Shown here piece after piece: positions 1 through 37,975 of a DNA stretch of 37,975 nucleotides (its first letter is position 1; each line of letters starts with the position of its first letter). The notes below the pieces were generated by a model. The model made no database searches. It had not been told where the DNA came from and was given only the letters and a program-made list of their open reading frames with translations. Source of the DNA: Paenibacillaceae bacterium. GTDB lineage: Bacteria; Bacillota; Bacilli; Paenibacillales; CANHGK01. Made by a program: the position numbers and the translations under genes. The stretch is from assembly GCA_947460235.1 (NCBI GenBank), contig CANHGK010000022.1, positions 1-37,975 on the forward strand. Direction: 5' to 3'.

Positions 1-1389
1 GTATCTCTTGCAATCATCATTGCAATAATGGGGACATTGCTTGCTGCATGTAACGGAACAGGTGCGAGTGACTTAAACGCTCAAGAAATTGAGAAACAAC
101 GCATTGAAGCATTATCAAAAGAAGCAGATGCACAATTAGCACAAGCAGAAGCAGAAAAAGCAAAAGCGGATGCAGAAAAAGCAAAAGCAGAAGCAGCTTC
201 ATCCGCAGCACAAGCGGAACAAGTTGCGAAAGAATTGGCAGATCAACAAGAAAAACAAGCAGAAGCAGATGCAGCAGCACAAAAAGCGGCTGACGATGCA
301 TTAGCGTTACAAGCACAAATCGATGAGCTTGCAAAACAAGCAAAAAATGCAGATGCATCGGCAAAAGCAGAAATTCAAAAACAAGCGTCGGCAGCAAAAG
401 CAGCATTGGTCAAAAAACAAGCAGAAGCTGATGCAAAAGCAAAAGCTGCAGAGGTACTCCAAGCACAATTGGCAGCAAAACAAGCAGAAGCAAAACAATT
501 AGCGGAACAGGCGGCATCTGCAGAAGCATCTCGTAAACAAGTCGAAGCGGATAAATTAGATGCAACGGCAAAAGCGGCAGCAGCTTCATCAGCACTTGCA
601 GTCGCACAAAAAGCATTGGATGATCGCACAAAATGGCCTGCTGAAATTCGCTTCGGTTCCGTTCCAGGTGAAGATCAAACAAAACTCGATACACGGTTCA
701 AACAATTCGCGATAGACCTTGGCGCTTACCTTGGCGGAATTAAAGTAACGTACACAACAGGCACGGATTATACAGCAACGATCGAAGCAATGCGCGCGAA
801 AAAATTAGAATTTGCAGAGTTTGGTCCATTTTCTTATATCGTAGCGAATGAGCGTGCAAATGCATATGCACTCGCAACGGCTGGTAAAGATCGCTCGAAA
901 TTGTACTACAACTCGTTGATCATCGTTCCTGCAAGTTCTGCAGCTAAATCAGTTACTGAGTTGAAAGGTAAAAAATTCTTGTTTGTAGATCCTGTGTCTT
1001 CATCCGGTCATTTGTATCCAAAGGAATTGTTGATGAATCGTTTAAGTCTTGGATCAGTAAAAGAGGTTGAAAATTTCTTTGGTTCCATTGCATTCTCCGG
1101 TGGTCATGATGCTTCGATTTTGGCAGTATCAAAAGGCGATGCAGACGGTGCTGCTTGTTCCTCAGCTACTCTACAAACGATGATTGATGCTGGGACGATT
1201 AAAGCAGATTCCATTCGCATTATTGATAAGTCCGAAAACATCCCTGCAAGCCCGATCGCTTATCGCGGTGACTTGCCACTTGATTTGGTTGAAAAAGTGA
1301 AAAAATTCTTGCTCACGTACAAAAACGACACGTTATTCAAAGAGATGAAAGCAACTGCATACTTCCCAGTTCAAGATTCCGACTATTAA
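1..1389 (+). CDS. phnD: Phosphonate ABC transporter substrate-binding lipoprotein PhnD (5' partial, early stop)
   Basis: Extracytoplasmic phosphonate-binding lipoprotein that delivers substrate to PhnE/PhnC. The reading frame is open from base 1, so the true start lies upstream. The first residues form a hydrophobic signal ending in the lipobox LLAAC, with the cysteine near base 49. Numbered from the internal ATG at 28, residues about 20-200 are an Ala/Lys/Glu/Gln-rich heptad coiled coil. The periplasmic-binding-protein-like domain starts at WPAEIRFGSVPG (about 203) and shows the family motifs FGPFSYIVA, VDPVSSSGHLYP and FSGGHDASILAV. The frame stops at TAA 1387-1389 after DSDY, but the next 19 codons in the same frame read like the normal PhnD C-terminus (see 1390-1449). 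The protein is therefore probably truncated by a nonsense change. The family assignment is secure; whether this allele works is uncertain. Confidence 0.92.
   Translation, partial: VSLAIIIAIMGTLLAACNGTGASDLNAQEIEKQRIEALSKEADAQLAQAEAEKAKADAEKAKAEAASSAAQAEQVAKELADQQEKQAEADAAAQKAADDALALQAQIDELAKQAKNADASAKAEIQKQASAAKAALVKKQAEADAKAKAAEVLQAQLAAKQAEAKQLAEQAASAEASRKQVEADKLDATAKAAAASSALAVAQKALDDRTKWPAEIRFGSVPGEDQTKLDTRFKQFAIDLGAYLGGIKVTYTTGTDYTATIEAMRAKKLEFAEFGPFSYIVANERANAYALATAGKDRSKLYYNSLIIVPASSAAKSVTELKGKKFLFVDPVSSSGHLYPKELLMNRLSLGSVKEVENFFGSIAFSGGHDASILAVSKGDADGAACSSATLQTMIDAGTIKADSIRIIDKSENIPASPIAYRGDLPLDLVEKVKKFLLTYKNDTLFKEMKATAYFPVQDSDY
151..188 (+). repeat. Heptad-coding direct repeat in phnD stalk
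   Basis: A 17-base unit beginning gcagaaaaagc occurs at 151-167 and again at 172-188, exactly 21 bases (seven codons) apart. It encodes AEKAKAD followed by AEKAKAE. It is the clearest part of a longer alanine/lysine-rich stretch, covering about 100-630, that codes for a coiled-coil stalk. Confidence 0.7.
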
Positions 1390-1449
1390 CCAACACGCGC
1401 TGTGGCAAAAGCACTTGGTCTGAGTCCAGAAGATTTGCTTAAAAAATAA
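1390..1449 (+). other. In-frame remnant of PhnD C-terminus behind a stop codon
   Basis: Directly after the phnD TAA, the same frame continues with 19 sense codons reading PTRAVAKALGLSPEDLLKK and then a second TAA at 1447-1449. The peptide resembles the usual helical tail of Gram-positive PhnD proteins, where a D-Y-x-P-x-R pattern leads into a closing helix. The simplest explanation is a single-base change of a sense codon (for example GAA) to TAA at 1387, or a sequencing error. No start codon or ribosome binding site would make it a gene of its own. Confidence 0.75.
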
Positions 1450-1486
1450 TTTGAAATGATTCAATTGAATAAGGAGTTCTGATGAT

Positions 1487-2296
1487 ATGAAACCAATTCT
1501 ATCCGTACGTGATTTGCAAAAGGTATATCCGGATGGTACGAAAGCCATCAAGGGGATGTCCTTTGACATCATGTCGGATGAGCGGGTAGCAATTATTGGG
1601 CGTAGCGGAGCGGGGAAAAGTACCCTGCTCCGTTGTCTCAATCAGCTCATTCCCGCAACATCCGGCGAAGTAACGTTTTTAGATCAATCGGTCACTCGTG
1701 CAAGTGGTGGTGCTGTGCGCCGTATTCGACGTCAAATCGGGATTATTTTTCAGCAATTTCACCTCGTTGATCGAGTCAGTGTCATTGATAATGTTCTTCA
1801 TGGTCGTCTTGGCTATATGAATGCCTTGCAAGGGGCATTTGGTTTGTATTCATCTGTTGACCGCAAACGTGCCGAAGCTTTGCTTGAGCGTGTTGGACTT
1901 GGAGATAAAGCAAATCAGCGTGCCGACGCGTTAAGTGGTGGACAACAGCAACGTGTCGCGATTGCACGTGCGTGTATGCAAAATCCCAAATTAATGCTCG
2001 CTGACGAGCCGATTGCAAGTTTGGATCCGGTTACTGCGATTACGATAATGGATATGCTGACGCAATTAACGACAGAGCAAAATATCCCGTTGATCGTGAA
2101 TTTACATCAAGTCGATGTTGCAAAAACGTACGCGACAAGGATTATTGGTGTTCGTGCAGGTGAAATTGTGTACGACGGCACGCCAGACGATTTAACGGAA
2201 GAAATGTTGAATTGGATATATCAAGGCGAAGTGACGCAATTACATGCTTCAAAACCTGTTTTAAACAAGGAATCCCACAAGGTGGTGCTTGTTTAA
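1487..2296 (+). CDS. phnC: Phosphonate ABC transporter ATPase PhnC
   Basis: Cytoplasmic ATP-binding subunit that powers phosphonate import with PhnD and the two PhnE permeases. The 269 residues match the usual family length. Visible motifs are Walker A GRSGAGKST (residues 38-46), a Q-loop in IIFQQFHLVDR, the ABC signature LSGGQQQRVAIARA (from 149), Walker B LMLADEP (169-175) and the D-loop ASLDP. The start at ATG 1487 is supported by AAGGAG at 1471-1476, ten bases upstream. The TAA stop shares one base with the ATG of the next gene, which suggests translational coupling. Confidence 0.95.
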   Translation: MKPILSVRDLQKVYPDGTKAIKGMSFDIMSDERVAIIGRSGAGKSTLLRCLNQLIPATSGEVTFLDQSVTRASGGAVRRIRRQIGIIFQQFHLVDRVSVIDNVLHGRLGYMNALQGAFGLYSSVDRKRAEALLERVGLGDKANQRADALSGGQQQRVAIARACMQNPKLMLADEPIASLDPVTAITIMDMLTQLTTEQNIPLIVNLHQVDVAKTYATRIIGVRAGEIVYDGTPDDLTEEMLNWIYQGEVTQLHASKPVLNKESHKVVLV

Positions 2297-3060
2297 TGCT
2301 TCAATTACGCTGGAAAAACATGCTGGTGATCACGTTTTTAGTTTCCATGGTCGGGTGGTCATGTGTTGCTTCCGAATTTAAGCCTGTCATGGTCATTACA
2401 AGTATGTCCGATGCATTTGCATACATTTGGAATGATTTTTTACCACCAGATTTTGTGAATTGGCAACATATGCTCAAGTATTTGTTAGATACGATTTATA
2501 TGTGTTATATCGCTACCTTTATCTCGGTTGTGATTTCACTTTTCATTTCATTATGTGCATCACAAACGACAACTCCAGTGAAATGGCTATATCCAATTGC
2601 ACGTGGAATTGCGTCTGTTCTTCGCACAATTCCTTCGACCGTGTGGGTATTGCTATTGGTTGTATCGGTTGGGATTGGATTGACGTCTGGCGTACTGGCG
2701 ATGATTTTGGCGGGTGTTGGTTGGTTAACGAGAGCATTTGCAGAAGTGTTTGATGAGATGAAACAAGGTCAAATGGAAGCGCTACGTGCGACCGGTGCGG
2801 GCTGGGTTCATGTTGTTTCGCAGGGGATTTTGCCGCAAAGTCTTCCAGCTATTTTGGCATGGGCGCTTTATGCGTTCGATAACAGCATTCGCGATTCGAC
2901 CATTATCGGAATGGTTGGCGGAGGCGGAATCGGTTTTTATTTACAGGAATCGGTGAAGTTATTTCAATTCCAAGAAATGACCGCTGGATTGGTTGCATTG
3001 CTTGCACTCATTATTGGCATTGAATTCGCCACAAACATGTTACGGAGGAAATTATTATGA
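2296..3060 (+). CDS. phnE: Phosphonate ABC transporter permease PhnE (first copy)
   Basis: Integral-membrane permease of the phosphonate importer, 254 residues. It has several hydrophobic segments and the permease coupling loop EALRATGAGWVHVVSQGILPQ, the EAA-type motif that contacts PhnC. It is followed by SIRDSTIIGMVGGGGIGF, typical of PhnE. The frame is open further upstream, but ATG 2296 is chosen because AAGGTGG lies at 2278-2284 and because it overlaps the phnC stop by one base. The 3' end overlaps the next permease (ATGA). Two consecutive phnE genes probably form a heterodimeric pore, an arrangement seen in other Gram-positive phn loci. Confidence 0.93.
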   Translation: MLQLRWKNMLVITFLVSMVGWSCVASEFKPVMVITSMSDAFAYIWNDFLPPDFVNWQHMLKYLLDTIYMCYIATFISVVISLFISLCASQTTTPVKWLYPIARGIASVLRTIPSTVWVLLLVVSVGIGLTSGVLAMILAGVGWLTRAFAEVFDEMKQGQMEALRATGAGWVHVVSQGILPQSLPAILAWALYAFDNSIRDSTIIGMVGGGGIGFYLQESVKLFQFQEMTAGLVALLALIIGIEFATNMLRRKLL

Positions 3061-3851
3061 CCTCTAAACGAATCTACCAATGGTTCATCGGCACAAGTAT
3101 CGTTTTATTCTTCATTTCACTGACGCAAGTGGACTTAGAATATGCACGGTTAACGACAGGATTTAAAGATTTTGCAGAAATGTTACTTAAAATGTTTCCG
3201 CCAGCAAATTTGGAATGGGATCGTGTGTTAGAAGGCGTGCTTGAATCATGGCATATTGCTGTCGTGGGAACGAGCATTGCGATTGTGATTTCACTGTTTT
3301 TATCACTCACTGCAGCTTCGAATGTGTCACCAATGAAAGGCTTATCTTCAATCGTTAAGGGATTTGCCGCGTTAATGCGTGTGATTCCAGTGTTTATATG
3401 GGCACTTATCTTTGTTGTTTCACTTGGCATGGGACCATTAGCAGGAATTATGGCTTTAGCTGTTCACAGTCTCGGGATGTTGATTAAGGTTTATGCAGAG
3501 TCCATTGAAGAAGTGAAACCAGGAATCATAGAAGCGATGAGAAGTACTGGTGCAGGTTGGTGGTCAATGATGATGCGAGGTGTCATACCGAGCGCAATGA
3601 CATCGATTTTATCTTGGTCATTGTTCAGACTCGAAATTGATTTACGTTATTCTACGATTTTGGGCATGGTTGGTGCAGGTGGAATTGGATTAATCATGTT
3701 AGGGACATTGCGAATGTACAATCTGCAAGCGACATTATCGATTATCTTGATCATGTTTGCGATGATTTTTACCGTCGAATTTATCGGTTCACGAATTAAA
3801 GCGCGCTGGCTGAATGGCCCTACGAAACGGACAGGGGTGACGATCGGATGA
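3057..3851 (+). CDS. phnE: Phosphonate ABC transporter permease PhnE (second copy)
   Basis: Second transmembrane permease, 264 residues, homologous to the preceding gene. It shows the EAA-type coupling loop EAMRSTGAGWWSMMMRGVIPS and the PhnE segment RYSTILGMVGAGGIGLIML. The ATG at 3057 overlaps the preceding TGA (ATGA) and is preceded by ACGGAGGAA about ten bases upstream. Its own stop overlaps phnG in the same ATGA fashion. Together with phnD and phnC it completes the importer. Confidence 0.93.
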   Translation: MTSKRIYQWFIGTSIVLFFISLTQVDLEYARLTTGFKDFAEMLLKMFPPANLEWDRVLEGVLESWHIAVVGTSIAIVISLFLSLTAASNVSPMKGLSSIVKGFAALMRVIPVFIWALIFVVSLGMGPLAGIMALAVHSLGMLIKVYAESIEEVKPGIIEAMRSTGAGWWSMMMRGVIPSAMTSILSWSLFRLEIDLRYSTILGMVGAGGIGLIMLGTLRMYNLQATLSIILIMFAMIFTVEFIGSRIKARWLNGPTKRTGVTIG

Positions 3852-4288
3852 AAATGGCAGAGATCAGCAAAGTGTTAGTTGAAGGGGATCAGGCATTACT
3901 TAAACAATTCGCAGAAGAAGTTGAAGCGAATCATCAGATTACAATCATCAAACATCCCGGTAGAAGTTTAGTTATGGCAAAAACGAGGGATAGCGTTTCG
4001 CGCGCCCCATTTTATATTGGAGAAGTGCTTGTATCTGAATGTACGGTATCGATTGACCAGGTATATGGCCTAGGGGTTGTCATGGGAGATGAACCCGAAA
4101 AGTCGTATCATCTTGCCGTAGTGGATGCGGCGTTACTTGCGAAGCTTCCTGTGACTGAACAATGGATGGAACGCTTAGTTGGTGCGAAAGCGGCACTTGA
4201 TGAAAAACGACGCTGGCAACATGCGCAAGCGGCGAAAACGAATGTAGATTTTGCAACGGTGGAGGAATTTGGTGATGACAAACGATAA
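3848..4288 (+). CDS. phnG: C-P lyase core subunit PhnG
   Basis: Subunit of the PhnGHIJ carbon-phosphorus lyase core, which with PhnI attaches the phosphonate to the ribose of ATP, displacing adenine. The 146 residues carry the family pattern RAPFYIGEVLVSECTV (about 52-67), then GVVMGDEPEKSYHLAVVDAA. The start overlaps the phnE stop (ATGA). A second in-frame ATG lies six bases later at 3854 and cannot be excluded. The 3' end overlaps the start of phnH by 14 bases. Confidence 0.93.
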   Translation: MKMAEISKVLVEGDQALLKQFAEEVEANHQITIIKHPGRSLVMAKTRDSVSRAPFYIGEVLVSECTVSIDQVYGLGVVMGDEPEKSYHLAVVDAALLAKLPVTEQWMERLVGAKAALDEKRRWQHAQAAKTNVDFATVEEFGDDKR

Positions 4289-4973
4289 CGCAAACCTTTT
4301 TGATCCAATTCATACGCCTCAACAGATTTATCGAAAATTGCTAGATGCGATGTCAAGGCCAGGAACGATTCATAAAATGACAGATGATATGGTTGGATTT
4401 CATGGATGGATCGGGATTCAACGTATTGCAGGTGGATTTGCGATGACGGTATTGGACCATGAAGTTAGTTTTGTTCAACTCGATCAAGCCTATCATGTAT
4501 CAGACGAAAATATTGACAGTTGGACACGTGATGTAATTTTACACACGTATGCAAAACAGCGTTCATTACGCGATGCACATTTTGCATTTGCTTGGAGTGA
4601 GGAAGTCGTCGGAAGTGAACGTGCAGAGGGAATCGCACAAGACTTAATTTTGTATGGTAAACGCGGCACATTAACAAGACCAGATCAAAGTTGTACGGTG
4701 TTTCTAGGCGTTTATGATTTACTCGACCAACCGATAGACGATATAGAAATACATGAACAAACGTGGAATTTGCAATTCACTGGACCAGGCATAGAAACGA
4801 TGGTTCGGTTCGCGGTGATGGGACTAAACCCTGCATGGCTTAGTGCGCGTGAAGTGATCAATGAAGAGTTTCCTCAAGGGATGGATTTTGTCTTGTTTAC
4901 TTCAGATGGTCGTTTGATTGCGATACCTCGTACGACTCGGATTGAGTGGGAGGCAAGTACATGGCATATGTAA
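4275..4973 (+). CDS. phnH: C-P lyase core subunit PhnH
   Basis: Structural subunit of the C-P lyase core complex, 232 residues. Recognisable features are the N-terminal IHTPQQIYRKLLDAMSRPGT, matching the conserved PhnH opening, and late QFTGPGIE and FPQGMDFVLFTSDGRLIAIPRT. The frame is open from 4251, but ATG 4275 is preferred because GGAGGA at 4261-4266 sits eight bases ahead. An in-frame GTG at 4272 is the only close alternative. The gene overlaps phnG at its 5' end and phnI at its 3' end, consistent with coupled synthesis of complex subunits. Confidence 0.93.
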   Translation: MTNDNANLFDPIHTPQQIYRKLLDAMSRPGTIHKMTDDMVGFHGWIGIQRIAGGFAMTVLDHEVSFVQLDQAYHVSDENIDSWTRDVILHTYAKQRSLRDAHFAFAWSEEVVGSERAEGIAQDLILYGKRGTLTRPDQSCTVFLGVYDLLDQPIDDIEIHEQTWNLQFTGPGIETMVRFAVMGLNPAWLSAREVINEEFPQGMDFVLFTSDGRLIAIPRTTRIEWEASTWHM

Positions 4974-6109
4974 CGGTAACCGGTGGTCAAACAGCAATTC
5001 AAGAAGCTGAAAAATATGTGAAATATATGCGAATCGGTCAAGCAGAGACGATACTTGACCTAAATGCAGTGCAGGGGCAACTGCGTTTACTCATCGATAA
5101 GGTGATGAGCGAAGGTGGTTTGTATGCACCAGATGAAGCGGCGCTTGCATTAAAACAATCCGAAGGCGATGTGATGGAAGCGGCGTTTTTACTGAGAGCA
5201 TATCGTTCTACGTTGCCCAGAACACATGTGACTTCAACCATAGAGCCTGATGACATGCGTGTCATTCGCCGAATTTCTTCTTCTTTCCGTGAGCTTCCAG
5301 GCGGTCAAATGCTTGGACCAACGGTTGATTACACGCATCGATTGTTACGTTTTTCGCTTCGTAAAGAATCAACATCAGATGTACAGGAATTTCTAGAGCA
5401 ATATTTACCAAATATTGCTCCGGCACATACCGTAACTTCGATGCCAAAAGTCGTCGAATTGCTTCGCGAACAAGGCATGATGGAAGCAAAACTTGCGGAT
5501 GTAGATGAAGAACCTTTTGATATCACCAGAGAGCGAATTAGTTATCCAGCACCTCGGTCGGCACGGATGCAAATGCTCGCGCGCGGAGAAACAGGTGCGA
5601 TGTGTGCGCTCGCTTACAGTAGTATGCGCGGCTATGGCATCGTTCATCCAACCATTGGTGAATTACGAGTTGGGTATGTTTCGATGTATGTTCCGCATCC
5701 TTTTGCTCCGGAAGATCCCGACCGAGCGCTGTATATTGGTGAAATGCTCGTCACGGAAGTTGAGTCAATCAACAATTTTAAGCAGTCCAACGAAGGAAAA
5801 CCAGTGATGGTACTCGGTTACGGACTTACGATTGGTCAGAACGAATTAAAAGCGATCTCGATGGCCATTTTGGAACGCAGCTTAGATACCGTTGGCACTT
5901 CGCCTGCACAAGATGAAGAATTTGTATTAACGCATATCGATTGTGTGGAATCTTCTGGGTTTGTTTCGCACTTGAAAATGCCGCATTATGTTACATTCCA
6001 ATCCGAAATCGATCGAATCTCACAAAGCCAAGCGCACTATGACTCCAAAGATAAAACATCATCTATAGCCAAAGATGCTGTTACAGAAGGAGCAATGGAA
6101 CATGTTTGA
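4961..6109 (+). CDS. phnI: C-P lyase core subunit PhnI
   Basis: PhnI is the nucleosidase-like subunit that, with PhnG, PhnH and PhnL, converts ATP and phosphonate to ribose 1-phosphonate 5-triphosphate and adenine. The 382-residue protein shows the family start MAYVTVTGGQTAIQEAEK, then RISSSFRELPGGQMLGPTVD, and a C-terminal HIDCVESSGFVSHLKMPHYV typical of PhnI. The chosen ATG 4961 has GGGAGG just upstream (4948-4953); an earlier in-frame GTG at 4946 falls before that site. It is about 28 residues longer than E. coli PhnI, with part of the excess in a polar C-terminal tail. It overlaps phnH (13 bases) and phnJ (8 bases). Confidence 0.94.
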   Translation: MAYVTVTGGQTAIQEAEKYVKYMRIGQAETILDLNAVQGQLRLLIDKVMSEGGLYAPDEAALALKQSEGDVMEAAFLLRAYRSTLPRTHVTSTIEPDDMRVIRRISSSFRELPGGQMLGPTVDYTHRLLRFSLRKESTSDVQEFLEQYLPNIAPAHTVTSMPKVVELLREQGMMEAKLADVDEEPFDITRERISYPAPRSARMQMLARGETGAMCALAYSSMRGYGIVHPTIGELRVGYVSMYVPHPFAPEDPDRALYIGEMLVTEVESINNFKQSNEGKPVMVLGYGLTIGQNELKAISMAILERSLDTVGTSPAQDEEFVLTHIDCVESSGFVSHLKMPHYVTFQSEIDRISQSQAHYDSKDKTSSIAKDAVTEGAMEHV

Positions 6110-6962
6110 GCAAAATTATAACTTTGCATTTTTGGATGAAGCATCCAAACGTGAAATTCGTCGTGCGACATTAAAAGCAATTGCGATTCCTGGCTATCAA
6201 GTGCCGTTTGCCTCTCGTGAATTACCGATTGGCCGCGGATGGGGAACTGGTGGATTACAACTGACATTGTCGCTTGTTGGAAAAGAAGATGTGCTGAAAG
6301 TGATCGATCAAGGCAGCGATGATAGCGTGAATGCGGTGAGCATTCGCAGGCTCGTGGAAGACACGACAGGCATTCGCACAACGGAATCAACAGAAGAAGC
6401 GAGCATCATCCAAACGCGTCACCGTACCCCGGACCACCCACTTCGCAATGATCAAATTATGGTGTATCAAGTACCGAAACCAGAACCACTTCGCGATGTC
6501 GAACCAAGTGAAACGGCAACCGCACGGATGCACGGGGAAATGGATTACTCTCCAATGTGGCTCGCGTTGTATGAAAACATTGTGAAATACGGAAATATGG
6601 CGCGCGGCGCAGACTATCCTGTGATGATTAATAAACGTTATTTGATGGCGCCAAGCCCAATTCCGCGCTGGGATAATCCAAAATTTCATTACGCAGGATT
6701 TTTATCGTTATTTGGTGCAGGTCGTGAAAAGAAAATATATGCAATTCCGCCATTTACCCATGTGGAATCATTACATTTTGATGATTACCCGTTTGAAATC
6801 GAAAATTTTGACGGCGCATCATGTATTGACTGTGGGAGTGCGAATGGCTTTCTACAAGTAATCCCAGCAAAAGGCGGAACTTGGATTCACCGTTGTTCGG
6901 ATACTGCTTTTTGTTTGGCACGCCGAAATGCATCGCTGAAAAACGCGGAGGTGCAAGCATAA
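6102..6962 (+). CDS. phnJ: Radical SAM C-P lyase PhnJ
   Basis: Catalytic subunit that cleaves the C-P bond of ribose-1-phosphonate 5-phosphate by radical SAM chemistry, giving an alkane and the 1,2-cyclic phosphate. The 286 residues carry the hallmark cysteines: C241 and C244 (CIDC), C265, then C271 in RCSDTAFC. The first three fit the iron-sulfur ligands and the last fits the thiyl-radical cysteine of E. coli PhnJ. The IPGYQVPF segment at 29-36 holds the glycine (G31) equivalent to the glycyl-radical residue. Start ATG 6102 follows AGAAGGAG at 6085-6092. The stop overlaps phnK by one base. All key residues are intact, so the lyase is predicted active. Confidence 0.96.
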   Translation: MFEQNYNFAFLDEASKREIRRATLKAIAIPGYQVPFASRELPIGRGWGTGGLQLTLSLVGKEDVLKVIDQGSDDSVNAVSIRRLVEDTTGIRTTESTEEASIIQTRHRTPDHPLRNDQIMVYQVPKPEPLRDVEPSETATARMHGEMDYSPMWLALYENIVKYGNMARGADYPVMINKRYLMAPSPIPRWDNPKFHYAGFLSLFGAGREKKIYAIPPFTHVESLHFDDYPFEIENFDGASCIDCGSANGFLQVIPAKGGTWIHRCSDTAFCLARRNASLKNAEVQA

Positions 6963-7879
6963 TGGAACATCTACAAATTAACATAAATGATTTTGATGAT
7001 GAACTTAGTCCGTTTGATGGGATTGACCATACCCTTACATGGAAAGACGAACCGCTCCTTAAAGTTCGCCGATTAAATAAAAAATATGGTTCGGGATGTA
7101 TGCTTTGTGAATCCGAACATGGCATGTCTGAGAAAGTGAATCGTTGTCCGAACTGCGCGACCGTGTGGGCAATGCGTAATGTGTCTTTTGATTTGTATCC
7201 AGGTGAAATTCTCGGGATCGTCGGTGAAAGTGGATCGGGAAAAAGTACACTTGTGAAATCACTTTATTTCGATGAGGTGGTCGATCAAGGAGAAGCATAT
7301 TTGCAAGCATACGAAAAGCAAGATACAAACATTTTTGAATTATCGAATCAGCAAAAGCGTTTCGTACGCAATCATTTGATGGGTATGGTGTATCAAAATC
7401 CACTACTGGGTTTGCGAATGAACGTTTCGAGTAGCGGAAATATCGCAGAGAAATTGCTCGCTGCCGATCACAGACACGTCGGTTTTATGCGTGCGCGTGC
7501 ATCTGAGTTACTGAATCAAGTCGAAATACCAATTAGCCGAATGGATGAAGCGCCAAAACGTTTTTCGGGAGGGATGCAACAACGCGTCCAAATCTCTAAA
7601 GCGCTTGCCAATCGTCCGCCATTATTGTTACTCGATGAAGTAACAACGGGATTAGATCTGTCTGTCCAAGCAAAAGTACTCGACCTAATTCGTCGATTGC
7701 AACGTCAGTTAGGTGTTGCCATGCTCGTTGTTTCACATGATTTGGGTGTCATTCGCATGCTGGCAGATCGCACAATGGTCATGCGCAATGGACGCGTCAT
7801 CGAACAAGGCATGACCGATCAAATTTTGGAAGATCCGCAACACGCGTACACGCAATTATTAGTTCATTCCTTGCTATAA
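6962..7879 (+). CDS. phnK: C-P lyase system ATPase PhnK with four-cysteine insert
   Basis: ABC-type ATPase that docks onto the C-P lyase core. The 305 residues contain Walker A GESGSGKS (88-95), signature FSGGMQQRVQISKA, Walker B LLLLDE and the PhnK-type SVQAKVLDLIRRL. Start ATG 6962 overlaps the phnJ TAA by one base and follows GGAGGT at 6948-6953. Compared with E. coli PhnK there is an N-terminal extension plus an insert with C46, C49, C62 and C65 in two CxxC pairs (CMLC and CPNC), which looks like a small zinc ribbon between the first two beta strands. I recall similar inserts in other non-enteric PhnK proteins but could not check this. Confidence 0.93.
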   Translation: MEHLQININDFDDELSPFDGIDHTLTWKDEPLLKVRRLNKKYGSGCMLCESEHGMSEKVNRCPNCATVWAMRNVSFDLYPGEILGIVGESGSGKSTLVKSLYFDEVVDQGEAYLQAYEKQDTNIFELSNQQKRFVRNHLMGMVYQNPLLGLRMNVSSSGNIAEKLLAADHRHVGFMRARASELLNQVEIPISRMDEAPKRFSGGMQQRVQISKALANRPPLLLLDEVTTGLDLSVQAKVLDLIRRLQRQLGVAMLVVSHDLGVIRMLADRTMVMRNGRVIEQGMTDQILEDPQHAYTQLLVHSLL

Positions 7880-7900
7880 CGAGGTCAGGAGACGATCAAC

Positions 7901-8608
7901 ATGATTCAAATCGATGGGTTATCCAAATGGTTCGATTTACACATTGCGAATCAGATGCATGTTAAACCACTGCGTACCATTTCATTCGACGTTGAACCAG
8001 GAAAGTTTATGGGATTAGCTGGTCCAAGTGGAATTGGGAAATCAACAATTTTGAAATGCATTTATCGCACCTATCTTCCGTCCGAAGGCTCAATATGGTA
8101 TGACTCTGCGGTATGGGGGAAAATTGATCTTGCAACGGCGAATGAACGCCAAATCTTACATTTGCGACGCAATGAAATTAGTTATATTTCACAATTTCTA
8201 CGCGTCATTCCACGCGTCACAGCCGTTGATATCGTCGCGGAACGCTTAACCGCGCGTGGTGTAACGAGGGCAGACGCAATTGAGCAAGTGAAATTGATGT
8301 TACAACGTCTTGCCTTACCTGAGAAGATTTGGGATGCATTCCCTGCAACGTTCTCGGGCGGGGAACAGCAACGTTTAAATATTGCACGTGCGCTGATCAG
8401 TCAGCCGCGGTTGTTACTATTAGATGAGCCTACGGCATCGCTTGATTATCGCACAAAAACCGTTGTACTCGATTTGCTCCATGAAGCAAAAAAAAATGGC
8501 ACGACGATGATTGGCGTGTTTCATGATTTGGAATGGTTAAAACAAATTGCGGATGATACCGTGACACTGGATCCTTCCGTTCATGCTGCGCCGCTTCAAC
8601 AAGTGTAA
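7901..8608 (+). CDS. phnL: C-P lyase system ATPase PhnL
   Basis: Second ABC-type ATPase of the C-P lyase pathway, needed with PhnGHI for the nucleophilic attack of phosphonate on ATP. The 235 residues show Walker A GPSGIGKST (41-49), an ISQFLRVIPRVTAVD segment characteristic of PhnL, signature FSGGEQQRLNIARA and Walker B LLLLDEPTASLDY. The ATG follows CAGGAG about ten bases upstream. It lies 21 bases after phnK and 27 before phnM. Length and motifs are normal for the family. Confidence 0.94.
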   Translation: MIQIDGLSKWFDLHIANQMHVKPLRTISFDVEPGKFMGLAGPSGIGKSTILKCIYRTYLPSEGSIWYDSAVWGKIDLATANERQILHLRRNEISYISQFLRVIPRVTAVDIVAERLTARGVTRADAIEQVKLMLQRLALPEKIWDAFPATFSGGEQQRLNIARALISQPRLLLLDEPTASLDYRTKTVVLDLLHEAKKNGTTMIGVFHDLEWLKQIADDTVTLDPSVHAAPLQQV

Positions 8609-8635
8609 ATTCATCCGGCAAGGAGTTCGATCTTT

Positions 8636-9838
8636 ATGACAAATTTCGTTTTATACAAAAATGCGAAAGTCATTACACCGACTGACGTGTATGAACAAGG
8701 TTCCGTGCTCATCGCAAACGGACGAATTATTGAAGTGTCTGCGGACGATTTATTTGCACCGGGTGCACAAGTCGTTGATTGTGAAGGTGCGTATTTGATG
8801 CCAGGAATGGTTGATACGCATAGTGATGCCCTTGAAATGGAGATTATGCCGCGTCCGCGTAGCATTTTTCCGATTGAATGGTCATTTCGCGAACTAGAGC
8901 GAAAATTAGTGGCTCAAGGGGTGACGACAATTCATCATGCGCTTTCGATGATGGGTGAACATCGTGATGATAAAATTTTACGTCAAAATCAAAATGTATA
9001 TAAAAACATTCATTCAATAAAAGAGATGGTCAATGAACCTCGTTTGATCCGTCATTATGTGCACTTGCGATTAGAAATCACGAATCTTAGTGCGGCGCCT
9101 CTCGTTGAAGCGTTAATTCATGAAGGGAAATTAGATCAACTTTCATTTATGGATCATACACCAGGCCAAGGACAATATCGGAATATCGAAGCGCAGCGCA
9201 ATTTCTATTTTATGCGCGCGAACATGTCAGAGGCCGAAGTCGATGATTTGATGGAGCACTTAAGAACGTTGCCGAAACTCGATGATAAACGACTTGAGGC
9301 AATCGGTAATTTGGCTTGGGACAAAGGTATTCCTGTGGCTTCACATGATGATGATCGCTTAGAAAAACTGGATTTGATGCAACAGTGGAAAGCGTCAATC
9401 TGTGAATTTCCCGTGGATTTGGATGTTGCAATGGAAGCGAAACGCCGCGGAATGCACACCGTCATGGGCGCTCCGAACGTTCTACTAGGTAAGTCACATA
9501 GTAATAATCTTTCTGCACTTGAAGCGATTACGCATGATGCGGTGGATGTGCTATGTTCGGATTATTATCCACCAGCAATGTTACAGGCAGCATTTTTGGT
9601 TGCAGAACGCGGAATTAAATCTTTACCGGATGCCATTCGGATGGTCACGCTAAATCCAGCGGTTGCGATCGGGTTAGGTCATGAACTTGGATCGATCGAA
9701 GCAGGGAAAACCGCAGATCTCTTGCTTGTTCGTATCGTAGAAGGTCGTCCGCTTGTCGATCAAGCATTTGTACAGGGGAAACTTGCGATGCAAATGAATT
9801 ATCCACTCAATCAATCCAAATTGGTCACTGTGCATTAA
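8636..9838 (+). CDS. phnM: Ribose 1-methylphosphonate 5-triphosphate diphosphatase PhnM
   Basis: Amidohydrolase that removes pyrophosphate from ribose 1-phosphonate 5-triphosphate to give the PhnJ substrate. The 400 residues contain the metal-site motifs VDTHSDALEMEIMPRPR (about 59-75), HLRLEI, SFMDHTPGQGQY, VASHDDD and CSDYYPP, all as in canonical PhnM. Start ATG 8636 is preceded by AAGGAG at 8620-8625. A second, more divergent paralogue lies at 10807, so this copy is the likely canonical enzyme. Confidence 0.94.
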   Translation: MTNFVLYKNAKVITPTDVYEQGSVLIANGRIIEVSADDLFAPGAQVVDCEGAYLMPGMVDTHSDALEMEIMPRPRSIFPIEWSFRELERKLVAQGVTTIHHALSMMGEHRDDKILRQNQNVYKNIHSIKEMVNEPRLIRHYVHLRLEITNLSAAPLVEALIHEGKLDQLSFMDHTPGQGQYRNIEAQRNFYFMRANMSEAEVDDLMEHLRTLPKLDDKRLEAIGNLAWDKGIPVASHDDDRLEKLDLMQQWKASICEFPVDLDVAMEAKRRGMHTVMGAPNVLLGKSHSNNLSALEAITHDAVDVLCSDYYPPAMLQAAFLVAERGIKSLPDAIRMVTLNPAVAIGLGHELGSIEAGKTADLLLVRIVEGRPLVDQAFVQGKLAMQMNYPLNQSKLVTVH

Positions 9839-9853
9839 GGTGGAGGTGCTAGA

Positions 9854-10804
9854 ATGAACAAACATACGATCGGTGTAAATTTACATCCTACAGAGCAACT
9901 TAGAAATTTTAAAACCTTTGAAGAATCGTTAGAGCGTATCTTGGCGAATGGGTTACATGCGGTAGAATTGCCGATTCACGGTTTGGAATTAATTCGTAAC
10001 GGCCAGTTGGACGGCGTTCGCTTGTCAAAATACACAAAAATTATCGAACAATATCCACTGCATATTACAACACATGCGCCATATGATTTGAATGTGTTTC
10101 GTGAACAAGATCCGGATGTTGAAATTGACGTGCTTGAAGCATCAGTTGATATTAGCGGTGCACTCGGCGCTTCTGTGATGACGTATCATGTTGGGCGTTT
10201 TATCAGTGAAGAACAATTTTTGTACCCACACGAATGGGCCGAATGGTCGATTGATGAGCGCGAACATGCGATGGAAATGGAACGGGAATTGTTACAACAA
10301 ATCGGAGATCGCGCAATGGGATTAGGTTTGATGATCGGGATGGAGAATATTCGGCCATTTCCGGATTGTCTCACGTATTGCTACGCAACGGATTTGGATG
10401 ATTTGTATGAACAAGTAAAGATGATCAACCATCCATCCGTAGGGATCACATTAGATGTGGGGCATTTGCATTTGTCGGCGAATTTATTTGATACGAATGC
10501 AATTGCACAAGTTGAGCGGTCTGCGCGTAAAATTATACATGTACATGTTCATGATAATTTTGGAAAACCGTGTTACTCTGTAGAGAAAAATCAGTTTAGT
10601 TTGCTTCCTTTTGGACGTGGAGATTTGCATATGCCAATTGGAATGGGTTCCGTACCAATGAACCCAATCGCAGAACTGATCTTGCCGCATTATGATGGAA
10701 TTTGGTTGCATGAAATTCGCGAACGTTATGCGCAAGAATGGCCAACATTAATCGAACGTACGAATGCGTTTTTGAAATTATCCAATGTGCTTTCGGTGAG
10801 GTAA
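9854..10804 (+). CDS. Xylose isomerase-like TIM-barrel metalloenzyme, function unknown
   Basis: Predicted cytoplasmic 316-residue TIM barrel of the sugar-phosphate isomerase / endonuclease IV-like superfamily. Family-type metal ligands are visible: E164 in GMENIRP, D201 and H204 in TLDVGH, the HVHVHDN strand (229-235) and E287 in LHEIRER. The ATG follows the strong site AAGGTGGAGG. It sits 15 bases after phnM and ends two bases before the second PhnM-like gene, so it is co-transcribed with the C-P lyase genes. The window contains neither PhnP nor PhnN, so this enzyme may handle the ribose 1,2-cyclic phosphate 5-phosphate product or another ribose phosphate. That role is inference; the substrate cannot be read from sequence. 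Confidence 0.82.
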   Translation: MNKHTIGVNLHPTEQLRNFKTFEESLERILANGLHAVELPIHGLELIRNGQLDGVRLSKYTKIIEQYPLHITTHAPYDLNVFREQDPDVEIDVLEASVDISGALGASVMTYHVGRFISEEQFLYPHEWAEWSIDEREHAMEMERELLQQIGDRAMGLGLMIGMENIRPFPDCLTYCYATDLDDLYEQVKMINHPSVGITLDVGHLHLSANLFDTNAIAQVERSARKIIHVHVHDNFGKPCYSVEKNQFSLLPFGRGDLHMPIGMGSVPMNPIAELILPHYDGIWLHEIRERYAQEWPTLIERTNAFLKLSNVLSVR

Positions 10805-10806
10805 CA

Positions 10807-11964
10807 ATGGCGAAAACGTGGTTGTTAAATGGGAATATTGTAACACCGATGGGAATTATTCATGGACATCTTGCGATTGAATCAGGAAAATGTTCAGATA
10901 TCGTGTCAGAAGAGATGTTCGTAGCGTTTCAACTAGGTCCTGAAGATACGCGATATGATGTGAGTGGATGTGATGTGTTTCCTTCACTCGTTGATTTGCA
11001 TCATGATGCTTATGAGAAAGCTTGGAATCCTCGAGTTGGCGTACATGTACCACTTACACTCGCACTTGAAACGGTAGATAAACAGGCTGCAATGAATGGA
11101 TTCGGAACTATTTTTCATGCTGTGACGTGCAGTGGCCAAACCCCGGTACGATCTCTTAGTGCAGTTACTGAATTATTGGACGAGTTATCTAAATGGCGTG
11201 ATTCCGGCAAAGGGTTGGTTAATCATTTTGTGCATTTGCGCTGGGAAATTCCATATGAAGAAGCGACTCCGATGGTCATGAAATGGCTAACCGAAGGTGG
11301 TATTGATTTATTATCGGTAATGGATCATTCACCAGGCCAAGGGAAAATGTTAAGTAAGGATCGTCATGATTATTATCTTGCCAAACTTGGCGGAGAAACC
11401 ATTTCATCAGTGGCAACAGCGGAGTTCGCACAAAAAACAAGAAGTGAGCAGTCACTTCGTGCAATTCTTCAAGCAGCTCGAATCATGGGAATTCCTGTGG
11501 CAGCACATGATGTTGTAACACCAAGTGAAGTTGAACATTGGAATGCACAAGGAGTAGTAGGTTGTGAATTTCCGTTGCAACTGGATACGGCACGCGTTGC
11601 AAAAGCAAAAGATATGGCTGTGATCGTCGGAGCACCAAATGTGCTTCGCGGAGAATCGCATGAAAAGTGGTTGTCTGCACGCGAGGCAATTTTGGCAGGT
11701 GCTGTGGATGTATTAGTGTCTGATTATTATCCACCGGCTACATTACCAGCGATTTATACATTGGTTGATTTGGGATTGCCTTTGCAAGAAGCCGTTGACC
11801 TCTGTACAACCGGGCCAATGAAAATGATTGAATCGGGAACGTATCGTAGTTCACTTCGATATGGGGAGGCAGCAGACATTGTTGTTGTTCATAAACAAGC
11901 TGGTGATTGGCCTGTCGTCAAACAATTATGGCATAACGGTGATTTGGTGATGAGCCGTTTATGA
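10807..11964 (+). CDS. Divergent second PhnM-like amidohydrolase
   Basis: A 385-residue amidohydrolase clearly related to PhnM: HLRWEI, SVMDHSPGQGK, GAPNVLRGESH and VSDYYPP are conserved. Two key segments differ from the copy at 8636. The first metal motif is LHHDAYEKAWNPR instead of THSDALEMEIMPRPR, and the later HDDD is HDVV. It may therefore use another phosphonoribosyl nucleotide or have altered metal binding. The frame is open from 10738, but ATG 10807 is chosen because it lies just after the preceding stop with GGTGAGG at 10795-10801. The 3' end overlaps the MFS gene (ATGA). Confidence 0.85.
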   Translation: MAKTWLLNGNIVTPMGIIHGHLAIESGKCSDIVSEEMFVAFQLGPEDTRYDVSGCDVFPSLVDLHHDAYEKAWNPRVGVHVPLTLALETVDKQAAMNGFGTIFHAVTCSGQTPVRSLSAVTELLDELSKWRDSGKGLVNHFVHLRWEIPYEEATPMVMKWLTEGGIDLLSVMDHSPGQGKMLSKDRHDYYLAKLGGETISSVATAEFAQKTRSEQSLRAILQAARIMGIPVAAHDVVTPSEVEHWNAQGVVGCEFPLQLDTARVAKAKDMAVIVGAPNVLRGESHEKWLSAREAILAGAVDVLVSDYYPPATLPAIYTLVDLGLPLQEAVDLCTTGPMKMIESGTYRSSLRYGEAADIVVVHKQAGDWPVVKQLWHNGDLVMSRL

Positions 11965-13187
11965 GACGCGCGCTTGATTTGATTACGGCATGCATTCTCG
12001 TCGATTCGATGATGTATATTATTTTGCCGATCATCTATAAAAGTGTGGGCATTTCGTACATTTGGCAAGTCGGTTTGTTGTTAGCAACAAATCGGCTTTT
12101 TCGTTTACCAGCAAGTAGCTTATTTACGTGGTTTGTTACTCGATATGGCGTGTACCGTTCATTGCAGGTTGCTGCGGGTCTGGCTGTACTTACTTCGATT
12201 GGTTATGCGTTCGCGCATGGGTTCTGGATGTGGTTTTTGTTACGGATGATTTGGGGCTGTGCATGGGGATTATTTCGATTGGCAGGATATATCGGTTTAC
12301 TCCAGGATCCGATTTCCGATGGGAACGCCGAATCAGCAGGACTGATGCAACGTTCCATGCAACTTGGTAGTTTGTTTGGCATGTTCTTAGGTGGATGGCT
12401 TGCTGAACGACTTGGTATTTCGTGGACGGTCATTCTATTCGCGATGAGCATGTCGCTCGTTTGGATGCGCTTTGAATGGAGTCGTGTAATCGCACCACCT
12501 AAGGAAGCCTTTGAAAAACCACAAGTAAATACGCAATCAGTAACTACAACGTGGTGGAAGCATCCATCCATGAAATTGTGGCTACAGGCCGGAATTGTTT
12601 ATTTTTTTTCCTACGCACTGCATGTGTTAACGAGTACCTATTTGGGAGCGTTATTTGTACGTCATGCATCACACGACGCGCTCCAAGTATGGATGATGAC
12701 AATTGGCGGCGCGGCTGCATGGGGTGGCTGGTTACACGGGGTTCGATATCTTTTTCAAGCGTATACGAATGTGAAAATTGGGAAATTGATTGATCGATTT
12801 TCACAAACGGATCGATCGTGGACTTTCTCGTTACTCATTACGAGTGTTGTGATGGTTGCGATCACAGTTATAATGGATGTTAATATGTTTATGGGATTAT
12901 TGATTTGGCTCCTAGGTCTTTGGTTGTCTTCCATTCTTGGGATCTGGATCGATTCTTTTGCAATGACAAATGCAAAACTGGCGAACCATCGTGAAAAGGA
13001 AATGAGTTCGTTTAGTTTAGCTACGGATTTGGGTGCTTCGTTAGCGCCGCTGATCAGTTTCATTTTGCTTGATTCGTTTGGGTGGACATGGTTGATGATT
13101 GGTTTCGCTGGATTGCCATTACTTTGTATCTTGATTGAACGTGGGTTAACAGATCGATCCCGCATGTTCGAACAAAGATCGAGCTAG
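11961..13187 (+). CDS. Major facilitator superfamily transporter
   Basis: Integral-membrane transporter of 408 residues with about eleven or twelve hydrophobic segments spread along its length. A first-half loop ends in WGCAWGLFRLAGYIGLL, and LFGMFLGGWLAERLG in a later loop is MFS-like. The start overlaps the previous TGA (ATGA), so it is translationally coupled to the C-P lyase gene set. Substrate is unknown. From context, it may import an organophosphorus compound or export a pathway product. This kind of secondary transporter is not part of the enterobacterial phn operon. Confidence 0.85.
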   Translation: MRRALDLITACILVDSMMYIILPIIYKSVGISYIWQVGLLLATNRLFRLPASSLFTWFVTRYGVYRSLQVAAGLAVLTSIGYAFAHGFWMWFLLRMIWGCAWGLFRLAGYIGLLQDPISDGNAESAGLMQRSMQLGSLFGMFLGGWLAERLGISWTVILFAMSMSLVWMRFEWSRVIAPPKEAFEKPQVNTQSVTTTWWKHPSMKLWLQAGIVYFFSYALHVLTSTYLGALFVRHASHDALQVWMMTIGGAAAWGGWLHGVRYLFQAYTNVKIGKLIDRFSQTDRSWTFSLLITSVVMVAITVIMDVNMFMGLLIWLLGLWLSSILGIWIDSFAMTNAKLANHREKEMSSFSLATDLGASLAPLISFILLDSFGWTWLMIGFAGLPLLCILIERGLTDRSRMFEQRSS

Positions 13188-13202
13188 GAGCGTTTAACAT
13201 CG

Positions 13203-13412
13203 ATGAAACAGATTACCGGAATTCAAGAGATGACGATCCAAGATTATGAAGCATGCATCGCACTTTGGAAGCGCACGCCGGGTATTGGATTAAGCGGAGC
13301 AGACGCAAAGGATGCCATAGAACAATTTTTAATGCGAAATCATGGGTTGTCATTTCTTTATTTGGTTAAAAGTAAGCTTGTTGGAACGATTTATTTGTGT
13401 ATTCGAAGTTGA
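13203..13412 (+). pseudogene. Truncated GNAT-family acetyltransferase
   Basis: The 69 codons read like the N-terminal third of a GNAT N-acetyltransferase: MTIQDYEACIALWKRTPGIGLS, then a helix ending NHGLSFLYLV and the strand KLVGTIYL. In intact relatives this strand is followed by the acetyl-CoA binding R/Q-x-x-G-x-G/A motif. Here the frame stops a few codons later, and the 238 bases that follow contain only short disjoint open stretches, so the acetyl-CoA site is missing. Its place in the operon would fit a former PhnO-like aminophosphonate acetyltransferase, but the sequence looks like a generic GNAT. A functional mini-protein is unlikely. Confidence 0.6.
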
Positions 13413-13650
13413 TCTAAGGTTGGTAAATAGCCGATATGGGAAAAATACAATAAGGTGCAATGATGAATTGAAGCGCGAGTGATTGACATTGAATTGGAGA
13501 GAATACTAATGGGCATTGCATAAAGGTGACGATCAAATTGTATATAAAACTGTGCCGAGCGATCTCAATAGTTTATTGAACTCGCGAAACAATTTCCTTA
13601 GTGATTTATTATTTTAACATCAAGTCACATACAAATTCCGAGGGATACAT

Positions 13651-14238
13651 ATGACCGCTAAAACCGAAAAACAAAAAATGCTTGCCGGTGAACTTTATAT
13701 GGCATGGGACCCAATTTTGTTTGAAGAACGCAAACAGGCGAGAAAATGGTTGCGCGAATACAACGCTACCGATGATGATGCTTCGGAGCTTCGTACTGAG
13801 ATGATTCGAGCTTTTTTTGGATCATGCGGTGATCACCCTTTTATCGAGCCGACGTTTCGGTGTGATTATGGGTATAACATTCATGTGGGAAACCATTTTT
13901 ACGCGAATTTTGATTGTGTGATTTTGGATGTATGTGAAGTACGCATCGGTGATCATTGTTTGATGGCACCTGGCGTACATTTATATACGGCGAAACACCC
14001 GCTTGATGCAAAAACGCGAAGTAGCGGGGTAGAGGACGGTGCGCCAATCACAATTGGGCATCACTGTTGGATTGGTGGTGGGGCAATTATATTGCCTGGC
14101 GTAACAATAGGCGATCACGTGGTGATCGGGGCGGGCAGTGTGGTCACAAAAGATATACCGTCGAATGTTGTGGCCGTAGGCAATCCGTGCAAGGTGATTC
14201 GGGAACTTAGCAAAGGAGATGGTACAAATGAACAATAA
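13651..14238 (+). CDS. Maltose/galactoside-type sugar O-acetyltransferase
   Basis: A 195-residue left-handed beta-helix acetyltransferase of the Maa/LacA/NodL group. It begins with the family's N-terminal helix motif KQKMLAGELYMAWDPILFEER. Next comes FRCDYGYNIHVGNHFYANF, the catalytic-histidine turn LYTAKHPLDAKTRSSG and hexapeptide repeats ending GNPCKVIREL. It would transfer acetyl from acetyl-CoA to a sugar hydroxyl. The upstream site is a modest CGAGGG about ten bases before ATG 13651. It is separated from the operon by the decayed GNAT region and may not be functionally tied to phosphonate use. Confidence 0.9.
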   Translation: MTAKTEKQKMLAGELYMAWDPILFEERKQARKWLREYNATDDDASELRTEMIRAFFGSCGDHPFIEPTFRCDYGYNIHVGNHFYANFDCVILDVCEVRIGDHCLMAPGVHLYTAKHPLDAKTRSSGVEDGAPITIGHHCWIGGGAIILPGVTIGDHVVIGAGSVVTKDIPSNVVAVGNPCKVIRELSKGDGTNEQ

Positions 14239-14401
14239 GTCAGAGCCATTTCGGATCGTTTTCGATAACTATAAAGATGTTGAGAAATTTCGCGAAGATG
14301 TAGAACTAGCGATCTTTATCAATGACTTTCAAGAGGTAGAACAAGAGGAACTTCAGAACCAACTACCACGTGCATATCGTTTTAAGGTCAACGAAAAGTG
14401 A
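14228..14401 (+). CDS. Small acidic hypothetical protein
   Basis: A 57-residue charged protein I do not recognise. The start at ATG 14228 is preferred over an in-frame ATG at 14219 because AAAGGAG at 14211-14217 is well spaced only for the later one. It overlaps the end of the acetyltransferase by 11 bases, which suggests translational coupling. The sequence is rich in Glu, Asp and Phe, with a predicted strand-helix-strand look (PFRIVFDNYKDVEKF and PRAYRFKV), and has no cysteine or membrane segment. A terminator follows directly, so it is the last gene of the rightward unit. Confidence 0.6.
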   Translation: MNNKSEPFRIVFDNYKDVEKFREDVELAIFINDFQEVEQEELQNQLPRAYRFKVNEK

Positions 14402-14420
14402 TATTGATTCAATAATACTA

Positions 14421-14458
14421 AAAAGCCGCAATCAACAGTTGTTGATTGTGGCTTTTTT
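14421..14458. terminator. Bidirectional Rho-independent terminator
   Basis: The arm at 14421-14436 pairs with 14441-14456 over 16 positions with one wobble, around a 4-base loop. A run of six T follows on the + strand and a run of five T on the - strand. It lies between the converging ends of the rightward phn unit and the leftward glycosylation operon, so it can serve both. Confidence 0.88.
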
Positions 14459-14462
14459 ATCG

Positions 14463-15635
14463 TTAATTCAATTCGTTCGTGACATGAAATACATAATCGG
14501 CTTTCGTAATTGAGTTGTTTTTGATATTCGCGAGCGGAAGCATCCAGTCAGTCACGATCTGTCTTGGATCGTTGGTGTAGACATCGACTTTCTCATCTTG
14601 TTCGATCTCATAATAATATGGGTTAGCTGGATCAATGCTTGAATCTTTGACGATGGCAAGATGTAATATCGCAGCGCCAGGTAAAAATCCATATTCACCG
14701 ATTACGTTCGAGAAACCTTTCAGTGCATCGTCTTCACTAAATTTCGTATTGACCGCCAGTGTATTATTCGCAGAAGTGCACTGCGCGGCGGTTACCGCTT
14801 TGCAAAATGCAGGTGCTTCACTCCCAAAGAAATTGGCAACTTCGTCCACGAGCTTAAAGTGATCACCTTGTTTGTAGGTTCCGTCAAAAACGACACTGAG
14901 TCCTGCAAATTGATCTGTATTTTTCGTACTAACCTCAACACTGTCTTTTGTAAAGGTAAATAATACTTCATAATCTTCAGAAGGATATCCGCTAAAATCA
15001 CATGTTTTCTTTTTACAGGATCGTTCAACGGCATGGTTACTGTCAATCCAGGTTGCGAAACCACTTAACGCTCCGCTATGAGCGGTATGAAAAGCTAGAA
15101 TATCATATTGAAATCCAATATTGTTTGCGAGATGAAACGTAAGGTTTTGACTGCCAAATTGATTCGCAATGACCGAAGTCCACGGTTTTGCAAAATAATC
15201 GACGGATCTGCCTTTGATCAACGTTTTCCTTTTTAAAAGGATCGGTAATTTCTTTTTACCGTTTACCGATACCCACGTTCCCTTGATTTGTTCGCTTCCT
15301 TTGGTAACGAACCATTTACCAGTCACTGGCTGATCTGCAGCAGAAAAATCTTGTGCCATTGCACTTGAAAAGTCTTTTTCAACCCATGTAGAACCTGATT
15401 GGCGTTCGATTCCAAGTCTTAATTTTGGGTGCGCATTGTATCGATACTCACCAATCGTAGAATTACACCGAATGTTTGGTTTCGGAACACACGCGGTATA
15501 CCAGAACGTTACCGGATATTTACCAATGGTTCCTTCGAACAGTTGAGCGTTCGATGCAGCACTTGCAGAATGCACAACAAGTAACGTCAAAAAGATGAAG
15601 AAAGTTAAAATTAATGTTTTTCTAAAATAGAGCAT
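14463..15635 (-). CDS. Secreted six-cysteine protein of unknown function
   Basis: A 390-residue protein with a clear Sec signal peptide: a short basic start, a hydrophobic core and a cleavage-like VHSASA/ASN near residue 27. The mature part is predicted to be beta-rich. It has six cysteines in three close pairs (TACVPKPNIRC, RSCKKKTC and AFCKAVTAAQC), suggesting extracellular disulfides, which is uncommon for Firmicutes secreted proteins. No family is recognised. It starts 24 bases after bioA behind GAGGAAA and is the last gene of the leftward operon with the glycosyltransferases. It could be an acceptor of the glycosylation system, but only gene order supports that. Confidence 0.75.
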   Translation of the reverse strand: MLYFRKTLILTFFIFLTLLVVHSASAASNAQLFEGTIGKYPVTFWYTACVPKPNIRCNSTIGEYRYNAHPKLRLGIERQSGSTWVEKDFSSAMAQDFSAADQPVTGKWFVTKGSEQIKGTWVSVNGKKKLPILLKRKTLIKGRSVDYFAKPWTSVIANQFGSQNLTFHLANNIGFQYDILAFHTAHSGALSGFATWIDSNHAVERSCKKKTCDFSGYPSEDYEVLFTFTKDSVEVSTKNTDQFAGLSVVFDGTYKQGDHFKLVDEVANFFGSEAPAFCKAVTAAQCTSANNTLAVNTKFSEDDALKGFSNVIGEYGFLPGAAILHLAIVKDSSIDPANPYYYEIEQDEKVDVYTNDPRQIVTDWMLPLANIKNNSITKADYVFHVTNELN

Positions 15636-15659
15636 TGGGTTTCCTCACATTCTGTGTTC

Positions 15660-16976
15660 CTAATGTAGTGAATCTAAAATACGTAACGTTCTTGTGATGA
15701 TCTCGTCAATATCAGCTGTAGTCACACAATATGGTAACCAATAATAAATTGTGTCACCTAATGGACGTAAAATTAATCCTTCTTCGAGTCCTCGTAGATA
15801 AACTTCAAATCCGATGCGATCATCTGACGTGTAGGGAATATCCGAAGCGGCATCTTTACGTAAATCAAAAGCAGCGATCATTCCAATATGTCTAATATTC
15901 GATACATGATTTGAACTCGTCCAGCGTGTACGTACGGCATGACCGAGATATTCACTTAAGTGTTCGATTCGAGCTAATACGTTATCTTCTCGAAACAACC
16001 GAAGGTTCTCTGCGGCAACGGCGGTGGCCAGTGGGTGGCCGGTATAGCTGTGACCATGGAAAAATGTTTTCATCGTTGTATGATCGTCATAGAATGCATC
16101 ATAGATTACTTGAGTCGCCATCGTTACGGAGAGCGGCATCATCCCACCAGTAAGTGCTTTTGAGAAACAAACCAAATCTGGAGCAATACCCGCATGGTCG
16201 CAACCAAACATTCTACCAGTACGACCAAATCCAACCGCGACTTCATCTGCGATCAAGTGAATGCCAAATTGATCACAAAGTGCCCGCGCGCCCCGCAAAT
16301 AGGCCGGGTGATACATATTCATACCGCCGGCGGCTTGCACAATCGGTTCGATGATAAGACCACAAATGCGATTAGATTCAGCAGTTAAAAATATCTCCAA
16401 TTCGCGTAATGCACTTCGCGCAGCATCTAACGAATTTCCGGTGGGTGCGGGCACTTGAATTGCATCAAACAATAAGGGTTTGAAAATTGCGTGAAAGAGT
16501 TCGATTCCGCCGATACTTACCGCACCGAGTGTATCGCCATGATAACTTCCGCTTAAATACATAAACGTATTCTTTTGTTTTTGCCCGATATGATGCCAAT
16601 ATTGAAACGACATTTTGAGCGCAACTTCAACCGCCGTCGAACCGTTGTCTGAAAAAAATACCTTAGCCAAACCTTCTGGCGCGATTTTAACCAACTCATC
16701 TGCAAGTTCAATGGCTGAGGGATGGGTCATCCCACTAAATATGACATGGTCGAGTTTTTCGGATTGATCTCGAAGCGCTTTGACGAGCCTTGGATGATTA
16801 TGTCCGTGAGTACATGTCCACCATGATGAAACCGTATCATAGTATTTGTTTCCGTCTACATCTTCCAAAAAAAGACCATCTCCGCGTACGATAAGGAGAT
16901 GGTCTCGCTGTGCATAATCTTTCATCTGCGTGAACGGATGCCAGATCAAATCTCGATCCTTTTGAATGTAATTCAT
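15660..16976 (-). CDS. bioA: Adenosylmethionine-8-amino-7-oxononanoate aminotransferase BioA
   Basis: PLP-dependent class III aminotransferase that converts 7-keto-8-aminopelargonate to 7,8-diaminopelargonate in biotin synthesis. The 438 residues start with IWHPFTQMKDY and carry the BioA substrate motif SSWWTCTHGHNHP. Further motifs are GSYHGDTLGAVSIGG, ADEVAVGFGRTG and the PLP lysine K273 in CFSKALTGG, then IYYWLPYCVT near the end. ATG 16976 follows GGAGGA. It lies 17 bases after a GtrA-like gene inside a glycosylation operon, with no other biotin gene nearby, which is an unusual setting. Confidence 0.93.
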   Translation of the reverse strand: MNYIQKDRDLIWHPFTQMKDYAQRDHLLIVRGDGLFLEDVDGNKYYDTVSSWWTCTHGHNHPRLVKALRDQSEKLDHVIFSGMTHPSAIELADELVKIAPEGLAKVFFSDNGSTAVEVALKMSFQYWHHIGQKQKNTFMYLSGSYHGDTLGAVSIGGIELFHAIFKPLLFDAIQVPAPTGNSLDAARSALRELEIFLTAESNRICGLIIEPIVQAAGGMNMYHPAYLRGARALCDQFGIHLIADEVAVGFGRTGRMFGCDHAGIAPDLVCFSKALTGGMMPLSVTMATQVIYDAFYDDHTTMKTFFHGHSYTGHPLATAVAAENLRLFREDNVLARIEHLSEYLGHAVRTRWTSSNHVSNIRHIGMIAAFDLRKDAASDIPYTSDDRIGFEVYLRGLEEGLILRPLGDTIYYWLPYCVTTADIDEIITRTLRILDSLH

Positions 16977-16993
16977 GTGTATCCTCCGCGTAA

Positions 16994-17407
16994 TTATTTC
17001 GACGGGCGAAAAACCAACCGTGAGTACCCAATATAGTTAGCAGCAAGCGTAATGATCGTAGCGATGATTTTGCTTAACCAAGCGGATAATCCAATAAAGT
17101 TAGTGCAAAGTTGAATCAATCCTGTATTTAATCCGAACGTTATGATATTCACGATGAGAAAAGAAAAAATTTCCCTACTAACATTTTGACCGATACTGTT
17201 CGTTTGCTTAAATGTCCAACGTTTATTCCAGATGTAACTGTTCAGCAAACCGCAACTATAACTGATCGCATTTGCGGGTAGTACCGCCAAGGTAAAAAGA
17301 TGGGTGAGGAGGGAGAATACGCTGATATCGACCAGCGTATTCAATACTCCAACAATATTAAACTTAATCACTTGCCATTTTGCAGTCAAAACGGAACGGA
17401 TGCTCAT
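16994..17407 (-). CDS. GtrA-family membrane protein (putative lipid-linked sugar flippase)
   Basis: A 137-residue protein with four hydrophobic segments, in the typical GtrA/DPMS layout: FNIVGVLNTLVDISVFSLL, then SYSCGLLNSYIWNKRWTFK between the second and third segments. GtrA proteins are proposed to flip undecaprenyl-phosphate-linked monosaccharides across the membrane. The start overlaps the upstream glycosyltransferase stop (ATGA), the classical GtrB-GtrA pairing. Confidence 0.9.
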   Translation of the reverse strand: MSIRSVLTAKWQVIKFNIVGVLNTLVDISVFSLLTHLFTLAVLPANAISYSCGLLNSYIWNKRWTFKQTNSIGQNVSREIFSFLIVNIITFGLNTGLIQLCTNFIGLSAWLSKIIATIITLAANYIGYSRLVFRPSK

Positions 17408-18381
17408 TGGTTCGTTGATGCACCGCGGTCCGGATCTTGCAATTCCGGATATCCGTGTGTACTCCGTACAATATAGATTGGACGGTCCTTAGATTCATCA
17501 TAAATCCGTCCAATGTACTCGCCCATAATTCCTAGAATCGTTAATGTGATGCCGTGGAAAAATAAATTGATGGCTACGCTGGACGCCCAACCTTGAACTG
17601 CGATGTTGAAAAACATCTTTTGACCTAAAATAAAAAGGAAGTATAAAAAACTGAAACCGGATATCAAAAATCCTAAATACGTCGCTAATTTCAATGGTTT
17701 ATAAGAGAATGATGTAATCCCATCAAAAGCTAGTTTCAACATCTTGCTAAGTGGATATTTCGTTTCTCCAGCAAAACGTTCTTCACGATTGAATTCAATA
17801 GCAATTTGTTTAAATCCAACCCAGCTAACGAGTCCGCGCAAATAACGATTTTTCTCTGGTAACGAATTCATCACGTCACAAACTTTTCGGTCAATGAGGC
17901 GGAAGTCACCAGTATCTTCTGGAATTCGAATCGGTGTTAGTGCATTCAAAACCCGATAAAACATGGCAGCAGTAAACTTTTTGAAGAGCGTATCTCCTTT
18001 TCGTTTTAGACGCTTACCATAACAAACATCATATCCTTGTTTCCATTTATAGATCATTTCTAAAATGACTTCTGGTGGGTCTTGCAAGTCAGCGTCAATG
18101 ATCACGATTGCTTGGCCTTTTGCATAATTCATTCCAGCAGTTACCGCAGCTTGATGACCGAAATTTCGCGAAAAATTCAATACCCGAACACGATCGTCAT
18201 TACTACTGATATCCTCAAGCAAATCAGGCGTGCGATCACGACAACCATCGTTCACGTATACGATCTCATATACTTCACGTGTACGCTCCATCACTTCCGT
18301 TAAGCGTTTATGTGTTACTTGAATGACTTCCTCTTCATTGTAACAGGGCACCACCACTGAATAGCGGATGTCCTTTGCCAT
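17404..18381 (-). CDS. GtrB/DPM1-like polyprenyl-phosphate glycosyltransferase (GT2)
   Basis: A 325-residue family 2 glycosyltransferase that likely moves a hexose from a nucleotide sugar onto undecaprenyl phosphate on the inner face of the membrane. The N-terminal GT-A domain has SVVVPCYNEEEVI, VNDGCRDRT and the metal-binding IDADLQDPP. The fold ends with GDFRLIDRKV and a REERFAGETKYP segment, followed by two C-terminal transmembrane helices (about 240-310). A purine-rich GGGGGGA precedes ATG 18381. It is 35 bases downstream of the large GT-C protein and overlaps gtrA. The exact sugar cannot be told from sequence. Confidence 0.92.
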   Translation of the reverse strand: MAKDIRYSVVVPCYNEEEVIQVTHKRLTEVMERTREVYEIVYVNDGCRDRTPDLLEDISSNDDRVRVLNFSRNFGHQAAVTAGMNYAKGQAIVIIDADLQDPPEVILEMIYKWKQGYDVCYGKRLKRKGDTLFKKFTAAMFYRVLNALTPIRIPEDTGDFRLIDRKVCDVMNSLPEKNRYLRGLVSWVGFKQIAIEFNREERFAGETKYPLSKMLKLAFDGITSFSYKPLKLATYLGFLISGFSFLYFLFILGQKMFFNIAVQGWASSVAINLFFHGITLTILGIMGEYIGRIYDESKDRPIYIVRSTHGYPELQDPDRGASTNQ

Positions 18382-18416
18382 TATAATCCCCCCTAAGGAA
18401 ACACGTTCAATTGGTA

Positions 18417-21400
18417 TTAACTAAACAAAATCCAATCCAATACCGGTCCATCAAACCAATCCAACCATTCTTTTCCGAAATCACGTGTAATCGGATATCC
18501 GGAAAGAACAGGATAAAATAATATAAACAGCGCCAATATCAAAATGCCGTAACCGATCGTGATTTTTCGAACTGCAGGGTATGATTGTTCCAACCATCGG
18601 ATCACATACACTAATGCAAAGATAATAAATGGTACGCTTGCGAAAAAGTGATAAATAAAGGTTAATCGTGGGACGAGTACCCAAGGCAAATATTGCGATA
18701 AAAATCCAATGCATACCAAAATTAAAATCGCATTTCTACGTACAAAAATATACATCAAAGCAAATAACATCGCTAGTGACGCTGGCCACCAAATTGCAGG
18801 ATTGCCGAAAGATACGATCGATGAGATAACACCTGCTTCTGGTGTACCGCCATAATACCATATCGGACGAGTCATAATCGGCCATTGATACCATGTGGAT
18901 TTGAATGGGTGATCAGCAACTAAGTTTTTATGGTAATTGTACATATGTTCCTGATAGGTTACCACTTCTTTTAGGCCATGACCTGGTCCTGGAACTTCCA
19001 TAAACGGAATATACGACAAAAAGTAAATGATAACAGGGATAACGATGAACGTTAGCAATGTGACGACAGCCGTAGTACCGATGCGACTAGGGAATTGTCC
19101 AATGACTTGTTGCCATGTTTCTTGTGCGTTGTTAAGTTTTTTACCTGCACGAGCAACACTCTTTATGGCATGTTTGTAATTCAAAATCGTTTCAATTTGT
19201 TTTAACAACCATAGAATTGCCAAACCTGCACCAGCATAAATACAAATCCATTTGCTTGCTGAGCCGAGTCCAAAGAACAATCCTGATAAACTAAGGGAAA
19301 TCATTTGAGCTCTAAGTGGTGTTTCTTTGTATGATGTGATGTATTTCCACATGAAGTAATACATTAAAAGAATGAAAAACACACCATAAACATCAATTGT
19401 AGCAATCCTAGTTTGTGCAAAATGCATGAAATCAAATGTCATCAAAAATGCTGTTAAAAATGCATAGCGAGTTGTACCAAACAATCGGCGGCCAAACAGA
19501 TACATCAAAGGTACCATGAAAATACCGAATAACGTACCTACAATTCGCCAACCGAACGGATTCATCCCAAAAATTTTCACACCAATACTAATGAATATTT
19601 TCCCAAGCGGTGGATGTGTAGATTCATAAGGTTCGATTTGGTGCAATTGTTCATAGGCAGTGCGTGCATGATAAATTTCATCAAAATACATGGAATCATA
19701 ATAGGATGAATTCAAATGAATCGTATTTTGCTCGTCAAACAGTGCGTTGGGCGTGCCTTGGTCTGTCGGATCGGTGGATAAATCGCTCAATGCAACAATT
19801 GGTAAAATTGTCTTTCCATCTGCACCAACGAATCCAACCTCATTCAACATCGAATTCGGATTTTGTACGACTACCCTTAAATACCTTCCGGTAACGGATG
19901 TCGCAACTTTCTTCCACTGATACATGCCACCTTCCGTCGTTTCGAGGACGCCTGCTTGTACCCATGATGTTTTATCATCTGAAGATTCAATTGCGAATTT
20001 ACCGGTTCCATTGGATAAACCGCTGTAATAGGAGATCGAAGTTACGGTTTGTTTTGTTCCAAGATCAACTACAACGGATTCTCCTGCATTCGCCGGACGC
20101 CAGAAGTTTTCTGGCGCGCTTGTTGTACCTAAATTGTAAAGCGCAATAATGGCATAAACGACAGTAAGTGCACCAACCAAATACCAATCCCGTTTTGTCC
20201 AATTGGATATGGTGACAGACTTAAACCATTGATAAGGAATCCAATTCTCATCTGTGGATTGATTGGTAGATACGTCTTGTTTTGTTAGGCCTTGGTCTGA
20301 TTTTGCATTGATTTTAGTAGCAGTAGTCGTTTGGAAGAGCGGAACGCCTGCTGATTTGCGAATCAGTAAGTCCCATCCGAGCCAAGCGCCATAACCGTAT
20401 ACGACCAACTGTAAAAACGAACTAAATAAGACAAAAGCATCATCAATCGGAATTTGAATTACTTTTAGAAAACTATTTCCGAGAACATATGCGCAGTTCG
20501 AATAATGAGCTGCGGTTAACCCTAGGAATAACCATAACAAACGACGATCAGCACGTTGTCCAAGCAAGAGTAAACCAATCGCTAATGTAGGATATAAATA
20601 TCGTTCATGCATTTTTGGGCCGAGCGTGAAAAATCCGAGTAACAGAAGCAATGAAACGAGCATGACCTTTTCAGGGCGAGATCCACCGCGAACAAATAAG
20701 AATATCGCATAGGCGACCGCGATCACGACCCCGATCCAACCCCATGTGTTTATCGAAAGTCCTGCTACGATCTTTGTAACTTCAACCCAGTTATTTTCAA
20801 ATAATGAATGGATATTAAAAGCATTTACAGAGCCATACGGATAGGAAGCAAGTGTTGAATTGTACTTGTCCCATACGAACTTAAACCCTGCCCATAGTGA
20901 GTGATTCTCAATAATTCCTTTCTGAACGACGAACGGTAATATTCCAATAATAAAGGTTCCAATGCCTAATAAAGCACTGCGCACTAGCGTAGGAATCGAT
21001 TTTGAGCGTTCTTTCCAAATGATTTCACCAGCTACAAGCAAGTATACTAAACCGAAAATAAGTGCTTGCGGTTTAATTAACACCGAAATTGCCAAAAACA
21101 ACCCGGATATTGGCAAATTACGCTGAGTTAAACGAACAATGAATAGGACAATAAAGATTGTAAAGGCAGCATCAACTTGTCCCCATGCAGCAGAGTTGAC
21201 AAGTACAGCAGGATTTAACCAGTAAAGTAGGGCGATTGCAGCAGCAATGGTATTACCAAGTGAGATTTTCGTTTGGCGGTAAATAAACCAACCAATCAAT
21301 AAATCACAAATCATCGGTGGAATTTTAGTGATAAAGATGGACGCTGTCGTCCCGTAATCGGTCCCAAATAGCTTCATTAAAAATCCAATAAACCACATCG

Positions 21401-22409
21401 CATATACATAACCCGGTGGGTAATCGGCAAACATACCTTCTTGGTAAAACTTTGCCAAGCCATCACCGAATGCGTGCATGGACCATGCTTGGAATGTTCC
21501 CATATCTGTTCCATAACTTTGTGAAACGCTAGCAATAATAATCCGAACCAATATTGCAAATGTGAATCCACCGTACAATAATAAACGGTCAAAACCATCG
21601 GAAGATGCGGTTAACGGATTCAATTTAGCTTCATTTGCCTGAGCTAATGATCTTGCAAAAAGGATAACTAATAATCCAATGAGTGCATAAACGATACTTG
21701 TGATCCAAATGACTGATCGAGAATACATTCCGGTAGGTAACGGATTTGATGTTTCTGAGGCATTTGGTTGAGCTTGTACATCATTGTTTTGACTGTCTCC
21801 ACTGCCGACGTCCGCTATACCAAATGCTACTGGAGATACGCCATCAGGCAATGTGTCAACTTTTTCAAATTTCACATCATCAAACCAGGCTTTACCTGTA
21901 ACTTCATTTCCATAAAAGCCAAGGCGTAACGTTACTTGAACTTCGGTTTGGTTGGCATCTGTTTGACCGTACAATTCAACATATTCCCATTGATCATTGG
22001 AATCTTTCAAATCTTTCGATGGGGCAGTACTTCCCATGACGGATAGATTGGCACCAATTTTATCTGAGCTAATTCCAGATGCCTTGATCCAACCTGAGAG
22101 TTTATACGTTTTACTTGGTTCGACTGTGACTTTCTGTGACCAACGAGAATCATTCGGTTTCACATTCTCAATAGAAATGGAATGATCTCCATCATGTCCG
22201 GTAGACTCAATCGTGAACAAGGATACATCAGCTTCGGTTTCATACCCTTCATTCCCCCATTTTACTGGAACGTTGGCTTTAATATCTTCAAACCCACCAT
22301 TTTGTAATAAGTTAGAATCTGAGGCTGCTAAAGCGAATGAAAAAGGGAAAGAGGATAACCATAGAAAAATTGTTAAAACAAATAATCTGCAAAAACGTTT
22401 GCGAGTCAT
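18417..22409 (-). CDS. Giant fused membrane glycosyltransferase: CBM-like, GT-C, discoidin-like, GT39/PMT
   Basis: A 1330-residue multidomain membrane enzyme. A signal peptide (1-29) leads to a carbohydrate-binding-module-like beta domain (about 33-185, opening LLQNGGFEDI). A first polytopic GT-C-like module follows (about 230-700, with TDMGTFQAW and ADYPPGYVYAMWF), then an F5/8-type-C/discoidin-like domain (about 762-872). The last part is a protein-O-mannosyltransferase-like module with FDEIYHARTAYE (acidic pair D910-E911), THPPLGK (931-937) and QTRIATIDVYGVFF. PMT-type enzymes take sugar from a polyprenyl carrier, which fits the GtrB and GtrA genes downstream. The first GT-C module may be a second transferase or a scaffold. 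Start ATG 22409 follows GAGGTGAC. It is the first gene of the leftward operon. Confidence 0.88.
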   Translation of the reverse strand: MTRKRFCRLFVLTIFLWLSSFPFSFALAASDSNLLQNGGFEDIKANVPVKWGNEGYETEADVSLFTIESTGHDGDHSISIENVKPNDSRWSQKVTVEPSKTYKLSGWIKASGISSDKIGANLSVMGSTAPSKDLKDSNDQWEYVELYGQTDANQTEVQVTLRLGFYGNEVTGKAWFDDVKFEKVDTLPDGVSPVAFGIADVGSGDSQNNDVQAQPNASETSNPLPTGMYSRSVIWITSIVYALIGLLVILFARSLAQANEAKLNPLTASSDGFDRLLLYGGFTFAILVRIIIASVSQSYGTDMGTFQAWSMHAFGDGLAKFYQEGMFADYPPGYVYAMWFIGFLMKLFGTDYGTTASIFITKIPPMICDLLIGWFIYRQTKISLGNTIAAAIALLYWLNPAVLVNSAAWGQVDAAFTIFIVLFIVRLTQRNLPISGLFLAISVLIKPQALIFGLVYLLVAGEIIWKERSKSIPTLVRSALLGIGTFIIGILPFVVQKGIIENHSLWAGFKFVWDKYNSTLASYPYGSVNAFNIHSLFENNWVEVTKIVAGLSINTWGWIGVVIAVAYAIFLFVRGGSRPEKVMLVSLLLLLGFFTLGPKMHERYLYPTLAIGLLLLGQRADRRLLWLFLGLTAAHYSNCAYVLGNSFLKVIQIPIDDAFVLFSSFLQLVVYGYGAWLGWDLLIRKSAGVPLFQTTTATKINAKSDQGLTKQDVSTNQSTDENWIPYQWFKSVTISNWTKRDWYLVGALTVVYAIIALYNLGTTSAPENFWRPANAGESVVVDLGTKQTVTSISYYSGLSNGTGKFAIESSDDKTSWVQAGVLETTEGGMYQWKKVATSVTGRYLRVVVQNPNSMLNEVGFVGADGKTILPIVALSDLSTDPTDQGTPNALFDEQNTIHLNSSYYDSMYFDEIYHARTAYEQLHQIEPYESTHPPLGKIFISIGVKIFGMNPFGWRIVGTLFGIFMVPLMYLFGRRLFGTTRYAFLTAFLMTFDFMHFAQTRIATIDVYGVFFILLMYYFMWKYITSYKETPLRAQMISLSLSGLFFGLGSASKWICIYAGAGLAILWLLKQIETILNYKHAIKSVARAGKKLNNAQETWQQVIGQFPSRIGTTAVVTLLTFIVIPVIIYFLSYIPFMEVPGPGHGLKEVVTYQEHMYNYHKNLVADHPFKSTWYQWPIMTRPIWYYGGTPEAGVISSIVSFGNPAIWWPASLAMLFALMYIFVRRNAILILVCIGFLSQYLPWVLVPRLTFIYHFFASVPFIIFALVYVIRWLEQSYPAVRKITIGYGILILALFILFYPVLSGYPITRDFGKEWLDWFDGPVLDWILFS

Positions 22410-22453
22410 CGTGTCACCTCGGGATGGTTTTTAAGTTCATAATCACCTATACT

Positions 22454-22482
22454 ATTCTATGTAAAGAAAGTGATTTTGTGAA
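22454..22482 (-). promoter_or_regulatory. Predicted sigma-A promoter for the glycosylation operon
   Basis: On the - strand, TTCACA (22482-22477) and TAGAAT (22459-22454) are separated by exactly 17 bases. Transcription would start about 22447, leaving a short leader of about 40 bases before the ribosome binding site of the first gene. This is a pattern match only. Confidence 0.5.
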
Positions 22483-22530
22483 GTTAATTTCATCTTAGAA
22501 TTTGAATTTCAACGAAAAAGGAGAATGTGC

Positions 22531-23520
22531 GTGTCCGTTGTACTTGTTACTGGAGGAGCAGGGTATATAGGAAGTCATACCGTGGATGCATTGCTCACAT
22601 ATGGGGATCAGGTGATTGTATTAGATAATTTGAGTACAGGACATCGCGGGGCTGTATTAACCGAGCATTTCTACGAGGGAGATATCTCAGATCGGGAACT
22701 AGTTGCGGAAATTATTCAGAAACATGGGGTAGAAGCGGTCATTCATTTCGCTGCCAAAAGTTTGGTTGGTGAATCGATGCAAAAACCGGATCTTTATTTC
22801 ATTGAAAATACAGGGAAGACATCACAATTGCTTCAGACATTAGTTGAGAATGGTGTCAAAAACTTCATATTTTCATCGACAGCTGCTGTTTATGGAATTC
22901 CTGAAGATGTACCAATTGCCGAATCTGCAACGATTTCACCGATTAATCCATATGGTGAATCCAAAGCAATGATTGAGTCGATCTGTCAATGGATGGAGCA
23001 GGCGTATGGATTACGTTGGTGCGCGTTACGCTATTTTAACGCAGCAGGTGCGCATCCGCAAGGTCACATCGGTGAGGATCACACACCGGAAACGCATTTA
23101 ATTCCATTAATATTACAAACCGCGCTTGGACAACGTAGGAATATTGGGATTTTTGGCGAAGATTATAATACTGAAGACGGTACTTGTATCAGAGATTATA
23201 TTCATGTTTGTGATCTTGCAGAAGCGCATGTGAAAGCGCTTAAAGGCCTATTGCAAGACTTGCCGAATGGTCCTTATAATATAGGTACAGGTTTCGGATT
23301 TTCCGTTCGTGAAGTCATTCAGACCGCTGAAATCGTTGTTGGATCTTCGATTGCACAGCAAATGTTACCACGTCGTGAAGGAGATCCCGCACAACTCGTA
23401 GCACAGGCTAACCGATTGTCAGAAGCAACAGGTTGGAAACCTAAGATGAGTGACTTGCAGACGATTTTATCTACAGCTTGGAATTGGCATAACCGGCATC
23501 CACACGGATATACAGAGTAA
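22531..23520 (+). CDS. galE: UDP-glucose 4-epimerase GalE
   Basis: NAD-dependent short-chain-dehydrogenase-fold epimerase interconverting UDP-glucose and UDP-galactose; 329 residues, normal for the family. The Rossmann motif GGAGYIGSH lies at the N-terminus. Other motifs are FIFSSTAAVYG and the catalytic Y141-x-x-x-K145 in NPYGESK, then LRYFNAAGAHP. GTG 22531 is preferred over ATG 22525 because the site AAGGAG ends only one base before the ATG but seven before the GTG. It is transcribed away from the glycosylation operon and may provide its UDP-galactose; it also sits 48 bases ahead of the next rightward gene. Confidence 0.94.
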   Translation: MSVVLVTGGAGYIGSHTVDALLTYGDQVIVLDNLSTGHRGAVLTEHFYEGDISDRELVAEIIQKHGVEAVIHFAAKSLVGESMQKPDLYFIENTGKTSQLLQTLVENGVKNFIFSSTAAVYGIPEDVPIAESATISPINPYGESKAMIESICQWMEQAYGLRWCALRYFNAAGAHPQGHIGEDHTPETHLIPLILQTALGQRRNIGIFGEDYNTEDGTCIRDYIHVCDLAEAHVKALKGLLQDLPNGPYNIGTGFGFSVREVIQTAEIVVGSSIAQQMLPRREGDPAQLVAQANRLSEATGWKPKMSDLQTILSTAWNWHNRHPHGYTE

Positions 23521-23568
23521 TTCTTCCACAACCGCTCATCATCAGATATGCAACAAGGAGGTAGTCGG

Positions 23569-24633
23569 ATGTCTAAGTTTCGATCGAATATTCCTCAATT
23601 TTTAAAAGAAAAGACGCTTTTACGCATCGGTGTTTTTTACCAACCGCTCGAAACAAGAATGATGGTCGGACGTTTGATGGAATTTAATGAACGTGAAGAT
23701 TATGTTACCTTATATTTGGATGATCGCAAGTCGTTTCTATATATTTATATCAAACATATTGTCACGATGGACATGTTGCCAATTTTTGAGTTGGTGCAAA
23801 TGTGGATTAAAGAAACAAGTTTATTGCAAGTTAAGTTTACACAATCGCGTAAAGGAACGCGCGCGCTATTCGGTCGGATTATTCAAATGGACGATTCATC
23901 TGGGAATATACTTTTTTATGATGTTGATGCCAAAATGGTAAACAACATTTCGATGAATGAATTGGATGATATTCGCGAGGAGCAAAAGAGTCTAACCGAG
24001 AAAACGGAAAAGTTAATTCGTGAAATGACTGCGAATCGTGAGATTTCATATTATAAGCCGATTTCCGAACCAGATAATGCATCATCTCCGCAAAAACCAG
24101 CAAGTTCAGCCGCTGATCTAGCGAAACAAGCTGAACTTGAGCGTCAAGCAGCAATGAAAGCGGCTGCTGAAGCAGCTAAAGTTGCAGAACAAAAAGCCGC
24201 TGAGGCTGCTAAAATGGCTCGCAAAGCGGAAATTGAAAGACAAAATGCGCTTGAAAAGGCAGCCGAGGAAGCCAAAGCTGCAGCCAAAGCCGCTGCTGCT
24301 GAGAAAGCTGCCAATGAAAAAGCAGCTGCAGACAAAGTCGCAGCGGAACGAGCTGCCAATGACGCGGCAGCAAAAGCAAAAGCGAGTGGGCAAGCACCAA
24401 AAGAAGATCCAAGTGGTCGATCTGTGAGCCAACTTGTAAATCAAAAAGGGCATCTTAAGGCCAGTGATGCCGTAGATGATGTCGATATTGATTTATCGCA
24501 TTTAAGTGTACAAGAAGAGATGCAATTGATGATCAGTAAACTTTCGCCTCAAGATTTATATCCATTACTGCCATTGTTGCGATACGTAGTCAAAGAGACA
24601 AAAAAACGCGATGCAAAAAAATTAAATAAATAA
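23569..24633 (+). CDS. Protein with possible tandem Sm/Hfq-like folds and Ala-rich coiled coil
   Basis: A 354-residue soluble protein not assigned to a named family. Residues about 10-55 show a beta pattern reminiscent of Hfq/LSm (MMVGRLMEFNEREDYVTLYL, then YIYIKHIVTM, compare the Hfq YKHAIST motif). A second segment (about 80-125: ALFGRIIQMD, then NILFYDVDAKMVNNISM) could be another copy. Residues about 180-275 are an Ala/Glu/Lys coiled coil, followed by a helical tail with LSHLSVQEEMQLMISKLSP. ATG 23569 follows AAGGAGG at 23555-23561; an earlier in-frame ATG at 23548 precedes that site. A terminator separates it from the kinases. The Sm-like reading is tentative; a PilZ- or SH3-like barrel is an alternative. 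Confidence 0.7.
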   Translation: MSKFRSNIPQFLKEKTLLRIGVFYQPLETRMMVGRLMEFNEREDYVTLYLDDRKSFLYIYIKHIVTMDMLPIFELVQMWIKETSLLQVKFTQSRKGTRALFGRIIQMDDSSGNILFYDVDAKMVNNISMNELDDIREEQKSLTEKTEKLIREMTANREISYYKPISEPDNASSPQKPASSAADLAKQAELERQAAMKAAAEAAKVAEQKAAEAAKMARKAEIERQNALEKAAEEAKAAAKAAAAEKAANEKAAADKVAAERAANDAAAKAKASGQAPKEDPSGRSVSQLVNQKGHLKASDAVDDVDIDLSHLSVQEEMQLMISKLSPQDLYPLLPLLRYVVKETKKRDAKKLNK

Positions 24634-24638
24634 ATTCG

Positions 24639-24683
24639 ATCCGCATCGTTGTTGATTATCAACAATAATGCGGATTTTTTTTT
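24639..24683 (+). terminator. Rho-independent terminator
   Basis: ATCCGCAT (24639-24646) pairs with ATGCGGAT (24668-24675), and the inner TTGTTGA pairs with TCAACAA. A run of nine T follows. It ends the galE / coiled-coil gene unit, so the kinase at 24782 needs its own promoter; none of good quality was found in the 100 bases before it. Confidence 0.9.
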
Positions 24684-24781
24684 AATATTTTTCAAAAAAT
24701 CAATGCTTTTGCAGGAAGAATATGAATTTGTATTGAATGAAAGAAGTTAAAATAGGATGACTGGAGAAGGAGGGCAGCAAC

Positions 24782-27124
24782 GTGAGCTTGAAACCGGAAG
24801 AGACCTACCCGAACCGAAGTTCCATCGGATTCAAACTAACTTTGCTTGCTGTTTTCTCAGCGGCTAGTTTAGGTATCCTTTTTTCTTATATACTAACGAA
24901 TAAAGATGCTATTTTGAGATTTGAAAATCCGGTGTTTATCGGATTTCTTGGCGTGTTTATCGTAGTTGCAGTCGTACAAGTGATCATCGTTTTTATCATT
25001 AAAACTCAAATCATCAAGCCATTACATTTATTAGCAGAAATGATTCATGATGTCGCAGGCGGCCGTTTCACAATTGGTAAATTACCAGTCCACAATCGGG
25101 ACGAGCTTGGCGAATTGGGACGGGCCATGAATATTATGGTTTCCAACTTGCGAGATCTAGTCGGCGAATTAAATGAAACGTCATTTCGAACGCAAAATAT
25201 ACTTAATCATACTGGTCAAGGATTTCTAACGTTCAGTCGTAATGCATTAATTGACGATCAATTCTCAACGGAATGTGAACGCATCTTTGCAATGAATATT
25301 AATGGGTTGCCGTTTCCGTATTTGATTTTTCCAGACCATGAAGATCAACGACAATTCTTGTATCGAATCATCATTCGAATTTTGGACGAAACGGTAGATA
25401 CAAAACAAAAAACATATATTTCTTTGCTTCCGAACGAAGTGAAAATTCGCAATAAAGCAATTCGACTCGATTATAAAATCATTACTTTACACGATGGTAA
25501 AAAACAACAGTTTATGGTTGTGTTAACAGACATTACGTTGCAACGTGAACTGGAAGCGAAGATGTTAGAAGAACGCATGATGCTAAAAATGGTCGTCAAA
25601 GTCATTACTCATATGACAGACTTCATTGAACTGATTAATGATTATCATTTCTTCATTGGGGTTCAGTTGCCATCCATTCTAAATCCTGCGAATCCGATCA
25701 AAAGCGTAATTAATGATCTTTTCCGAATTGTACACACGTTCAAAGGTAACTTTAGTCAGCTAAACTTATCGCATGTCGCAAAGGAATTACACAATCTCGA
25801 AACGCGGATTAGTGAACAAAAAGCGGATCCATCTAAACAAGCATGGGAAAATGTCTATCAGTTGTTTCCTATGAATGAAATGATTGAATGGCTCGAAAAA
25901 GATATACGTAACCTTAAAAGCGTACTCGGTGATTCATTCTTTGAACAACAACTTGGTGTTCGCGTGGATCGATCACAATTGATTGAGCTTGAAAGTATGA
26001 TTTTGCGCCTATGTACACCTTATGAAGCAAAGCGACTCGTTTCAGATGTTCGTAAGTTATTATTTAGACCGTTCCGTGATTTACTTGTTAATTACATTGA
26101 ATATGTTCACGAACTTTCCGATCGATTACAAAAGCCGATCCATCCACTCGTAATAGTAGGGGGCGAGCAACCCGTGGATTTTGAATTTTATCAAAGCTTT
26201 GCCAAATCTTTAATTCATTTGTTCAGAAACGCACTTGATCATGGGATCGAAAGCGCAGAGGAGCGAGCAGCACTTTCCAAAGACGAATTGGGATCTATTA
26301 CATGTGAAATTACATTCCGTAATGATTCGATTACACTAAAAGTGAGTGATGACGGTCGTGGGATCGATCCATCGCAACTGCGAAAATCCATAGCAGTTCG
26401 TGACATTTTTACCACCGATCAAATGGAGTCATTAAGCGATGATGAAGTATTAAATCATGTGTTCTATGATGGTGTATCTACGATTAAAGAAATTACCGAA
26501 CTGTCAGGACGTGGCGTAGGACTTGCATCATTAAAACATGAAGTTGATAAACTTGGCGGAAACATTCAAATGACCAGCAATATCAACGAAGGAACATCAT
26601 TTTCGATTACATTACCCGTTGTTACGCGTGAACAATTACCTGAAGTAAGTATGGATCAATTTATGATTCCGTTACTTGAAAATGCCGTCGAATTACTTAA
26701 ACGTCATTTCGGTGTATCTATGGAAATTGATTCAGTTGAAAACACCCACTCTAATCGGATATCATTAAGCGAAATCACATCGTTCCTAAATGTTCGCGGT
26801 ATTTTTGAAGGTACATTTGTTTATTCCATTGACCGTGATTTGGCACGTGAACAAGTTAAAAGTTATGTACTAGGAGAAATTGATGACGAAGAAGTTGAAC
26901 AACTCATTGACGACGTTGTTGCTGAATGCTTAAACGTTATTATTGGACAATCTTTCAAACTATTTTCCAACGTTGAGGAATTGATTCGCATGGAGACGCC
27001 GGTTACATTACATTCGAGCGGATCCACATTAACGTACCACACATCAGAAATTTGGACTGCACAGTTGAAATCACATGTCGGTGAAATTAAACTTAGTTTC
27101 GTACTCTTAAACGATTATAGCTAA
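24782..27124 (+). CDS. Membrane sensor: HAMP, PAS-like, HPt, CheA-type ATPase, CheX-like domain
   Basis: A 780-residue kinase with two transmembrane helices (about 17-39 and 51-73) and almost no extracytoplasmic part. A HAMP linker (to about 130, DELGELGRAMN) is followed by a PAS-like module starting ILNHTGQGFLTF. The HPt helix IVHTFKGNFSQL carries the likely phospho-acceptor H318. The CheA-type ATPase shows HLFRNALDHGIE (about 479), DDGRGID (523) and GRGVGL (577). The C-terminal domain (about 634-776) matches the CheC/CheX/FliY phosphatase motif D-x3-E-x2-N (D711, E715, N718), with a proline 22 residues later. There is no CheW-like P5 domain and no receiver. GTG 24782 follows AAGGAGGG by seven bases. 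It probably feeds a receiver domain in trans. Confidence 0.85.
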   Translation: MSLKPEETYPNRSSIGFKLTLLAVFSAASLGILFSYILTNKDAILRFENPVFIGFLGVFIVVAVVQVIIVFIIKTQIIKPLHLLAEMIHDVAGGRFTIGKLPVHNRDELGELGRAMNIMVSNLRDLVGELNETSFRTQNILNHTGQGFLTFSRNALIDDQFSTECERIFAMNINGLPFPYLIFPDHEDQRQFLYRIIIRILDETVDTKQKTYISLLPNEVKIRNKAIRLDYKIITLHDGKKQQFMVVLTDITLQRELEAKMLEERMMLKMVVKVITHMTDFIELINDYHFFIGVQLPSILNPANPIKSVINDLFRIVHTFKGNFSQLNLSHVAKELHNLETRISEQKADPSKQAWENVYQLFPMNEMIEWLEKDIRNLKSVLGDSFFEQQLGVRVDRSQLIELESMILRLCTPYEAKRLVSDVRKLLFRPFRDLLVNYIEYVHELSDRLQKPIHPLVIVGGEQPVDFEFYQSFAKSLIHLFRNALDHGIESAEERAALSKDELGSITCEITFRNDSITLKVSDDGRGIDPSQLRKSIAVRDIFTTDQMESLSDDEVLNHVFYDGVSTIKEITELSGRGVGLASLKHEVDKLGGNIQMTSNINEGTSFSITLPVVTREQLPEVSMDQFMIPLLENAVELLKRHFGVSMEIDSVENTHSNRISLSEITSFLNVRGIFEGTFVYSIDRDLAREQVKSYVLGEIDDEEVEQLIDDVVAECLNVIIGQSFKLFSNVEELIRMETPVTLHSSGSTLTYHTSEIWTAQLKSHVGEIKLSFVLLNDYS

Positions 27125-27141
27125 CGAGAGGGGTGCTGTGC

Positions 27142-30100
27142 ATGGAAGGACATGTACCAGGCCCTTTTTCCAGTGGAGGGGCCTCCGCAAGAAAGAATAA
27201 TATTTTTCATCGAATTGCTCGGCAGATGACGCTCGGCCAAAAATTATTTTGGTTTGCAAGTCTGTGCATTTTTGGCGTGCTTACGCTTGTCGGCGTGATC
27301 GGATACAGCATTGCCAAAAATAACGTCAAAGAACAAGTTGGTTTAAGTGCACATCAATCGGTTGTGCAAGCCACAGAAAAGTTGGATGTACTCCTTAAAA
27401 GTTATGAGTCTATTGCTCGGCAGATTAGTGTCAATCGTGAGTTTCGAAAAAATATCGAGTGGTTAAACGGTAAGCGGTTGAATGATCCGGTGACATTCGA
27501 CAAATATAATTCTGTAGAGAATGATTTAAGTAGTATCACAACTGCGAATCCTGATGTGGTTGGGGTTCGATTGGTTTCTGTAAATTATCAAATCGGTCAA
27601 GAAGACAAAATACAGTTTGAAACTTCGTTACCAACTCAAGATATTTTGATGCAACCCAACCATTTGGATATTGTTAAATACATTAAAAATCAAGACGGAA
27701 AAGAAGTATGGTTTCCAACCTCTAAACAAGGATTTTTTGGAAAAAAAGAAGTCAGTGCATCCAAAAACTATATTGGTCCGACGTTTACACTTGGAAAATT
27801 AATAAAAAATGCTAAACATCCTTCTTCTGAATGGGTTTTATTAATTGAAATCAAAATGAATGCTTTGGACTCTGTTTTTTCATCATTAAACCTTGGTCAA
27901 AATTCAAGAACCTATGTGATTGTTCCAAATGGAAACGTTGTTTATTCACAAAATCAAGATGAATTAGAGATGGTATTAGATGTACCAGCAACCTCTAAAA
28001 TTGAACTTGGTTTTTGGTACGAAAGTGATATTGAAGATACATTGTTTGCAGTTCATCATTCAGTTCAAACCAATTGGCTGATCATTGGAAAAGTTCCGTC
28101 ACATGTGTTTTTTCAAGTGTTAAATGTTGAAACATTTATTGAGTTCCTCATTGGTCTCGTGATTGTATTCATTATTGCAAATTTAATAGCGCATTATACA
28201 AGGAAAAATATCGCAAAACCAATATTGAGTTTATCAGAAGCAGCGAATCGGATTGGTAATGGTGATCTCAATCTTGAGCGAGTTTCTGTAGACACCAGGG
28301 ATGAGATTGGGGAATTGTCCATTGCGATAAACGTGATGGCAAGTCTTGTAGATCGAGTTCGTTTAACGAAAAGTCGAGTACAGCTACTATTAGACAATAC
28401 TGGTCAAGGTTTTCTAATCACGAATGAATTGTTGATCATTCAACCGGAATACAGCGCAACCTGTGAAGAGTTTTTCCGTAAACCAATTGCAGGAATTGAA
28501 CTTCAATCTTTGCTTTTTCCACATAGTATGGAAAATCAATATTTGATTCATGATGTCATTGCTGCGGTTTTGGGTCAACGTTCAACTTCACGTAGAAGTG
28601 CATATTTATCGTTGTTGCCTACTGAAATTGACATTTATGGAAACTTTTATAAATGTGAATTTAGAATTTTAGATCATGAAGAAGATCCGAATTTACGAGT
28701 TATGCTTATTTTGACTGATAAATCACAAGAAAAACAATTGGAATCTAAATTGGAACGCGATGAATTGGTTTTGTCAATGATCGTCAATGTTGCTTCGAAT
28801 CATGAGGAAGTATTAAATGTGATTCATGATTTTGAACACTTTGCTTCTGGTGGATGGCGAGTTAATTGGGAACATGGAAAAAGGTTTAAAGAACATTTTA
28901 CTCAATTAATGCGAGAAATTCACACGTATCGAGGCACATTTAGTCAATTTTCATTCGTTAATTTACCCAAAAAATTAAGTAAATTAGAATCGGATATTAC
29001 AGAGCGATTACAGCGATTGAATACCACGAATGATGAGCAGCAGATGTTACGATGGTTTTCGCAATTGCCATTTCAACGCTGGCTCGATGATGATAAATTA
29101 ATTATCCAAGATACAATGGGTGAAAACTTTTTGCGTCGCGCGGTTACTGTAAATATACCTCGTATTCGAATTCAAGAATTTGAAGGTGAAATATTAAATA
29201 TGCTTCCTCCTTACGAAGCACAAAAAATATTAACCGAGTTCCGCAGATTACAAGTAAAACCATTAAAACAATTGTTACGAAGATATACGGAATATGTATT
29301 ACAACTTGCTGAGCGAATGGGGAAATGGGTAAGACCGTTTGAAATTGAAGGAGAATCGATATTAGTTGAACCTGGCGAATATCGTGAGTTGGTCAAAAGT
29401 TTAGTGCATCTATTTCGAAATATGGTTGACCATGGACTTGAAATGCCAGAAGATCGTTTAGTAAATGGTAAATCTGAAAGTGGATCGATACATTGTCAAC
29501 TTTCAGTACTTAACAATTTTATTGTGATAGAAATCGGTGATGATGGAAGAGGTCTTAACCTTAGTCAAATCCGTAATAAAATCATTGAAAATAGTTTGTT
29601 AAGCGAACAAGAAGCGGATCATTTAAGTGACGAGGCATTGAAAGAATATATTTTTCATGATGGATTTTCGACAAGAGATGAAGTTAGTGAATTATCTGGT
29701 CGTGGTGTTGGAATGTCTGTCGTAAAAGCAGAAGTAGATAAATTAGGTGGTCAACTTATAATTGATTCAAAACATAATTTGGGAACTACTTTTACGATTA
29801 AAATTCCGATGCGAGATGGTTCGATGATTAGTAATATTACAATCGATACCTTAATGGAACCATTTAGTGAAGTTGCAGAGCATGTACTGATAAATAATTT
29901 TGAATTGGAAGTTCAATCTAACGAAGTGATTGAACAAAGCCAGAGTCGTTTTGAATTGAAAGAATTAACAACAATGATTTTTGTGCGTGGTGTTATTGAA
30001 GGTTATTTTATGATGACATTAAACCGAGATATCGCAGAATATATGAGCAGTCAATTCGTACTAGGAGATTTAAGTCAGGAAGAAGTAGCAATCATGATGG

Positions 30101-30330
30101 AAGAAGTTGTTGGTGAATGTTTAAATTTAATTCTTGGAAGTGCATTTAAGCATTTCCCGCAAATTGATGAGTTTATTCGCATGGAAACACCGATTACGAT
30201 TTATGGAGATTCACCAGTTTTTAAGTACTTTCAGACAGAAACACGCACAAATCTCATTCAAACGAATTTTGGCGAAGTGAAGATTTGTCTAATACTTATG
30301 GACCAAATGTTAGAAGAAGCCAAGGTGTAA
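27142..30330 (+). CDS. Membrane sensor with extracellular Cache-like domain, HPt, CheA-type ATPase and CheX-like domain
   Basis: Paralogue of the preceding kinase, 1063 residues. TM1 (about 37-59) and TM2 (332-352) flank an extracytoplasmic region of about 270 residues resembling a double Cache sensor. HAMP follows (RDEIGELSIAIN), then the PAS-like LLDNTGQGFLIT and an HPt with H594 in IHTYRGTFSQF. The ATPase motifs are HLFRNMVDHGLE (756), DDGRGLNL (800) and GRGVGM (853). The CheX-like end has E992-C-L-N995, with Glu rather than Asp/Ser at the first motif position. Start ATG 27142 suits GAGAGG at 27126-27131; an in-frame GTG at 27133 lies too close to it. Only 17 bases separate it from the previous gene, so the two are co-transcribed. 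Confidence 0.85.
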   Translation: MEGHVPGPFSSGGASARKNNIFHRIARQMTLGQKLFWFASLCIFGVLTLVGVIGYSIAKNNVKEQVGLSAHQSVVQATEKLDVLLKSYESIARQISVNREFRKNIEWLNGKRLNDPVTFDKYNSVENDLSSITTANPDVVGVRLVSVNYQIGQEDKIQFETSLPTQDILMQPNHLDIVKYIKNQDGKEVWFPTSKQGFFGKKEVSASKNYIGPTFTLGKLIKNAKHPSSEWVLLIEIKMNALDSVFSSLNLGQNSRTYVIVPNGNVVYSQNQDELEMVLDVPATSKIELGFWYESDIEDTLFAVHHSVQTNWLIIGKVPSHVFFQVLNVETFIEFLIGLVIVFIIANLIAHYTRKNIAKPILSLSEAANRIGNGDLNLERVSVDTRDEIGELSIAINVMASLVDRVRLTKSRVQLLLDNTGQGFLITNELLIIQPEYSATCEEFFRKPIAGIELQSLLFPHSMENQYLIHDVIAAVLGQRSTSRRSAYLSLLPTEIDIYGNFYKCEFRILDHEEDPNLRVMLILTDKSQEKQLESKLERDELVLSMIVNVASNHEEVLNVIHDFEHFASGGWRVNWEHGKRFKEHFTQLMREIHTYRGTFSQFSFVNLPKKLSKLESDITERLQRLNTTNDEQQMLRWFSQLPFQRWLDDDKLIIQDTMGENFLRRAVTVNIPRIRIQEFEGEILNMLPPYEAQKILTEFRRLQVKPLKQLLRRYTEYVLQLAERMGKWVRPFEIEGESILVEPGEYRELVKSLVHLFRNMVDHGLEMPEDRLVNGKSESGSIHCQLSVLNNFIVIEIGDDGRGLNLSQIRNKIIENSLLSEQEADHLSDEALKEYIFHDGFSTRDEVSELSGRGVGMSVVKAEVDKLGGQLIIDSKHNLGTTFTIKIPMRDGSMISNITIDTLMEPFSEVAEHVLINNFELEVQSNEVIEQSQSRFELKELTTMIFVRGVIEGYFMMTLNRDIAEYMSSQFVLGDLSQEEVAIMMEEVVGECLNLILGSAFKHFPQIDEFIRMETPITIYGDSPVFKYFQTETRTNLIQTNFGEVKICLILMDQMLEEAKV

Positions 30331-30345
30331 ACTTGGCTTTTTTTT
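30317..30345 (+). terminator. Rho-independent terminator of the tandem kinase unit
   Basis: AAGCCAAG (30317-30324) pairs with CTTGGCTT (30332-30339) around a 7-base loop that contains the stop codon of the kinase gene. A T-run continues to 30345. Confidence 0.85.
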
Positions 30346-30350
30346 ATGCG

Positions 30351-30389
30351 AAAAATCCCTCAGCAACGATTCAAGTTGTTGAGGGATTT
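30351..30389 (-). terminator. Rho-independent terminator of the hybrid kinase unit
   Basis: The arm at 30375-30389 pairs with 30353-30367 over 15 positions with one wobble. Read on the - strand the stem is followed by a run of T (A-run 30351-30355 on the + strand). It lies immediately beyond the stop of the leftward kinase gene, back to back with the terminator of the converging unit. Confidence 0.85.
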
Positions 30390-30391
30390 GT

Positions 30392-32707
30392 TTATGTTTG
30401 TTTTAAAAATTGTTTTGACACATGACCAACTTTTAATTGCATGTCAATCCGTGCCAAAAGTTCCTGTTTGCTGAACGGTTTCGTCACATAGTCGTTTGCT
30501 CCTGCCATAAAGCCCTTTACAATGTCTTCATTTGTGTTTTTGGCAGAAAGTAAAATAATTGGCAACACATGTTGCGTAAATTGTTTGCGAACTTCTTTTG
30601 TCACATCGTAACCTGACATCTTTGGCATCATTACGTCAAGCAATATAAGATCCGGTTGCAATCCTTTTTTGATCATCGCAAGTGCTTCTACGCCATTATT
30701 TGCTGTAAATAATCGATAATTAAATTGACTGAGGTGATTTACTAAAACGTTTAAATTGATTGCTTCATCATCTACTAATAAAATTGTACTGTCATACGTC
30801 GAAGATTGACCCAAAAAGACGGGGTCAACATCCCAATCTACAAGTAATGCATGTTCATATGCACTTTGTTGATGTTCGTTTGTAATTGAAGATTCAACCA
30901 TATCATCTTGAAACGCAATTGGTAAACTAAACGTGAATGTCGTTCCTTTTCCAAGTGTACTTTCAACTTGGATATTTCCTTTTTGAAGTTCAATCAGTTG
31001 TTTTGTTACCGCAAGACCTAATCCTGTACCCCCATAACTCCGTTCTAATGATCCTTCGATTTGTTCAAATGATTTAAAGATATCATCCAAACGATCTGAA
31101 GGGATTCCAATTCCAGTATCTTTAATCGAGATACTCAAGTGGTTACCTTGAATCGCGGAAAACATTTCAATCATCCCAGCATCCGTAAATTTAATTGAAT
31201 TAGACAAGATATTATGCAAAATTTGTTGAAGTCGATTCTCATCTGCTAATACAGCTGGTGGATTAGATTTAGAAATGTGATTAATAATTTCCACTGGTTT
31301 TTTACCAATCAGTGATTTTAATAATGCGACGGTCATCTCAGCAACTGTAGAAACATCAACAGGACGAATTCGAAGTTCAAGTTTCTTATTTTTCATTTTG
31401 TTGAAATCGAGAATGTCATTCACTAACGTATTTAAACGCAAGCCACTAGCAATGATTATTCGTAAATTTTTATTTACGACCTCATTTAATTTACCACCCA
31501 CACCATCTATTAAGGATTCTGCGATCCCAATAATTCCGTTTAGCGGTGTCCGAAGTTCATGTGAAGTGTTGGATAAAATTTGATCTTTGAGCGCATTTAG
31601 TTTAATCAGTTCTTCAGACTGTCTCGCAAGTTGTTCATTGTTAACACGTAATTCAGTAGATGTGTGGACGAGTGAGTCATTCATTTGTTGAAAACGGCGA
31701 AATAAAATAAACGAAATGATAAAAATAATGATCAACAATGTAAACATGCAAATGTTCATCCATAGTGTTTGATTGACATTTTTAAATAAATCGGAGGTTG
31801 GGATATACGTATAAAGAATCCAGTTGGTAATCGATGATTGTTGCTTAATCAAAACAAAGTCGGTGTTGTTTTTATTGACAAATTGAATCGAATCACCGTT
31901 CTGATGTTCTAATGGAATAGAATATGATTTACTAGTGAGTAATGCATTAGACGAATAGACAACCATTCCATTTTGATCCATTAAATAAAAACTTGTACCG
32001 TTCTCTAGTTTTATTCGATCGTAAATTGCTTGAAAAAAATGAATCCCAATTTCGGCATCAAATACATATTCATCTCCACTAATTGATTTCATATTTGTAA
32101 AGGGACTTAATAATGCAAATTCTGGACCAGTATAATCGCGAATCACCTTGTTATCGAGTTCGTTTGATTTCATCCAACCGTTGATGGAAGTAGGTAACCA
32201 AGTATATTGTTTAATATCCATTAATGAATGCTTGAAAATTGGTTTATTTTGATCGATGGGTATGAATAGTTTTGATGATAACGTTGATATATTAGTATTA
32301 TCATCTGTTGTTCCATTTTTGATATTTACGCCAATATTATTAATATTTAAAAGGCGAATGATATGAATGTTTTTATTGGTACTTTTTGATGTTTCTAATA
32401 TTTGTCTGATTTTTGTGTTTATTGTATTGTTCGATTGGTTCGCAAAATTATGGTTAACATTTTTTATAATAAAACGTAAATCAGGACTATAGTTTAATTG
32501 GTCCACTGCTTTTCTGATCTGTTCTAACTCGACGTCCATTCGATCCATTGCTTGAGATACCGCTTGGCTACTTGCTTTTGCTAATGTAGATCGAATCGTT
32601 TCCTTTGAAGTAGAATATGCAAAATAACTCACTGTAAAAACAGCAATTAATACAATGAAAAATAGTATGAAAAATTTGGTCGTTTGATTTTTGTTATGAT
32701 CAAGCAT
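30392..32707 (-). CDS. Hybrid sensor histidine kinase with C-terminal receiver
   Basis: A 771-residue membrane kinase. TM1 (about 12-32) and TM2 (about 317-340) enclose an extracytoplasmic Cache-like region of about 280 residues. A short coiled coil leads to a HisKA domain (SNTSHELRTPLNGIIG, H383) and an HATPase domain (NRLQQILHNILSNSIKFTD, DTGIGIP and GGTGLGLAV). The receiver is ILLVDDEAINLNV with phospho-acceptor D691 in LLDVMMPKMSG and the conserved lysine in YVTKPFS. Start ATG 32707 is supported by GAGGTGAC six bases upstream. It overlaps the end of the upstream hybrid kinase by eight bases, so the two are coupled. The receiver is an obvious partner for HPt domains nearby. Confidence 0.92.
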   Translation of the reverse strand: MLDHNKNQTTKFFILFFIVLIAVFTVSYFAYSTSKETIRSTLAKASSQAVSQAMDRMDVELEQIRKAVDQLNYSPDLRFIIKNVNHNFANQSNNTINTKIRQILETSKSTNKNIHIIRLLNINNIGVNIKNGTTDDNTNISTLSSKLFIPIDQNKPIFKHSLMDIKQYTWLPTSINGWMKSNELDNKVIRDYTGPEFALLSPFTNMKSISGDEYVFDAEIGIHFFQAIYDRIKLENGTSFYLMDQNGMVVYSSNALLTSKSYSIPLEHQNGDSIQFVNKNNTDFVLIKQQSSITNWILYTYIPTSDLFKNVNQTLWMNICMFTLLIIIFIISFILFRRFQQMNDSLVHTSTELRVNNEQLARQSEELIKLNALKDQILSNTSHELRTPLNGIIGIAESLIDGVGGKLNEVVNKNLRIIIASGLRLNTLVNDILDFNKMKNKKLELRIRPVDVSTVAEMTVALLKSLIGKKPVEIINHISKSNPPAVLADENRLQQILHNILSNSIKFTDAGMIEMFSAIQGNHLSISIKDTGIGIPSDRLDDIFKSFEQIEGSLERSYGGTGLGLAVTKQLIELQKGNIQVESTLGKGTTFTFSLPIAFQDDMVESSITNEHQQSAYEHALLVDWDVDPVFLGQSSTYDSTILLVDDEAINLNVLVNHLSQFNYRLFTANNGVEALAMIKKGLQPDLILLDVMMPKMSGYDVTKEVRKQFTQHVLPIILLSAKNTNEDIVKGFMAGANDYVTKPFSKQELLARIDMQLKVGHVSKQFLKQT

Positions 32708-35700
32708 GGACAGTCACCTCGTTTGATAACAGAATGTCCACGTTTTGAAATTCGAATACAAATGTACTACCTTTTCCGCGCTGAGATTGTACCGTAACAG
32801 TGCCATTTGCAAGGTCCGTTTGGTATTTGACCGCAGCCAGCCCAACGCCGCGTCCTGCAAATTCATTTGTGCTTGTAGAAGTACTCATTGCGTCCTGAAA
32901 GATTAGATTTTGGATCGCTTCGTCTGACATATCATTAATTTCTTGTCGTGTCATCTCACTTTCTAAGATCAGTTTGCGACGTAATTTGTTCGTATCGATT
33001 CCTTTGCCATCATCACTGATTGATAATTCAAATGAATCATTTTGCTTGCATTTGAATGAAATTTGAATGGTTGATCTGTTTTCTTTTGCAGACATTAGTC
33101 GTTCCTCGATGGATTCCAACCCGTGTTCAACAATATTTCTAAACATATGCACGAGACCATCGCTAAATCCTCGATATTGATCAGGATTTAATAGAAATGG
33201 ATTGCCATGATATTCAAATTGCGGAATGCATTTGCCGCGTTGTTCTGCTAATTCCATTGTGTATGTTTCATAGCGTTTGACAAGATCAAATGCATTCATG
33301 TAATACATTTGTTTTATTTTGTGAATTACCGGTGGTTTTAATTGGATTGGAATGGTGTCTTCAACTAATTGTTGTACTTCGCGTATTATGGTTTGATCCA
33401 CACGAACAGAAGTAGTGGCTTGTAATGGGTCGAAACCGAATAACTCTTTTAATTCATCTAAATCATCTTGAATGGTTGCGCGTAGTGAGTGAGTGTTAAC
33501 CCATTCGCCGATTATTTCAACGGAAATGGAATCGTCTTCCATTAACGCAGATAGTTCTGTTTCGAGTGCATGTAAATTTGAACCTGTTTTTGAGAAACCA
33601 TATTGCAGTAGATTTCCCTTGTACGTATGAAGGACTCGGTACATGTTTACACACCATTCGATACCATCGGAAGTTTGCGGATGAATCGTCCATTCATTTC
33701 TTGAGAAATGATCGAACGATTGAATCAATTGGGTGATGTCTCGTTCATTTGTCACAGTTTTCACGATCATTTCTCGTCGTTGGTGTTCGATTTTGATTTG
33801 GTCAGATAATTTTTTTGCTTCTGAAACATCGGTGACCACAACCATCATTTGGCTATCTTTTCCATTTGATGAGGGCATGAGCTTATAAATAAACTTAATA
33901 AATTTGTTTTGATAATGTAATTCCTCCGGTAAAAGTCCCATCATCATCGAAACGGTAGCAGCATCCTTTGTATCAATGATGGTTTCAAGTACAGCACTTA
34001 ATGATTTTTGCTCATCAGATGAATCAGGATAAATCAGTGCGGGGAATTGTTCATGCTCAATATTTCGATTGAAGATTTTTAAACATTCTGAACTGAATTC
34101 CGGTTGTACTTTTAGTTCACGATCAATTGTTAAGAAGCCTTGATCGGAATGATCTAAAAGTGCACGAATCGATCTCGTGCGTTGATCGACGGCGTGTTGC
34201 ATCATTCGGTTCCAGTCCGATAATTGAAGGTGAGTACTAATTCTCGCTAAGAGTTCGAATTTATTTATTGGTTTTGTCATGTAATCATTTGCGCCGACTT
34301 CAAAAGCCGTTTTTAAGTCTTCATTTTGATTTTTTGCGGTCAACAAGAGAATTGGTAATTTGTTGATTGAATTTTTCCAACGCACTCTTCGAGTGACTTC
34401 GTATCCTGTAATTTCAGGCATCATTACATCCAGTAAAATAAGGTCGGGAATATAGCCATTATCCATCATATTTAATGCTTCTTTACCATTGGCGGCAGTC
34501 ATCAATTCATAGGGCTGAGTGGATAAATGATTTAAGATGACTTGAATGTTAATTGGTTCATCATCAACGATGAGAATTCGGTAATGCACGGTGGTAGGAT
34601 CAAGTATGTCTGTATGTTGTGATACGGGTTTGAAATCCGTCGCTAATTTTTCATATTCAATCGAACGCGGACCTTCCTTCGAGTCTCTGGTATCAAGTGC
34701 AGACACATGTAACGCAGTTGTTGGCAGTGTAAATGAAAAAACACTGCCTTTGTTTTCCTTAGAGCGGACACCAATCACGCCACCATGCATTTCTACAAGT
34801 TGTTTTGTAATGGAAAGCCCTAATCCAGTCCCACCGTATTTTCTGCTGATTGTACCATCCGCTTGTTCGAATGCTTTGAAAAGACTTGAAATTTTGTTTT
34901 CAGGAATCCCAATGCCAGAGTCTTCGATTTCGATTTTCATCCATTCATTTGTTTCGAGTGAAGCGCGTATTTTAATCGAACCTTTTTCTGTAAATTTAAA
35001 TGCATTGTTTAAAAGGTTATGGAAAATTTGTTGTAATCGGTTATCATCACCGTAAACATTTGGTAATGAAGGTGCAACATCTACGGAAATGGTTAGTTTT
35101 TTCGTTTCAAACATTGGCCCTAATAATGCCAAGGTTTGTTCGATTGAACTGCGTAAAGATAGGGGACGTTGATAGATTTCCAATTTTTGATTTTTTAATT
35201 TTGCAAAATCAAGAATGTCATTTACAAGATTGGATAGTCTGCGACCACTTGCTGTGATCATGCGTAAATTCTTGATGGCCGCATCACTCATATCACCACT
35301 TATACCATCTAAAAGTGATTCGGCGATTCCGATAATTCCGTTTAATGGAGTTCGTAACTCGTGAGATGTATTCGATAAAATCTGGTCCTTCATTTCGTTT
35401 AATTGCATTAATTCTTGTGATTGTTGTTCGAGTTTCACATTGTTTTGACGCAGTTCTAAACCTGATTTTTCTAATTGACTATTCATTTTGATGAATCTTT
35501 TAAACAAAATAATGGTAAGTATGAATACGAGAACTAATAAACCAATGACAAACATATTAACGATTAATGTATTGTTTGCAGCTTTAAATAATGACGCGGT
35601 AGGAATACTTGTGATAATCGACCAATTGTTGATTGCAGATTTTTGTTTAAGGATCATAAATTCTTGATTGTTTAATTGAGCGTATTGAACAGTATCCTTG

Positions 35701-36512
35701 GCATTTTGTAGTTCAGGCACTGAAAGTTTTGATGTAATTAATGATGAATCAGATGCATAAATGATATTGTTCTGATCATCGATTAAGTAAAAACTTGAAC
35801 CATCCCCAAAATCAACTTGCCCAAACATTGTTTCTAGCAACGAAAGTTTTATTTCAGCGACAAGTACGAATTTTTCATTCGCTTTTGAACTCATGTTTTG
35901 ATAGGGCGTAATGAGCGTAAATTCAGGCCCGACATAGTCTCTAATTGTTGATGTGTCGAGGTCTTGACGTTTCAACCAACCGTTTTTTAATGTTGGCACC
36001 CACGTTTCCTTAGATAATGTATTAAGTTGATTAATAATTGCTTTATTTGTGTGATCAAAAGTCATTCCGTAACCTGCAGCATTCGATGAAAAACCGAATT
36101 CGCCTGATTCTGATTTTTGATTCGCAACCTCATCGATCGAATTGATACCAATGATTCGAATTGCTTTGATATTTTTGTTTGAACTACGATAGGTGTCAAG
36201 TATTGTTGAAATGGTTTTCGCGTCGATTTTAGACCAGTCGACTTGGTCCAATTGTGCATCGACTCTTTTAATGATTTTGCGAATATCGGTATTGTAATTC
36301 ACTTGCATCATCAATCGATTCATTTGATTTAATTCAACGTCAAGTCGCTGCATTAATTGAGCAACGGTTTGATTGGTTGCTTTCGAAACTTCAAGTCGGA
36401 TCGTCTCTTTGGAAGTAAAATATGCAAAATAGCTTCCTGCTAATACGATTACTAGAACAGAGAAGAATAGCACGAAAATTCTTCTTGGTGAAATAATTTT
36501 GATTGGCTTCAC
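32700..36512 (-). CDS. Double-kinase hybrid sensor: HisKA-HATPase-REC-PAS-HPt-CheA ATPase
   Basis: A 1270-residue membrane protein with two kinase cores. TM1 (about 9-31) and TM2 (about 312-338) flank a Cache-like sensor. Then come HisKA (SNTSHELRTPLNG, H384), HATPase (DSGIGIPENK and GGTGLGLSI) and a receiver (ILIVDDEPINIQV, D695 in LLDVMMP, YMTKPIN). The second half repeats the module of the + strand kinases: PAS-like LLDHSDQGFLTI, HPt VLHTYKGNLLQYGF with H962, and CheA-type ATPase HMFRNIVEHGLE (about 1120), SDDGKGID and GRGVGL (about 1221). It ends without a CheX-like domain. GTG 36512 is chosen because AGGTGG lies five bases before it; the earlier GTG at 36521 lies inside that site. A phosphorelay within one chain is possible. 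Confidence 0.88.
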   Translation of the reverse strand: MKPIKIISPRRIFVLFFSVLVIVLAGSYFAYFTSKETIRLEVSKATNQTVAQLMQRLDVELNQMNRLMMQVNYNTDIRKIIKRVDAQLDQVDWSKIDAKTISTILDTYRSSNKNIKAIRIIGINSIDEVANQKSESGEFGFSSNAAGYGMTFDHTNKAIINQLNTLSKETWVPTLKNGWLKRQDLDTSTIRDYVGPEFTLITPYQNMSSKANEKFVLVAEIKLSLLETMFGQVDFGDGSSFYLIDDQNNIIYASDSSLITSKLSVPELQNAKDTVQYAQLNNQEFMILKQKSAINNWSIITSIPTASLFKAANNTLIVNMFVIGLLVLVFILTIILFKRFIKMNSQLEKSGLELRQNNVKLEQQSQELMQLNEMKDQILSNTSHELRTPLNGIIGIAESLLDGISGDMSDAAIKNLRMITASGRRLSNLVNDILDFAKLKNQKLEIYQRPLSLRSSIEQTLALLGPMFETKKLTISVDVAPSLPNVYGDDNRLQQIFHNLLNNAFKFTEKGSIKIRASLETNEWMKIEIEDSGIGIPENKISSLFKAFEQADGTISRKYGGTGLGLSITKQLVEMHGGVIGVRSKENKGSVFSFTLPTTALHVSALDTRDSKEGPRSIEYEKLATDFKPVSQHTDILDPTTVHYRILIVDDEPINIQVILNHLSTQPYELMTAANGKEALNMMDNGYIPDLILLDVMMPEITGYEVTRRVRWKNSINKLPILLLTAKNQNEDLKTAFEVGANDYMTKPINKFELLARISTHLQLSDWNRMMQHAVDQRTRSIRALLDHSDQGFLTIDRELKVQPEFSSECLKIFNRNIEHEQFPALIYPDSSDEQKSLSAVLETIIDTKDAATVSMMMGLLPEELHYQNKFIKFIYKLMPSSNGKDSQMMVVVTDVSEAKKLSDQIKIEHQRREMIVKTVTNERDITQLIQSFDHFSRNEWTIHPQTSDGIEWCVNMYRVLHTYKGNLLQYGFSKTGSNLHALETELSALMEDDSISVEIIGEWVNTHSLRATIQDDLDELKELFGFDPLQATTSVRVDQTIIREVQQLVEDTIPIQLKPPVIHKIKQMYYMNAFDLVKRYETYTMELAEQRGKCIPQFEYHGNPFLLNPDQYRGFSDGLVHMFRNIVEHGLESIEERLMSAKENRSTIQISFKCKQNDSFELSISDDGKGIDTNKLRRKLILESEMTRQEINDMSDEAIQNLIFQDAMSTSTSTNEFAGRGVGLAAVKYQTDLANGTVTVQSQRGKGSTFVFEFQNVDILLSNEVTVHA

Positions 36513-36683
36513 GATAACCACCTACTTACTGGGAATGAGCACACTGTAAGTATATATTTCTACCTATGTTTTACATTTACCTCTAAAATTTACTTGGATA
36601 TATTCAAAATATTAATTTATATTTTTAATTGAAAATATTTTTGTGCTATACGTTTGTTCTGGGGTTTTGTTCCAAGTAAATTA

Positions 36684-36712
36684 TTTACATGATATTTAAA
36701 TTGTTATATAAT
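36684..36712 (+). promoter_or_regulatory. Strong predicted sigma-A promoter for riboswitch/amylase transcript
   Basis: TTTACA (36684-36689) and TATAAT (36707-36712) are separated by exactly 17 bases. Transcription would start near 36719, about 60 bases before the aptamer, giving a leader of about 245 bases ahead of the amylase ATG. Confidence 0.75.
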
Positions 36713-36776
36713 TCAAATAATATTTTCATCTAACGTTTTACAATAACAACATGATATGCACACATATTAAAACATC

Positions 36777-36892
36777 CTCTGTAGAAACAAAGGCAAACCC
36801 GAGCGAAAGTCGGGGACGCAAAGCCATGGACCTTCCGCATGACAGTGTATGTCATGCGATGGCAGCCAGGTTGCTGATTGCAGAGTTTTTTT
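36777..36892 (+). promoter_or_regulatory. Class I cyclic-di-GMP riboswitch (GEMM-I)
   Basis: The sequence has the GEMM-I landmarks in order: AGGCAAACC; the P2 stem CCCGA / TCGGG capped by a GAAA tetraloop (36798-36814); the invariant GGACGCAAAGCCA; a long P3 arm with the perfect hairpin CGCATGAC / GTCATGCG (36836-36858); then ATGGCAGCCAGGTTGCTG, the tetraloop-receptor side. The closing P1 pairs CTCTGTA (36777-36783) with TGCAGAG (36879-36885). Seven T follow at 36886-36892, so P1 or an overlapping hairpin may act as a terminator. It sits in the leader of the alpha-amylase gene. The aptamer call is confident; whether c-di-GMP turns expression on or off is not settled. Confidence 0.93.
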
Positions 36893-36965
36893 GCGTCAGG
36901 AAATCATTGACCAAGAGGATGTTCCAAATCACAAGTTCCCTTAATGGGAAGAGGAGGAACAGATT

Positions 36966-37975
36966 ATGAGTTTAACCATCCAGAGACGAATGAGTATTTT
37001 GCTCGCGGTTGCATTGGTGATCAGCTTGATTCCATTGTTCAGCATGACGGGCGTACAACAAGCGAAGGCAGGAACGGCATTGAACCAAACGATGGTTCAA
37101 TATTTTGAGTGGTATGTGCCTGCGGACATGAATCATTGGAATCGTGTGAAAGACAATGCGTCAGCACTTGCCGCAATGGGAGTATCTGCACTTTGGTTGC
37201 CGCCGGCACCAAAAGGAGATGGGAAAAACAAAGACGTTGGTTATGGAACATATGATCTATATGATCTTGGTGAATATAATACGTATGATACGGTAGATGC
37301 TGATCCAGCTCGTAAGGCAAGTTATTTATGTACTACGACTTGTGCGGCGAATGCAAAAGAGAAAATCTCCACAAAATACGGTACTCGTGCAGAACTTGAT
37401 GCGGCAATTGCTGCGATGCATGCGAACGGTATTGCAGCATATGCGGATGTGGTGATCAATCATAAGGCGGTTGAGACGACTGAAACTTTTAATGCAAAAC
37501 CTTGCGAATTATGGGGGAATCGCTACAACTGTAGAGCAGAGAAATCTATAAACGCATATACCAAATCGGTTTTCCCAGCTCGGATCGGTAAAGTTGCAGC
37601 TCCTGCAGGTGCTCCGGCAACTTGGTCATGGACATTTAACAAAAGCTGGTTTAATGGGGTGGATTGGGATGCTGCTGGAAAATCAAGCGCAGCATACTTA
37701 TTTGGTGGACAAAATTGGAATACTCCAATTGATTCAGAATTCGCAAACTTTGACTTTTTGATGTTTGCAAATGTTGATTTTGATACTAAATATGCCGATG
37801 GAACTACAAAGGGGACCTTTGTACTCGATTACCACAAAGACTGGATGAACTGGATGCTTGATAGCGTTGGGTTTGACGGTTTCCGGATCGATGCCGTGAA
37901 GCATATTAAATTCGATGTGTTCACAAATAAAGCTGGCGATGGGATGTTAGACAAAGTTCGCGCGGCACATTCAAC
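36966..37975 (+). CDS. Secreted GH13 alpha-amylase (3' partial)
   Basis: Extracellular endo-acting starch hydrolase. The frame runs from ATG 36966, after GGAGG at 36952-36956, to the window end without a stop (336 codons seen). Residues 1-35 are a Sec signal peptide ending in an AKA-type site. The mature start TMVQYFEWYVPADMNHW matches liquefying Bacillus-type alpha-amylases (GH13 subfamily 5). Region I is DVVINHK and region II GFDGFRIDAVKH with the predicted nucleophile D309. A region with a Cys pair (YLCTTTC, about 120-126) interrupts the usual loop after YDLYDLGEY. Regions III and IV lie beyond the window. Expression is predicted to be under the c-di-GMP riboswitch upstream. Confidence 0.93.
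   Translation, partial: MSLTIQRRMSILLAVALVISLIPLFSMTGVQQAKAGTALNQTMVQYFEWYVPADMNHWNRVKDNASALAAMGVSALWLPPAPKGDGKNKDVGYGTYDLYDLGEYNTYDTVDADPARKASYLCTTTCAANAKEKISTKYGTRAELDAAIAAMHANGIAAYADVVINHKAVETTETFNAKPCELWGNRYNCRAEKSINAYTKSVFPARIGKVAAPAGAPATWSWTFNKSWFNGVDWDAAGKSSAAYLFGGQNWNTPIDSEFANFDFLMFANVDFDTKYADGTTKGTFVLDYHKDWMNWMLDSVGFDGFRIDAVKHIKFDVFTNKAGDGMLDKVRAAHS

Follow-up and report, generated by a model that had tools for sequence, protein, structure and literature searches.

Tandem CheA-like sensor kinases ending in a CheX domain: candidate membrane kinase/phosphatases for a CheY-like receiver

Introduction

CheA-type kinases have no phosphatase residues beside the phosphorylated His, and separate phosphatases do that job. 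Two adjacent genes, K1 and K2, in a 37,975-bp stretch of DNA from a Paenibacillaceae bacterium (contig CANHGK010000022.1; the whole stretch is here called the window) raise the question of what a CheA-type kinase does when its own chain ends in a chemotaxis phosphatase domain. A survey of CheA defined the protein by four core domains, CheW among them, and found CheW in 100% of its data set; in that survey, fusions to CheC/CheX were noted only in F1-class CheA of Leptospirae, and a dual function was suggested for them (Gumerov and colleagues 2023, PMC10782961).

Results and Discussion

K1 and K2 are CheA-like kinases with their own sensor parts

K1 (780 aa) and K2 (1065 aa) lie on the same strand, 9 bp apart, and both start with GTG (Table 1). 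Coordinates, Pfam matches and motifs agree with an initial annotation of the window, which described two tandem ORFs with HPt and CheA-type ATPase modules. Pfam matched HAMP, HATPase_c and CheX in both proteins, and by hydropathy K1 has two TM segments at its N-terminus and K2 has one on each side of its sensor. Kinase and phosphatase parts are joined in one chain, as the annotation had it, and the chain has its own sensor part. Each protein has a CheA-type P4 ATPase and an Hpt with a phospho-accepting His (His318 in K1, His597 in K2). The Pfam score of the K1 Hpt, 23.0 bits, is slightly below the 24.6 cut-off; K2 had no significant Pfam Hpt match, but H-x2-R-G at His597 is nevertheless kept. 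Pfam found no CheW domain in K1, K2 or any of 19 aligned relatives, so that K1 and K2 fail the survey's definition of CheA (PMC10782961) and are called CheA-like here. Neither was the P3 dimerisation domain (Pfam H-kinase_dim) matched in K1, K2 or relatives; a fold match to the CheA P3P4 structure 4xiv exists. The description of the system as free of CheW and receptors holds for the two proteins and not for the cell, since the genome also encodes ordinary CheW-containing chemotaxis systems.

In the 2.7-Mb genome we counted some 27 kinases of the CheA-like type and 64 receiver domains. Several very large hybrids combine HisKA-HATPase-REC with a second, Hpt-HATPase half that lacks CheX. In-frame stops in five paralogous kinases were only apparent, their positions being normal ORF ends.

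Table 1. Genes and domains discussed in the text. Locations without a prefix are window positions.
Feature	Location	Strand	Details
K1 kinase	24782..27124	+	780 aa; two TM, HAMP, PAS-like region, Hpt, CheA-type ATPase, CheX
K1 HAMP	25007..25156	+	Pfam PF00672 5.2e-10, residues 76-125
K1 Hpt	25706..25843	+	Pfam PF01627 9.7e-5; phospho-accepting His318 (HTFKG) at 25733-25735
K1 CheA-type ATPase	26204..26620	+	Pfam PF02518 1.6e-15; HLFRN, DDGRG, GRGVG motifs; CheA P4/P3P4 fold match
K1 CheX	26636..27109	+	Pfam PF13690 5.7e-11, residues 665-754; AlphaFold; Foldseek
K1 CheX active-site motif E715-x2-N718	26924..26935	+	P740 at 26999-27001
K2 kinase	27133..30330	+	1065 aa; TM, dCache, TM, HAMP, PAS-like, Hpt, CheA-type ATPase, CheX
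K2 extracellular dCache sensor	27319..28038	+	PF02743 8.9e-7, 29.1 bits; below curated cut-off 45
K2 Hpt His597 (HTYRG)	28921..28923	+	Motif
K2 CheA-type ATPase	29395..29814	+	PF02518 3.7e-14
K2 CheX	29845..30312	+	PF13690 3.2e-9, residues 946-1027; E995-x2-N998 at 30115-30126
Hybrid kinase (HisKA-HATPase-REC), convergent with K1/K2	30392..32707	-	Receiver 66 bits with partner profile
Second hybrid kinase (HisKA-HATPase-REC, then Hpt-HATPase half without CheX)	32700..36521	-	Receiver 60 bits
Third same-genome paralog of K1/K2	L004:6347-8698		E-x2-N and downstream Pro present
Stand-alone receiver C20, own genome	C20:30380-30733		191 bits with partner profile
Stand-alone receiver C29, own genome	C29:20759-21112		188 bits with partner profile
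Class III cyclase with CheX tail	L149:8834-10303		
Class III cyclase with CheX tail	L234:4097-5566		
Class III cyclase with CheX tail	L237:3550-5133		
Class III cyclase with CheX tail	L240:3812-5254		
Class III cyclase with CheX tail	L241:6950-8392		
Class III cyclase with CheX tail	L242:3303-4736		
Negativicutes CheX-like protein after receiver	L122:8759-9637		ExxN kept
Negativicutes CheX-like protein after receiver	L124:8736-9614		ExxN kept
Negativicutes CheX-like protein after receiver	L125:8604-9593		ExxN kept
Negativicutes CheX-like protein after receiver	L127:3801-4736		ExxN kept

The C-terminal domain is CheX and retains the catalytic residues

Both K1 and K2 end in a true CheX domain, and the reported replacement of CheW by a CheX-like domain is borne out by the Pfam matches. 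An AlphaFold model of the K1 domain, built with 25 homologues, had a pLDDT of 92.6, and its thirteen best Foldseek matches were CheX/CheC-like proteins, with CheX 3hm4 at the top (1.4e-13) and the Borrelia CheX-CheY complex 3hzh among them; for K1, the structural comparison proposed in the annotation came out in favor of CheX. A phmmer search of the PDB also matched 3hm4, at 1e-3. In a model of the whole cytoplasmic part of K1, the kinase half resembled CheA P4 (TMt up to 0.93) and P3P4, the tail resembled CheX, and the match to P5-containing CheA chains was partial.

The annotation had also reported an E-x2-N motif, with a Pro 22 residues later, in both proteins. The motif is present in both, and the K1 residues, E715 and N718 followed by P740 (N+22), stand as given. 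The K2 residues had been numbered E992/N995, which fits a count begun at the ATG at 27142; when the GTG at 27133 is taken as the start, they are E995 and N998, with P1020. The CheX consensus has Asp or Ser four residues ahead of the Glu; K1 has D711 at this place and K2 has Glu instead. The third paralog that this genome encodes also has E-x2-N and the downstream Pro. An alignment of 19 diverse fused kinases, none from the Negativicutes group described below, shows no variation at the Hpt His, in the ATPase motifs or at the CheX Glu, Asn and Pro, the last three belonging to a very small set of invariant columns. Pfam matched HATPase_c and CheX in all 19 and Hpt in 16. Given the Pfam E-values, the CheX crystal structures as best folds and the invariance of Glu, Asn and Pro, the domain is not a chance match.

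CheX-bearing kinases recur in fused and split forms

One scan of named genomes gave 80 loci. By profiles made from K1, K2 and the third paralog, CheX is fused to the kinase in 31, from Syntrophomonadaceae, Desulfosporosinus, Thermincola, Paenibacillus, Cohnella, Propionispira, Sporomusa, Calditrichales and a few Campylobacterota; the fused architecture recurs in Bacillota and Calditrichota. At 16 further loci, mainly in Campylobacterota but also in Solidesulfovibrio and one Paenibacillus, a separate CheX gene directly follows the kinase gene, and in 12 of these kinase, CheX and receiver are separate consecutive genes in that order, an arrangement seen in Campylobacterota and Solidesulfovibrio. 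A strong CheX-kinase match in a long frame was obtained for about 14 of 298 genomes sampled from the order to which the window belongs. A search that requires CheW would miss the members in Bacillota, Campylobacterota and Calditrichota, and the CheA survey (PMC10782961), whose definition includes CheW, would not count these kinases.

The Glu/Asn pair is lost from the CheX domain of five Negativicutes kinases. In four of these five operons, E-F-L-N is retained in a CheX-like region at the C-terminus of another protein, the product of the gene that follows the receiver gene; Pfam confirmed CheX in both of the two proteins that were scanned, and the L122 protein also has an MshE-type c-di-GMP-binding domain. 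A motif lost from the kinase yet kept by a neighbouring gene product speaks for phosphatase function being important to the module. That some relatives keep the domain without Glu/Asn means that CheX may also have a non-catalytic role, and one might suppose that it serves mainly for receiver docking, like P2 of CheA, with hydrolysis absent or unimportant. A CheX tail on class III cyclases in the same Paenibacillales operons (see below) would fit such a role, as it suggests receiver binding for regulation. We consider docking as the main role unlikely, because Glu, Asn and Pro are among so few invariant columns, because four of the five operons with a degenerate domain encode a second CheX with an intact motif, and because a separate CheX gene in the split loci is hard to reconcile with docking alone.

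The likely partners are two orphan CheY-like receivers

The gene directly after the kinase encodes a receiver in 26 of the 31 fused loci, versus 11 of 35 for related kinases that lack CheX (Fisher p 2e-5, with kinship among the sequences uncorrected). This receiver is CheY-like and stands alone or is joined to about 125 extra residues (a weak STAS match in two), to GGDEF or to DUF2225; in L120:7985-9484, for example, the receiver is fused to DUF2225, an uncharacterised domain. CheX proteins can dimerise, and Pfam does not recognise the CheA dimerisation domain in these kinases, so CheX might only dimerise the kinase, or might be a neutral fusion that plays no part in receiver turnover. Either would leave the invariance of the catalytic residues unexpected, and linkage to a CheY-like receiver holds for fused and separate CheX alike; we regard this explanation as very improbable.

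No receiver gene adjoins K1 and K2 on their strand, and their partner must therefore be sought by homology. A profile of the partner receivers gave its top scores in the genome with two stand-alone receivers, C20 and C29 (Table 1); the flagellar CheY was third at 153 bits, and all others scored 103 or less. Identity to partner receivers reaches about 66-67% for C20 and C29 and at most 54% for the flagellar CheY. In a receiver tree, C20 and C29 fall within the Bacillota partner group, with support of only 92/92. On profile scores, identity and tree grouping, these orphan single-domain receivers are the likely partners of K1 and K2. The annotation had instead pointed to the receivers of the hybrid kinases beginning at 30392 and 32700. 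Those kinases do adjoin K1 and K2 in the window, and, as genes for flagella and chemotaxis are present in the genome and its flagellar CheY is the third-best profile match, that CheY is another candidate. It seems rather unlikely that K1 and K2 act on any of these in place of C20 and C29: the hybrid receivers score just 66 and 60 bits, compared with 191 and 188 for C20 and C29, and were set aside as preferred partners, and the two orphans are markedly nearer to the partner receivers than is the flagellar CheY.

Cyclases and GGDEF proteins in related operons

In Paenibacillales operons a class III cyclase gene is found ahead of the kinase gene or behind the receiver gene. At six Paenibacillales loci (Table 1) the cyclase itself has a C-terminal CheX tail and lies beside a CheX-bearing kinase and a receiver. 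The CheX domains of these cyclases form one clade (99/94) nested inside the Bacillota fused group, and the tail was thus probably taken from a kinase. In Arcobacteraceae a GGDEF protein follows. K1 and K2 have no such genes as neighbours. A nearby cyclase as the output of K1 and K2 was rejected: the only class III cyclase of the genome is on another contig, in a 938-aa frame.

Proposed mechanism and comparison with known systems

The residue invariance, the receiver linkage, the split loci and the Negativicutes pattern together support a kinase/phosphatase in the membrane that has a single CheY-like regulator as its target. Control of the Hpt/CheA-type kinase core would come from the sensor part (TM-HAMP in K1, dCache-TM-HAMP in K2). 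The core would autophosphorylate its Hpt histidine, from which a CheY-like receiver would take the phosphoryl group. By means of its Glu/Asn pair, the CheX domain at the C-terminus would hydrolyse the phospho-aspartate of the same receiver. Sensor input would set the balance of kinase and phosphatase, and the ratio of the two activities would fix receiver phosphorylation. We infer from sequence that both activities, the identity of the partner and the coupling to the sensor are probably as described. As a whole, we think it reasonably likely that K1 and K2 are membrane sensor kinase/phosphatases built from the chemotaxis kit, with a CheY-like receiver, C20 and C29 being the likely partners.

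The operon cheA2-cheW3-cheX-cheY3 of Borrelia burgdorferi likewise encodes kinase, CheX and CheY together, and its CheX has the same fold and ExxN motif (complex 3hzh); unlike K1 and K2, these are separate proteins that work with CheW and chemoreceptors. The bifunctional HisKA/HisKA_3 kinases CrdS and NarX are membrane sensors that phosphorylate and dephosphorylate their own regulator, as proposed here, but their phosphatase residues are in the DHp domain beside the His (PMC3510030), whereas in K1 and K2 they are in a separate, unrelated domain. Fusion of CheX would restore to a CheA-type kinase the bifunctionality of the DHp domain of ordinary histidine kinases.

The statement that nothing similar had been described has to be narrowed. 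The Leptospirae fusions also combine kinase and CheC/CheX in one chain with a proposed dual role; they have CheW, while K1 and K2 have none and carry their own TM-HAMP sensor (PMC10782961). Rhodobacter sphaeroides CheA3 is described as a kinase-phosphatase, and CheA3/CheA4 deliver phosphate to, and remove it from, one receiver (CheY6), as proposed for K1 and K2; CheA3 has a phosphatase region with no recognised CheX, no active kinase domain and a place in a receptor cluster (PMC10782961, PMC6829392). The available passages of a Campylobacterota survey put cheX near fliNO in the F3 system and make no mention of a kinase-CheX-receiver operon. We found no description of this CheX-kinase system in the open-access papers searched. 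What is new is a CheW-less, widespread form of the reported CheA-CheC/CheX fusion idea, with its own sensor and no separate receptors.

The wider module merits more attention than the single K1/K2 locus. On balance we favor the view that a widespread and essentially undescribed module consists of a receptor-independent kinase of the CheA type in the membrane, together with CheX and a CheY-like receiver; Bacillota would have the fused form, and Campylobacterota a form divided among three genes. Several lineages would have it wired to nucleotide second messengers, through class III cyclases that bear a CheX tail of their own, through GGDEF proteins and through CheX proteins that bind c-di-GMP. 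By recruitment of a chemotaxis phosphatase, bifunctional sensor kinases would have arisen a second time, convergently. If bifunctional, a CheX-bearing kinase would be an independent route to such a switch, its kinase and phosphatase sites lying in domains that can be separated; the long-standing question of how sensors trade one activity against the other could therefore be tested by removing one domain and leaving the other untouched, and the natural fused and split versions are ready-made controls.

Other genes in the window

Upstream of K1, on the same strand, window positions 23548-24633 encode an alanine-rich protein for which neither Pfam, above its cut-off, nor NCBIfam gave a match. Positions 18417-22409 encode a 1330-aa protein with GT87-like, carbohydrate-binding and protein-O-mannosyltransferase-like membrane parts. 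Positions 28-13187 hold an apparently ordinary phosphonate transport and C-P lyase set (PhnG, PhnH, PhnI, PhnJ and others).
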